In this document: piece by piece, positions 1-64,000 of the stretch | Position numbering within the stretch: the first letter of the stretch is position 1 | How the letters are laid out: each line of letters begins with the position of its first letter | NCBI GenBank assembly: GCA_030248295.1 | Contig: JASANH010000702.1 | Span: 62,001-126,000, forward strand | Reading direction: 5' to 3' | Source of the DNA: Mesodorylaimus sp. YZB2_4 | Taxonomy: Eukaryota > Nematoda > Enoplea > Dorylaimida > Dorylaimidae | Length of the DNA stretch: 64,000 nt | The notes under the pieces: model-generated | Databases searched by the model: none | Told to the model about the DNA's origin: nothing | Seen by the model: the letters and a program-made list of their open reading frames with translations, nothing else | Program-made: the position numbers and the translations under genes

Positions 1-1503
1 TTCGACTGCTGCTCGCAGATGCACCAATGTGGAGGAACAAAAAAAACACGCACAAGCCGAAGGGCTTTCCCTTCGGAGTGTGTGGAATGAGTGAGACTGT
101 GTACCCCAAACCCACCCCAAGGGAGGGTCGATTTTTGGCCCTTTACCCGTGGGCTGGGGGGCTTGTTAATGACCCTAACTTGCTATCGACTAGGGTCAAT
201 CCGGGATGCATGTCAGGCAAGGGCGCGTGTTAGTCGCTACCCCGCGATGTCGGCGGTTACCCCCCGGGGCAACCATACCCAGCGACGGGACCCGGATTCG
301 AGAGGCTCCCGCCCCGTAAGGCCTTTCCTCGTTTATCGACCCCGGGTATGCAGTGTTAGTCACCCATCGACAGGCGTGCAAGGCGCAGAGAGAACTTATA
401 ATAAGATTGGGTTCAAGGGCCACCCGCCCTATAAGGTCTGTCCATGTTTATCGACCCCTGAGGGATAGGGTAGATCACCTACTGCCAGGCGTGCAAGGCG
501 CAGAGAGAACTTCACCAAGTCCTTAGACGGGCAGAGTTGAACTCAGGGCCGACCGGTTTCTAGCTCCGCCAAGCAATTTGTGACACACGCCTTTGACCGC
601 TACACCACCCAGGCGGCAATTGCAGTTGTTGCTTGGTTTCTGTCGAGCAGGAGAGAATAGACAGTGGAACACAACACTGACAGGCCTGGACTTCACTTTT
701 GACCTAGTCTTCCAACGTGAAATACAATCTGACCAGTCCTAGGCTAGTCAGAGCCTCGCTCGCAGCGGACATGCGCGGCCTAATTGTAAACTGGTGCCCC
801 CGAATTTGAAGGTCCTTGAGCTTGCCTGACCAGTATACTAGACACGAGGGTGGCGTGGACTGCGTGGGATCGTCTGTTGGCTGTCTCGTCTCTAACACAG
901 TGGGTTCAAGGGTCGGTCAAGGCGACGGTATGGACTTGGTAGATGGAGGTATGGTTCGTTGTCTGACTCTGTACAGATACGGCAGCCATGTGTGCATCCA
1001 TCATGGCAGCCATCATACCCTTATACCATGCTGCCTTTAGCCTTTATTGCCCTTCTGAATTCTTATCGCCTGACTTTTCATACACATTTTCGATGTACCC
1101 GTATTGCCACTGGAAAAAATGGATACTCTGCAGCCACAATCTCTTTCGATTCATCACTTGCACAGATAAGCGTGCTGAATGTAGTTATAACTTGTACTCT
1201 GTCATCCCACTCATCCCCACCAACAAACACAGCCACTTCTGATCAGGGTGCTTACTCACATTCTACACAGGCATATCCGCACTAGTTCACATTCAATATG
1301 ACACACGCAGAAAAGGCAGGTAAGAAACGAGCAATTACGTCACTACAGAGCACTCACACTCACGTCAGTCCTGCTTACCAGATGATAAAAAACGAAGGTG
1401 AAACACAGCTTGGCATGCAATAACGTGGACAAGTAAATATGCAGGTTTTGCGGTCGATCGGATGTTGGGAGAAAGAACCTGCAAGCAAAGTAAAAAACAT
1501 ATC
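1..1503. other. Flanking DNA without recognised gene
   Basis: I see no convincing gene here. The short open frames have no recognisable motif and low-complexity composition. The stretch contains an 8 bp perfect hairpin at 57-76 (CCGAAGGG / CCCTTCGG with a CTTT loop) and the diverged tandem duplication listed separately. It ends at the target-site duplication of the gypsy element. Confidence 0.5.
317..512. repeat. Diverged tandem duplication, ~115 bp period
   Basis: Two 81 bp stretches, 317-397 and 432-512, both open with TAAGG(C/T)CT, share a GTTTATCGACCCC core and end in the identical AGGCGTGCAAGGCGCAGAG plus AGAACTT. The centre of each copy has diverged. The offset is 115 bp. No function is apparent. 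Confidence 0.75.
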
Positions 1504-1507
1504 GTAG
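1504..1507. repeat. Target-site duplication GTAG (left)
   Basis: GTAG immediately precedes the left LTR and recurs immediately after the right LTR at 14134-14137. Four-base duplications are usual for Ty3/gypsy insertion, so the two LTRs bound one insertion. Confidence 0.8.
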
Positions 1508-1900
1508 TGAAATCCTTGGCTCGCCCTAGGACGATCTAGGGCTGACCAGAGGATGGCTCAAGCCAGGAACAGAACCACGCAGTCCACGGACACCTCGTAA
1601 TATAGTTTATTCGTCCCCACACCACAAGGGCCGTGTAGACTCACAATTCGGGGAGCAGCCGCACGTGTCGGCCGTCAAAGGGGTTCTGACGGATCTGAGC
1701 CCAGAGTGCTCACAGAGCAAGTCTGGACCAGGAACTCAAGACTAGTTCTCAACCGATGTCTGCAATCAGAGCAGTCACTCGACCTCGACCTCGCTCTCGG
1801 TCTCGTGCTGGCCCTGACATAGGAGAGGCGGACTGGTTCCCTGAACCAGTGCACACATAGGCCAGAGGGCATAACACATGCCTAGTCCATGCCTATTACA
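1508..1900 (-). repeat. 3' LTR of the PWWP gypsy element
   Basis: It begins TG and ends CA on both strands and matches 13742-14133 almost throughout. Most differences cluster at about 1682-1745. An AATAAA polyadenylation signal lies on the minus strand at 1606-1611, inside the LTR. Confidence 0.95.
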
Positions 1901-1914
1901 TTCCTCCCCTCCTT
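1901..1914 (-). other. Polypurine tract
   Basis: On the minus strand AAGGAGGGGAGGAA directly abuts the TGTAAT start of the 3' LTR. This is the expected position for the plus-strand DNA primer in reverse transcription. Confidence 0.85.
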
Positions 1915-2703
1915 AAAAGAAGCGTGACCCCACGCTTCCCGTGAAAAGTAGGGCACCTTCGATTAAGGGATCCTGGAGAAAAAGTCCAGGTCGTCAGGCT
2001 AAAAAAACAGGGATCAGAGACTGAACCAGTGGGAGAAAGGTCCAGCAAAAAGGCGAGACCAGGGCGTAACCGGAGTCAGTGAAGACCAAAATGGATAGTA
2101 CACTGCTGTCGTCCAGCGAGTCCCCTAGGTGACACATACATAAGCGACTCCCCGGATGGCCCTAGGGTCTAACGAGGCGCACACCAAAGTACGTGGGTTC
2201 AGCAATGCTCAACTCCACACGTCATCCCAGCCCCAATCACAACATCACAGAACATCACACGTTCTTCATGGCTGGGTGACGGCTGCTGAAAGGGAAGAGG
2301 AGCACCACCCAGGCACACTGCCAGAGAATCATCCAGCAATGGGAGACCCCGTGACCTACGCACTACCTGAAACCCAAGAAGGGGTCAAGGAACGTGCTCC
2401 GCCACAACCAGGGATCGCCCAGTATGTGCGCAAACTCGGTGTGTACAGAGACCAGAAACAGTCCAGACTCTGTAACCCAGTCCAGATGACGGAAGACTGG
2501 GCGGGCAAATAATGCACCAAACCTCAGCAAAACCCAAAAATAATCCCCACAAAATCTACCACACAGCTGAGGCCGGGCCGGAAATAGTCTAGCCCATAAA
2601 GAAAACAGGACCAAAAAGAGTTCAGTCCGTAAAATACCCACGCAAACACACACACAGGGTTAGTCCGGTTAGACGAAACCTTGCTAGCCCAAACCATGAC
2701 GAA
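1915..2703 (-). other. 3' untranslated part of the gypsy element
   Basis: This lies between the stop of the third ORF and the polypurine tract. A 118-codon plus-strand frame at 2156-2512 runs antisense to the element, has no recognisable motif and is not called as a gene. Confidence 0.5.
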
Positions 2704-3166
2704 TCATTCCACCATCAGCACCGGGCAAGGAATCGCCTCGCCGGCCACCGGAGTAGCGACCAACGCATCGCCATTCGCCGACATGCAAACGTCTGAAACC
2801 AAGGATTCGTTGTTGCAGAATGGGAATCCACCACCCGCCAGATCCAGAAAATACATGGCCAATTGGGCGGGCGACAGCTGCTGCACACGGGCAATCCACA
2901 TGGCCCGCGCCACCAGAGAACGATGACTGCAAAGGCTACTTACCCAATCGTCAAACGAAGCGAACAACTGACGCGACGGCCAATCTATAATCGTCCACGG
3001 CTGGTCCAAGGGGACGCCAGCGATGTCGAAAGCCGGTCGGAATGCCATGGGATAATGCGGCAAAGAGAAAAACGGTTCACGAACCACGCACCGTTCGAAC
3101 CCACTGGCACCATGAATCACGACCGCTGCTGGACAGTCGAACTGCAGCTCGTAGACGTAGCGCGAC
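2704..3166 (-). pseudogene. Third ORF of gypsy element, 3' half (function unknown)
   Basis: This is about 153 codons downstream of pol, where some gypsy elements carry env. Removing the LINE and one copy of its target duplication would restore the frame with the fragment at 4009-4403, giving a protein of about 280 residues. This half is rich in aromatic and hydrophobic residues (SRYVYEL, SLPHYPM, DQPWTIIDWPS) but has no clear transmembrane helix, signal peptide or furin site, so I do not call it an envelope protein. The first codons of the open frame are Met codons from the LINE's (ATG)n tail and are not native. Confidence 0.6.
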
Positions 3167-3172
3167 ATATCC
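3167..3172. repeat. LINE target-site duplication ATATCC (left)
   Basis: ATATCC sits directly before the CAT/ATC tail at 3173 and again at 4009-4014, directly after the 5'-truncated end of the LINE. Confidence 0.7.
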
Positions 3173-4008
3173 ATCATCATCATCATCATCATGTTTTATT
3201 TGTAGCCAAACGCATAAGCGCACTCAGGGGCTGCGAAACAAGAGGATAAGTACAATAGATGAAAAAAAAGAGAACAAATGATCACAGTCAAGAAAGAAGA
3301 AAGTCTTAAAAAAAAATCACTAAAAAGTAACCTTTGAAACAGAAAAACGAAATCGAGGTAAGGAATCCAAGGCAACATTGGCGGCCAGCTCATTCCATAA
3401 AACGATGCACGAAAATATAAAACATTGTTTGTATGTCTCAAAAAAATGCCTGGGAACTACTAAATGGTGCGGTGCCACATTCCTCTCGCTAGTGCGAAAA
3501 GCAGTCTTATGTACTAACGGATGATCAGCATAAAAATTAAAATCGTGAATGTTGTTGTAAAACTTGTAAAACTGATAAAGTTTCAAACGCTTCCTACGAT
3601 TGAAAAGAGAGACCCAGCCAGCCTTGTCTAGGCCTGCATCATACGAAATGGTAAAATCGTTCAAAAAAAGACGTAAGGCATAAAATTGAGCGCGGTCCAG
3701 TTCATGCACATCCTGTTTCAAAACTGGGTCCCAACAAACACATCCATATTCTAAAACTGATCTCACACAAGCATCGTAAACTGTGCCAAGAACTGAAGGG
3801 CCCACATGACGACCAAGTTTTCGACGCAAGGCACCCAACATGGAAGTAGCTTTTCGCACAACGCTGCTAACATGTTCGCTAAATTTCATGTCGTTAGTGA
3901 AAAGGACTCCCAAATACTTAACCTCGTTGTATACAGTTAGAGGCTGACCGCGCAAAAAAAGTTTTGGTTGACGAGTGAGCTTACCATGACCATAGCGAAA
4001 AAAAAGCG
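3173..4008 (-). mobile_element. 5'-truncated CR1/L2-like LINE nested in the gypsy element
   Basis: This 836 bp insertion is bounded by ATATCC duplications and ends, on the minus strand, in an (ATG)n microsatellite tail at about 3173-3194, as non-LTR elements of the CR1/L2/jockey group often do. Its open frame, stop near 3320, encodes only the region after the RT catalytic core. Visible motifs are KYLGVLF, then a Leu/Ala-rich helix, ALRRKLG, VLEYGCVCWDP and NRRKRLKLYQFYKFYNN, with HHLVVPR near the end. The reading frame is intact to the stop, so the insertion is probably younger than the other LINE stubs here at 20660 and 44790, which share the same C-terminal motifs. It splits the third ORF. 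Confidence 0.85.
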
Positions 4009-4403
4009 ATATCCTGGCGATATCCTGGCCAAAACACAACGGAACCATGAACGAGTTCCTCCATTGTGGAGGCGCGACCATCGAAAACCCGAAGGGAACA
4101 CCGTTCAGGTCCGCAAACCAAACCAGAGGCCACACAGCAGTCTAGTTCAGCGACTTCGCATGAACCATCTCGGATTTTGGCATCCAAGTCACGCAACCCA
4201 TTCGCAGTATCGATGGGCAGACCTAGATACAGACCGGGAACTGCCATATCCGAGGCACCGGCCACTGAAGCCATGACGGGTTCAGTGCCAGGTCCAGACG
4301 TATCCATAATCGATGAAGATGCGTCGGCCACCGCAGCCTGTGCTGGAACAGTGCCAGACGCCGCCGTCGAGATCGAAGAGCCATGAATGGATGAATGATC
4401 CAT
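4009..4403 (-). pseudogene. Third ORF of gypsy element, 5' half
   Basis: The likely start is the ATG at 4401-4403 (MDHSSIHGSS). The region is rich in Ala, Ser and Thr for about 60 residues, then more ordered (LYLGLPID, LRDLDAKIRDGSCEV). The frame runs into the LINE at 4008. Next to the junction the sequence GATATCCTGGC is tandemly repeated (4008-4028), an extra small duplication at the insertion site. No family is recognised. The position after pol suggests expression from a spliced or internally initiated mRNA, which is inference. Confidence 0.55.
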
Positions 4404-4876
4404 TTCGAATCGCCAATATCCAAAGAATAATACCCGAATAGTTCCTGGAATAGACTGTACCTGAGAACCAATACCAAATACCCGTACCAATAATACTGAG
4501 CACGATTGAGCAATTCCGGAAGGAATGCACCGAGATTCGTCGCAAAAGAACAAAATTAATCACCGGGTCTAAAGCTCTAATTCTTAAAGCTCGAGACACC
4601 CGGGTCGAACCAACGAAAATAGAATTAGTACCCAAAACAATTAGTAAGGCACTAATTGGGGACCAGAACAAAAAACCAAAGAAAACCAACACCAAAACCG
4701 AAAAACCCACTAAACAAATCGAAAATCCGATCGAAAATGATTTGTCGCGTCACGCAAGCCCACCTTAGGAAAATATTCCAGGTGGCGCACATGACGAGGC
4801 CATCTTGACGCAGACCTCCTGAGCAACGTGTTCCACGACGAAGATGCTTAGGCGCGGGAAGTTCAAATTCCGAAAA
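4404..4876 (-). other. Spacer between integrase and third ORF
   Basis: This interval is A-rich on the plus strand (U-rich on the element RNA) with no conserved coding motif. A U-rich stretch just before the third ORF could hold a splice acceptor, but I cannot define one. Confidence 0.4.
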
Positions 4877-7705
4877 TCACATATCGCAGTCCAGATGCAC
4901 ACGGGGCGCATAGGGGCAGCGATATACTGAAATGAATCGGACCGGTGCTGTACCATCGTCAAGATTGGCATCTGGCAAGGTGCCAGCCAATCGCAAATCT
5001 TCTATTGCACAAATCGCTTGGTGAATCGCTTTCTTCAAACGGCCCACCTTACTCTTGTGCTTCTGCGGAATAAAGTTCTTTAATTTTAGCTTCGCCTGGA
5101 AGAACTGCTGATGTTTGGCAAAATCACGTATCGCAGTTTCCCGCAGGAACGCATACTTCCCATCGTCGTTTAGGAACTGCACCCGATATACCTGCTCCAA
5201 GTTGACCTTGGACACAGAGGACGCATGTGCCTTCTTGATCGGTGCATCGTCGAGGTCCCCAGGGCACGAATTCGGGCCCAGACCTGTAATACGGCCTGGC
5301 CACCACGGAAAGCCCATGACCTTTGCCCAAACGTACTGACCAATGTGGAAAGATTGCGTAGCAGGCGGGACATTCGTCGTCGAACTTGTATTCGAGGTAG
5401 GCTTGTCCTGTAATGGAATAGGCTGATCAGCATTATCTGCACTACCCTCCACCTGCTCTGAAAGACCCGTGTCCTTTGTCAGTATGCGCTCTGCGTCAGC
5501 GGACACATCTTCCACTGCTGCAGCTCGTTCCAGGCGTTCCGTCGTCTTGACTAAATGCTGTGGGTGCCATCGTTTAACCGGCTTCGATGGGTCCTGCAAA
5601 TTGCGGATCAGCACGCCCGACTCACCCAACAGCTTCACCACTTCGTACGGACCTAACCAGTGAAAACCCAATTTCCTAGAAAGGCCAGGTTTGAAGTGAT
5701 AATTCGGCTTACGAACCCAATCTCTAACTTTCAACGACAGAGGACGTGCCGTTTTGTCATACTGTAATTTCTGACGAAACTGATTGAGTTCGATGTTCTG
5801 ACGCACCTTCGCATCGATACTTGCCATGCGGATCCGCAAGTGATCCACATACTCAGTGCCTTGTACCGATTCAGTACGAGGTTGAGCGAGCAAAGTATCC
5901 AATGCCATGGGCGGGTCCCTTCCATGCGACATGAGATACGGGGAAACACCCGTCGTCGTGTGCGGAGTATGCCGATAATGCATCATAATCAGCTGCAATT
6001 GGTTATCCCAATCTTTTTGATTAGGATGGACGTAGCATGCCATGGAGAACCCGATAAGTTTATTCAGGTTTTCAACGTTACCATTGCATTGCGGGTGATA
6101 GGGCGTTGTCGAAACTTTCTTCACTCCCAGTTCCTTGCAAAGTCGTAAAACGAGCTTAGACAAGAAATTAGAGCCACGATCGCTGAGAAGCACCCGAGGA
6201 CATCCGTGTCGAGTGATCCACCCATCGACGAGCAGGCGAGCAATGCGTGCTGCCTTTTGATCGGGCACTGCGTATGCTTCAGCCCACTTGGTGAATATGC
6301 ACATAATCACAACCACGAACCTGTTGCCATGATCCGAGGTTGGAAATGGACCTTGTACATCGATGGCAATCGTGTCGAAGGGCGCTGTGCGTTTAATGAT
6401 CTCCAAGGGCGGTCGTCCGTATCGATGAGGTGCCTTGAAACGAGCACACGTATTGCACTCGGCACACCAGGCCCTGAGATCGCGTCGCATCGTGGACCAA
6501 AAATACTTGATCCTCAGCGCAGAGAACAGTCGATCGAAACCAGGTTGGTTCGCGTCCTTATGGGCAGCATCAAAAATGAATCGACGCAGCTCTGACGGGA
6601 CCACCACTCTGTCGTGAAAATACGTTCCTTCGACCAACCTGCTCTTGTGATGCCATCTGTGCATAAGAATGCCCTCGTCGTCCAGCAGATAGCTCTTCGC
6701 CAAATTCGCGATTTTGGGAGGCTGATTATAATCACCCTGCAAAAATGCAATAATACGTCCCATTCCATCATCATCCCGCTGCATCTTCTCCAGAAGTTCC
6801 CGGGACGGTGCATCAGGAAATGCATCGGCTGCTATTTTAGCCGTGTCGATCCCCAACTCGTCCGATTCCAATTGCGTTGCTGGATCCAATTCGTCCCGCA
6901 ACTCCAAATCGCATTCAGAGTCAGAGTCGTCAGAGAGATTGACATCTGGTTGCACTTCCAATTCCAAGGCGGCATCTGTATCCGGAGACCCTACTGTAGT
7001 CCAGACAGATGCTCCAACCACATGCTTCGCTTCAGCAATCGCGACGGCACATTCATTGAACATGCCCTCGTATATGTCTTCGTTACACTCCTCAGAGATT
7101 GAGTCTAAGGGACCAGACGATGCCAGAGCAACAAAGTGGTCTAGCCAATTGACTAAGAGAGGCACTGGTAGGACCTCACGCACCAGAGCCAACGGGATAT
7201 CGTCGATAATTGCGTTGGGAGCCTCCACCATGGACTCATCCTTGCTTCCCATATCCGTTGCTGCCGTGACGCAGATCATGGGTAAATCGGGCTCTGTGAC
7301 AGGAGCTTGCTCACCGTCACCATCGGTCGCTTCGCCACCATCGGAGATACCAGAATCCGACTCGATCGTGACTGCTTGCGGCAATAAGGCGATCAATGCG
7401 GAAGGGCCACACATCGAACACCGTTTCGTGGGTGACAATGCCGAGAACAGCATAGCATTAGCTGCTGGCATGCGCGATAGAAAATCGGCGGCGCCATTGT
7501 CACATCCTTTCGCGTGTGTAATGCTGAAAGTATAATCTTGCAATTGCATAAGCCACTTACCGCGACGTCCTTCCAAATCCTTCTGCTTGTACCAGTACAA
7601 GAGAGGCTTGTGATCCGTGTACACTTCGAAGGACCGTCCGTATAAATAATGTCGATATTGTTTGATCGCCCAATGAATAGCAAGGCACTCCCGATCGATC
7701 GTCGG
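4877..7705 (-). CDS. pol: Pol, 3' part: RNase H end, integrase, GPY/F and C-terminal PWWP domain
   Basis: The frame continues the RT ORF after a TAA at 7706-7708. Counting residues from the codon at 7622-7624, the order is: RNase H tail (YTDHKPLLYW), an acidic low-complexity linker (about 70-300), an HHCC zinc finger starting at H355 with WCAECNTC, and the integrase core with D422, D482 and E518. The last two are separated by exactly 35 residues, the D-D-35-E signature. A GPY-like motif (WLGPYEVV) follows. At about 758-845 there is a PWWP domain, VWAKVMGFPWWPGRI with PWWP at 773-776, followed by YRVQFLNDDGKYAFL and a helical tail. PWWP domains bind nucleosomal H3K36 methylation and DNA. At this place chromoviruses carry a chromodomain, so the likely role is choosing integration sites. 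The integrase frame itself is intact. Confidence 0.95.
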   Translation of the reverse strand, partial: PTIDRECLAIHWAIKQYRHYLYGRSFEVYTDHKPLLYWYKQKDLEGRRGKWLMQLQDYTFSITHAKGCDNGAADFLSRMPAANAMLFSALSPTKRCSMCGPSALIALLPQAVTIESDSGISDGGEATDGDGEQAPVTEPDLPMICVTAATDMGSKDESMVEAPNAIIDDIPLALVREVLPVPLLVNWLDHFVALASSGPLDSISEECNEDIYEGMFNECAVAIAEAKHVVGASVWTTVGSPDTDAALELEVQPDVNLSDDSDSECDLELRDELDPATQLESDELGIDTAKIAADAFPDAPSRELLEKMQRDDDGMGRIIAFLQGDYNQPPKIANLAKSYLLDDEGILMHRWHHKSRLVEGTYFHDRVVVPSELRRFIFDAAHKDANQPGFDRLFSALRIKYFWSTMRRDLRAWCAECNTCARFKAPHRYGRPPLEIIKRTAPFDTIAIDVQGPFPTSDHGNRFVVVIMCIFTKWAEAYAVPDQKAARIARLLVDGWITRHGCPRVLLSDRGSNFLSKLVLRLCKELGVKKVSTTPYHPQCNGNVENLNKLIGFSMACYVHPNQKDWDNQLQLIMMHYRHTPHTTTGVSPYLMSHGRDPPMALDTLLAQPRTESVQGTEYVDHLRIRMASIDAKVRQNIELNQFRQKLQYDKTARPLSLKVRDWVRKPNYHFKPGLSRKLGFHWLGPYEVVKLLGESGVLIRNLQDPSKPVKRWHPQHLVKTTERLERAAAVEDVSADAERILTKDTGLSEQVEGSADNADQPIPLQDKPTSNTSSTTNVPPATQSFHIGQYVWAKVMGFPWWPGRITGLGPNSCPGDLDDAPIKKAHASSVSKVNLEQVYRVQFLNDDGKYAFLRETAIRDFAKHQQFFQAKLKLKNFIPQKHKSKVGRLKKAIHQAICAIEDLRLAGTLPDANLDDGTAPVRFISVYRCPYAPRVHLDCDM
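5098..5350 (-). other. PWWP domain at the integrase C-terminus
   Basis: The motif GQYVWAKVMGFPWWPGRI matches the first two strands of known PWWP domains closely. The later YRVQFLNDDGKYAF segment matches the third and fourth strands, and a basic helical region (KAKLKLKNF, KHKSKVGRLKKA) follows as in many PWWP proteins. Aromatic residues F772, W775 and the Y/F pair of KYAF are candidates for the methyl-lysine cage. These assignments come from comparison with the family, not from a structure. Confidence 0.9.
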
Positions 7706-9446
7706 TTACCTCTGCTCGGTTGGTGACGGAGTTCGCGAAATGAACCCAATAGCCCATGCGTGCTTCGGCTTCTTTGGATCATACTGCTCCAGGACAGCAC
7801 CTATGGCAAAACTACTTGCGTCAGTGCTGAGTCTGAAAGGCAGTGAGAAGTCAACAAATCGCATGACTGGATACGTTACCAGTGCTTCTCGCAGATCTTC
7901 GAATTCTTTCTGATGTGTATCCGACCATTCCCATCGCACGTTTTTCTTCAAGAGTTCTCGCAGAGCCCTGGTTCTACGAGCAAACCCCTCGACGAACGAT
8001 CGATAGTAACTGGCCAACCCCATAAATTTGTGGAGTTGGTCCGTGTTCGTCGGAATTGGGAAATTTCGGATTTTGTCCCGTTTGTCATCTGTGATCGAAA
8101 CACCCTCGGCACTAATGCAATGGCCTGAGTACTCGACTCGGTCCATGCCAATAGCGCACTTGGATGGTTCAAGCATCAGATGTGCCTCTCGGAGACGTCC
8201 AAATACAGTGTTCAGATGCTCGACATGTTCGTCTAGTGTCTTGCTGAATACGATGATATCGTCCAGATAGCATTGGGTGTAAATCCACAGCAATCCAGAC
8301 GATGTCATCTCCATGCACCTTTGGAACTCCGCAGGTGCGTTGCAGAGTCCAAATGGCATGTTGACGTAATCCCAGAAGCCGAAGGGGCAAACGAATGCCA
8401 TTTTTTCAGCCGTTTCTGGGTCCAAGGGTATCTGACTATACCCCGACGTCATGTCGAACACCGAAAAATACTTCGACCCACGCAGTGCATCCAACATTTC
8501 ATGAATGTTGGGCAGTGTGTGGGCGTCCTCCTTCGTTACCTTATTGATGGCACGGAAGTCGACGCACATCCTCCAATCGCCCGTTTTTTTGCGCACCAAC
8601 ACAGTCGGCGATGCCCATGGAGAACGTGATGGTCGAATCCACCCCAGGCGCAATAACTTCGCGACTTCCTCCTGGATGATTGGCTTCTGACTTTCGGCTA
8701 GTCGTCGAGGACGGGCCATGATTGGTTTCGCGTCCCTGGTACTGATATGATGTTTAGCCAAATGGGTGCCACTAATTTCTTCCTTTTTCAGGGCGAAGAC
8801 GTCCGAATTAGATGCGACTACCACACGGACAAGCTGTTCGTCTCGCTCTGAAAGATTGCCATTTCCAAATTTCAGCTTTTCCAATAGCTGTTTCTGACGT
8901 TTCGGATCATGCCAGTCGATCAGAACTCGGTGAAGCCGATTGGGCTCCAGTGGCCTATCCTTTTTTCCCTCCAGGTGTAGCCACAATTCTTCATGCCTCA
9001 CGAATTCGACTTCCGGCCTGATTGGCGTGTATGTACAGGGCGCCAATTCTGCGGGTTGATCCGGAATAACCTCTTCGACCCTCCAGAATGGAGGCGCTTT
9101 CTTGTCGGAAGGAAATGGACTCGGTATTTCCCATTGTAGACCAGACTTCTCTGGATCCGTCCTCCGATTGTAACGGAATGTCACTCGGAACGGTTCCAAC
9201 TCAGAGAGAAATCCCACATTCATATTTCTCGGCAGAATCTGAGCCACTTCTGCCAGATCCACTAAAGGGACCAGAAATTGCCCGGTCCTTTTATCAGGTC
9301 GTACCACAGTCCTGGGCATTATGACTTGTGGTTCCACAGGCATCGGGTCGAAGAGCACATCGCGTCCTCGATATCGATGAGGCGCGACGGCTGTGGTGAT
9401 CACATGCCAACGAGCTCCAACCTGAGTGGCGTTAGCCATTCGAGCG
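7706..9446 (-). CDS. pol: Pol, 5' part: reverse transcriptase and start of RNase H
   Basis: The ORF opens with MANATQVG at about 9439 and encodes a gypsy RT. Motifs in order are WIRPSRSPWASPTVLVRKK, MCVDFRAINK, SVFDMTSGYSQIPL, MPFGLCNAPAEFQR and the catalytic YLDD at residues 391-394. The connection and the first RNase H strand (RLSTDASSFAIGAVLEQ) follow. The frame stops at TAA (7706-7708) inside RNase H, where family members usually have Tyr (PTEQR then Y). The next ORF continues in the same frame, so this is a single nonsense change, not a true terminus. Upstream it is in frame with the end of protease, separated by one TGA at about 9447-9449. Confidence 0.93.
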
Positions 9447-9998
9447 GATGCTCAGGAGAATTCGTGAGGCATACGATGCACTGGTACGTCGACACCGGCC
9501 AACGCACCAGCCGTGTACCGAACTTGTTCCTGGTCGGTATCGTATTCGATGCAGACCCGTGTTAAAATCTCCTCCCAGTAGCACGGAATATTTTCCATAC
9601 TCTGAAACGTAGAATGGGACATTAGGTGCAATTTTACCACTGATTTTGATATCCAAACGAGCAATGCCAATAATTGGCATTGGTTTACCATCCCCGTCAA
9701 CACAATGATCAATGTCTGGGGGCTCTAGTTTGGACTGATCGTATCGTTTTCGTTCTATTGCCTTCATCGTTTCCTCTGAAATCAGGGTAATACTTGCACA
9801 ACTGTCCACATACGCACGAGTCTTGTGACGACCAATCGAGACGTCAATCTGCGGGAGAGACAGACGTCCCGTTACCATCGTTCGCCCATCGCTCGCCATG
9901 CATACACCATACGGCCCGTAGCCTGCTTCTGCAAAAGATAGTTTTACAGTAGGTACGTTCTGGGGGGGAAGGGAATAAATAGTGGATAAGCGGCCCAC
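9447..9998 (-). pseudogene. Aspartic protease of gypsy element, frame broken
   Basis: The frame directly follows gag, separated only by TGA at 9999-10001. The active-site strand reads YVDSCASITLIS, so DSC stands where most retroelement proteases have D(T/S)G. Either this is a lineage variant or the Gly-to-Cys change inactivates the enzyme. The second conserved region is VLLGGDF. Just after it (about 9560) the coding signal moves to the other frame, which leads through HRMPHEFS and a TGA into the RT ORF. Protease would cut the Gag-Pol polyprotein. Confidence 0.8.
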
Positions 9999-11264
9999 TC
10001 AGTGGTGTACCGCCTTCCTCACGTTTTTTTGATCGGTTGTTCGTTCGACTGGTTCTTCCTCCTTCTCCTCCACTAGCTGTGACTTCTTCCAATGGTACGG
10101 ACTTTCATCTCGAATTCTGGCGCTACACTGCATCAAGGAGTGTGACCTATCCCCACACTGACCACACGGAGAGGAGCAGTCTTGGGCGTAATGACCACTG
10201 CCCTTGCAGTTAAAGCAAATTACCTTACCGCTCTCTCTCCTACTGTCAGACGAATACTTATCGCTGTCCTGCGCCCGTTTGTTCCAGCGAGGTGCTGGGG
10301 AATTAGGTCGTGAATCGCTGAACGATGTAGATCGGTCACGACGATTGGACTGCCGATGGTCACTTTGGCGCGTCTTCTGCTGCCTCGAATACCATTGCTT
10401 TTGGTTGTCGTCGCTCGACTGGTACCTCGTGCTGTACCGTCCACGCCACTGGCTGCGTGAGCGCATCTGGCCACCCAAATCGAATTTCGGTCGTGACGTG
10501 GTACGATTGAAACGAGCGTACCCTTGATCGCCATATGGATTGGAGCGATTCTGATTCGGCCGATTTTTGTTGCCGAATCGCGACTTCGTAAATTGAACAG
10601 CAGGCATCTCATCGCTGCCTCCATCGTTCGTCGTACCTGACCCATCGTCAGCATCGAAGAATTCGCCCTCCGAACTTGATGCATCTCCGTACCTCGCACT
10701 CGCCAACATCGCCTTAGGCGTCGTTCCCCTGTCAACAAGATCAGATTTCATAAAGCTCTCTAACTCACAAGCTAGATGAACTCTTCGTTCCAAACCTGGC
10801 GGAGACTGTTCCACCAAGATTTGCTGCATCAATCGTTTCTTCAGAGGTTGCGTCAGGCCCACTGTGAACTTTAACGAGAGTTTTTCCTCCAATCGTTCCG
10901 TGTTAGATTCTGGATACAATTGGGTACCCAGATCACGCAACCGTTCCATGTATTTGATGACCGGTTCGCTCGCCTTCTGCACGCAGCTTTGGAACCTCAT
11001 TCGGCGCTGCTCTGCAGATAATTGACGATCGTAAATATCGGCCATCGCTTTCCTTGCTTGTTCGTACGTAGATTTCTGTTCGGTCGACAACAATGCCCAT
11101 GTTGTCGCCGCTGCTTCTTTCATGCAACTACCAAAGTATTTTAGTTTAGTAGTTGCGTCAGCCGCTGCTGGTGCACTTTTGAACTGGCGTAACCAAACTC
11201 GAAATTCGCCATCCATGCCGCCCCGAAAAGGGTCGAGACGTTGCATGGGAGGAAGTGGTAACAT
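9999..11264 (-). CDS. gag: Gag, capsid and nucleocapsid part
   Basis: The frame has 421 codons from the ATG at 11262-11264, though that Met is probably internal to a longer ancestral Gag. Residues 1-170 form a retrotransposon Gag capsid-like helical region (FRVWLRQFKSAP, TWALLSTEQKSTYEQARKA, SEPVIKYMERLRDLGTQLYP). Then comes an Arg/Ser/Gly-rich basic stretch, and two CX2CX4HX4C zinc knuckles at 350-363 (CFNCKGSGHYAQDC) and 367-380 (CGQCGDRSHSLMQC). It would assemble the particle and package element RNA. It ends in a TGA that is in frame with protease. A related fragment lies at 36690-37384. Confidence 0.92.
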   Translation of the reverse strand: MLPLPPMQRLDPFRGGMDGEFRVWLRQFKSAPAAADATTKLKYFGSCMKEAAATTWALLSTEQKSTYEQARKAMADIYDRQLSAEQRRMRFQSCVQKASEPVIKYMERLRDLGTQLYPESNTERLEEKLSLKFTVGLTQPLKKRLMQQILVEQSPPGLERRVHLACELESFMKSDLVDRGTTPKAMLASARYGDASSSEGEFFDADDGSGTTNDGGSDEMPAVQFTKSRFGNKNRPNQNRSNPYGDQGYARFNRTTSRPKFDLGGQMRSRSQWRGRYSTRYQSSDDNQKQWYSRQQKTRQSDHRQSNRRDRSTSFSDSRPNSPAPRWNKRAQDSDKYSSDSRRESGKVICFNCKGSGHYAQDCSSPCGQCGDRSHSLMQCSARIRDESPYHWKKSQLVEEKEEEPVERTTDQKNVRKAVHH

Positions 11265-13404
11265 GGGTTTCCGCGGAGCCCACTGACGAGGTCTTCAGGG
11301 CAGATTTCGTCCGCCTCCTCGTCCTCCACGTCCATCGTCGCCATTATCCGATTCACTGGATCCGTTTCCATCATCGTCATCCGGTGGGTCGCCTCGTTGA
11401 CCTCCGCAGTGATACTGTCTGCCGCTCGTTCGCTGGGGAGGATACAGGTGGTGTACTGCCGGTACCTGTCCCACGTGATCGTTGACTGGCGCTGATTGAC
11501 GGCCAGGTGCATTCGCTGCCAAGTTGACCCAATGCGGGTTCCCTTGGGCGTCGTACAGCACTGTTGGTTGCTGTTGCTGTTGTGCCGACGCCTCTGAGCA
11601 CCTGACGGTACCCAGGCCTGTCGACGCACGGGGGGGCCACATTCACGGTCGTCGTTATCGTAGCAGCCTGTTGCCTCGATGTACCAATCGTATTCGCATC
11701 ACGCAAGTTTGGCGGAATCGCGAATGGAAACTTGATTGGCGGATAATCTGGAAAACCAGTTTTAGGGTTCATCTGAACCTTACCTTCAGATACCAACCGC
11801 AAGCGATACTGTTCCATCGCGTCATGGGTACGCTGATAATGCTTATGGAGCTCTTCCTGGTACCCTTCTGGATCGTCTCGTCGTTTCCGCAGCATCGCAT
11901 CACGTTCTTGTTGCGTGAAGAAATCGAGGAACCAGTGGTCCCACTTTGTCAGGGCGGGATACACTGGCCATGGCTGCTGTTGCTGTTCTTTCAATCCTTG
12001 TGGCTTCATCAGATCCGCGAATCGTTGTTCCATTCGCTGGATCGATGCATTGATATCTGCCTCCTCCAAATCTTTATTCGTCCGCGTGAACGGCGACAGT
12101 GGCCATTCTTGGTCATCGGCCACTTCATTACCGCCTTGACCATTGCCACTTGCCTGTCCTTCTTTATTCGATTCCAGTGACTTCCGGATATTGGCGGCTT
12201 CATGCACCATTTCTGATAGTTCTTCTTGCAGGTTGCCCAGTGGGTTGAGACCAGACACCTGCCAATTCGTCGCGGTTAGGGTGCCATTGGCGCCCAACCT
12301 TGTCGAAGTCGAAGCTTGGTCGCTTGCTGGTGAGACATGCAAGCCCACCTGCAGTCGTTGGTCGTCACCAGGACCAGTAGATTGACCAGTCCTGGCCGGT
12401 GTAGTGTAGGTCAACTGGTATGCGCGTTCCGTCCACCATTGCTGGATCAGATCCCAAATGTACGCTCCAGTGACGAAAGCCAGCTGCAATGGCAAATACA
12501 CGTGACAACGAGCCAAATCAAAATTACCTGACTGGGTGAAATATTCGTTCGCTGCCTCCTGGAGCCAGTCCTTCGTTGGGACTAGCAGTTCTTCGGCTTC
12601 GATCGTCTTGGCTGGTGCTTGACCATGGGTCAGCCAGTAATAGGCGATCGCGTACTGGTACAATTCACGCCGCAGGATATCGAGCAATTCGTATTTGTTC
12701 GACTTTGTCCAGCTAGCCCGTGGCCAAACCCTGGACCAGCCCAGACACTCGATCCAATGTCGGATGGTGGCGATATCCTTGCACTGTAAGATGTCTTTTC
12801 CCGTTAGTGCATCAGTTCCTACGGGAGGGGCGTTCTGACTGTCTGTTATCATACCCAATGAGGAGGTACCAGCCGCTTGTTCTCTCGCGATCGTCGCCAC
12901 TGACTGTGTGCGCTCGACAACCATAGTCGGCACCGTGTTCGGTCTGGTGTCTTCTGTCTGGTCCGCTTCCCCGGGCAATGATCGAGTACTTTTGGGGCGA
13001 GGACCCATTGCTAAATCCCGAACCCAAGACGGTGTACTTACCACAGTCGAAACAACCGCTGTCGTTATCGTCGGGACGATCGTTGTTGTGGCTCTGGCAG
13101 CCTCCGTCGAAATGGCTGGCGGGCGCTGATCTGAGGCACCCGCTCTGTTGATCGATGCCATCGTCTCACTCGTTCCACCCAGGCCGAGACGTTGTAAATG
13201 GTCTGTCTTGGTCGTCCGTTGTTCCTTCGCTCGTTGTTGTGCCATTGCTGCTTGCGTAGGAAATTTCGAATGACCAGACAGAGAAGCAAGCTCGTCCATC
13301 ACTCGGTCTGCACCTCGGGTAGAAGGATTGTCTACCCTTTGGCGTGTATTATAATAATGCTTCGGTGGATGACCCCCACCTTGATTCTTCTTCGTTGGAT
13401 CCAT
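11265..13404 (-). CDS. Gag N-terminal extension, with frame breaks
   Basis: The ATG at 13402-13404 (MDPTKKNQGG) starts a long open frame to 11377. Its first 200 residues are rich in Thr, Ala and Pro. A more ordered central part follows (IRHWIECLGWSRVWPRASW, LLDILRRELYQYAIAYYW), then a Gln-rich segment. Near 11628-11634 a run of seven G coincides with a change of coding frame: the neighbouring minus frame 11642-11295 takes over with poly-Q, YDAQGNPHWV and an acidic GDPPDDDD stretch. A second frame change near 11290 leads into the capsid ORF. I read the whole 13404-9999 span as one former gag of about 1,100 residues. I recognise no family for the N-terminal half. Confidence 0.7.
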
Positions 13405-13722
13405 GCCGATCGAATTTACGCGTCCGTTCAATAGACACGTCGAAATAAAACAGTAATACGCGTGCGAGGGCTTACCTCAGCCTAACACGTGATACTTGGC
13501 AACTCGCCAAGACAAACGATACGCGATGCACTCGACGAAAATAATACTCGACCGAGCCCAAAACCAGCTCGTGGCGATGTCCAAAAAGAGGCTTAGACTT
13601 TGCACATGCACGTCGAACGTCGACGGAATACAATCACCAAAAATAAATATCGCGCTGCTCGGCGCTACCCAAACCGACACGCTTGACCACTCCTGAATTG
13701 CGTTGGTAAGCTAACCCAAACG

Positions 13723-13740
13723 TGGCTGTTCGCGACGCCA
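13723..13740 (-). other. Primer binding site of the PWWP gypsy element
   Basis: On the minus strand TGGCGTCGCGAACAGCCA starts one base after the 5' LTR. It begins with TGG, complementary to a tRNA CCA end. I cannot assign the tRNA. Confidence 0.7.
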
Positions 13741-13741
13741 G

Positions 13742-14133
13742 TGAAATCCTCGGCTCGCCCTAGGACGATCTAGGGCTGACCAGAGGATGGCTCAAGCCAG
13801 GAACAGAACCACGCAGTCCACGGACACCTCGTAATATAGTTTATTCGTCCCCACACCACAAGGGCCGTGTAGACTCACAATTCGGGGAGCAGCCGCACGT
13901 GTCGGCCGTCAAAGGGGTTCTGACAGGCCTGAGCCCGAAGTGCTCACAGAGCAGTTCAGATCAGGTGATCCAGACTAGTTCTCAACCGATGTCTGCAATC
14001 AGACCAGTCACTCGACCTCGACCTCGCTCTCGGTCTCGTGCTGGCCCTGACATAGGAGAGGCGGACCAGTTCCCTGAACCAGTGCACACATAGGCCAGAG
14101 GGCATAACACATGCCTAGTCCATGCCTATTACA
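13742..14133 (-). repeat. 5' LTR of the PWWP gypsy element
   Basis: This 392 bp copy matches 1508-1900, has the same TG...CA ends, and is followed by the GTAG target duplication at 14134-14137. It would hold promoter and polyadenylation signals. The AATAAA on the minus strand is shared with the other copy. Confidence 0.95.
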
Positions 14134-14137
14134 GTAG

Positions 14138-15589
14138 GACTTCGCCGCCAACTTGAGCAGAACTCATTTCGCCATTTTGTGCCTCACAAATAAAACCGTA
14201 TGGCGGGGGGGGGGGGACGTGACAACTACCCTCACTGCGTCTCCCTTTGGGGTCCCTCCACAAAATGAATTCCTCGCTTTGTACCATGGCGGGCGGGGCA
14301 TATACAATGCGGGTGCCCGACAGACGAGACTGTCCACTGGTTCGGCTTACGAATTTCCACTCGGAGCAGCTCGACGGCACCAGGTTCTGTGCCCCACTCA
14401 GGCAATGGATCAGGGAGAAATAAAAAGGAAAACACACCCACTGAAACACAAGGAAGAAACTTTTACAAGGCCACTGCCGAAAAAAGGATGTTACTAATCG
14501 TGAGCCAGCTGTTACGCCTGACGATAATGTGAACCCATATGACACTAGGAGGTGCAGCATGCAAGAAATGTTGAAATTACAGTACGTTGTCTCCGTTTTT
14601 TCCACAGTTCCTATACTATACGGTCAGTCGCCGAGTAACTCCACGCCAAGCTTCGATTTGCGATCACAGGTCCTAAAATCAGTCCAATTACTTTCAGTAA
14701 AACATAAAGGCAACCAAGGTCCATGGAAAGAAAGGCTTACTGATTTCGTTTTGTGGCTTTCTTTTCACTGCAGGTTTTTTACGATTGTTGTCTTGATTTA
14801 GCAGCGACTGGGAGCACTTCCTAAATGAAAACTGCGCTCCAGACTCGTATAATCTACGTTCACTTGGCCAGCCGATTGATTGGCAGATCGAGCACCCGAG
14901 TCTCACAATGGAAAGGTCACTGGACCCAGAACCAAAAACTGGGGGGGGGGGGCAGTCAGATGGGATCGGGAACTGATCCGCCGCTCAGATTGGCGAATCG
15001 GTTTGGCCGGATTGGTCGATGCTAGGTTCGATACACCCATGTGAACAGCTAGCCTTGCATGAACACGAGAAATTTTTTATCTTACCTGAATTATTCCGAT
15101 TCATTCACGAACATCACTCGCGCTCATCTCGTTACGAAGCCTATTGTGCAGTATCCCAAATGGCTTCTGGCTCGATATTTCTATTCGAATGCTGAAAAAG
15201 ATCTCGGATTGCAGTTAGGTTATATGTACGGGAGACATATAACTTATACCGAATGCATTTGAAATAGGCAGGCGAAAGTTTTTCATACAGGTGACTAGAT
15301 GATAAATCCAGACACAAAGATGAAAGATAAATTACAGTTTCTGTAGATATCGATAAATGCAGATATATCTATTACGATTTAGATGATAGACACAGTGTTG
15401 ATGGTAATTACAATTTCAAAATTTACTTTTACCACGCGCACATCTGAAAAAGCCACTTGTTATAGGAATATTTGAAATAAGCAGCCTAAAAAGATCCCAC
15501 ACGCACAAAAATTGCAATCGCTTTTTGGAATGGCAGTTTGGCTTCCTCATATTACCCGAATGCCACTCGTGAAGCGAAGGAATTCTAAA
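14138..15589. other. Intergenic stretch with two poly-G tracts
   Basis: No gene or element is recognised. The stretch contains uninterrupted runs of 12 G at 14205-14216 and 12 G at 14941-14952. Short open frames here look random. Confidence 0.5.
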
Positions 15590-16296
15590 GGAGCTGGGGC
15601 ACGGGCATAGTTTTTACTTCAACGCAAGCTCGGCATATTGCCGCCACGGCAGTCAAGACGCATGTCACTCCTGACTCGGCTGAAACCAGAGCGATTACTA
15701 AGTTGGCTGGCCACTCCGCCAACGAAGCCAGGCGAACTTATGAGCATCCACGGCTGCAGCAAATCACTGCCGCATACGCCGGTCTGAAGCGTTCGGAGGA
15801 ATTGGAAGCTGCGCAGCAACAGCAACAGCAGCAACAGCTTCAACAGCAAGCGGATGAGCCGATATTGGACGCTGCCAGCACTATGGATACAGCTCCAGCC
15901 ACGCAAGATTCGGCAATTTTATTGCAGGAAGCCGAGGAATTGGAGACAAGGCAACAAAAAACGTTGAAGGAAGAAAGGTTCAAGAAATTGGAGCAGATTT
16001 ACCCTATCGATTCAACGGATTACAAACTACCACTGCCGACAGATATCGGAAAAATGGCCACCAAATTAGATTTGCCTGCTCAGAACAAGGCCAAATGGAT
16101 AAAAGCCTGTCGAGACCATTTAGGGAATCAATTGAAACAAAAGCGCTATGAAGCCTTGATTAGAGCGATCATGGAAATGGCAGAGCGTGACGAGATCGAC
16201 GAATTTTATGACGCCGTGGAGACAGCGAAATCAATTGCGGCTGACAGAAAGTGGGCCATCCACATTCATCGATTCCAGCCAAAATGCGTGGGATAA
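15590..16296 (+). pseudogene. Tyrosine-recombinase C-terminal piece fused to poly-Q and linker
   Basis: Translation in the frame of the 197-codon ORF (first Met near 15703) can be followed upstream to about 15590. It shows the C-terminal box of a tyrosine recombinase: Arg in ARHIAATA, then His in AGHSANEARRTYEHP, with the nucleophile-like Tyr nine residues after that His, the spacing seen in XerD-type enzymes. The Arg-to-His gap, 27 residues, is a little long. Crypton- and DIRS-type elements use such enzymes. The frame then runs without a stop through a Gln-rich stretch (AAQQQQQQQQLQQQ) into a charged helical region (KLDLPAQNKAKWIKACRDHLG) that ends at a frameshift near 16260. The N-terminal catalytic half is not found upstream. 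The recombinase call is from motif spacing only. Confidence 0.55.
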
Positions 16297-16890
16297 GTTC
16301 GAAAAGAAGTTGATGGGATTTCCTAATTACGATATGGTTTCGAGGTAATACACCGAAGATAAATTGATCGAACTAATAAAATCGCAAAAATTGCCTGGCT
16401 TAGAGATTGGGAGCGATTCACCAAATAATCTCGACTGTGGCGTCTTAACTACGATGGACATCACTCAAGGACAATTGGTCTGCGACTACCATGAAAAATG
16501 AAAGAAATTGAAGATGCATCGGAAAGAAATGGAAAAGCTTCGGCTTAGAAATCTAGACGAGTTCAATCGAGTGGCCACGTACGCTTTTAAGATTTCAGAC
16601 ATAAAAGCTGTTATTTGCGCTTACCAACAAGATGAGAACAGTTATGCACATTTGATAAATCATTCTACCGATAATCGCCATTGTAATCTGAAACCTTAAT
16701 ACATGAAGCTGACAAATACAACGACCAGGGAAGTCGTCGAAGCTGTTGTCTTCGTAGCCAAGCGTGAATTTAGCGGCGGTACGCAGCTCTCATGGAATCA
16801 TGGTTCAAGCAAAAACTTCGAATTCGAATAGATAGACAAGTGCCTGTGTTTTATTTGTATGCCAAACGTGCCCTCTAGAAATGAAGAAGA
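16297..16890 (+). pseudogene. Decayed SET-domain (lysine methyltransferase-like) sequence, copy 1
   Basis: In one frame the sequence reads LPGLEIG, then ITQGQLVCDYHE, a helical stretch, ISDIKAVICAY, SYAHLINHSTDN, VVFVAKREFSGGTQLSW and, at 16841-16858, CLCFIC. These match SET-domain landmarks of the KMT5A type: G-x-(V/L)-V-x-(D/E)-Y early, the (F/L)INHS S-adenosylmethionine-binding motif, A-x-(R/K)-x-I-x-x-G-x-E/Q-L, and a cysteine cluster like a post-SET motif. Stops interrupt it near 16349, 16498, 16698 and 16828, so it is not functional. The upstream coding signal comes from the recombinase/poly-Q frame after one shift, which suggests both were one protein. The second SET copy at 34745-35290 has the same layout. 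Confidence 0.7.
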
Positions 16891-17222
16891 TTGAGATGTC
16901 GCTAAAGGATCTGGATCATGATAAAGCGATGTAACTATTAATTTACATTGGTGTGGGAAGTGCATCCCCTCATTTCCATGAACTTTTTTTCAATAGCGAA
17001 TGTACATACACAATTCTGTGTCTTGCGCTGATATACAGTAACAGTTGCACACAAAGAGCTAAATACGCGGTTCCAAATTCGATGTACGAAGGAGGGAAAA
17101 AAATCTAGATTAGCAATTCTACTTGAAAGTAAAAGCAAAAACCTGCAAAATATTGCTCTTCACTTGTTTGCTCTAGTACTATCCTGTGTCGCATTTTGTT
17201 TGCAGTTATGAATCTTAACAGC

Positions 17223-17645
17223 AAACAGCCGAGTATGCGAGCCTGAATATGATTTCAGATGATTGAAACATGGTTTCAGATGGGTTAAATGTGGCTTCAG
17301 ATGCGCGAAAAAGGTAAAAAATTGTTTTTAAATAAGTTTAAATGTGGTAAAATGTAGTTCCAGATGGGTAAAATATGGTTCCAGATAAGCTGAAATGTGT
17401 TAAAAAATATAGTCTCAGATGCGCAAAAAGAAGTAAAATACCGTCTGTCAATGTGGTGAAATATGGTCTCAGATGCACGAAAAAGGTAAAAAATGGTTTT
17501 CGATGAGTAGAATATGATTTTAAATGAGTAAAATATGGTTTGAAATAGATGAATGTTGTTTCAGAAAGTTCGCAAAAAGTGGTGAAATATAGTTCCAGAT
17601 AAGCTTAATGTGATAAAAAATGGTTTCAGATGAGTAAAATAAAAT
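17223..17645. repeat. Minisatellite, ~20 bp degenerate unit
   Basis: About 20 imperfect copies follow a theme of AAATATGGTTTCAGATGAGT, with variants GGTCTCAGATGC, GGTTCCAGATAAG and CGAAAAAGGTAAAAAATGG. The units are clearly related but vary in length, so the array is old. Confidence 0.8.
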
Positions 17646-17745
17646 AATAATAAAATAATAAAACAAAAAAATAATAATAATAATGATAATAAAATATTGG
17701 CTCAAGCTTAAGCTGAAGCTTGGGCTTAAGCTTACGCTTACGCTC
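17636..17745. repeat. (AAT)n microsatellite followed by AAGCTT-type hexamers
   Basis: An AT-rich (AAT/AATA)n run occupies about 17636-17690. Next comes a stretch built from GCTTAAGCTT / AAGCTTGGGC units to about 17745. A related array of CAGCCTAAGCCCAAG units, of opposite sense, lies at 45615-45740. Confidence 0.7.
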
Positions 17746-17749
17746 AGAA

Positions 17750-18820
17750 AAAAAAATAGTCGGGCATTGTTTAAAATGGGATGGAATCCATCTCACTTAC
17801 AGCCACTTGAAGCTTTTTGAGGACGAAAGAATATGCTTTTTATTTTCGATCGAACTAGCTAATGTCTCAGCTGCCTTTCGTTTCTCTTCGTCATTGTAGA
17901 TCGACGGAGCTTTGTATCGTTCGAAACGAGCTGGACTGCCTAATAACGTTATGGCAGCAGTCACCTCTAAAGATCGGCATGAAATGACGGCTTTGACCTT
18001 TGGAGAATATAACACATGCATATGCAAATATAGCTTTCTACAAAATATTAGACTCGTCTAGCCGATTGGCCAGCAGCACTTAGCGTTAGAAGTCCTGAGA
18101 GTTTTTGAATTCTTGTATAGTAAAGAGACGTGTTGGGCTTCTTCACAAACGCGACAAAACAAACAGCTGAAAAAAAATTTTTTGGCGTTTTGTTCACGCT
18201 CCTCACTTTTTTTTCAAGTATTCCACCTTGTGCGAATGATTGCTTGAAAAGAAGAATAACCAAAATTGCAAAGTTCACGCCCAAGTTCATTTCCATTCTT
18301 GAGGATGTTCATGATGATTAATTCATGATTCTTCAGCGTCTGCTGGGGGCTCAACTTAGGGACCTGACGCAGGTGTCCTGAGCTCACGATCAGCACTCTT
18401 GAGCTCATATATGTATCAACAATTTTTGCTTTTACAGTGAGTGGACTGAATCTTGGTCTCCACAATTGACCTGCCAGGTCTAAACTGTATGGTGGATGAT
18501 CAGTTTGTGTGAATCCTTATTCATCTATAGCAGCCTGGCAATTTCTTGCAGGGGTTTTAGTGAGATGTGCGGCAGTGTAAATTCAAATTTTAACTGCTGC
18601 AGCTCATGCGGAAGGTACTTAAGGTGCGGAAGTTTTGAACTCCCTCCATATATATAGACACCAGGAAAAAACCATCACTTCTTTTATGCGCCGATCATAT
18701 CCGATAGCTTATCCCCTCCTTGAAAACACAATCCAAGATCACCCTCATATTCTTCGTTCACAGTAAGGTGCCTCTGCCACGCGAAATTACATAACAAAAA
18801 TTCACTTCAGTGATGAAGTC
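17750..18820. other. Intergenic, no gene recognised
   Basis: Open frames of 60-85 codons on both strands overlap here without recognisable motifs. I see no splice-supported gene. Confidence 0.4.
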
Positions 18821-18821
18821 G

Positions 18822-18890
18822 AACCGCGTACCTTGTAGTTTCGAAACAAATTCTGAACCAATTGAGCTATACAAACTCGAACATATGGGC
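18822..18890 (-). repeat. tRNA-derived sequence (pseudo-tRNA or SINE head)
   Basis: On the minus strand an A-box-like TAGCTCAATTGG is followed about 40 bases later by a B-box-like GGTTCGACTTC. Stems do not pair well enough for a functional tRNA, so it is more likely a pseudogene or the head of a SINE. Confidence 0.4.
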
Positions 18891-18954
18891 CTTTTTCACG
18901 TCATACCCAACTGCCCTTGCAGCGAGAAAAGACGCTCAACTCTAAGCGGAATAT

Positions 18955-19510
18955 TTTCGATAATCGATAAGTTAAGAATGTACTAACCAAAAACTTTGTT
19001 TTTTGCAAGCTTCGCAAGATAGGTCAGGTCCGCTATCGTGTCACTTTTTATCGAAATTTGTCCGGTAGCTGACGAGCGACGGATGAAAGAGGCCAAAATA
19101 GGGACTATTTCTGGGAATAACTTTTCGGGCATTGGTGCTTTCGAAAAATGAATATCAAAAAACAGATTCCGGAGGCTGAAGCTTTCAAAAAAAAACTAAA
19201 ATTCACAACTGTACGACCTCTGGTTGTTGCTCTAGGCTGATGTTTATCCTTCTCCTCCTCTTCCTGCTCCTTCTTCCTGTCCTCTTCCCCCCCCCCCCCC
19301 CCCTGAACAAGAAATCGCGTGCTCTGGAACGTGACGACGGCGAGATGGATTTTGATAAAGATTGGCAAGATTGTAGACCCGGCCTATTCTGCAAAGTGTG
19401 TGAAAAATCACAAAATTTCTGTCGAACTATTCTCGAGTTATTAGCCGGCGAAAATAGTCCTGCAGCATTGTGCGTCTAGTTGGCTGGTCTAATCGTAAGC
19501 AGGCACACTG
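18955..19510 (+). repeat. Dispersed repeat R1, copy 1 (~550 bp)
   Basis: This stretch is similar along its length to the reverse complement of 47590-48140. Shared blocks include GCAAGCTTCGCAAGATAG, GACGAGCGACGGATG, AACTTTTCGG, CAGATTCCGGA, a pyrimidine-rich CTCCTCCTC block and TTGGCTGGTCTAA near the end. This copy carries a run of 17 C at 19287-19303. No coding signal is obvious, and the family is unknown. Confidence 0.75.
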
Positions 19511-19949
19511 TTGCAAGGACAGCAATAATTGCTTGGTGTTTACTTTCGATCTGGAGAACACTGTCTGATATGACGTGTCTACTTTTTGATGAAGACGCCT
19601 CTCCGCATAAGAATACCTTCAATTTATTGGCCCAAATCAATAAAAGTATCTAATAGCTCCCTTTGCATACAGTATGTAAAAGCGGCGGAGTAGGCTCAGT
19701 TTATGGGATAGGTGGAGAGTTTTATGTGAACGCAGCGTTCCAAAAAAGTTGCACTTTCTGAAGCCTCACGTCAAAACCATCTGGCGCTAGATTGGAACTG
19801 CTGTCTCTTGCTCTGGATGTCTCATCATCTGTCTTACCAACCTAACACTAGCTAGGCGCCGTTTGAAAGACGCGGATAAGGCTATGAAGGCAGCAAGCAC
19901 TAGCAGTTCTCCGCTTATTCATGGCGCGGCAGTTGTGTAGATGAGATCA

Positions 19950-20270
19950 ATGTTTGATTTTTAATGGGTTGCAGTTTCTCTAGTTTTCCCAAAGCCGTGA
20001 AAACAGCTTTACATATCTTTTTGGGCATGGTGAAAATTCAGTTTCTTGAGCTGGATGTGAAATTTGATGTAACGCCAGAAAATTGTCAGCTGTGGTGAAA
20101 TTTCTTGAAAAAATTGCAAACACAGCTTTGTTACTGGCACCAATTATAAGCAAAATTTTGTGTCCGATCAATGTTGAAGTCATAGTCAGGAAGCTCACAA
20201 TTTCTCGCAGGTCAACGGTCAGGTTAGACAGTTTTTCAAGTGTCCTGTCAATGTCCGAGTAGGGGCTCGT
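19950..20270 (+). repeat. Dispersed repeat R2, copy Z
   Basis: The sequence TTTCTCTAGTTTTCCCAAAG through GCCAGAAAATTGTCAGCTGT to CGCAGGTCAACGGTCAGG is shared with 51420-51805 (same strand) and 53715-54225 (opposite strand). On the minus strand it lies within a 164-codon open frame (19980-20474) in which FTTADNFLAL and a DLR...FL stretch are also conserved in copy Y, so the family may once have been coding. Confidence 0.75.
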
Positions 20271-20659
20271 TGCATTGAAGCCAATACAAGTCAACTCATT
20301 TGGGTCAATTTTTAGGACAACTCTGTTCGGGACAACTAGTTTTCGCGTGTTGTAGCATATAAATGCGTGTAACACGGGTATCGTAGGAGCCGGCGCGGAA
20401 ACAGAAAGTTGCCCTGAAACCAGATTTAAAGACGGGGAAAAATTCAAGCGAGGTCGCGGTGCTTTAGCGCCCATGTATTTCTAGGAGAACTGTTTAGGTC
20501 GAGTTCGATTTTGCCGCTCAAGCGACTAAGAAGTTGTTACGGGTGCTGATGGCACAAGTCAACCAATAAATCAGGTGCCTACAGCAATTATTCTGTCTTG
20601 ATGTCAGTTGTCTGTTGTTATCCCTGCGCTCACTAATTGTTACTTGATTTATTAGCATT

Positions 20660-21007
20660 TTGCTACGTATCGTGTGTTTGATATTGTGGCGAGTTCAAAC
20701 GATGACAGCGACGGCGAGGAGCACCTTGACGAGCCGTCGCTGTCATCTGTTTGGTTGCTCATTTGAACGTAGAAAGCGATTTAAACTGTGCCAGGTTTAT
20801 AAACTTTATAACGGCCACTATGACTTTCGTAACATTCGTTTTATTCATCAAGATTCCATTGTTCGTACCAGTAATCGATTAGCCGATACTGATCACCATC
20901 TCATCGTGCCACGTCATAACTTAGAATCGTATGAGCGGTGTTTTTTGCATTCTTCAATATCTCTTTGGAAAGATATGCCGTGTAATGTAGCCTGGGGGAC
21001 CTTTTAG
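20660..21007 (+). pseudogene. 3' stub of CR1/L2-like LINE
   Basis: A 115-codon frame encodes the C-terminal end of a LINE ORF2-like protein. ERRKRFKLCQVYKLYN, HHLIVPRHNLESYERCF and SISLWKDMPCNVA parallel the nested LINE at 3173-4008 (RRKRLKLYQFYKFYN, HHLVVPRHFFETYKQCF, LWNELAANVA). There is no RT core, so it is a 5'-truncated relic. Confidence 0.75.
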
Positions 21008-21009
21008 CT

Positions 21010-21697
21010 GGTTTCGAGAGCATATTTGACATACTGCGTAATTCTATTCTCTATTTTCTTTTTTGACGTTCCATAACTCTGCATGTTTCTGGTCTCGAAG
21101 TGCACTGTCAGTGTTTGGCTTAGAATAAACAATGATAAATTGCGAATTTGATTCGTGGTAGGTATTCGTAGTGCCACTTGAACAAGTTCACTTGCTCTGT
21201 ATACCACTAGAAAAGGGCCATTTGAAGGACCAAGGCCTAGGGCTTAGAAATAAAGGACACAGAGCTGCCACCAAAAAAACATGCGAAAAATTTCCCCTCT
21301 TCACGAGCTTCTCTATTCCTAAGCCCTGACAATCGTTCGCCTAAGATATACGGTGGGCAATATATTGCGTGCCGACTCATATTGCATAAAACCTTTGCTG
21401 CATCGCTTGCATGGTTCCAGTTATTACATTGCGGCGTTTTTCGCTAGTTCGAGTATTTTGCTCGGTGTTTTAAGTGGGCTGTGCATTCGATAAATGGACA
21501 GTCCGTTATGTCAACTCTAGGCATGTTGGGATTGCAAACTGTAGGTCAATGAATTTAATGTTAATTTCGCCAACGACTGTGTCGCACAGTCATTGCGTCA
21601 AACATCATGTTTTGTGTATATCTATCATGTGAAGCATGATATATAGACACAAAATCTCTATCATGTATTCACATGTGAAGCACGCTCTATTTCGTGC
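21010..21697. other. Intergenic, no gene recognised
   Basis: I see nothing in this stretch beyond a short local duplication around ATCATGTTTTGTGTATATC / ATATAGACACAAAATC at 21605-21660, which forms an imperfect inverted repeat. Confidence 0.4.
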
Positions 21698-21852
21698 TAC
21701 GCTACTGTTGCCGCTTCAACCAAATTATTTTGTCATCGCAGCTGACGAACCCCACACACATTTTAAAAAAGAGCCAAGGCAAAGTGCTCGGAGTTTACAT
21801 TCGACGTTAAATTAAGCAGCGCTTGCTTAACATATTAGGCAGATCTTGACAA
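21698..21852 (-). repeat. 155 bp inverted repeat, left arm
   Basis: Its reverse complement matches 26174-26328 with about one mismatch by eye. Each arm includes a TTAAGCA...TGCTTAA palindrome. The arms face each other across about 4.3 kb holding the lectin gene and a gag ORF. Confidence 0.9.
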
Positions 21853-22843
21853 ATTTCAAATCCCACACAGAATAGCAAACATCGATCGGGCGATTAATTT
21901 CTGGAAAAAAATGTAAAAAAAATTCGCTCGTGTTGGGCTCTCTGACAAGAGGTGAATTTAAGAGGGCGATTATACTTTTTTCCCACTTTTTTATAGATTT
22001 CATGAATGGCCCTCGCTGTACAGGTGATTCGATCCTGGCGAACCTCTGGAATCAAGATTTATGTCGAATCACTCGCAGCTGTCGACTGCGAGTAGTGTTG
22101 GTACGGTGAAGACTATAATGAAGACTACTAAACGCTGAAATATCTTTCTCGCCAAAGAATTTATTTCACTTCCGTTAGAAACTGTGACAAGTTTTAAGCT
22201 TTCTTTAGAAAGTGCTCGATTAGGCTGTTGCTAGTTGCAGGCAACGAAGGCACAGCAGTCATGCTTGGAGATTGAATATGAATCAGGGTCTTGGTGATTA
22301 GTACTCAGTCACCGACCAAAGAGTGAGCCTTTCGTTGGCAGCGTAAGATTCTGGATTGCTCGTTTGTGAGATCAGCCTGAACATGGTCACGTAAGTGATG
22401 AATATCAGACGTCGCAACAACCCTGACATTTCAAGACGGAGTGCACTATAGGATCGATGTTAGCATTTTCAAAAAATAGCATGACATTCAAATTCAGTTA
22501 GGGCGAAGAACATTTTTGTGTCAATGTTCTGTGCCAATACATATGCAGATCACATTAGACACAGTTATAGAACATGAAAATCGTTTATTTAAGTTCTGTC
22601 TAATCTGCATGCAAGCACAATCGCGAAGATAAAAGTGCGCAAAGGAATGATGAGCATAACTTTTAGTTTTGAACTTTCGAGGCTTATAGCCAATGGCAAA
22701 CATCTGATGTATTCTCTCTTTGAAAAATTTTTAGAACAGTGAAAAAAATCTTATTCCATCTCATGCATTCTGAACACAAAAGCGCAACAAGCCAAGAAAT
22801 CACCAGGCATGTTTTATATCATGGGTCCCTACAGGGAGCAGCG
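21853..22843. other. Intergenic, 3' flank of the lectin gene
   Basis: No gene is recognised. A small imperfect inverted repeat (ATGCAGATCACATTAGACA versus TGTCTAATCTGCAT) lies at 22540-22610. Confidence 0.4.
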
Positions 22844-23893
22844 CTATGGCACGTAGTTGTAGTGCGAGCAGCTTCCATCACGTGGCGCTTGAACTGAACT
22901 GGGACATGACGGGCAAGCGTCTAAAACTGAGAACGAGAAGAGCTGACAAAATGCATTACAAGTTGCCATATCTCTGAGAAAATTGAAACTTCGACACCAA
23001 ACTCTTCGCCAGCATGTATTGGCGCAATCTAGCGGTTGCGTCGCACTGATTGTCTCAATTAGAGTCTCTGTCAGGCACACATTGGTTTTTCTAAACTCAT
23101 CTTCCCGGACTGTAAAAGAAAAACCTTCCAGTCGTAATAGCTCGAATTGAATCGTTATTACGAACTCACTGGAAAACTGGCACAACGCCAGTAAGGATGA
23201 GTTACACCAGACATCTTCGATAATTCCGTCCAACCTCATGGTCATGCAGTAGTCGCCACCAAAATCATTAGCGCCACACATATGATATCTAAGCCAAGTG
23301 TTGCCAGCGTTCATCCGTGCATTGGGCGATGTCACCCCATCGTGCCAAAATGTGGTGTCATTGGTCACTGAACACGGCCTACCGATTGTGGCATCCTGAC
23401 GTCGTAGTGCGAAATAAGGCATCCCGCCTCCTATCACCTGCAAATAAAAGGTGACTTTCGAGTGAAGAACGAGTACAAAGCGGAGTGGTACAAAGTTTGA
23501 GCCAAAGAGTATTAAAAAAGTCTCACAATCGAGCTTCAAGGGATGATGCCAGGATGGTTTCAGGTATCCCGAAAAGTCTATGATACTAATGCAGGGGACA
23601 TGTCTCTTGCTCACCCCCCCTCCCCCCTTCGTCATGCGTAGGCTAGATCTTTGGAAATCGAGTCTTGGCACAAGAATTAGGGGTGTGGAGAAATGCGTCT
23701 GATGCATTTCCTGATACCGTCAAGATCTTTTTATATTCGCTGTCTGTATGGATTTGGGCCAATACTGCCCCCTGCGCCTCGCATGTTTTCCAGGCATTCT
23801 CCCATGTTGATTTATTGCTCATAAGGAAAAAGCATCTTGGTCCGTCCATAACACTTCTCAAACTGGAACACGCGCTTCGAGAGCATTGTGGAC
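22844..23893 (-). CDS. C-type lectin-like protein gene, two 3' exons (spliced, partial)
   Basis: The upstream exon (23893-23718) encodes CFFLMSNKSTWENAWKTCEAQ and LAQIHTDSEYKKIL, the first half of a C-type lectin-like domain. On the minus strand a donor (ACG|GTATCA) at 23717 and an acceptor (TTTGCAG|GTGATA) at 23438 define a 280 bp phase-0 intron. The next exon (23437-22844) continues with MPYFALRR, TNDTTFW, YCMTMRLD and VWCNSSLLALCQF, the second half with its conserved WC and C, then a Cys-rich PAN/apple-like region (LDCANTCWRRVWCRSFNF) to the stop. An acceptor (TTTCAG) at 23894 implies earlier exons, perhaps with a signal peptide, which I cannot place. The product is probably secreted and carbohydrate- or protein-binding. 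I see no EPN or QPD motif, so sugar binding is uncertain. Confidence 0.75.
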
Positions 23894-24620
23894 CTGAAAC
23901 TGCATGAGATACTTCAGAACGTCAAAGTAAAATCTCTGATGACTCGCTTACTTTGTGCTAATATTGGATTTAACCAAAAAAAACTGGAAATTACAAATAA
24001 GACACATTATTTTGGTCGTATCAATCATCTTCACGGGCGTAGCTACAGTACAGAGGTTGAAAGGAGCCAGAAGCCCTGTTCCAAAATAATAAGTGACAAG
24101 TTTAACAGGTGCTCTCTTGTCAAGCTTTCTTGTCAGTGAGTGTCGCTATGAGCACTGTTGTAGCCATGCTTGACCTTTCTCCGCTCCCCCACAGCAACTA
24201 GACAATGCTCAATAGTCAGGGATATATGTTCAGGTTTTAATTTATTTAATATTACAGATAAGATTCTTTCTTGGCTCGCGATTGACGCGAAAACCATTTG
24301 ACCAGTAATTTCTAATAAGCTTCAAGATCTCGAACATAGCCCGTTACACGTCAACTGTCGAGTTTGCATTCTAACGAAGCTAAAGTTCTGTAGTGTGCGT
24401 CACAGAGAAATTTAAGAAGGGGTTCTCAAGAGATCCAACCGAGGGCTGGTCGGTCAAACGTTTCCACCCTTTTTTATGAGCTCCATCAAAGTACTCATAA
24501 AACTGAATGTCTAGGTGGAAGTTTGATTTTTTGAAATAATATATATATATATGTATGAAACTGAAAGAAATTGTAGGGTGGTTGTAGGTGTTGGTAAGGT
24601 GGTTTTGGGTTTCTGAGTGG
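23894..24620. other. Intergenic or 5' intron of the lectin gene
   Basis: This probably holds upstream intron or promoter sequence of the lectin gene, but I cannot identify an earlier exon. A (TA)n run lies at 24538-24553. Confidence 0.4.
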
Positions 24621-24621
24621 A

Positions 24622-24740
24622 GCCCTTTTGCGGCTGGGTGTGGCCTGCGGATTCTTTTGCGGCTGGTTGTGGCCTGCGGATTGTTCGCGGCTGATTAGCC
24701 TGCGGATTAGTTGCGATCACTTTGAGTGATCTGCGGATTC
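24622..24740. repeat. Short tandem repeats of GGCCTGCGGATT type
   Basis: The block TTTTGCGGCTGG(G/T)TGTGGCC, then TGCGGATT, occurs twice in full. Shorter TGCGGATT-ended units follow, four TGCGGATT ends in all plus one after 24730. It lies just upstream of the gag-like frame. Confidence 0.7.
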
Positions 24741-25890
24741 TCACCAGCCCACGAGGTTAGGCTTTACTGGGTGTTCGTGTATTCGCTCGTGTGGCCAGGC
24801 TGATCGTGAGATTGAGCAGCCTAATGTTGGAGGAGGTCAGGCTGCGGCTGCGGCTGCAGGGGTAGGCGTAGGAGGAAACGTCGACCTGGCGGCGTTGATA
24901 AACGCGTTGCGGGCTGTTGCTGTCGACCTGAGAAAAGGTCAGCCTTTCTTCTCGTTATACGAGAAAGAGCCGTTGAGAGGGGCCGTTGATGAAGACGTAC
25001 ACAAATATTTCCAGAACTTTGAGTTCCTGGCTAGTCTGGTTGCCAACATGACAGACGAAATTCGTCTGATTAAGTTGAAGAAGGGACTAAGAGATAAAGC
25101 GCTAGTCGTTTTTCAGTCGGCTACGGTGGAGCAGGTCGATACGTATGAGCACACCAAAGCGTTCCTGATAGAACGGTTGGTGTTGCCGCATCAGCGCACC
25201 GTTTATCGGCAGTCATTCTTGACTAAGAAAAAGGGAGCTGCGTCGGTTAGTGATTTCTATCGGGAGTTGCGTAGGTTAGCTGACCTGGCGTACCTGGAAA
25301 CTCCACCAGACGCTAGAGAGGTCCTGGTGAAGGAACAGCTGGTTGATGGCACAGAGGTGACCACGAAGTTTGACCCCAACTATAAGATCTGGAAGGCAGG
25401 TTTCACACACTCGGGGGAGGATCTAAATGGCGTGTTGAGAGTCATGCAGGCTGCAGAAACGGTACAGAAGTCTGTTTCTTTGTTGCCAGTGTTTGCGAGT
25501 GGTACCTCGGACGACCAATTCACACGTGCAGTCGGCCAGTTGTGGAGCTCGGAAGGTGAGGGATCAAGCCGGGGTCCCCATGGAGGCTATAAGAGCCGAA
25601 ATTGGAACGTGCGGAATGCTCGCCCTCGGGGTGGCGGCTTTGGCCGAGGCAGAGCGGTGGTGTCCCGAGCGGCACAGTTGGGGAACTCGTCGGACGCTCG
25701 AAAGGATTGCTATGGTTGTGGTCAAACGGGTCATATTCGGGCGAACTGTCTGAATCGGAGGGCAGCTGATCAACAGCAGTCAGCTGGGCGGAACGAGAGT
25801 GCGGTGCCGAGGGCGGTAACAAATGCTTTGTATCCAAAGGGTACCAGAGGGCGGTCATCCCGGGGTCGAGGTCGGTCTTCTGAGTACTGA
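24730..25890 (+). CDS. gag: Gag of a Ty3/gypsy element (truncated copy)
   Basis: The frame is open from after a TGA at 24727 but has no ATG before the conserved part; the earliest start-like codon in the Gag core is TTG at 24895. Either the start is upstream in another exon or frame, or the copy is 5'-truncated. It encodes a Gag capsid region (VHKYFQNFEFLASLVANM, LKKGLRDKALVVFQ, SVSDFYRELRRLADLAYLE), then an Arg/Gly-rich region and one zinc knuckle, CYGCGQTGHIRANC. It resembles the gag at 41968-43074 (same pattern of KALLLASLVQPHQ versus KAFLIERLVLPHQ), so both belong to one broad lineage. Confidence 0.85.
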   Translation, partial: SADSHQPTRLGFTGCSCIRSCGQADREIEQPNVGGGQAAAAAAGVGVGGNVDLAALINALRAVAVDLRKGQPFFSLYEKEPLRGAVDEDVHKYFQNFEFLASLVANMTDEIRLIKLKKGLRDKALVVFQSATVEQVDTYEHTKAFLIERLVLPHQRTVYRQSFLTKKKGAASVSDFYRELRRLADLAYLETPPDAREVLVKEQLVDGTEVTTKFDPNYKIWKAGFTHSGEDLNGVLRVMQAAETVQKSVSLLPVFASGTSDDQFTRAVGQLWSSEGEGSSRGPHGGYKSRNWNVRNARPRGGGFGRGRAVVSRAAQLGNSSDARKDCYGCGQTGHIRANCLNRRAADQQQSAGRNESAVPRAVTNALYPKGTRGRSSRGRGRSSEY

Positions 25891-25905
25891 GGCGAAGGGG
25901 GTAGA

Positions 25906-26173
25906 ATGCCCAGGGAAAATCGAAGACATGACAAAGAATTAGGACCTGATCAGCAGGACCAATTTGTAGAGTATGCCGGTGGCTGGGAGGAGCCATACGG
26001 GGACGACGTAGGTGAGGTGGAGGAGTACACGTATCTCACGTTGACCTCGCCCGTAGATGACGATAGGAAACCGTGTGTTGCGCAGGTGCAGGGCGATGGC
26101 CAGTCGGTTTCGATGGTGGCTGGGAATGGTGATACAGCGGGCAGTGGCAGTAACGCGCTCGGTACAAGTGGCA
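25906..26173 (+). pseudogene. Start of pol, truncated before the protease active site
   Basis: A frame starting MPRENRRHDKE overlaps nothing and follows gag by 15 bases. It is an acidic linker (EYAGGWEEPYGDDVGEVEEY) like the start of Pol in related elements. The coding signal stops where the right arm of the 155 bp inverted repeat begins, so no protease, RT or integrase remains. Confidence 0.5.
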
Positions 26174-26328
26174 TTGTCAAGATCTGCCTAATATGTTAAG
26201 CAAGCGCTGCTTAATTTAACGTCGAATGTAAACTCCGAGCACTTTGCCTTGGCTCTTTTTTGAAATGTGTGTGGGGTTCGTCAGCTGCGATGACAAAATA
26301 ATTTGGTTGAAGCGGCAACAGTAGCGTA
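26174..26328 (+). repeat. 155 bp inverted repeat, right arm
   Basis: This is the near-identical partner of 21698-21852 in opposite orientation. Its left edge coincides with the truncation of the gag-pol sequence. Confidence 0.9.
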
Positions 26329-26371
26329 ACTTCAGAACCCCTCCTAAAGTCAATAGAGCACTGAACCGAGT

Positions 26372-26650
26372 CTACATGGTGACTTTTAAATCGACTTCTG
26401 GTAAACGGCAATCATAAATCACTCTGTTGATGTTGAGGAAGGGGTGAAGCAGAGAATTGACGCATACAGGCCCAACGATGTCCATGGTTACATGAAAGAA
26501 ATAATCGAAAATTTCAGCTGTCACTAGCCGTTGAGCATTTATCTTGTTTCTTGTCGCACTCGCAGGATTTGTTGGGTGGAAAAGTGTGCTTTTAGCAGCA
26601 TCAGGCAATATTTTGTTGTGAAATAGCCCTGGTCTGATCTTCTTCACTGC
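26372..26650 (-). pseudogene. Ty3/gypsy integrase fragment
   Basis: A 91-codon minus frame contains HVTMDIVGPV followed by NINRVIYDCRLPEV. This resembles the first catalytic Asp strand of gypsy integrases (MDIVGP) and the following strand (VI-D---R-PE). The rest of the core is absent. Confidence 0.6.
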
Positions 26651-26819
26651 TCAAAAGCACAGTAAATGCCTTTTGCGCGTACATGGATCATAGTGTTGTA
26701 CATGAAAAAATGTCATATTATTTATTTTGGGTTTTATTTTATTGAGTCCAACAAAATCACAAAGTAAGCAAGTCGTTTAAGTTTTTACTTTTTCGAATAT
26801 CACATTCAGCTACAGATCT

Positions 26820-27100
26820 GCAGTGTAACGCGAGGGCGTGCCCCAGTTTGAGAAGTGTGGAAGATGAATCACGATATTTTTTTGTTATGAATAATTACTC
26901 AACATGGGAGAACATGGGAAAACATTGTTACTACTTTCGACTTTTTGGAAGTGAAAGAGAGCTGCTTTCTGAAAGACGCGTTACACTTTCAGATGGGAAA
27001 CAGAATGCCGTTTTTGGCACTTCTACGTCTGAATGACATACGTGGTAAGCCATGCTCAGTAACCAGTGACACCACATTTACTGAACAGGAATACCAAGGA
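26820..27100 (+). pseudogene. C-type lectin pseudogene fragment
   Basis: SLRSVEDESRYFFVMNNYSTWENMGKHC resembles the first lectin exon at 23893-23718 (SLRSVMDGPRCFF, NKSTWENAWKTC). After an intron-like gap ending TTTCAG, NRMPFLALLRLNDIRGKPCSV and TSDTTF resemble the second exon. The reading frames do not join and the C-terminal part is missing. It lies in the opposite orientation to the intact gene. Confidence 0.7.
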
Positions 27101-27119
27101 CTCATTCATGCTCTAATCT

Positions 27120-27672
27120 CGAGCCCAAATACGATTGATCGATGATCTGACAGAGACGATAGAAATGTGCGCTAATTGTGCGCTTGTGCGCGTGGTCAAA
27201 AACCACGCCTTCCATGTATCGGGAATCACGACTTGTGTAGTGTCCTGCCAACGTTTAAACTTCCCAACGGCCAGATGCGGCAGAAGTCCCTCTCCTGAGA
27301 GCTCATAGTGCTCAGACAATCTCTGTACACCGAGCAGCATGAGCACCTGCTAACAGAGCTTCCTGGTCGCGTTCTAGATAGGTGATAAAGGTTTGCCACT
27401 GACTATCAGCGCGTTGAGCAGCTCTCACGACCTCATCCAAAAAAAACAGTGTCTTGCTGCGTCTAATCGTGAGTATGGCCGATGAGCGGAGCAAGCGAGC
27501 CATGCGTACTGCACACGGGGCAGACAGGATGACGCGAAACCGCATCGGCCATGGTATTCAGTTTCTTAGGCATGTGCTGAACAACCAGCCTACTGTAAGG
27601 GACCGGAGAACAGCAGTGACTCAGCCGATTATCATGGCTCACATATCTACCACCTGACTTTGGGTCAGCCAT
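27120..27672 (-). pseudogene. Ty3/gypsy RNase H / integrase zinc-finger fragment
   Basis: The minus strand reads VVQHMPKKLNTMADAVSRHP, the NxxADxLSR motif at the end of RNase H, and further on HAHKRTISAHFYRLCQII, which resembles the HHCC zinc finger start of integrase, in another frame. Several stops and shifts intervene. Confidence 0.65.
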
Positions 27673-27689
27673 GAGTTATGACCCGCAAG

Positions 27690-27775
27690 CTGGGCTCTAG
27701 GGACTGAACCAAGGATGAGCCCAGCCGCGCTACCTTGCATTACGAGTTTAGAAGAATGCTGAGCCACTGCATCAC
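27690..27775 (-). repeat. tRNA-derived sequence (pseudo-tRNA or SINE head)
   Basis: On the minus strand, AGTGGCTCAGCATT resembles an A box and GGTTCAGTCCC, about 50 bases on, a B box. Folding is too poor for a functional tRNA. Confidence 0.35.
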
Positions 27776-27779
27776 GGCC

Positions 27780-28239
27780 GCAACAATGCACTGTTTACTG
27801 CTACAGTAGTTTTGACAAAGACAGAAAAATGACATGGAAATTACTCAGCTTTAGAAACGCTCTTGGAACATGCTCGGTGAAATATTAAAAAATTGAATGA
27901 AAAAATTCCTCTCTCCACAACCTTCTTGATGCCCAAGCCGTGATAGTGCCTAACGACCCTTGCAGCTGCCAGCCTGCTACAGATTGGTGCTGGTTCATGC
28001 AATACAGGTGGCGTGTGTGAGCTGGAATAGCCATACTGCAGTCTGCCTCCTCCTTGATATTAAAAGTGCAGAGACATCTCCAGTTCTGTCAATAGTAATG
28101 TGCGAATGAGGTTGTAGTGAACAGGTCCCTAGCTGTATGTACGACTAGATTATCTGCAATCAGTGCCCTAAAACTATGGCGCTTGACGGACACTCAAACC
28201 AGCTGCCACATGCTGTACAAGAGACTGTTTGCTGGGTCT
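27780..28239. other. No gene recognised
   Basis: I see nothing identifiable in this stretch. Short open frames have no motif. Confidence 0.4.
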
Positions 28240-28800
28240 CTACTGCACGCGCTGTTCTAGGCGGAATCGGAATGGTTTTATCGATGTCTTCAATTCGCCA
28301 CATGCTCTCATGTAACAATACCGCTCACGCACTACTTGCTGCTCGATGGATATTTCAGAGGCCAAGAGCGAAGAGTCGTCCGCGAAATTCTTAAGCAACA
28401 AAATCGGGAAATCATGCAATAAGCTGTCAACGAACGCATTATACAACGTTGCCTTAGGACACTTCCCTGCGGTACACCACTGGGGACTGACGCTGTGTTC
28501 GACAGGCATCCGTTGATCACAACCCGCTGCGTTCGGCCAGTCAAGTAGGATGATAACCATCTGATAATTTTTGAGGGCACACGATGATCATCATGGAGAG
28601 CACGCAGCAGTGGTGGATGTCGGACCATATCGAATGCTTTTCGTATGTCCAAATATGGACCAACAACGAAGCTGTACTTTTTGAAATTCAAAGCAGTATG
28701 AATAAATTGACTCGAGCTTATCTTGCACTGTTGATCCCACGCCTCTTCACGAATCCACGCTACCAATCAGAAATAAGCAGGTTTTCGCCCAGGCGGCACG
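28240..28800 (-). pseudogene. LINE reverse-transcriptase fragment
   Basis: Two overlapping minus frames encode the RT palm of a non-LTR element: YLDIRKAFDMVRH, IIRWLSSYLTGRTQRV, SGVPQGSVL and, after a frameshift near 28440, FADDSSLLA, the catalytic F/YADD box. Motif order and spacing fit the CR1/jockey group. Flanking parts are missing. Confidence 0.85.
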
Positions 28801-29204
28801 GCATTCCCGATCTGAAACTTGATTAGCAAGTGGACCCGTCGAATAATCCAGTTCATACATGGTCCATCACACCAAGTCAACTGAGTTTTGCTTACCTGGC
28901 AGCGCTTATCCACAATGCTTTCATGAAATACGTAGTCATCACGGAAACCCTGAGCTCTGGCAGTCTCTCGAACGCTGATCAGACGTTTCTCAGTCGGTTA
29001 AATCACTCGGCCCCGAAATACGAGCATCATGCATAGTCACATCAAGTCGGCCTTCTCCGCTGTGTACCATCCGCTGCTCTCAGCCACTATGGCTAATATT
29101 GTTGGATGCAAATGCGACCTGTTTTCCCAGATTTCGGCACGAAAATCCCTATTTTCTTTGACTTTCGTAGCTTTGTATATAAACCCTGCGATCCAGAGGT
29201 CGAA

Positions 29205-29360
29205 TCGGACTAGGCACCCAGGATCGACCGAACACGGTTTTTGCACCGGACCAAACCTTACCGAACTTTTTCTCACATCTCACCGAACCCGAACCAAGCC
29301 GGACCGAGCCGACCGAACCGAACCGAACCTACCTACCGAACCGAACCGAACCGAATTTTC
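29205..29360. repeat. (CCGAA/CCGAAC)n-rich array
   Basis: The tract is built from CCGAACCGAACC and CCGGACC type units, most regular at 29300-29355. The array at 30300-30420 is its reverse-complement type. Confidence 0.75.
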
Positions 29361-29667
29361 TATGTTCACCCAAAGCACATCCTACATAAAGTATAATCAT
29401 CTGTATCGAGTGCCATAAATAATGGCCCGCTAATGTTTCGTCTTCTACCAGCCTTAATCGCGGTAAATTCGATACCATTGTGTTCAGCATTCGATTCTGA
29501 GTCAGTTTGACCTATTTTGCTAGCAACTAAATTCTCAATTCGTTTTTAAAACGCGATATAGCCGAAGTACCAACTGTCACAATTTTTTTCACAATACCCG
29601 AACGAATTCGTATCGGCAAGCTTTAACTCAACTTTTCGAGTTGCTTCGGACTTTACTCGATCCCAGT

Positions 29668-29990
29668 TCATCGCATAAGCAAATTCTTCCCAGACTGAGT
29701 AGGCTCATGGTTTAAATCGGGACTATTCAGAGGCCAACGCTTATCTTCGATAAAATCAGGGAAAGTGATCCCTGCACCGTTTCTCTGAATCTTTGTGCGT
29801 TTGAGCCTTCGCGCCATCTTGCTGAGATGTCCAGTTGTTCCCAAGTACCTTTCTTCCATATGTCTCAGCTGCTGGCAAACCATTTCCATATGAACGGAAT
29901 CATTGACTGTGACCTCACCCGACATGATCAGCGGTGTAACTAAATTTCTAAGGTCTTGACTTTTCCCTAGTTGTACAGGCAACTGTTCAG
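29668..29990 (-). pseudogene. Possible Tc1/mariner-type transposase fragment
   Basis: A 104-codon minus frame ends with FIEDKRWPLNSPDLN, which matches the strand carrying the second catalytic Asp in Tc1/mariner-type transposases (W-P-x-x-SPDLNP). The rest is not convincing, and no terminal inverted repeats were found. Confidence 0.45.
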
Positions 29991-30299
29991 TATTATGGAC
30001 ACTGATATGGTGAGTGCACTGCCCGATAAAGCAAATGCTCTATCTTTCTGTGTTAGTGTTTACTACAACGCGACCACTTCCGTAGAAAACTAGCCATTTA
30101 TGTTAGTGTCATTCTTTATGGCACCTGATATTTTCAAAATATTCAGAAGTCACTTTTTTTTAACCATTTTTCAAATTGAAGTTTTGAAGATAATGAAGGA
30201 AGGACCAGATAATCAAGAAAAAGGGACAGAGAAATTTATAGCTAGGACGAAACCTCAAACAAAATGACCGCGTTTTTGTCCAATAAAAGAGGAAGTCCG

Positions 30300-30420
30300 A
30301 AATTGGTTGTTCGGTTCGGTGGTTTGGTCCAAAAAAGCCGGTTTGGTTCAGTTTGGTAAAAATAGGCAATCCGGTGGTTCGGTTCGGCCGGTTCAGTGGT
30401 TCGGTCGATGCTAACTAGGC
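30300..30420. repeat. (GGTTCGGT)n-rich array, inverse of 29205-29360
   Basis: GGTTCGG and GGTTTGG units with a few interruptions run through this stretch. It is the inverse of the array about 1 kb upstream, so the pair could fold. Confidence 0.7.
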
Positions 30421-30865
30421 ACCGACCCACTTATCGAATCGGTTAGGCTGAATCAAGGGATCATTGGTGGTAGCTGAATCTGGATCTTCACTGCTGTCTC
30501 ACAGCGAGCAACAAAACACAGCCTAAAAATGGGCCAGCTCCAGACACCTGAAACTAATAAACCAGGATGCGCGATAATCAGGTCGATAACAAATTATAGC
30601 AATGACAATGGCTGCTTAAACACAAAAATGACCTGAGTTCCCATATGTTCGATGGACGTCACCACCGTCGGAAAGTGGAAATCGAGATCCAATCGCCCGA
30701 AAAGCCCATTCCAGTTGTGTCTAAATGCAAGTTGTTCCAGTTGCGATCTAATTTGAGCATTATGGTAATCATGTCTTGAGCGCTCCTGCTACTCGTACCT
30801 TTGCCCGATTAGGCCAATGCAAACATCGGGTACAGGCCATGCTGGCTGGTTTCCAGGGTTCATTC

Positions 30866-30945
30866 TGTCTTTTGTTCGTGGAATTGCTTCGATAACTTGA
30901 TGTTGGTATCTTCATGTCTTCTACACACATACATATATTTATGAC
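30866..30945 (+). repeat. Dispersed ~75 bp repeat R3, copy 1
   Basis: GTGGAATTGCT(T/C)(C/T)GATAAC and TTGATGTTGGTAT, followed by TTCATGTCTTCTAC, is repeated at 36275-36345. Both copies continue into short simple repeats, as 3' ends of SINEs or LINEs do. Confidence 0.7.
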
Positions 30946-31399
30946 GCGGCACGTTTCTGCCCATACAAAAAATAGTGAAAATTTTGAAAAGATTTTCGGT
31001 ATACACCTTCCCCAACTAGTACCTCATATCCATGCCAAATTTCATCGGGTTTGACCGCACGGTCCACGAGTTATAGCGAAAATAGATAACCAGGTCGGGA
31101 TTTCCGCCCTTGCACTCCTTGTCTGAGTGGAGCCCGAACGGATAGATTTTGGAAATTCCTCCGGAAGAACTTAATCTAGTGTAAAGTTAAACTAAGAAAC
31201 AAAATTTCATGGCCTCACGACATCGGGCTGTTGAGATATCGCTGTTGGTGTGGCACATGTACTACATGGCCCCCATTGTCGCGAAATGCGCGATTGATAC
31301 TAGGAAGCAGCGCCTCGCCCACTGCACAATGCCCGAGAATGGAACACTTCACACCTTTAAATGATATGTGATTTGGTATCGTTCATGGGGTGCGTTTTC
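30946..31399. other. No gene recognised; may include BEL/Pao A LTR start
   Basis: The 5' edge of the BEL/Pao A LTR must lie here or slightly downstream, but with no partner LTR in the window it cannot be placed. Confidence 0.3.
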
Positions 31400-31502
31400 T
31401 TTGTTGACCTGAACGGTCTGTTCCTTCTGTTTTTCTTGATTACTGTAAAGCACTAGACTCGAAGCATTGTCGCCTCTCTCCATATTTATATCTCGCGACA
31501 AG

Positions 31503-31520
31503 TGGTAGCAGAACGTGGTT
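31503..31520 (+). other. Primer binding site of BEL/Pao A
   Basis: TGGTAGCAGAACGTGGTT follows the LTR end by two bases. The same 18 bases occur at the equivalent place in copy B (63735-63752). The primer tRNA is not identified. Confidence 0.75.
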
Positions 31521-31589
31521 GCGACCTACGATCTCGATTCGCACTTCGTCAATTGGCTCGTGGCCGGACGACGGCGTGTGATCTGCGAA

Positions 31590-33010
31590 ATGGCGTCGAA
31601 GATTCGCCAACAGCTTGGCCCTGCTCATAATCGTCTAAAAGAATTGTTGCAATCGGTTGAATCGACGGCCGATCTCGCCGCGGCGCTGAAGTGCCCGATC
31701 GCTGATATTCCGAATATCAAGACGACTCTGGAAATCACGCGGAGCAAATTACATCGAAACTTTGAATCGTACAAGTCTCGCCACGATGCGTTCGTCGACA
31801 TCGCCGATAACGAGGACACGAATGGGTTCGCAGAAGAAGTTGCCTTTTTCGACGAGTTGTCCGCCAAATTCAACGATCTGGACGTCGAACTGCAGCGTTA
31901 CCTTCAAGCCCTACAGGAGCGACTTCAGGATGAAGAATGAAAGCGTCATCAGGCGATGGACGAAAAAGAACAGAGGCGACATCAAGAGCTGCACGAAATC
32001 CAAATCGAAAACGAGCGCCGCCGAATCGCGAATCCAGCTCGTCCTGACGCGGCTCCGGAGGCTTCAGAAATCGCTACGGTAAAGTTGCCAGTTTACGAAC
32101 CCCCCTCGCTCGATGGAACCCCTTCCAAATTCCGGGAATTCATAGACGCCTTTGAGACCTGTGTGCACAATAGAGCCGATTTACCAAACGCTGTCAAATT
32201 TCATTATCTAAAAACCCGCCCGAAAGAGGCAAGCGTTGCTGCGCGAGCGATCGAGGGTATAGCGGTTACAAACGATAACTATAAGATGGCCTTGAGAACG
32301 ATAAGGGAACGTTTCGAAAATCATCAGATCATCGTTACGCAGCACTATCAGAGCATTCAGAAACTCGCTACACCTCGCACAGATGCTAATTCACTCCACA
32401 TGTTTTTTGACAGTCAAAACTCGCACTGCAATTCGTTAATCGCTCTTGGACAGCACTTAAACCAAGACGCATTACTGCTCGTCACGATCCAAAATCTCAT
32501 CCCCTCATCGGTTCTTAGTCACTTGCGTGAACGGAATAACTATCAGCAGTTCACTGTCGATTCTCTACTGGATCGTCCACGACAGCATATCGTCAATCTA
32601 GAAATGACTGAACAATTCCAGACTCGCCAAGAGCATCCTAAACTATCCATACACGAATCCGCTAGGGAAACGTCGTCGGCTATATCGCCAGCGAAACGTG
32701 ATCTACGACGTCAATCAACTGCCAGTACGTTAACCGTACACAACGCAGCGTCACGTCACTCAAAAGCGAAAGCCATTACCTGCCAGCTCTGCAACGGAAG
32801 CCACTGGGCTAGTGACTGCACAACTTATTCTGACGTTAACTCACGTAAAAAGCGTGTGACTGATTTGAAGTTATGTTTCAATTGCCTTGGAAATCGACAT
32901 CGTGTTGACGAGTGCAAAAGCAGCCGGATCTGTCCAACCTGCACACAACAGCGCACAACAGCGTCACCATCGATCAATCTGCCCTGGCTATGGACAGAAA
33001 CCAGGTTCTC
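31590..33010 (+). pseudogene. BEL/Pao A Gag
   Basis: It starts MASKIRQQLGPAHNRL, parallel to MASKSRQQLGPIRERL of copy B. A TGA at 31938-31940 and a frameshift near 33000 interrupt it. The order is an N-terminal helical region, a coiled stretch (QELHEIQIENERRR), the Gag core (FREFIDAFETCVHNRADL) and zinc knuckles (CQLCNGSHWASDC, CFNCLGNRHRVDEC, CPTC). Confidence 0.85.
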
Positions 33011-33792
33011 AGTCTGTCCCCGCTACAACGATAATCACGGAAAATTCTTCAAAGGCTTCGTTTATGCTCTCAGCCAAAGTGTTCGTTTCTTGTGGCTCCT
33101 CTCTAGCCTCCTTCGAACAAGATGCGGTACTCGATTCCGCTAGTCAGCGTTCATATGTCTCCTCAGAGTTCGCTAAGAAAATCAATGCTCGTACTGTGCA
33201 AAATGGAAAGATTTTGGTTTCTGCTTTCAGAGGTACCTTTAAAGCTCGCATGGTATCATTCCATATTCGCATAAAATCTGGCCCTCCGATTTATGTTTAC
33301 GCCTATGTAGTGCCCACTATCACTGACTCGACGAGTCGACCATTTATCCGTCTCTCCCCTGAAGGCACGCAATTCTTGGAGCAACACGACCTCGCAGATT
33401 CGATTCCCAGCTCTCCCGAAAATCGCTCTATCGATCTTCTGATCGGCGCTGAATATTGGAATCAAATCTTCTTGGAAACCTGCGTCCCAGCACCAGGCCA
33501 CTTCTCTCTTGCGCTCATTTCGTCTCGTCTCGGGTGGGTGTTGACTGGAGCAGGTGAATCTCTTGTTGATACTAGTGCATCCACGAATATCGTCTCTCAC
33601 TTTACGACTCTCTTCACATTGGCATCGTCTCAGGATCAGAACGATCAGCATCAATCTCTAGAGATGGATCCTTGCGCCTGCGCTGCAGTTGATCCCTCTG
33701 TATTCTGGGATCTCGAACAAATTAGCATCAAGGATGCGGCTAAAGATCGCAATGATGAACTCGTCCTTCGGAATTTTGAAGAAACCATTTAG
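33000..33792 (+). pseudogene. BEL/Pao A protease and linker
   Basis: After the frame change, the sequence reads AVLDSASQRSYVSSEFAKKI, the BEL/Pao aspartic protease motif (D-S-A where retroviruses have D-T/S-G). LLIGAEYWNQI and LGWVLTGAG follow, the usual second half. It ends at a TAG near 33790. Confidence 0.85.
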
Positions 33793-34758
33793 TTTTCCAA
33801 CAATCGCTATTACGTGAAATGGCCTTGGATTTATTCAGACTATTACCTTCCAAAAAACAATCAACTGTCTCTTCACCGACTTAACCCGATGCTGAAGCGT
33901 CATGGCTCTTCTCTAGAGGTTTTCGGTCAGTATCAAGCCGTAATCAATTATCAGCTCGATAAAGGAATTATCGAGAAGGTCCCAGAATCTGCATGTGCGG
34001 CAAAGGAGCACTATATTCCTCACTACGCCGTCATCACCCCGGGCCGCTCCACAAAACTTCGCGTCGTTTACGATGGCTCAGCCAAGACTAGCTAGTCCGA
34101 TCTTAGCCTAAACGAATGCCTCCATCGCGGACCAGTCATACTCGACAACATTGTCCATCTTCTCATTCGCTTTCAGCTTCACCCTATTGGAATCGTAGCA
34201 GATATTGAGAAGGCCTTTCTGCAAGTCGGCCTGCAAGAGGAAGATCGAGATGTTACTAGGTTGCTCTGGCTCAAGAACCCGTCAAAGTTAACTACAGAAA
34301 ACAATCTACAAATCTTCCGATTCGCTCGAGTACACTTCGGAATCATCACCTCTCCATTTCTCTTGGCAGCTACTGTTGCGCATCACCTTAAGAAATATGA
34401 TACGACTCTGTCGCAGCGCATGCTGAAGGATATTTATGTCGATAACGTTATCTCTGGGGCCGACTCTGAAGACGGAGCGTATCGATTCTATCATGAGGGA
34501 AAACAAATATTCCACGACGCATCGATGAATCTTCGCGAATGGGAAACCTCATTCTCTGATCTTAGGAAGGCTTTGCTTGGACTCGACTGCGTCACTAACT
34601 CTGAAGTTAAGGTCCTTGGTCTTGTTTGGAACACGGAAACTGATGAGCTTCGTATCGAGGGTTTTTGCTCGCGCTCTCATTCAGCCACGAAGCGCACTGT
34701 TCTCCAGACGATTGCCTGCATCTTCAACCCTCTCGGATATGCCTCCCTCTTCAAATAA
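33793..34758 (+). pseudogene. BEL/Pao A reverse transcriptase, one nonsense codon
   Basis: The first part reads QLDKGIIEKV, HYAVITPGRSTKLRVVYDGSAK and stops at TAG (34093-34095). The same frame continues with LNECLHRGPV, ADIEKAFLQVGL and, after 34261, FRFARVHFGIITSPFLLAAT and the catalytic YVDNV. The coding signal ends at NPLGYASLF, early in the connection domain. RNase H and integrase are absent. Confidence 0.85.
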
Positions 34759-35290
34759 GCTTTGTGAGTTGTCGGACGCGCAAAATTGGCCTGGTTTAGA
34801 AGTAGTTCATTTCCAAGATCGAGGACGAGGTGTTGTCGTGAAAGAAGGATATGAGTTCGCTAAGGGCCAGGTCGTCTGCGATTATACTGTGAGGGGCGCA
34901 AAGTGGGTGAGGATCAGCATCATGAAATGCTCGAGCGTTTAAGAAATAGGACGGATGTGGCAGATCAGCAGAAATATAAGCGCATAATCGATTATCATTT
35001 CCACGTCTTGTCTGGAAAAATCTATATTTCGGCTCATAAGGAAAAGAAGCAGGTTTCGTAGGGCAGGTTAATAAATCATAGTCGTTTTCATCCAAACATT
35101 CAGCCGGTTGTGAAGAAACTCGTCGATTATAGGGGAGAGTCTCATTTGCTAGTCGTTTTCACCGCTTTAAAACGGTTAAGGGCAGGCGTTGAGCTTTTGT
35201 GAAACTACGTGCAAGACGCGCCTTGGTACAATAATTGTCACTGTTTGGCGTGTTCGCAAAAGAAGGTTCTACAACAACTTCTTAGCAAAC
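34745..35290 (+). pseudogene. Decayed SET-domain sequence, copy 2
   Basis: LCELSDAQNWPGLEVVHFQ and RGVVVKEGYEFAKGQVVCDY open the domain. After a frameshift near 34920 come YKRIIDYHFHVLSGKIYISAH, GRLINHSRFHPN (S-adenosylmethionine-binding motif), LLVVFTALKRLRAGVELL, then NYVQD and CHCLAC, a post-SET-like cysteine group. Stops lie near 35060 and 35200; the latter, TGA, stands where copy 1 has TGG (W in LSWN). The order and short LPGLE/WPGLE lead match copy 1 at 16297-16890. It directly abuts the truncated BEL/Pao A RT. Confidence 0.75.
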
Positions 35291-36689
35291 TAAGAGCTTA
35301 AGAAACTTGAAACTAAAAATTTTACAAGAAATATCAATATCTTACAAACCTGTTCGATAGAGTTCAAAGACGAATTGAATAAATCCTCTAACGTATTATT
35401 CAGAAGGTCTTGACTCTTCCACCTTTACTGTAGTCGGCATATTGCAACAGCATTGATGCAGATAAGCCCTAAGTTTTATACTCATAAATCGTTTTTCTTG
35501 AATTTTGCTTGTATTAGCTGGCTGATATTATAAATGAAAATCCAAATATAGTGAAGCTGTGTTGTCCTCTCTATTGCGATTGGAGCACTAGCAAAGTCAA
35601 AATTGACTTTTCCGCTGCGCTGTGAAACTGTACTAGGATCCTCAGCTACGCAGGAACTGATGGAGTACATGTAGATTAAAAACTAAAATACTGAGAATAC
35701 TTTTGCACGGAACTAAACTACATGCACATAGTAAGAAGCACACCTGATGGGTGATAGATCTTGGTTGGGGCCGAATAGTTCAGAACTTGGTCCCTGGGTA
35801 GCTGTTTGGTCCTTATCGTAAGACATGCATGTAACCAGGAATGTTGTGACTAGCCTCCATTACTAAATTTTTATGGCTGAAGAATTCAGTGATAGTTCCG
35901 AACTATTTATCACAGGGTTCCAACCCCTTAAAATCCTCGAAAAAACTCCTGAAATTTGACCTTTAGTTCTTGAATCCTTGGAATCAGCTGATATTCTGCT
36001 TCCCTCCTCTTTAAAAGTTTGCATTTTCCGTCAAAAATTAGTCTTTTGTATGGTGCTCGAGAAAGTTTGGTTGTTATCTCTGTGAGAAAAAGTCTGGAGC
36101 CATGCTCACCTTCCACCTAGCCAAATAAAGTTTTCACTGCAGACAAGGATTCCCGCATGTTCAATCGTAATAATCTGTTTAACCAGCCATCAATCTACTT
36201 TTGTGCGAGTTGGGCAGTCCAAATGGTAGGCAGACCTGCTGAATAATTTGAGTGGGTTTCTCATATTCAGTAACGCTGTCTTTTGCGAGTGGAATTGCTC
36301 TGATAACTTGATGTTGGTATTTTCATGTCTTCTACTGTACCTATGTATGTATGTATGTACCGGCATTTCCTCTCATGGCAATGGCTTGGCAAGCCTTGGC
36401 ATGATCTTGCCGAGGTAAAGATACCTTACCACATGTCTTGACAAGACATATTTCTTCCCTATCTCATGCTGATTTCTTGACGTTTTCAAAATGCTATAGC
36501 GGATCTTGGCAAGATTCTTGCCAAGAATGTAATCATGTCATGCTCTTGGCATAATGACGTTTCGTGACAAGGCTGAAGTACGCAAGCATCGACTCTTACA
36601 CAGGGCAACTTGGGTTTTGTATCGCACTCTCTTTATAACCCCCTCCCCCACACCATACTGTTTCTACTTATGCAAAATTTAACATGTTT
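35291..36689. other. No gene recognised; repeat R3 copy 2 and TTGGCAAG-type repeats
   Basis: The second R3 copy lies at 36275-36345 and ends in (ATGT)n. From 36385 to 36550 the words CTTGGCA, TTGCCAAG and CTTGGCAAG recur, including the palindromic CTTGGCAAGATTCTTGCCAAG-type stretch at about 36505-36530. I see no coding signal. Confidence 0.5.
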
Positions 36690-37384
36690 CAGATTTGGCT
36701 TATGTAGGTCAAAAAAAGCAGACTACGATAACACCGGCCAGTGTCCAGCATCGGTCACTTGGTGGCGCTGCGCAACAAGCGGTATGTTTCGATTTGCAGA
36801 AACCGGTCACCAAGTATTTGGAACGGTTGAGAGATCTGGGTGCCCAACTTTACCCAGATCACTCGGCCACACAACTAAGAGAAGAAATAGCTTTCCAGTT
36901 CACTACAGGTTTGGTCCAACCGTTGAAGCGACAGGTCACGAAGCAAGTCTTGGTCGAACCGTCACCCGTCTCTTTGGAACGTCGTGTTCACCTGGCTTGC
37001 GAATTTGAAACGTATATCAAGACTGAAACTGCTGGTCTGTCTGGCGCCAAGGCCATGATGGCAGCACACGAATTATTCAGTCCATCCGATGAGTACTACG
37101 ATCATGATGGCAAGGGTCCGAATCGAGAGGAATCTAAAGGTGAGGCATCTTCCTCTATTTCTGATTCTTCTGTTCCTGCCGTCAGGTTCACCCGCCACCG
37201 TGATCGCGGATTCAAACGCTTCAACCAAACATCATCTCGACAGCAGTACGATTCCAAAGGCCAATTCCGTCCCCGTGGTCAATGGCGAGGAAAGTACAGT
37301 ACTCGCTATTGGCACAACAGTGGTCGGGAATCGCACCGTTTCGACAGAAATCGATCGTCTGGTCGGTCTTATAGGTGCGCTTGA
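36690..37384 (+). pseudogene. gag: Gag fragment related to the PWWP gypsy element
   Basis: KPVTKYLERLRDLGAQLYP, FTTGLVQPLKRQV and PVSLERRVHLACEFE parallel the Gag at 9999-11264 (EPVIKYMERLRDLGTQLYP, FTVGLTQPLKKRL, PPGLERRVHLACELE). The basic stretch RPRGQWRGKYSTRY matches RSRSQWRGRYSTRY. Both ends are missing: it lacks the capsid N-terminus and the zinc knuckles. It shows that the PWWP element belongs to a family with other copies. Confidence 0.85.
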
Positions 37385-37429
37385 TTGTCGATGGGTGTAC
37401 ATACTCGCTTCTGATTGGTCAGGGTATTA

Positions 37430-38827
37430 CGGGGGGATTACGTTCGCTTCTTCACAGGCGGTGGCGATGTTGGTGGTGTGCTGAAATCAGGAGACGACGA
37501 CCTACCTAATCTCAGCTCAGAGTGACCCGCCTTACATTTCTCAATCTGCTGCGGTGGTACTGGTTGATGTGATGCTGGTGGTGCGACCTTACAATCAGGC
37601 CGAGGATGCGAACTGTTTGTCTGGGGGGTTAGGTGTCATTAGCGAAATGTCATCGTCCTCTCCATCTTCCATACCTGGTGGAATTTCCCAAGGCGCATAA
37701 CACGATTTCAGTCTGTTATTGTGCACCAATTTCCTGTTTGCCGTTGGCTGCGACCATGAGCGAATGACACTATCTACCGGACTTGGTTTCGCTACGACAA
37801 TATAAGGTCCGTCCCAGTTGGCCTGTAATTTCGCCCCAGTTCCTTTGGGTACCATTTGCAGCCATACCAGACTATTCACTGAGAACTCATGGGTCTCACG
37901 ATTTCTGTCATAATGATATTTTTGCCTTTCTTGAGCTTCCCTTAAATTGTTACGGATAATTGCTTTCATGGCGCTCAGCCCTGCAGCAACATCATCGGCG
38001 TAATCCTTCGTGCTTTTGCGTCCTAAAGGTTGCACTGATAATTCGCCTGGGATTTTGGGCTCCCTACCGAACAAGATCTTATAAGGCGCGAATTTGACCG
38101 TTGATTGAACAGACGATCTATATGGAAATAGAATAAACGGCAAGGCGCTATCCCAATCAGTGCCGAATTGCTTGATGTAAATTCCCAACATCGTACCAAG
38201 GACTTTGTTGAATCTTTCAGTCAGCCCGTTACACATGGGATGATAAGCCGTTGTATTTTTCTTCTGAATGTCGCATAATTTGCAGACTTCGGCCATAACC
38301 TGGTTCAGGAACTCAGTGCCTCGATCTGAGATCAGCTCATCGCAACTTCCATAATGGCACAGAAGTTCCCTCACAAATGCATTTGCGACTGTCTTAGCCG
38401 ATTTATTTGGGAGGGGCACTGCCTCGACCCATCGAGAGAAATAGTCAGTAAAGACGATGATGTATTCATTTCCTCGCCGTGTTGCAGGCAACGGACCAAA
38501 TAATTAAACCCCAACACGTTCCCACGGCCTAGCCGTGGCTGGCATCGACTGAAGCGGCGCGACATTTTTCCGATGAGGGTTTTTGAATCTAGCGCACCAT
38601 GCGCACTGCTTTACGTATCTTCCTACATCTTGAAAATAACCATCCCAATAATATCGCTGCGCGAGCTTATCGAACGTTTTTCCAACCCCGAAGTGCGCTG
38701 CGAATGCGTCACTGTGGCACTGGCGTAGCATTTTCCCTTTCATATTCTGAAGTATTACGATTTGAAAAACTGGCTCAGATTGCTTGCTCCAACGCATTGG
38801 ATGTACCAGCAGTCCATCTTCAAACAT
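37430..38827 (-). pseudogene. Gypsy 2 integrase
   Basis: The HHCC zinc finger region (HSDAFAAHFGVGK, CAWCARFKNPH) lies in the frame 38827-38507. A TAA at 38504-38506 falls exactly where the first catalytic Asp is expected (ERVGV*LFGPLP; the family has VD-L-GP). The core continues with LISDRGTEF and LTERFNK, the second Asp and Glu separated by 35 residues, and a GPY motif (WDGPYIVV). The C-terminal tail shifts frame near 37610 into a Pro/Ser-rich stretch (PPTSPPPVKK). There is no PWWP or chromodomain. Confidence 0.9.
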
Positions 38828-39366
38828 ATATTGAGGTCTTCGAAAACTCGATTCTTCCCTTGATAGTATGATCCATGCGTTGAGCTATAGCCATCTCTGC
38901 ATGCTTAGCATGTTCATCCCAAACATTTAGGTCGTAATATGATACCTCCCGTTTCGCCGCAATCACTTGATTGCTGTCGAAAGTGCTGTCAAACAAAAGG
39001 GCTTGCAAGTCAGGTTTTGGGATGCTGGCGCGGGATAGGGCGTCCACATTTGCATGCTTTATTCCAGGTCTGTACCGAACCTCAAAATGCATGCCTGTCA
39101 GGTTGGAGATCCATCTTGCGAAACGGCCGTCATGTTGCTTAAAAATGGCTACTAGGGGAAGATGGTCTGTGATTACAGTGAATTTTTGACCATAGATGTA
39201 TGGGCGAAAATGCTTGACTGCCCAATACAAGGCCAGACCTTCTAATTCTGTAGCTGATTATTTCTTTTCGCTGGAGAGCAAGGACCAGCTAGCGTAGGCG
39301 ACGGGGTGTTCCCGTCCTTCTTCGTCGATTTGCGATAAAATAGCGTCCAATCCTTTTCCACTAGCA
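38820..39366 (-). pseudogene. Gypsy 2 RNase H
   Basis: After a frame change at about 39400 and a TAA near 39255, the frame reads LYWAVKHFRPYIYGQKFTVITDHLPL and VRYRPGIKHANVDALSR, typical RNase H and its end motif. It then links to the integrase zinc finger with a stop at 38820. Confidence 0.85.
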
Positions 39367-40329
39367 TCAGTGTATATAATAAAAGGCTTCTTCAAAACCC
39401 GGGTAAGCCAAAATAGGTGCCGATGTCAAGCGCTCTTTTAGCTCTTCGAAAGCTGTGATGGCGTCAGAGGTCCATACGAACTTTACTGCTTCCTTCGTTA
39501 ATTCAACCAGGGGCCGAGCAATCTTTAAAAAATTAAAAATGAAGCGTCGATAAAATGTGCACATGCCGAGGAATCTGCGCACTGCTTTCCGATCTGTACG
39601 GGCTGGCATGTCTTGAACTGCCACTACTTCACTATTGTCAGTTTTCAAACCTTCGGCAGATACGACATACCCCAAAAATGGCACTTCAGCTCTCATTAAA
39701 TGGCATTTCGACAATTTAAGACGGAGGTTTACTTCATGCAATCGTTTGAACACTGCATCCAGCCTTTGCTTCATTTCCTCAAACGTAGTCCCCCACACTA
39801 AAATATCATCGAGGTAGACAAGGCAATCCTTGAATGTCATGCCCGCCAATGTGGCGTTCATTAGACGCATGAAGACAGCTGGCGCATTAGTTAGGCCAAA
39901 AGGGAGGACCTTGAACTCATAGTGACCTCCTCCCGGTATTCGGAAAGCTGTCTTCTCCCTGTCTTCTTCCCTTAATTTTATTTGCCAATATCCCGAGATC
40001 AAATCCAAGCTACAGAAAAACTTGGTTCCAGCAAGAGAGTCTAGTAAATCATCCATACGGGGAAGAGGGTACTCATCACGTACTGTGATCTCGTTCAGTT
40101 TGCGGTAATCAACTGCGAAACGGTATTCCCCGTTTTTCTTGCGCACTATACAAGGCGGACTCGCCCAAGCGCTGTGTGAATCTTCCGCTTGACCGCCCAG
40201 TTTCATTTCTGCCACCATTCTTTCTGCTAGTTCCCGCTGCACGAAGGGCATTCGGCGAGGCGGCATATTAACTGGTGGGTGATTTCCAGTATTGATTACA
40301 TTCTTGATTTCAATATCTGCAGGTTTCAA
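39367..40329 (-). CDS. pol: Gypsy 2 reverse transcriptase
   Basis: An uninterrupted RT frame carries SAWASPPCIVRKKNGEYRF, VDYRKLNEIT, FCSLDLISGYWQIKL, VLPFGLTNAPAVFMRLM and CLVYLDDILV, with catalytic YLDD. The connection LRLKLSKCHL and FLGYVVSAEGL follows. The frame is lost at FEEAFYY near 39370 by a shift. Confidence 0.93.
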   Translation of the reverse strand: MKPADIEIKNVINTGNHPPVNMPPRRMPFVQRELAERMVAEMKLGGQAEDSHSAWASPPCIVRKKNGEYRFAVDYRKLNEITVRDEYPLPRMDDLLDSLAGTKFFCSLDLISGYWQIKLREEDREKTAFRIPGGGHYEFKVLPFGLTNAPAVFMRLMNATLAGMTFKDCLVYLDDILVWGTTFEEMKQRLDAVFKRLHEVNLRLKLSKCHLMRAEVPFLGYVVSAEGLKTDNSEVVAVQDMPARTDRKAVRRFLGMCTFYRRFIFNFLKIARPLVELTKEAVKFVWTSDAITAFEELKERLTSAPILAYPGFEEAFYYIH

Positions 40330-40341
40330 GTCAAGCGTGCT

Positions 40342-41934
40342 TTACGCGAATAATTTCTTGTTCGCCCACGGTAAAAGGAACTTCCGAAAATCCTGTTTTT
40401 GGGGCGAAGTAACCAATGGATTGTTAAATTTCAACTGCTTGATTTGCTGGACAGGATCTTCGTGTCCGTCAGTCTGTACTTCGAACTTTTGGTCAACGGG
40501 TATCACTTCAGCGACCTCCTCTGTATAGCCGATCTTAGTGCCCGCCGATAGGCGCACCGGGTTTTGTAACGTATCCACTAGTTTTACTGGAAATCGTCCC
40601 TTCTTGATGTCAGTCACACAATTCTCCACTAAAACAAGTTCATTAGGGCTAGCAGGCTTGTAGCATCCGCTAAAACAAGCTGTCTTATTTATGTCCTCTC
40701 CTGTGACTTGAGCCCATGCGAATTTGCTGTTTCGTGGTAATATGGTCACATCCTCAGCTAAGCAAACTGTGGCTTCTTTTGAGTACTGAGGGTGTCTGTC
40801 CGCGTACACCTCCCTGCATAGTTGCACAGTCATATTATTAAGATGTGCGCGTTTGGTTAAATCAAATTTTATTTGACCTAATTTAGTCATAAGATCTCTA
40901 CCCAACACAACAGGGACGGGTAGGCCTTCTAGGACGAGAAATCGATGGAAAACGTGTTGCTGCAAGACTTCTATCTGACATGAGAATTGGTTCTGGGGTA
41001 CAAACGACTGGCCGTTTATTGCGGTCATAGATGATCGTTTACATTCCTGCATCTCGAGGGAAGTGTCTTTTTGACTGAGCGAGTCTGCAAAGGTCTCACT
41101 GACAAAACTTTCCCCTGCACCAGTGTCCATGAGTGCTCTAGCCCACACATTTGCTGCCACAAACTTTGTGAGTGGGACTGCTGCAGGTACCTGATCGTCT
41201 TCGAGCTCGGCACACGCGCACTCCCATTTTTGATCAACCTGTAAGCTTGCATTTCTCAACCGAATTTCATTAGCAAAATTTTCCCAAAACACATTAGTCG
41301 CCACAAAAACAAGGCCTACCACAACGGGGCCTAGCGTACTGAACGCAAACAGAGACAGAAAACGAAATATATCGATTGCATCATCGATCGAATTCACTAT
41401 CGCCTGGGGGTTTCTCCCTTTCCATCTCTCGCTCGTGTTTGTCGTTATATGCGAGTATCGTCTGGAGGACCACCGTGTGGTGTCAGCGGGCGGTCGTCGT
41501 CCTCGCTTTGTACTGTCCCCGAACCATCGGTGGCAATTTTGGCAAACTGCCTTTGAGGCAGCGACGGCTGAACAGATAAGAGACCAAGTAACGGCCAGGT
41601 ATATTTGACGAAGGCCAGATAATTTTCTTACCATTTGGGGAACTTTGAATGCAGCTAAGTCATGGTTGCTCGTGCTCACATTGGTTGTACTAGTGGACGG
41701 CGTTTCCGTGACTGTACTCGAATTCAAATTTTCGACCACGATCGGACTGGCCGCGAGTGTAGTACTGGCCGTAGTAACTGACTGTAGTGTCGGGAACGAC
41801 CGCTCCAAGGAAGGCGTGGTCGGCACAACGGGTGCTGGTGGGTTCTCGACTACCTGTACGGATGTGATATTTCCATTTTGAATGGCGTTGGTTGTCTGCG
41901 ACGGTGATAGTGTGGCACTGGTTACAGCCAACAT
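40342..41934 (-). CDS. Gypsy 2 protease and N-terminal Pol linker
   Basis: A 530-codon frame contains the aspartic protease motif ALMDTGAGESFVSETF with the canonical DTGA. VVLGRDLMTKLGQIKFDL further down is the second protease landmark. The N-terminal 200 residues are Thr/Ser-rich, then hydrophobic around FLSLFAFSTLGPVVVGLVFVA, an unusual membrane-like segment before the protease. A related protease fragment lies at 46571-47353. Confidence 0.85.
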   Translation of the reverse strand: MLAVTSATLSPSQTTNAIQNGNITSVQVVENPPAPVVPTTPSLERSFPTLQSVTTASTTLAASPIVVENLNSSTVTETPSTSTTNVSTSNHDLAAFKVPQMVRKLSGLRQIYLAVTWSLICSAVAASKAVCQNCHRWFGDSTKRGRRPPADTTRWSSRRYSHITTNTSERWKGRNPQAIVNSIDDAIDIFRFLSLFAFSTLGPVVVGLVFVATNVFWENFANEIRLRNASLQVDQKWECACAELEDDQVPAAVPLTKFVAANVWARALMDTGAGESFVSETFADSLSQKDTSLEMQECKRSSMTAINGQSFVPQNQFSCQIEVLQQHVFHRFLVLEGLPVPVVLGRDLMTKLGQIKFDLTKRAHLNNMTVQLCREVYADRHPQYSKEATVCLAEDVTILPRNSKFAWAQVTGEDINKTACFSGCYKPASPNELVLVENCVTDIKKGRFPVKLVDTLQNPVRLSAGTKIGYTEEVAEVIPVDQKFEVQTDGHEDPVQQIKQLKFNNPLVTSPQKQDFRKFLLPWANKKLFA

Positions 41935-41967
41935 TTGCGCATTCGTATGCTGTAAGATTGGATTTTT

Positions 41968-43170
41968 TTAATGCTCTACGTAAGGCTCATACTTATCATA
42001 TGCATACTCTCCAGGGCCTGTATCAAATAAGCTACACCCGTAATCTGCGTAAGGTTCGAAAAACAGTTCTCCCAAATTTACATCGTGATCGTCTTTGTTG
42101 ACTGCTGCGTTATGCACATCGCGTGAACGCATTCCTTGATTCTGATTAGATCTAGTCTGTCTGCCATGGGAGTAGCTAAATCCATTTCTTCCATGAGACT
42201 GGTTTTTCTGCCTATCTGCACCTATCTCATAAGGATTCTGATTGGCTCTAGTACTTGCCTGATTGCTATCCGTTAACAGGAATAGGTTTCTTCCACTCAA
42301 TCGGTTCTTAGCGACCGGATACAAGAAGCAATTCGCCAACACGTGGTTGTGTCGACCACAGAAGCTGCAGCCTTGTCCGCCATTGGCTGCCAGTCGGTTG
42401 CTGGCTCGACTCATCAACCGGCATTGCTTGAAAGGGTGAGGGAACCCATCGTACTTGCACAACTGTTGTTGCTGAGGAGCCGGAGTGTTCTGCTGCGCAT
42501 TTTGAACTTGACTATTGGTCATTCTTCCGCCGCGTTGAAAATTATTCTGTCCTCGAAATCCGCCTCTGCCGCGATTATTATTGTGGCCCATAACTGCTCT
42601 GATGCCGTGTACGATGTCAGACGGCGATGGGTTATTGACAATAGCTGAAGAGGATAACGAAAACATTCTTTGATTAATTTCTGCGGTACTGACAGCAGTT
42701 AAGACATCATCTAAGGTTCTAGCGATGTTCATATAAGCGGCTTTCCACAACTTATAATTTGGATGCGACTTATCGCACACTTTCAATCCTTCGATAAATC
42801 GTTCCTTTAAAACTAATTGCTGAGCTTCCTGAGGTTCACCCAGATAAGCTTGCCTTACTAACGTTTTCAGATCTCTTAAATAGTCAGCTACGGTTTCCTT
42901 TTCTTGTTTCCTCCTATTTGAGAACTCCTGTCGCCAAATTGCTAACTGATGAGGTTGCACTAAGCTTGCTAACAACAAAGCTTTGGCGCGAGCATGGGTA
43001 TCAATCTGGTTTGCTTGTGCCCCACGGACAGTATTTTGTGCCCTATCTTTTACAGACTTTTTTAATTCTCGCAAACGAATGGCATCATTGATTTCTTCGA
43101 CTAGGTCAGATAAATACTCGAATTGTTCAAACCACTTGGTAGCATCATGACCTAAGTCTCCTATTCATGG
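41968..43170 (-). CDS. gag: Gypsy 2 Gag
   Basis: The listed Met near 43074 is preceded in frame by more Gag-like sequence (FEYLSDLVEEINDAIR), so the start is further upstream, and a possible frame break prevents placing it. The order is a capsid region (ALLLASLVQPHQLAIWRQEF, VADYLRDLKTLVRQAYLGE), a Gly/Arg/Asn-rich region, an atypical Cys/His cluster (CKYDGFPHPFKQC) and a zinc knuckle CSFCGRHNHVLANC. It ends in an acidic Tyr-rich tail. Confidence 0.88.
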
Positions 43171-43340
43171 ATTCTTATCTTAAATACGATAAAACGTTCG
43201 ATTCAAACTTGCTAATGCAGCCTCCATTTTCGCAAGAAAAACAAAACACAACTGATGGCCTATTCGAGGACCTACTGATAGAAGAAGAGGCACTGGTCTG
43301 ATTAGCGAACCTAGTGCGATTGACGGCTCTCAAACGGGTA

Positions 43341-43358
43341 AATCCGACCGGCCCCCCA
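43341..43358 (-). other. Candidate primer binding site of gypsy 2
   Basis: On the minus strand TGGGGGGCCGGTCGGATT begins three bases after the LTR end ACA at 43362. tRNA identity is unknown. Confidence 0.5.
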
Positions 43359-43361
43359 AAA

Positions 43362-43600
43362 TGTAACGAAGTTGGGTAGATAGCTTCTCCTACTCCGATC
43401 TCCCTACACTCAATACGACTCACTCATAGAACGAGACCAATAAGGCGACGAACGATAATCACGACGATTTACGAAGCGTGGCATACTGATTTCTTCAGAA
43501 ACACACTCTGGCATCAACACACACCAACGCGCTACTTATATACAAGTCTGAGCTCCCTATGCAAATGAGACTACTGGTTGGGAACACACAATATCTGGTC
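43362..43600 (-). repeat. Gypsy 2 5' LTR (right edge not defined)
   Basis: The inner edge TGTAACGAAG (minus ...CGTTACA) is followed by the PBS and gag leader. A minus-strand TATATAAG box at 43534-43541 fits a U3 promoter. With no partner LTR in the window the outer edge is unknown and may lie beyond 43600. Confidence 0.55.
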
Positions 43601-44789
43601 AAGACCACGCATAAAAACTAGTCAGAGAAAAATAATCAAGACGAGCTGGAAAACTACATTCAACTCATTGTGATTGGATCACCTGAAACTCGATACGCTG
43701 GGGGTGGGTCAGCGAGGCCTAGAACAAACAAACTAATTATATCACACCGGCAAAATGAATTGTTCAATCAACGGGATCAATGTAGCCTTATCCCGACGAT
43801 CAACGGGCATGGAAACAATTTGTCGAGCCACGTTCTATGCCGCCGAAAATCCATTGCTCCCCGTATTTCCCAAAATGACATTTTCTAACTAAGATCTTTG
43901 CTATTTTCTGACTAAGACTTCCTCAGTTCGTGCTGAAATCACGGGCGGGAAACGGGCGGGAATCCCGCGGAAAACCCGCGATATTCGCAGGATGGCGGGA
44001 TTGGGGAGTGAAGTGCAGAAGTGCCAACTCGGAAACCTCAGAACACCGCCGTCTGGGCTGATTTTGCGTGGACGCGTTCATGGCAACGATGTCTTGTGGG
44101 ATATTGTATTGTGGATCTGTGATGCTGGCATCTGCGTGCATTGCGAGACAAGACCTCAGTGTATTACAAGAATTCAACTGCAAGACAAGAAGCCAACGCT
44201 CGTTGATACTCATGCGAAGTAGCCAGCTCTTCGAAAGAATGGAGCCTGTGTGAACATGTTGAGGATGGGGGGGGGGGGGAATAAATGATTGGGATATCGG
44301 CTCCAACTTCGATCGATGGACTGGCGCCTACAAGCAGCAAACAGCATTCAACACATCGACTTGAGCTGACTGGTCGTCTTCATCTCGCTCGGCAATATCG
44401 AGCACGCTGCGACCACCCAAACGTCGATGACTCATTCCCATCAGCATTACCCTTCTTTTGTTCGAGAGACATGGTTCGCCAGTTGGTACCTTGGTGTTGG
44501 TGAACATCACGCTCATCAGTGTATGAGCCGTGCTTGCGCCCTTTGTTTCTTTGCGCCCCTGATTGCTAGTGCTTTCTTGGATGCGTTCTTATTTTGCGGT
44601 GCCCTTTTTAGCATATAATCCTTTTGTGTCAGCTTTTGCACTTTGCGCGAGAGGTAAACTGCATAATATGTGGGGCTCTATCTGCTCTGCGAGGACGCGT
44701 TTTTTGCAGTTTTTGGTGGTGGCTCCCAACTTTAATTGCCAGCCAGTATTTACGATGCAACGAGAGAGACCGCAAGGCGACCAACTCTA
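43601..44789. other. No gene recognised; includes poly-G tract
   Basis: Part may be the outer gypsy 2 LTR. A CGGGCGGG-rich patch with partial palindromes lies at 43940-44000 and a run of 13 G at 44267-44279. No gene is called. Confidence 0.4.
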
Positions 44790-45400
44790 GAGCAAAGGCG
44801 AAGTGAAATATTTGGGAATAACTTTTTTGTCTGACATGACATTCTCAGAGCATGCTCAGGAAATTTCCTAGAAATTCTGAATAATGTTGGGTGCTTTACG
44901 TCGAAAACTTGGTCCGGCACATCAACAGAAAAGTCATCGGTGCTGTTTACAAGTCGTATATTCGATCTATTCTCGATTATGGCTCATGTGCATGTCCTTG
45001 ACATTTTAGACTTTTTTCTTTCCAATTCTCAAAAAAGACGTGGAGAACCTCGAAAGGTCTCACCTTCTAGCAGCCAGGATCTATCTAAACGATTGGTCTA
45101 TTATCTCTCCCCCCCCCCCCCCTGACGTGCCTTCGAAGTGAATGGCCTCGCTTGTCTGACAGACGCAAGCACTTGAAATTGACTTAATTCCACAAGTTTT
45201 ATCATCAATTCCGTTAATCAATCCTTTTCTGGTCTTCGAAGCAGTTCCCGTTCAACTGCCACTCATCACTTGGTGATCCCTAAATTTCAAAAAACTTCTT
45301 TCAGGCAATCATTTGAGCTGTCCACTTTTATATTATAGAATGCGTTACCAGATGATACTGTTTTTCCAGATTTGGAAAGCATCTGTTTTTTACTTGACAT
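44790..45400 (+). pseudogene. 3' stub of CR1/L2-like LINE, decayed
   Basis: EVKYLGITFLSDMTFSEHAQ and MLGALRRKLGPAHQ match the nested LINE at 3173 (EVKYLGVLFTNDMKFSEHV, MLGALRRKLGRHV). Later, in other frames, SDRRKHLKLT, FHKFYHQF, THHLVIPKFQKTSF and LWNALPDD follow its C-terminal end. Stops and shifts are frequent. A 14-C run lies at 45109-45122 within it. Confidence 0.75.
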
Positions 45401-45614
45401 TTTAGACTTTTTTCTTTCACCTTGTATTTGTGTCTGTCCCACTAAATGCGCTTCGGCTGCTCCGGGTCACAGTAAAGCATAAACATGAACATGAACATGA
45501 AGTTCTCTCTGACGCTCTCTCTCTCCGCGGCTATCTGAAGTTCTCTCTCCGCGGCTATTTGCGGATCATCACTGCCAAGGGCACCTCCGACAAAAGCTGG
45601 CTGGAGGCTATTAT

Positions 45615-45740
45615 CAGCCTAAGCTTAATTATTACTCCAGACTAAGCTAAAGCCCAAGCCTAGTATCAGTCTACGCCCAAGTCATATGCCAGCCTCAGCC
45701 TAAGCCCAAGTCTTATACCTAATACCAGCCTCAGCTAACC
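45615..45740. repeat. Short tandem repeats of CAGCCTAAGCCCAAG type
   Basis: Units CAGCCTCAGCCTAAGCCCAAG, CAGACTAAGCTAAAGCCCAAG and similar are repeated five or six times with variation. They are related to the inverse-sense array after the (AAT)n run at 17700-17745. Confidence 0.6.
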
Positions 45741-46570
45741 CATCCTGTGGACCAAACAGCAAAAGTGCCCGACTTCGTGGGATCCGCACCAGTACGAGGA
45801 GAAACAATAACGCAGAGGGCCTAATTTTCTAGTGCTTATTTGCTTATAGGACATCTTGGTTGAAGAGCCGAAATAAAGAAAAACAGACATATTTCAGCCA
45901 GAGGAATCAAGCCTACTGTACTGCAGTTTATGCTCCTTGCCGAATCACCTTTGAGTACTTTCAGGCCGGAAAATCGGTACAATCTGATCTACGTACGAGT
46001 ATATATTTGACTCTTGCATCACCATACATTAGTGAGTACCCCAGTACTCATGGGGTACTTACGACTGAGCACAAAAAATCACGGGGGCAAAATTTTCACT
46101 CGGCAAAGTCTCGGTCGATACTTGCAGAAACCATGTCTAAAAAAATAATTCAACAGTAATCCATGATGCTGTTCAAACAAATTTGACAAAACTGTCGTAT
46201 TTTTCGATAAATTTAACCCCTTTCTGCCCTTTTTTCTTCTCACTACTGAAAAATCAAGTCGGATTCAAGGCTTCACGCGCGTGCGTGATTGATTGAATCT
46301 TCAATCTGCTCACTGGCCTTCATATATTAAATCGTTTTTTCTATAGACTCTCCCTGATAGAAAGGAATTCTTTCAGGTGGTATGTGTATCGATATGTGAT
46401 AACTTTTTATTAATCGCATGTTTAATTTCAATGTTGGCTGGTTTTTAGGTTCATCGTGCTTGCTGCGAAAATTCCCTTATTGGTCCAAGATTTCAAGGAT
46501 TCCTTTGATTCCCGTTTCTCAGCCTCTGTAACTAGAGGACTATCGAATTTCATGGCTTCTTCCCATTTGA
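45741..46570. other. No gene recognised
   Basis: A 99-codon plus frame at 45860-46159 has no recognisable domain. A small direct repeat (GAGTACCCCAGTACTCATGG) at about 46034 includes a GAGTACCCCAGTACTC near-palindrome. Confidence 0.4.
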
Positions 46571-47353
46571 TCAGGTCCTCTTTCTCTGATCCCCCATTTT
46601 CAAGTGCGTATCGATGGTTAATATCCCTGCGATTTTCCCGCTAACCCAAGAGTGTACCAGCTGCCAAGTGCAACGAATTGATTCATAGAGCAAATTTATC
46701 ACTTGAATTGGGATTTGGCCGTTCTGCATGTTTCCCGACCCATGTGCAACTGAGATACACGTATCCTGTGTGAGTGGTATGTATACAGCGACGAAACATA
46801 CTGTCCCGTCTTCCATACTTTCTTCTGTTGCTTCACGATCCGACACAAATTTCTCTGTCCGGGGTGGAATGGTCGCCGGCTCTGGTAGGAAGACTGCATC
46901 TTTTGTGTGCAAAATCAAATTGAACCTTTCCTAAGTTGGCCAATAGGTCACACCCCACTACCAGAGGAAGTAACAAGCCTTTCAGGACGAAGAACCTGCG
47001 CACGAACATTCTGCCCGTTAGGCTAACACTTTGCATACTACCAGTCTTTGGGGTGAAAATGCACTACCGTTAATGGCTGTCATTAGTGCGGGATCACAAG
47101 CTCTAACTTCCATACTTGGATCGTTCCTGCTGAGAGTTTGAAAAACAGCCTCATTTATGAAACTTTTACCAGCTCCTGTGTCCAACAAAGCTCTGCCTGT
47201 GACATCCGCGTCCATAAACTTAGCGAACGCTTTCGCGGCTGGTACTGTCTGTTTCTCCAACTCCGCCAGCATAAGTCGCTCTTCGAGTTCTTTACTTGTT
47301 TTCTTTCTCTGACAAATAAGCCGATTTCTTGATCTTTTTGTTTGCATGTCCAT
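46571..47353 (-). pseudogene. Protease fragment of a gypsy 2-like element
   Basis: ALLDTGAGKSFINEAVFQTLS, LMTAINGSAF and, after a frameshift near 47030, RFFVLKGLLLPLVVGCDLLANLGKVQFDF parallel gypsy 2 (ALMDTGAGESFVSETF, SSMTAINGQSF, RFLVLEGLPVPVVLGRDLMTKLGQIKFDL). Further shifted sequence runs on to about 46571. RT and gag are not present beside it. Confidence 0.8.
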
Positions 47354-47394
47354 CCAAACGGCGTCGCAAATACGTCACAAAGCCTGACGGCAGA

Positions 47395-47565
47395 ATGTAG
47401 CCAGTTGCTCCACTTCCAGTTGCGCCATTCCCAATTGCGCCGTTTCTATCACGCCATTCCCAATGGCGCTGTGTCCCATTTGCGCTGTTCCCAATTGCGA
47501 CATTGCTTAATTGCGTCGGAATTCGCATGCGCCATTACCATATGCGCCATTCCCATTTGGGTCTA
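47395..47565. repeat. 15 bp minisatellite, TTGCGCCATTCCCAA type
   Basis: About nine degenerate units of TTGCGCCATTCCCAA run across the interval (variants TCACGCCATTCCCAA, TTGCGCTGTTCCCAA, ATGCGCCATTACCAT). In the minus strand it would read as repeated GNGAT/GSGAT peptides, but it appears non-coding. Confidence 0.8.
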
Positions 47566-47589
47566 GTTTTACCATAGGTAGTTGATTTT

Positions 47590-48140
47590 TGTTTTTATGA
47601 AATTAGCAGGCGCGGTAGTGCCTGTTTAGACCAGCCAACCAGACGCCTTATGCTAAAGGACGATTTTCGCTGGCTGATATCCCGAGAACAGTTCGACGGA
47701 AATTTTTTATTCTTTTTCACGCATAGCAGAATCGGCCGGATCTAGAAACGAGCCAATTTTTTGTGAAAATCCGTCCAGCCGTTGTCGAGTTCCAGAATAC
47801 GCGATTTCTTGTTTAGGGGGAAAAGACGAGGAGGAGGAGGAGGTGGAGGATGAAGATCAACCTAGATCAACATCCGGACATCGTACAGCAGTGAAACTTG
47901 GTTTTTCTAGGAGCTTAAACTTTCGGAATCTGCCTTTCGACGGTCATTTTCTCTAAGCTTCAAGTTCCGAAAAGTTACCTTTGAAATAGTCACTGCATGA
48001 GCTTTGTTGTCCGTCGTTCGTCAGGTACTGGACGGATTTAATAAAAATTGACACGGTTGCAGATCTGACTTATCTTGCAAAGCTTGCAAAAAAATCAACT
48101 TTTTTGATTAATCATTCTTGAGTTATCGACTATCAAAAGT
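47590..48140 (-). repeat. Dispersed repeat R1, copy 2
   Basis: This is the reverse-complement partner of 18955-19510, collinear over about 550 bp with moderate divergence. Here the pyrimidine block reads, on plus, as GAGGAGGAGGAGGTGGAGG. Confidence 0.75.
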
Positions 48141-49024
48141 AGCTGCCGCTGGTGTTTCTGTTTTATTTTCGGCGCGGAGTTTAGAAACATCAACTGAGCG
48201 GGTTTAGGTGCAGCGCCAATGACTGGCTAGCCTCAGCGCGCTCTCGCAAAGATAGATCTGATGTACCTGAATAAATTTGCCGATAGAATATGTGAGCGAA
48301 TGTAAATGATGTGGAAAAGGTCTCCATGGGCAGGACATGTTTTATTAGATGTGGAGTGATATTGCTGAGAAACATTTGTTCAAATAATGATAAGATTCGA
48401 GGATCCTTAGTGTTCCGTTTTAGTTTTAGAGGGAGTGCTCTGGGGAAATAAAAGTTAAGACTACCTGAACATGAGCTAGTTCTGCTTGTGCTTGCTTCGG
48501 CTTCGACAAGCTGTTCCATTTGTTCCTCGCGTCCGCCAGCCTTCTCCATATTTTGCATCTTCTTAGCAGTAAGCAGCGAGTTGTTGCAGAGAATGGCTTC
48601 CCGACAACACGTTTGTTTTGCGACAATGAGGCTCTGTTCGACTCCTTGACGGGGAAGAATTTTTGATTTTTGTTTCCTTTTTCCTCACAGGACAGAGAAA
48701 CGTCATTGTGAACAAGAAATATGAGGGTGACTGTAGTATTTTTTGCGCAATTGAAGATAAGGTATTGGGTACGATAGAGGCATAAAAGAAGTAATTCTGT
48801 TGTTTTCCTTGTCGCCTGTATATCGAAGTACATTTCAAAAAAATCTGTGCAGTTTATCGGTCAGAGTTGGGTTAACGTTCTGTTTTAAGCTCAAGTTTTT
48901 CTGAGCTTTAGAAGAGGGCGTATGGTAGTCACTCAATTCTATCTTTTGATTTATATAGGGACAAGTGTTTTGGCCAAACTATGTAGTTTGTAGCAAAAAA
49001 AACGAAAAACGGTGTTATTATTTT
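48141..49024. other. No gene recognised
   Basis: Overlapping minus-strand frames of 91-135 codons at 48190-48838 have no identifiable domain and are Leu/Phe-rich in a way that looks incidental. Confidence 0.35.
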
Positions 49025-49268
49025 TGAAAAAGTCTGTTATGACAGACTTGAAACTTTGAGACCAGCCAATGCACACAGTGGAAGCAGGGCTTAGGATGGC
49101 TGGTCTACTGGGCCGCTGCACGGTTCAGGAAAAATGTTTGCAGTGCCTAACATGTCAGGGCGCCTCTCCTTTTCTTGTGGCCGAGTAGACCAGCCATTCT
49201 TAGCCCTGGTTCCACTGTGTACATTGGCTGATCTTAAAGTTTCGAGTCTGTCATAACAGATTTTTTTG
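49025..49268. mobile_element. Foldback / MITE-like element
   Basis: Two arms of about 85 bp, 49027-49112 and 49180-49266, are inverted copies (AGTCTGTTATGACAGACT, GACCAGCCAATGCACACAGT, GGATGGCTGGTCTAC and their complements) with a few mismatches. A spacer of about 65 bp separates them. The unit could form a long hairpin. Flanking duplications are not clear. Confidence 0.8.
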
Positions 49269-49984
49269 GAAATTTCGTTAGTGGCTCGCAACAAATTGAT
49301 GTTATTCCTAAATTCGCGCTCGTGGCAGACATTACTGCTTAGCTTAGTGCGGGCATATGGCCTTACTGGGCAGCAACCGCAAGCTTCTCGCACTGGCGGG
49401 AAGGTGCCAACTTCGGCCACATATATGCCGCTCATGCGCGTCCCAACTAGGAGCACCTCCACACAATCTTCGATTGGACACCGACTTTCTTGGACGATGG
49501 CGGAATCTTTTTCTCTGGATCTGCTACAATCTTATAACACTGTTTGGCTGCATGTTATGAGATTAGTCCGGGGTACCAGCCAACCTTAACCTCGCTGTGC
49601 CGTTTACGAGCATGCTCATCATCAAATGGAAAAACGAAGAGAGAAATTCCGAGGACGCTACAATTGTCTACATATTGTGGAATCTGCCTAACTTTGACCC
49701 TCTCAGTTTGCACAGCAAAATCCATGAAGTCATCAGCATCAGCAATGCAATGAGTAATATTTGTTTCATATAGACCTTGTCCTCAATTCAATGGTGTATA
49801 TAACACCCACACCATTACATTGAAGACAGAAGCTGAATATTGGAGGCAAACTCAATTGCAATTATCGAACCAGTACTGGAAACTCGTGAAAGCAATGTGC
49901 ATGTAGTGTAAGTATATACGCTCGCCTAGCTCTTGACGTGACTGCGCTAGTGTTAGAAATGACCTCAAGGTAGGTCAGAATTCT

Positions 49985-50180
49985 TGGCCAAAGCCTTTGA
50001 CCGACACTTGGTCACAGTCAGGGTCCAAGTCAGAAAATTTTTTTCAATCTGGTCAATGGCAGGGTCAGGTCAGAAAATTTTTTTAAGGGTTGGTCAAGAT
50101 CAGGGTCAGGTTAGAGCATTTTTTAAGTCGGTCGGTCAGTGTCAGGTCAGAATTTCTTGCACCCGGTCAGAGTGTTTTGC
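49985..50180. repeat. GGTCAGGGTCAGGTCAG minisatellite
   Basis: Roughly 55 bp units of the form GGTCA(G)GGTCAGGTCAG, then AAAATTTTTTT, occur three to four times. Similar GGTCA/TGACC words recur inside repeat R2 at 53735-53760. Confidence 0.7.
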
Positions 50181-51419
50181 AAGCGAAAGAAAGTAAATTT
50201 AGTAAAATGTTGGTGAGAACATTTCAAGCTCCTGCCTTCCTGGGTAGGGATCTGGGGGGGGCAGGTTTTCACAGTTTTAAATCCCAAATCATGTCCTAAA
50301 TTCTGGGACAGTCGTAAGCCATTTCAGAATCAGCTTGGTATCCCTCCCAAGGACACCGGGCAGCAGTACACGAACTTTAAGACACACACTACCTGGTGTC
50401 TTTATTTCCCAGCCGCGCTGTCAGGCGCAGGGCAATTTCCCTTGATCAATGGCAATTTTGAGCTGATCTTTCTAGAGCAAATTTGTGGGCGTCTTGGGAT
50501 TGGAACATTTGCGTTAGCTCTCTAGGCCGCAAAAATAGTTCTTTTTCAGCTGAGCTAAAATTCTGTCGTCCCTTTTTTAACCGTTGAGGCCAGAGAAGGA
50601 CGACCGAATGCCATTAGTATTATTTTACTCCTTCTTCACTCAAGCAAATACATACACTTGACAGGGGAGGGAAACACAGTTTTAATTAAAACTTGTACGC
50701 GTGATAGAGTCACTAGCAAGAACGATCCCATGGGAGAGAATCCCGTAAAACAGTCGCAGAAAACACAGAACTCTGTGGACTCGAAATTATGACTTGGAAG
50801 AAAAAATGATGTGGTTTGCGCAGTCTTCTGACATGACGGTCAAATTTTGTGCATAAAACGAGGATTTTGAAATAATAAAACCTATGTTAACTCTCATAAA
50901 ATGAACGCAATTTGGAGCGTTTACAAAGCTCATATAATGCGGACCAGCCTGCCTCAGCCGAGGCATCCTCGAGACGTAGTAAAATTATTCATATCCGATG
51001 GCACAGCAAACTTCGACCAGTAATGGGTGCCCAGCTTACACGTACAGTATTTATTTCTCGCGTTAAATTTTTAGGTCGGCTACAATGTCTGAAGTCAACT
51101 TTTTTAGCTGTGAAATAAGATGAGACCTGTCTTAGGACGTGCCTAAATCTACGGACAAGGCACCCCTATAACAGCTATTGTGAAGCGTCCGAAATTAGTT
51201 TCTTAGCGTTGTCCCAAGTCGCTGTCCGAAGTTGCTGTCTAATAGCGCCCTCAATTCGTACTGTGAAAAATTAAAATCGCGCTGTGAAACTGACCCCTGC
51301 TGATTGTTAGTCATGTACCAGTGCAGTTGTCCCACTAGTCCAGTAACCTACCAGCCCAACTGCATAGACTACTGTGTGCCAGCCGAGTGTGTGCTTGCGA
51401 GTGCTATCCATCGGTGGTA
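50181..51419. other. No gene recognised
   Basis: No coding motif or element was identified in this stretch. Confidence 0.4.
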
Positions 51420-51805
51420 AAGCCATCCCTATGTCTTCTCATTCGTTCATATTCAAACTTGGCATCATTGGAGCGAGGTATTCTGGCTGTACCACCCGAT
51501 TTCAGCCTGGTGACGCTCCTGTTCTCGCAAGCCAGCATTGCGATTGGTAGGAAAAGATATCGATTATGCAGCAGGCAGTTTGAGCAGGAATCGATGTTAT
51601 AACGAATTAGACTTACTTTCGATTTTCAATGGGTGTCAGCTTCTCTAGTTTTCCCAAAGTCATCGGAAACAGCTGTGAATTTTGATGAAAATTTATTTTC
51701 TTGGACTGCTCGTGAAATTTCACGTAATGCCAGAAAATTGTCAGCTGTAGTAAATTTTCTTGGTAAAACTGCAAACACAGTAAAGCTTTGTTGCTGGTGC
51801 CGGGT
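51420..51805 (+). repeat. Dispersed repeat R2, copy X
   Basis: This copy runs from AAAGCCATCCCTATGTCTTC to GTTGCTGGTGCCG and is inverted relative to copy Y at 53715-54225. On its minus strand the segment TARIPRSNDAKFEYE parallels the copy Y translation only with frame changes. Confidence 0.8.
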
Positions 51806-53518
51806 GCCTCATCAGTGTCGCCATATTTGCTTTCGCGAACTAATCTTAATAAAATTATTAAAAAGATAAATAGAGTTTTCCTGATTTTTGTTTACAACGA
51901 CTTATCCGATGCAGGTACCGAAGCTAAAGCTCGCAAAGGACACTTTAGGCTGCTTTGTGGATGCGCAGTGAGACGGAAGACATATTCGCTGAGCAAAACC
52001 GAGCTAGGTTCCAAAAAATTAGCTTTTTTGCATTTATCAATGTGCAGACGTTCTTCTCGATGTCATGCGGCTATCTAGACATGTCTGCTACGCAGTGGGA
52101 GCACGGAACAGGAAAAGTGATAAGTGTTTAATGCAATGAGCATTGAACCTGGGTTGTCGGCTTGAAAGTAAGGCGCAATACTGCTATCAGGGGCGTAGCC
52201 AGCAGGGGCTGCGGGGCTGCCCCTGGCATGAATTCTCGTGTACAGGTACTACTCGGTACTACCTTGGCGCTTTTTGGTGCTCTGAAAAGCACTGACCACC
52301 GACAAAGAATGGGTAGAATTTGAATAGTCCCGCGAGTGCTACTTATAGTTTTCAAGCACGATACGTCCTCATTAAACAGTATCCAGGTAGACACCAGATC
52401 AGGTCGGGTTGAAGCCGACGCCGACCCGACCCGACCCGAAAGTCACTGACCCGAAATTTCTGGTCCTGTTGACCCGAATTTGTCATGAGCAGCTGAAGTT
52501 CCTCGCGATCAAAAGCATTCATGAATCCTCAGAACGTGGTGGCACTGTTTAAAGGTGAGTGTGTGAAAATATAAGATGGAGACATCTCACGCACGCGAAT
52601 TTTCATCTTTTGTTATTCCCCAGTTATCCTTTGTGAATGCGATAACATTCCTTCATATTTCCCAGACTAGGGGTCAAATAATTTTTTTAAAACCCCAGTA
52701 GATTTATAAGCGACTAGGGTCTGTCCACTAGAGGCAAGAAGATTCAACCAATTCAAATAATAGGCGCGAATAATAAAAAAAACTCTGTCATAACCTTCAC
52801 ATTCAGTGGCAGGCTACTGGCTAAACAAAGAAATACCTAAATATGTAAACATTAACCCCATGTTAGAGTTGCATCTAGTCTTCACAAAAGATATTGCTTA
52901 CAAAGTCATATTGTGCTGGACACTAGCTCCTGCCAGAACCTCCACTTCTGATGAAGAATGTACTGTAAGGGTAGTCTCACCCATTCGTCAGAGTTGACAA
53001 GAATGTTCATGAGAACTCTTAGATATGGACCCTTCCCTTTGCAGGAATTACTCAGAAAAATTAGTCATTCCCACAGCTTACAATTTGTCTGACATTCGTG
53101 GAAGTTACGCAGAATGAAAACGGGGAATGCAAGACTTTATGCATGCATGCATGGAGCATATCCTGCGAATTCGGGAGTCGAACAGCTGTGAAAAAGGTTC
53201 TGTAGCTGCTCATAGTAGTAACTTGCAAAATTTTTGTATTTTTGACCCGTTTGACCCAATCTTTAAAAAAAGTGACCCGACCCTCATGGCTTTCTTATTT
53301 GTTGACAAACTAGAGAAAAGACGGAGGAGAAGTGAAATTGTGGATCACTCACGATCTTTGGCGCTAGCGAACTTGAAAGCGAACTTGTCGCACAACCGAC
53401 AGCTGAAATCGAAAACGCCTTTATCACCCTGGGCGACCATGATTCATCCATTTCCGCATCTGGACCGCGGAAAAAGCTTTAGAAACCATCGAATGCCAAG
53501 CGAACGAGCTGCAAGGCA
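51806..53518. other. No gene recognised; short CCCGA array and possible transposon terminus
   Basis: A (CCCGA)n-type patch lies at 52418-52480 (GACCCGACCCGACCCGA). At 52188-52212 the words AGGGGCGTAGCCAGCAGGGG resemble the ends of some hAT-like non-autonomous elements, but I found no partner end. No gene is seen. Confidence 0.4.
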
Positions 53519-53707
53519 ATGTCGGAAAGGACAATACAGATCACTGATCCGTTAGAACAAGAGGAGTTGGAGGACCTGGAAGCAGAACGGGGGCAAACCA
53601 AAAGGACTTGGAGGCGATCATTGAGCATTATAGAGGCGTTTATGTCCTCTACCGAAACCGACTCGGAAACCGGGGAAATAGAGGAAACTCTCAGGATCAA
53701 CGAGTAA
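53519..53707 (+). pseudogene. BEL/Pao C Gag, N-terminal piece
   Basis: The frame starts MSERTIQITDPLEQEELEDL and contains ERGQTKRTWRRSLSIIEAF, a typical BEL/Pao Gag opening (a helix with K/R and I-E-x-F). It is acidic after that and ends where the inserted repeat begins. Confidence 0.55.
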
Positions 53708-53714
53708 GCTAGTG

Positions 53715-54225
53715 TTCCAATGACCAGGGTTTTTTACTGTCTGACCTGACCTTTGACCTGCGAGGAACTGTAAATTTTCTAGCTCTGACTATGACAGTGA
53801 CCGGACAAAAAATTTTGCTTTAACGGCACCAGCAACAAAGCTTCTCTGTGTTTGCAGTTTCACCAAGAAAATTCACTACAGCTGACCATTTTCTGGCATT
53901 ACGTAAAATTTCACAGGCAGTCCAAGAAAAAAAATTTTCATCGGGTTAAAAAAAAAATTCAAAGCTCTTTCCGATGACTTTGGGAAAACTAGAGAAGCTG
54001 ACACCTGTTGAAAATCAAAAGTAAGTCAAATTCGTTATAACATCGATTCCTGCTCAAACTGCCTGCTGCATAATCGATTTCTTTTCCCACCAATCGCGAT
54101 GCTGGCTTGCGAGAACAGGAGCGTTACCAGGCTGGAATCGGCTGGTACAGCCAGAATACCTCGCTCCAATGATGCCAAGTTTGGATATGAACGAATGGGA
54201 AGACATAGGGATGGCTTTCGGCAAA
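53715..54225 (-). repeat. Dispersed repeat R2, copy Y
   Basis: It is inverted relative to copy X, and about 30 bp longer at the left end where it also matches copy Z (GCAGGTCA(A/C)(A/C)GGTCAGG). In the plus strand DLRGTVNFLAL and FTTADHFLALRKIS correspond to conserved stretches in copy Z, though stops intervene. It sits inside BEL/Pao C Gag. Confidence 0.8.
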
Positions 54226-54244
54226 ATACCAGCTTCCACGAAAT

Positions 54245-54360
54245 CAATCCTGGCTAAGCATACTACCATTACGTTGTTGCAAGGCCAAATCCATCAAATT
54301 AGCATTCTCCTCCCATACATTCAAATCGACTTGTGAGACTTCCCTTTCTATTGCTGCCAT
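54245..54360 (-). pseudogene. Gypsy RNase H-integrase linker fragment
   Basis: On the minus strand, AAIEREVSQVDLNVWEENAN and LALQQRNGSM match the gypsy 2 linker (AAKREVSYYDLNVWDEHAK, MAIAQRMDHT). It abuts repeat R2 copy Y, so the repeat and the gypsy piece may have moved or rearranged together. Confidence 0.65.
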
Positions 54361-54369
54361 CGTGCTGAA

Positions 54370-55470
54370 TCCACAAAAATAAAAGCATTTCAAACATCGA
54401 TAAAATGAACTATCTGATTGGGCTTCTCAAGGGGGACGCGTTCAAGACCGTCTCATCGTTGTCCGTTACCGAAACTAATTACGAGGTCACTATTGCCATG
54501 CTGGATGAGCGCCATGGAAACAAAGATGTCGTAATTGACGCACATTACACGGCTCTAGCCGATTCGCCTCCAGCATTAAACATGGAGGGTTTACGCACGG
54601 TGATCGACAGCATTGAGCAGCATTTGAACTCGCTGAACGCCTCGGGCGAGGATACAAATTATCGCCACTTTCGTCGTCCAGCTGGAGAAAGAGCGTGACG
54701 ATAATGAGGAAGAGTGGAACGTCAACAAATATCGAGACAATTTTCTGCGCCATATCAAGCTGTATGAAATGGCCTATCAGAAACCTGATGAGTTCATACC
54801 TCAAACCCTCAGCACAGCAACAGTCAAAACCCTCGAAGCATCGTTTCACAATCTAGCAGGTAAGCGCACTTCTCGTTTTACTGCAAGTTCGCTTATTTCG
54901 CAGACTCAGTCGTCTGGAGATGCAAGTTCACGATCAGGTGGTCAGCAGCATCGCCCTTTTCGCGAAGGCACAAATCAAGCTCGTATGGGTCAATTAACGA
55001 ATCGCCTAGTCAACCAGTCCAGTCACAGCGACCGCACCGCCACCATCACACAACACGTCGGGGAGTGTCCCTTCTGTGAACGAAAAGGTCATTTTGCCGA
55101 CGACTGTCGCTCAATTCCTGACTTGTCTTCTCGACGGGAGAAACTGAAGTCCAAGCGCCTTTACCTGAATTGCCTCGGCCCTGGTCATCACTTCCATCAC
55201 TGCCTTCGCACAAAGCCATGCTTCACATGCAAGAAGGTCAAAGATCACCATTCTAGCATTTGTCCTGACAAATATCGCGATCAACACAATTCCACAGAAG
55301 CTGCATTCGTCGCCAGCAACATGGCATCCAGCAATTCCAGTCGCAACGACCCGACAACCATCCAAAGTTCTCTACTGGCCACAAACGAAGTTTCCTTGCT
55401 ACAGACAGTTACAACTGGCCTCTTATCATCTGACAACAAAACCCAAATCACTGCTCGTTGAGTCTTCGAC
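54370..55470 (+). pseudogene. BEL/Pao C Gag, main part
   Basis: KMNYLIGLLKGDAFKTVSSL and YEVTIAMLDERHGNKDVVI are the Gag core. After a frameshift near 54660 the frame 54769-55461 carries zinc knuckles CPFCERKGHFADDC, CLNCLGPGHHFHHC and a third Cys/His group. It stops at TGA near 55459, where the frame continues into protease. Confidence 0.85.
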
Positions 55471-56016
55471 AACGGTAGCCAACGCAGCTACATTACGGAC
55501 AAACTGGCCCACGAGCTAAAATTACCCATCATATCTCATGCCAAACTGTCAGTTTTCACCTTTGGCTCTATTCCGCCAAAGGAGCTTAACACCAAGGTGG
55601 CGGAGGTACGCTTACGCCTCCGCGACGGAAATCTCTTTAAATTTTGCGCGAATGTGGTTCCTGCGATCACTGGAAATATTTACCGGGCCGCGGTGGATAC
55701 ACTTTTCAAGAACTTTCCACTGGCTGATTCAGTGCCTATAAAACCCGAAATTACTCATGTTCATTTCCTCATTGGTTCAGATTACATGTGGGATCCAATT
55801 ACTATGGATAAAATGTCCCTGCTCAATGGCCTGCACCGCATCAGCTCCAAACTAGGATGGCTTTTGGGTGGCCGACAACCAACTTCAGGATACAGGTCCG
55901 CTACTACCTTGTTTACAACGACTCTGTTTACGACTACGTTATCTTTGAATTCTGCATCACCATTCGAGAAGGCGGATCCAGTCATTCGTCACGCATTTGA
56001 TCCGACGTTTTTGTAG
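55471..56016 (+). pseudogene. BEL/Pao C protease
   Basis: VFDNGSQRSYITDKLAHELKL carries the active-site Asp, with DNG as the motif. A frame change follows, then HVHFLIGSDYMWD and ISSKLGWLLGGRQ, the usual second part. It ends at a TAG near 56014. Confidence 0.8.
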
Positions 56017-57180
56017 GATCTAGGAACTATCGGCATCAAAGACTCAGCTTCCGACCCTAGTGATGAGGCCGCCATGAAAGTATTTAACGACTCCGTCATT
56101 TTTCGAAAATGAGCGCTACTGTGTTACGTGGCCGTGGAAAGAAAACGGCTAAGATTTGCCCTCCAATTATCAACTTGCTTTGGATCGCCTAAACTCGCTG
56201 TTGCAACGTTACAAAACCACTCCCGAGGTCTTCGAGGAGTACCAAAAGGTCATCGACAGCCAATTAGAAAAGGGCATCATCGAGCGAAAGGATGATACTG
56301 TAGCAACTGGAATTTTTAAACATTACATTCCACATCATGCCGTCATCACCCCAGAACGTTTAACAAAATTGCGCATCGTCTATGATGGCTCAGCTAAATC
56401 TCGGCAAGATCGAAAGAGCCTGAACGAAATGCTTCATCGAGGCCCTGTTATGATCGACGATGTTGTGTCGATCTTAATCCTGTTCCGACTAAATCCTACC
56501 GCTATTAGGGCGGATATTTAAAAGGCCTTCCCCCAGGTCGGACTGCAGGAGCCCGACCGAGATGTTTCTCCGATTTTTGTGGATACGCGATACGAATATT
56601 CTTTCCACTGAAAACAACATTCAAGTTTATCGCTTTACACGAGTGCCGTTCGGCATCATCTCCAGCCCGTTTCTTTTGGGTGCCACGATCACCCACCACT
56701 TACAAAAAGATGGTGGAAAAATTGCACTGAATTTTCGCCATAACATTAACGTAGACAATATCATCACTGGCGTCTCAACTATCGACGAAGCCAGGCTATT
56801 CTACGACGCAGCAAAGAAACTGTTTGCTGCAGCATCGATGAACCTACGTGAGTGGATGACAAATTCCTCCCAGCTGCTTGAGCATATACCGGTGCATTAT
56901 CGTATGACTGGACCACCTTAAATTCTTGGCCCCTGTGGGACCCGGATTCTGATACATTATCGATTAGGGGCCCTACATCTTGCAATTTCGCTGCTAATAG
57001 GCGCGCCATTCTGCAATTTCTCTTCTCATTTTTCAACCCACTGGGATTATTGTGCCTTATTTTTTGAGCCTGGAAAGATCTTCCTTCAACGTCTGTGGCT
57101 CGATAAGATAGATTAGAATAGGCCCTTTCCAGCTGACCAACAGTCCCGGTGGAATGAAATGATCTCTGAGTTTCATCATC
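56017..57180 (+). pseudogene. BEL/Pao C reverse transcriptase
   Basis: QLEKGIIERK, HHAVITPERLTKLRIVYDGSAK and LHRGPVMIDD begin the RT. The frame stops at TAA after IRADI (56518-56520) and resumes at 56562 with [20 protein letters not shown] and INVDNIIT. The catalytic box reads NVDN instead of the usual YVDN. The connection (FLFSFFNPLGLLCPIF) is visible only with further shifts. Confidence 0.85.
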
Positions 57181-58085
57181 TACGTGATTTTCGAGTACCC
57201 CGACTCATTGGCCCACCCCTACAACAAGATGTCACCTATGAACTTCATTGTTTCACTGATGCGTCACAGCACGCCTACGGGACACGCATCAATCTCTGAA
57301 TCATCACTCCAGACCACGTCACATCTCATCTTCTGTTCGGCAAGGCCCGCCTTGCCCCGGTTCGTGGATCTATGACTATTCCACGCCTCGAGTTACTAGC
57401 TGTTCACATCGGTGTCAAGTGCCTCAACTTTATTGAGCAGAGCTCGCCATTTCCTGTACTACGCAAAATCATTTGGACCGATTTGAAGTGCGTGCTTCAT
57501 TGGTTACACTCCGACAAAGCATCAACTGTTTTCGTGCGCAATCGCATTCGCGACATACGCCAGTACCCAGGCATCGAATTCCGCTATCTCCCCACTACCG
57601 ACAATCCTGCTGATTTGGCTTCTTGTGGTACAACTGTATCGATCTCATCAAACCAACGACAGTGGTGGCATGGCCCCTCCTGGCTTTGTGATCATTCTGC
57701 TGCTTCATGTCCTGTAACTGACATCGGTACCACGCCAGCTTTACAACAGCCAATCGAATCTGAGAAACAAACAACAACGACAACGACAACAACGGTGGCA
57801 TCCGAAGGTCCTTCGCCAGGAGTTGGAATGTTTATCGACCATCATCCTCATTCATCCCTTACAAAACTGCTTCGTGTATCAGCTTATTGCCTGCGCGTCT
57901 TCGAGAAGAAAACTCGCCTAGACGGCGCGCTGACTAATCCGACCGCCGATGAAATTCGGGCCGCGAAGACTCTGTGCCTCAAGTACATGCAAAACAAACA
58001 TCGCCTTCTCATTCTCGACGCACTCGCAAAGAATCGACCACATCCTTTAATCACGGAGCTGGCATTGTGGATCGACCACGACTGA
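57181..58085 (+). pseudogene. BEL/Pao C RNase H and integrase N-terminus
   Basis: A weak stretch TDASQHAYGT (RNase H first Asp) precedes the frame 57372-58085, which reads IPRLELLAVHIGVKC, IIWTDLKCVLHWL and NPADLASCG, RNase H landmarks with TDL in place of the usual TDS and SCG in place of SRG. A Thr-rich insert (TTTTTTTT) follows. Confidence 0.8.
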
Positions 58086-58910
58086 CTCATTCGCTGTGGC
58101 GGTCGCATCCAACATTCCCGCTTGCCAGAGTCGGCCTTACATCCTATTTTGCTTCCTAAGAAAGACCATTTTACCACCCTTATCATTCGCAATTATCACC
58201 AAAAGCTTTTTCATGCAGGTGTTTCCCGTACACTCTCCCAAATTCGGCATGAGTATTGGATTCCTGCAGGACGTTCGGCCGTTTTCAACGTTGTTCGTGG
58301 CTGCCTACCTTGCAAAAAATTCGATGGAGGTCCTTATCGAGCACCTCAAATGCCCCCATTACCTGCGTCGCGTGTCACCCTAACGTCTCCGTTCACAACT
58401 GTCGGCCTGGATTACATGGGTCCTGTTCATATCAAGCACCCCTCTCCAGGCTCGCCTGCACAGAAAGCTTGGATTTGTCTTTTTACCTGCTTGGCCACTC
58501 GAGCAGTTCATTTGGAGTTACTACCATACATGTCTGCGGCTTAATTTCTCATGTGCCTCAAACGATTAATAGCACGACGTGGAGTCCCTTTTGTGATCAT
58601 TTCGGACAATGCTCGACAATTCAAATCGGCCAGTTCCACTCTGAAAAAACTGTGCTCCTGGCTTCTTAGTAGTTCTCCCATTCAGTCGCACAGTAGCGCC
58701 AACGGTGGAAATTCATCACTGAGCGTGCCCCTTGGATGGGCGGTTTTTACTAACGTTTAAATCGTCTTGTCAAACAAAGTCTCAAAGAGACTGTGGGCAG
58801 AAGCCTGCTCACGTTTCTTCAACTTAAAACCGTGCTAGCCGATATCGAGGCAATGATTAAAGGACATAAGTCGGGCTGTTTGAACAAGTTATGTGGCCGC
58901 CAAGGCTAAT
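58086..58910 (+). pseudogene. BEL/Pao C integrase
   Basis: YHQKLFHAGVSRTLSQIR and GCLPCKKF form the zinc finger. The core has GLDYMGPV (first Asp) and VIISDNARQF (second Asp). The third acidic residue is gone: in the frame with ERAPWMGGFY the next codon, 58751-58753, is TAA where the family has Glu (FYERL). RLNRLVKQSLKETVGRS follows, so the C-terminal part continues in frame to about 58905. Confidence 0.85.
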
Positions 58911-59983
58911 AAATTAGTGAACCTTCCAATTGTTTTCACGGCTAAACCCTTTTGTTCTCTGCCTCTGCGTGTCAATAATTGATAAGGCGCAGCTGGCGTG
59001 AGTTGATGCCTGCCTTATGACTGCCTGCCCAAATCTTGTACCTAGTCTCTTATGAGCAGTAGGCCAACAGGTAAAGCTGAATGCTAAATAAAACGGTGAG
59101 CTTGCAGGAGACATGCAATTGTACAGTTATAAAATAAAAATGGGTACAGTATGAAATCTTTGCGGTTTGCTCAAAAAGTCCAAAAAATTGCCCGAGAAGA
59201 GAATCGAATCCATGAGTTATATGCCTACGTGTTGCTTAACCCGCCGCGTTCATCACCTGCACAACAGCCGCTATTCTTCTCGGTATGATAGCTGTTATTT
59301 TCACATGCAGGGGTCTCTTAGAGATAATGGTGATCATCACGGCAATTTCCATTTGGTGAATAATCGATTGACGTTTAGCGACCCTTGCAGTGGCCAGATG
59401 ACACTTCTGTTTGGCTGCTGGAGCTTTACAAGAACCTGGCTCTTTCATCAGCATTTATTATTATCTAAGCATTTATTATTATCTGAGCCACCCCTACTTC
59501 TGATAACCTGATGGATGACCAGTGGTCGAAATGCTCTAAATCGCATGCAAAAAAAGCAGTGGGATGTGAAGTCAATTGCGTGTGTTCTCGTATGTTATCT
59601 GGGGTTTTCTCATAACGGAATCGGGTTTGTTCATTGAAGTCAAGTCAAGTGTAGAGGCTGACTCCCGTTTTTCGGTACAAATAAGATTTTATTTACGGCT
59701 CGTATCTGTGCATTTGCGCCAAGCAGCCTGCGTTGGTAGATCTAGGCAAGTGACCGGTTTTGAAAAGAAAATAAAGATCAGTATGTTTTCAAAGTCAAAA
59801 ATTCCAGCCACTGGTGAATTCGAACTTTATGTTACCAGCTTCATGTACTGCTGCATCGAACGGCTTCACCACCATGATCCTGGGGTAAATGCTGCGAGAA
59901 CAGTGGTTTCATACTCTCATCTTATACCTGCTATTCTCCGCATACTTTTTGTACACGTATCTGCCCTGTGCTGGGAACACTAT
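58911..59983. other. No gene recognised; tRNA-like piece and short duplications
   Basis: On the minus strand, ATGGATTCGATTCTC at about 59200-59215 resembles a B box with upstream Gly-rich sequence like a decayed D arm (tRNA-like, low confidence). A short direct repeat AGCATTTATTATTATCT occurs twice at 59452-59488. Confidence 0.4.
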
Positions 59984-60600
59984 TGTAGCGAGATAAGCGT
60001 TGTGGAAGCGTTTAGCAGCAGAGAGAATGATCGAACTTGTAGCGAGATAAGCGTTGTGGAAGCGTTTAGCAGCAGAGAGAATGATCGAACCGACTGCTCT
60101 GGTCGGCTGACGACGAGAGACTGAGTATAGACAAACTTCGTTACACTGTCTTTATGGACAAAGGTAAGCAGGCGACCTCTCTGGTCGGAGACAGAACGAA
60201 GAATGAGCCACAGGAGAGCGAACTAGGCATAAAAGAGGAAAAGAGTCAAATCGTAAAGTCACGGATCGACGATGCTTCTCCTGGGCTGTAATGTGAGCGT
60301 TGAATCAATCGCGCTCCGTCGCGACACTCCGGCGGGCGAGAGATGCCCAGGGAAGGGAAAAGTTGGGACCAGAGTTCATGGATTCCTGAAGGGATTTGCT
60401 CACGAGGGGGTTCTATCAGAAAGGTATTGTATATTATAGTGGGATTTGTCTACCAAAAAGAGAAAAGGGAGCCTTTAGAGACTACAGAAGAGTTATTCAT
60501 GCGAAAACCGAACTTTCCGATCAAACTTTAGATACGTATTTAGATAAACTCGACGAACGACCTTTATATAAGACATACAGTAGATAGATCTCAGACGTAT
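59984..60600 (-). repeat. 3' LTR of BEL/Pao B with a 53 bp terminal duplication
   Basis: The sequence from 60037 matches the 63755-64000 LTR for all 245 bases visible there. The first 53 bases of the LTR are repeated once more at 59984-60036, giving a doubled end. A TATATAAAGG promoter box lies on the minus strand near 60563-60573, so the LTR probably reaches about 60600. The C-terminus of the long ORF runs into it. Confidence 0.85.
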
Positions 60601-63600
60601 TTGTATGCTCTATACATCTGACTGATGTGCATGCGAGGCTGCGCATTCGAGAGGGCGATTTCGGAACGATTTCTCCAAGATGCGGAGTACAGCAGGACTT
60701 GATCCGAGATTTGCGATGCAGCCAGCGAAGTTTCTTCATTAGGGACGACGGGATAATGTTCGATGCACAAATCGTGGGGTAGGACACGATGCAGTTTAAG
60801 TTCTTCTCCAAGTCGACTTTCGTCTTGACCAGGAGGCGACCAGGATAGCCGGGGTCAGCGACAGGGAGCGTTTTCATGACTTGGACACCGGGAATAGGAG
60901 TAAACAGGTCAGCAGGATATGAGCCACCATCGAGGCGTTTTCGTACCAAGCGATTTCGAATTATGGAGGAGGCGACAGGTTGACGAATGGGTTTACCGAT
61001 CCTTTGCCGAATAGCGGGCGGAGTATGCGACACTCCGATGTGTTTCAGGCGAACATCGGCGCCAAAATTGAGAGGGCGAGAAGATACATTACGTTTTCGA
61101 AGCAGTAAGGAATTCTTTGCTTTGGCCAGAAGATCGGCTTTGCCCAAAAGTGAGGTACTCGTACATCGGATGATGCCCTCTGCGTCGACGAAGGTGTGTA
61201 GATTTGAAATTTTCTTTGATGGCGTACTTTCGCGATTTTGTAGATCATGGGCTACTGTAGCTGCAGGAAGGGAATGTGAATCGATGACGTCAGGAGCTGA
61301 GATTTTCGAAGGAGTGGGCCACTCGTTGGGCGACTTGAGAAGGAAATCAGGTTCTTTCAAACACGAGATGAGCGTAGCGGCAGTTTCCAAGGAGTCATAT
61401 GGCGATGCTGTGTGTGTTGGACTTGAATTTCCGGGAACGAAGCTAGACGAGATCGTAGAGTGTAGATCATTCTCGAACTTGCGTAGTACCGATTTATCGT
61501 TAGCATCAGATGAACAATCGCGAATTCCGATTTGTTCAGGTTTCAAATTTGTCAAAGGATCGGCCATTTTTATGGCATGCGAGTCGGAAGAGTTCAGACA
61601 AGGCGAATCGATTTCAGAATGAGTGTTTGTGAGAAGAAGGGTCGTATGCGAGACGATGTTTGCCGATTCATTCGTAGCAGATGGAGTTGGTGATCCTCCT
61701 TTTCCAGTAAGGATCCACCCCAGACGAGAAGGAATGAGAGATAGCGGAGTGCTTCCCGGCACTGAGACACTGGAGTCAGCGAAGATTTGATCCCAGTATT
61801 CTGCGCCAATTAGAATGTCGACAATACGGGACTCCGAAGCATACGGAATAGTATCGGCTAGATCGTAGGACTGCAGGAATGTCTCAGCTTCGGGAGATAG
61901 GGTTGCCATCGGGCGAACCGTCGGGTCGGTTATCTTCGGAATCACATAGGCTGTGATGCTGAGATCGAAGCCATCGCGAGTGCGAATGGAGAAAGCTACC
62001 AAGCGGGAACTGAAGGAATTCATGATGCCACCGAAAGAAGAGACGCGAATCTGCTCTGTTCGAATAACAGGAGCACCAATTCGCCTAGCGAATTCTGAAG
62101 AAACGTAGGATCGTTGACTTGCAGAATCAAGTACAGCGTGGCCATCGAAGAACGGCTTTGATGGACCAGAACGAGCGGTGACCTTGGCGGACAACATGAA
62201 AGAAGAGCGGAGAGGACTTGGAGCTATGCAGGATGTTGTTTGCCCAGATGAGGGGCCGGTCGTAGAGTGAGATGTAGCAGAGAAGGAGGAAGAACCGCAG
62301 AGCGAACGATGATGCCTTCCACGGCAAGATGGGCAGTTCTTAGTACTTTTGCAATCACCAATGCGATGACTGCTAGACAGACAGTTGAAGCAGAGTTTCT
62401 TTTCTGAACATTGCTTCTTGCGATCGTTGGGCGTCGGATACTTCGGGCATTCGCTGGGCCAGTGACTACCATTGCAGAGCTGGCACATCGGCGGTTTCGT
62501 TTGAGAGGACCGAGAGCCACGGTGGCTATTCGTAGCGGGGTTACTTGAAGCGAGGTTCATGGTTGTGAAGACGCGACCATGACTCTGATGGCTAGCTGGG
62601 TTCCGGGCAGGGGACCGGTTCCTTACGCGTTCAGACCTTTCAACTTCAGGGGGCGACGCAATATTACGAGAGCTATGTTCCATGTATTCCGAGGTTTCGA
62701 TATGATCTTGGAGTAGGACGATCAGAGATTCGACAGTGAATGGCTTCTTTCCATTTTCTTCGAACAACTTCATTGCGAGACCCGGAGGGAGTAGGTCTTC
62801 AAGCATAATGGCGAGGCTGTGCTCGGTTTGCATTGGAACGCCTAGAGCAATCAGCGAGTTGTTTGCGTTCAGTTCGTCAAAGAAATTACGCAGCGCGCGT
62901 GCCTCGTTCTTAGGTGCCGTGAGTGCGTGAATGTTCTGCAAGTGCTTCGTGACTATGAGATCCTTTTTCCCAAAACGATCTTCGATCGTTTTCAAAGCGA
63001 CGGCGTAGTTCTCGCTCGTCACGGATAACCCTTCAATAGCCCTAGCGGCCGGACTTCCCTCTTTCAGGTGGGACTTAAGATAGTGAAGTTTCAAGACATC
63101 CGAGAGATCCTCCTGACTATGCACACAAGCCATAAAGGCGTCCATGAACTCCTGGTACTTGGAGGGGGTCCCGTCAAACATAGGGGGCTCAAAAGAAGGC
63201 AATCGTACCTTGTTTCCCTTTTGGACCACTGGAGGCGCGGCGGGAGCTTCAGGGATCGCCAGACGTCGCCGTTCGTTCTCCATCTGAATTTCGTGCAGTT
63301 CCTGGCGACGTTTCCTTTCTTCGCGGCGTTCTTCAATTTCGACTCGACTGTCGAGAATCTTAAGTATGCTCGCGAATTCGGCGTCGAGATCGTAGTACTG
63401 GGAGGACAGTTCGTCGAATTGCGCGATTTCTTCTCGGAAGCCATTGACTTGTTCGTCTTCCGACGCATCGACGAACGCGTTGTACCGAGTTTCATAGGCC
63501 ACGAACAGTTTCTGGAGTTTCGATTTTGCTAATTCGATCGTAGACTTTGCGTCTGGAATTTCGTCCAGGGCGCAATTGGTTGAGCCGTCTTTGTCGATTT

Positions 63601-63670
63601 GAGTAGATCGGAGCGCCTTTCGGAGACGTTCGCGAATAGGACCAAGCTGTTGCCGAGATTTCGAGGCCAT
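60521..63670 (-). CDS. BEL/Pao B fused Gag-protease-integrase remnant (about 1,050 codons, no RT)
   Basis: The likely start is MASKSRQQLGP at 63670, as in copy A. The order is a Gag helical region, a coiled stretch, the Gag core (YQEFMDAFMACVHSQEDL), zinc knuckles (CQLCNGSHWPSEC, CFNCLSSSHRIGDC, CPSCRGRHHRSLC), protease AVLDSASQRSYVSSEF and LLIGAEYWDQI-type downstream motifs. Then, after KFENDLHSTISSS, the frame jumps to EPDFLLKSPNEWPTP, the region just before integrase: the RT is missing. What follows resembles an integrase zinc finger with key residues replaced (NRLVRKRLDGGSYPA; C to R) and the first Asp region (DPGYPGRLLVKT; Leu to Pro). The open frame has no stop despite this. Confidence 0.85.
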   Translation of the reverse strand: MASKSRQQLGPIRERLRKALRSTQIDKDGSTNCALDEIPDAKSTIELAKSKLQKLFVAYETRYNAFVDASEDEQVNGFREEIAQFDELSSQYYDLDAEFASILKILDSRVEIEERREERKRRQELHEIQMENERRRLAIPEAPAAPPVVQKGNKVRLPSFEPPMFDGTPSKYQEFMDAFMACVHSQEDLSDVLKLHYLKSHLKEGSPAARAIEGLSVTSENYAVALKTIEDRFGKKDLIVTKHLQNIHALTAPKNEARALRNFFDELNANNSLIALGVPMQTEHSLAIMLEDLLPPGLAMKLFEENGKKPFTVESLIVLLQDHIETSEYMEHSSRNIASPPEVERSERVRNRSPARNPASHQSHGRVFTTMNLASSNPATNSHRGSRSSQTKPPMCQLCNGSHWPSECPKYPTPNDRKKQCSEKKLCFNCLSSSHRIGDCKSTKNCPSCRGRHHRSLCGSSSFSATSHSTTGPSSGQTTSCIAPSPLRSSFMLSAKVTARSGPSKPFFDGHAVLDSASQRSYVSSEFARRIGAPVIRTEQIRVSSFGGIMNSFSSRLVAFSIRTRDGFDLSITAYVIPKITDPTVRPMATLSPEAETFLQSYDLADTIPYASESRIVDILIGAEYWDQIFADSSVSVPGSTPLSLIPSRLGWILTGKGGSPTPSATNESANIVSHTTLLLTNTHSEIDSPCLNSSDSHAIKMADPLTNLKPEQIGIRDCSSDANDKSVLRKFENDLHSTISSSFVPGNSSPTHTASPYDSLETAATLISCLKEPDFLLKSPNEWPTPSKISAPDVIDSHSLPAATVAHDLQNRESTPSKKISNLHTFVDAEGIIRCTSTSLLGKADLLAKAKNSLLLRKRNVSSRPLNFGADVRLKHIGVSHTPPAIRQRIGKPIRQPVASSIIRNRLVRKRLDGGSYPADLFTPIPGVQVMKTLPVADPGYPGRLLVKTKVDLEKNLNCIVSYPTICASNIIPSSLMKKLRWLHRKSRIKSCCTPHLGEIVPKSPSRMRSLACTSVRCIEHTNTSEIYLLYVLYKGRSSSLSKYVSKV

Positions 63671-63734
63671 CTTCACACCGCACCGCCGCCTTCCAGGCGA
63701 ACCAGTCGACGAAGGGCGAGGCGAAGATTGGACG

Positions 63735-63752
63735 AACCACGTTCTGCTACCA
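63735..63752 (-). other. Primer binding site of BEL/Pao B
   Basis: On the minus strand TGGTAGCAGAACGTGGTT lies two bases after the 5' LTR end. It is identical to the PBS of copy A. Confidence 0.75.
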
Positions 63753-63754
63753 CT

Positions 63755-64000
63755 TGTAGCGAGATAAGCGTTGTGGAAGCGTTTAGCAGCAGAGAGAATG
63801 ATCGAACCGACTGCTCTGGTCGGCCGACGACGAGAGACTGAGTATAGACAAACTTCGTTACACTGTCTTTACGGACAAAGGTAAGCAGGCGACCTCTCTG
63901 GTCGGAGACAGAACGAAGAATGAGCCACAGGAGAGCGAACTAGGCATAAAAGAGGGAAAGAGTCAAATCGTAAAGTCAAGGATCGACGATGCTTCTCCTA
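63755..64000 (-). repeat. 5' LTR of BEL/Pao B, cut by the window end
   Basis: It begins TGTAGCGAGATAAGCG and matches the left LTR with only a few differences over 245 bases (for example CTTTACGG versus CTTTATGG), so the insertion is comparatively young. Confidence 0.9.

Follow-up and report, generated by a model that had tools for sequence, protein, structure and literature searches.

A Ty3/gypsy retrotransposon of a dorylaimid nematode with a PWWP domain at the C-terminal end of its integrase, a probable built-in chromatin tether

A 64 000-nucleotide stretch of the genome of Mesodorylaimus sp. YZB2_4 (referred to below as the window) contains a Ty3/gypsy LTR retrotransposon whose integrase ends in a PWWP domain. 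By analogy, we consider it probable that this domain serves as a built-in chromatin tether, the PWWP counterpart of the chromodomain of chromoviruses. In chromodomain elements, and for HIV with LEDGF/p75, a chromatin reader attached to the integrase steers insertion, and for this reason the PWWP domain is taken to be a tether in cis. Integrases with a C-terminal reader are a known kind; the use of PWWP as the reader is rated as new.

The element is a complete LTR element of 12.6 kb on the minus strand (window positions 1508–14133) with the module order RT–RNase H–H2C2–rve–GPY–PWWP. It is a Ty3/gypsy retrotransposon by its TG..CA LTRs, its short target duplication and the order RT–RNase H–H2C2–rve, all of which were found. 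The two LTRs are identical at 377 of 395 bases (95%). The features, in window coordinates, are as follows.

1504..1507, no strand, target-site duplication GTAG, left (sequence reading)
1508..1900, minus strand, 3' LTR, TG..CA (LTR comparison and boundary reading)
1901..1914, minus strand, putative polypurine tract before the 3' LTR (sequence reading)
4877..7705, minus strand, remaining RNase H, integrase and PWWP in a single frame (ORF reading and Pfam)
5012..5341, minus strand, PWWP domain (PF00855, 44.7 bits, E 1.9e-11; same place in the genome-wide search)
5174..5176, minus strand, predicted cage residue F817 (alignment with NSD3 and the published LEDGF cage)
5300..5311, minus strand, predicted cage residues F772 and W775 (alignment with NSD3 and the published LEDGF cage)
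5420..5914, minus strand, GPY-type C-terminal module of the integrase (GPY at residue 658; the extent is that of the stretch used as query)
6071..6385, minus strand, integrase catalytic core with D422, D482 and E518, D,D-35-E (PF00665, E 1.1e-10)
6431..6601, minus strand, integrase H2C2 zinc-binding domain (PF17921, E 1.3e-13)
7706..9439, minus strand, reverse transcriptase and first part of RNase H, ending in an in-frame TAA (RVT_1, E 1.3e-31; RT_RNaseH_2, E 4.2e-17)
9999..11264, minus strand, gag-like ORF with a CCHC zinc knuckle (PF00098, E 3.7e-05)
11377..13431, minus strand, 5' ORF of 684 amino acids with no Pfam match at E 0.01 (Pfam scan)
13728..13740, minus strand, putative primer-binding site (TGG...) adjoining the 5' LTR (sequence reading only; tRNA not matched)
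13742..14133, minus strand, 5' LTR, TG..CA (LTR comparison and boundary reading)
14134..14137, no strand, target-site duplication GTAG, right (sequence reading)

The integrase and its PWWP domain share the open frame 4877–7624 (minus strand, open back to 7705), which contains H2C2, rve and PWWP; 35 residues separate D482 and E518 in the catalytic core. PF00855 was matched at residues 762–871 with 44.7 bits, above the curated cut-off of 25.6. The profile search thus bears out the initial annotation, which had recognized a PWWP domain in one open frame behind a D-D-35-E core and a GPY motif (E 1.9e-11; GPY at residue 658). Both peptides that it quoted were located, VWAKVMGFPWWPGRI at 5288–5332 and YRVQFLND at 5165–5188; its span of 5098–5350 covers most of the domain but misses the 3' part (Pfam 5012–5341). 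The position that it gave the reader, where chromoviruses carry their chromodomain, was also correct: the gypsy integrase has a genuine PWWP domain fused to its C-terminus. A chromodomain in place of the PWWP was rejected: PF00385 gave no match at E 0.01 in the window frame, in 10/10 other PWWP segments or in a 2153-residue frame of another copy. The window copy is probably disabled, because an in-frame TAA lies within RNase H (7706–7708). Several copies of the same family, found in the integrase-frame search of the genome, have longer open frames with no stop inside the match.

The assembly from which the window comes (145.1 Mb in 1067 contigs) was searched for PWWP domains in all six reading frames; scoring 150 of 173 candidates at a threshold of E <= 1e-3 gave at least 146 matches, spread over many contigs. 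A search of the same genome with the integrase frame (50 of 993 candidates scored) gave at least 57 matches; among the 57 listed, 30 extend through the PWWP core, to residue 850 of the query or further, whereas 27 stop short of it or are fragmentary. The domain, which the initial annotation had seen at one locus, is therefore present in other copies of the family. The sequence context was read at 53 of the 146 PWWP places (the window and 52 further). Gypsy integrase sequence stands directly upstream of the PWWP in 50 of them, as a catalytic-core match in 31 (window included), as an H2C2-to-GPY stretch in 18, a match that in decayed copies need not include the catalytic core, and as the GPY part alone in one (L032). 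Of the remaining three, one (L022) lies where its contig ends, and two (L056 and L057) are decayed copies with a PWWP similar to those of the elements. None of the 53 places read was recognized as a host PWWP gene. By coordinates, 30 of the 93 unread places lie within 2 kb of a listed integrase-frame match, 27 of them inside one; some of the remaining 63 may be host genes. Since there are at least 146 matches in the genome and 50/53 stand behind an integrase, the PWWP is not a chance capture, and chance or single capture was rejected.

Ten further element PWWPs are 21–50% identical to that of the window, and all ten segments scanned exceed the Pfam cut-off for PF00855. At least six deep lineages were distinguished in the integrase tree (the window with L029 and L030; L036; L039 with L040; L038; L012 with L014; L031 with L034). 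The careful tree comprised 53 rows (11 PWWP and 42 other) hand-picked from 128 usable ones. Three changes of the PWWP label are needed in this tree and two in a quick tree of 109 rows, many of them on long branches. The domain may have been captured once or several times, a single PWWP clade being neither shown nor rejected by the careful tree (AU p 0.135). In the same tree the PWWP rows fall outside the branch that holds nine chromodomain rows.

Open frames of 2049–2153 amino acids ending in PWWP were found at L010, L012, L014 and L016. The 2153-residue frame of L012 joins gag zinc knuckles, RT, RNase H, H2C2, rve and PWWP, with a protease match slightly below its cut-off. An LTR-like pair, 88–100% identical, is present at 11 of 20 loci. 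An exact 4-bp target duplication flanks eight of the ten copies that could be tested at both flanks (it is absent in L015 and L024), against 1.25% in random-position control trials. The LTR pairs and target duplications indicate that the copies are products of ordinary integration, some of them recent.

Substitutions were counted by the Nei–Gojobori method. For the PWWP, dN/dS was 0.225/1.80 (L039–L040), 0.072/0.83 (L031–L034) and 0.24/2.3 (L012–L014), giving ratios of about 0.09–0.13; between the window and L029 the silent sites of the PWWP are saturated (pN 0.31 versus pS 0.76). This last pair shares 52% of amino acids in the PWWP and 92% in the catalytic core. The PWWP is under purifying selection, constrained though changing faster than the core. 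For L039–L040 and L031–L034 the silent sites have diverged far more in the PWWP than in the core, and this excess suggests that subfamilies have exchanged the 3' part.

A profile built from 11 element PWWPs finds solved PWWP structures, namely DNMT3B (1.2e-20), NSD2, MSH6, HDGF and LEDGF. The PWWPs of NSD2/NSD3, DNMT3B, MSH6 and the HDGF family are the same domain and the best solved relatives by sequence, but theirs are host chromatin proteins. The element segments (tails included) are basic in 10/11 rows (pI 8.1–10.1), L039 having a pI of 6.2. An AlphaFold2 model of the window segment alone, calculated without an alignment, had a mean pLDDT of 34.1 and was discarded as useless, so that the methyl-lysine cage is deduced from the sequence only.

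A literature search returned nothing on the cage residues of NSD3, and the LEDGF cage was therefore used as the reference. According to the available part of PMC3663649, it consists of M15, Y18, W21 and F44; alanine at M15 or Y18 impairs specificity, whereas at W21 or F44 it abolishes binding altogether, possibly by misfolding the domain. At these positions the window shows V, F, W and F in the alignment. The aromatic cage, which the initial annotation had proposed to check, is predicted to be mostly intact in the window family, but the W21 position is changed in two of the 11 families. Tryptophan is kept there in 9/11 (L in L031, A in L038) and phenylalanine at the F44 position in 10/11 (L in L030); four of the 11 have F or Y at the Y18 position, and four have M at the M15 position. 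Conservation at W21 and F44 says little on mark reading, because both residues also hold the LEDGF fold (PMC3663649, in the part available).

The positions of standing copies were compared with a sample of 211 host-exon places, hand-thinned from 286 rows (144 kinase and 142 RRM) mostly by dropping neighbours in the same gene. Within 10, 20 and 40 kb of these exons lie 1, 3 and 8 of the 146 PWWP copies, versus rough expectations, calculated with contig sizes interpolated from those seen, of 2.8, 5.2 and 9.7 on the same contigs and 4.0, 7.8 and 14.4 genome-wide. No enrichment of the 146 standing PWWP copies near the 211 sampled exons was therefore found. PWWP copies are over-represented on short contigs: the 50 longest, which make up about 37% of the genome, carry 18% of them. 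The same holds for PWWP-free gypsy elements, with 16% on those 50 contigs, and the contig spread of the two sets is similar (Mann–Whitney p 0.15). This control consisted of 95 rows hand-taken from 134 after second pieces and rows with lower scores, many of them PWWP elements, had been dropped. Because selection and assembly shape the standing copies, the exon distances neither prove nor exclude gene-body targeting.

A second gypsy element in the window (37595–43074) has no PWWP domain. Of its hand-listed relatives, 93/95 have no PWWP match within 3 kb; the other two (C807 and C737) have one about 1.8 kb downstream. Since the second element and its relatives mostly have no PWWP, the domain marks particular gypsy lineages rather than all of them. 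Chromodomain matches number 70 in the genome. Two repeated ones were examined and are DDE integrases that end in a chromodomain; a single frame encodes the whole of one, whereas the other is broken. Neither is gypsy when compared with the integrases of the elements; from their appearance, we take both to be Polinton-like. The other 68 matches may include a chromodomain gypsy. These integrases of the same genome resemble the PWWP element in carrying a C-terminal reader behind a DDE integrase, but differ from it in element class and in the reader, a chromodomain. Exons for an AWS domain, known from H3K36 methyltransferases, were found at two sites of the host genome; they suggest methyltransferases of the SET2/NSD/ASH1 type and are counted in favour of the tether. 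A cox1 copy on contig C73, where a copy of the window's element is also located, uses TGA as W. Translated with the invertebrate mitochondrial code, it has as nearest named relatives the dorylaimid nematode Xiphinema rivesi (81%) and the longidorids Paralongidorus litoralis and Longidorus vineacola (80%), while records with no species name reach 84%; this fits a dorylaimid host.

Among the matches listed, 104 proteins are related to the integrase part and 24 of them have a chromodomain. PF00855 was found in 0/104 of these relatives, and the profile of element PWWPs finds none of them below the inclusion threshold. The best 16 listed matches are 36–42% identical to the integrase part, and PF00385 is present in 8/16. 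A search with the PWWP tail of the protein collection, in which names suggest few dorylaimid genomes, reaches only relatives sharing exact words; it gave 124 candidates, none at E <= 1e-3, and no relative was found in the viral contig collection. Among the open-licence papers listed, no title or abstract opening describes an integrase with PWWP in gypsy or any other LTR element; within this scope, the remark of the initial annotation that it knew of no described gypsy clade with this domain holds. In the available part of PMC3978060, PWWP concerns a host protein.

Chromoviruses share with the present element the LTR organization, the RT–RH–integrase order, the GPY module and an integrase whose C-terminus bears a chromatin reader; the reader is a chromodomain there and a PWWP here. 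Lentiviral integrase is likewise tethered to chromatin by a PWWP (PMC4176367, in part), but there the domain belongs to LEDGF/p75, a host protein bound in trans, whereas here it lies inside the integrase itself. DNMT-bearing retrotransposons and MBD-bearing arthropod elements have captured DNA-methylation domains, according to titles cited in the available part of PMC11244446; compared by these titles, they are alike in having captured a chromatin-related domain and differ in the domain and its expected ligand.

If the PWWP is a tether, the complex of integrase and cDNA would dock on nucleosomes through it after reverse transcription, its basic surface holding nucleosomal DNA together with the methyl-lysine cage where this is intact, and insertion would follow at the docked nucleosome. 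For the window family, the mark read would most likely be lysine methylation, for instance H3K36me; where a lineage has a changed cage, its PWWP would probably bind another ligand or hold nucleosomes with no reading of a mark. The PWWP likely binds nucleosomes. We are less sure that it reads H3K36 methylation, above all in lineages that have lost the cage tryptophan. Insertion aimed at H3K36-methylated gene bodies is a candidate reading. The initial annotation had proposed an integrase with a built-in tether that may aim at such gene bodies, and as a whole it is partly supported: the fusion is repeated, diverse and under selection, but the standing copies are not enriched near the sampled host exons.

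Three other explanations were weighed against the tether. The PWWP might be a general clamp on nucleosomes or DNA that raises the efficiency of integration with no choice of mark or region. We consider this rather unlikely, although it fits the variation of cage residues between lineages (L or A at the W21 position in two), the basic segment in 10/11 rows and the standing copies, which show no closeness to genes. It also agrees with work on LEDGF which concluded that what HIV-1 needs is to be tethered to chromatin, and not any one ligand (PMC2706977, in the part available). Retention of the W21 position in 9/11 families and of F44 in 10/11 speaks weakly against a clamp, weakly since both residues also serve the LEDGF fold (PMC3663649, in part). 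For the tether, what can be seen of PMC4176367 indicates that the PWWP decides where LEDGF/p75 sends HIV-1 and that sites moved when a PHD finger was swapped in as the reader.

A role outside target choice (retention of the complex in the nucleus, a guard against self-insertion, disruption of host silencing or help in folding the integrase tail) appears improbable to us. In principle a chromatin domain within pol might serve any purpose, but in the lineages examined the PWWP follows GPY, in the place held by the chromodomain in chromoviruses and in the two Polinton-like integrases of the same genome. An artefact, whether chance resemblance, an assembly chimera or capture at a single locus, has nothing found in its favour and can practically be dismissed in view of the at least 146 matches on many contigs, the several lineages, the target duplications and the selection.

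The reading of the PWWP as a tether has a bolder extension, which we put forward as a tentative possibility: a gypsy radiation may have taken over a histone-mark reader, its lineages retuning the cage and exchanging the 3' module. Together they would amount to a natural set of integrases with altered aim, whose target choice evolves through one PWWP domain, starting from H3K36 methylation.

In this mobile element the reader is present in cis, whereas lentiviruses rely on a reader of this type from the host, in trans. PWWP joins the chromodomain, DNMT and MBD among the chromatin domains reported in retrotransposons, and the lineages with intact and with altered cages offer a ready comparison for how the target choice of an integrase evolves.

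The second gypsy element of the window, which lacks a PWWP domain, was used for an integrase search of the window's own assembly (G000), and 134 matches were obtained across the genome. Many of the weakest were PWWP elements. Two relatives on other contigs were 63% identical to the query and are listed with it.

Window 37595-43074, minus strand: second gypsy element, PWWP absent (RVT_1, rve)
G000 contig C807, 4901-7827: relative with a PWWP match downstream
G000 contig C737, 5126-8045: relative with a PWWP match downstream

In both relatives the PWWP match lies on the same strand at an equal spacing of ~1.8 kb downstream.

Two further ORFs of the window were considered, together with cox1 and integrase loci elsewhere in the same genome.

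Window 3320-4141, minus strand: ORF that on visual inspection looks like the C-terminal region of a non-LTR reverse transcriptase
Window 60521-63676, minus strand: BEL/Pao-like ORF (DUF1759, E 7.6e-22)
L041 1501-2853, plus strand: mitochondrial cox1 copy
L063 37-1161, minus strand: Polinton-like DDE integrase with C-terminal chromodomain
L064 61-667, minus strand: Polinton-like DDE integrase with C-terminal chromodomain

The first ORF, located between the 3' LTR and the PWWP ORF of the PWWP element, gave no match in a Pfam scan and may be either part of that element or a nested fragment. The DUF1758 match of the BEL/Pao-like ORF was under its own cut-off. The L041 cox1 copy is one of those found on several large contigs; some of these copies contain stops, and they look like nuclear insertions. 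L063 and L064 are Polinton-like by our own reading; the chromodomain matches were found repeatedly on many contigs.

At locus L013 (contig C267), close to a contig end, two PWWP elements of the same family lie in opposite orientation, the 5' side of each pointing towards the other, and their PWWPs are separated by ~3 kb.

In two pairs of PWWP elements of the same genome (L039/L040 and L031/L034), the silent distance of the PWWP was several times that of the pair's own catalytic core, a pattern that swapping of the 3' module between subfamilies would produce.
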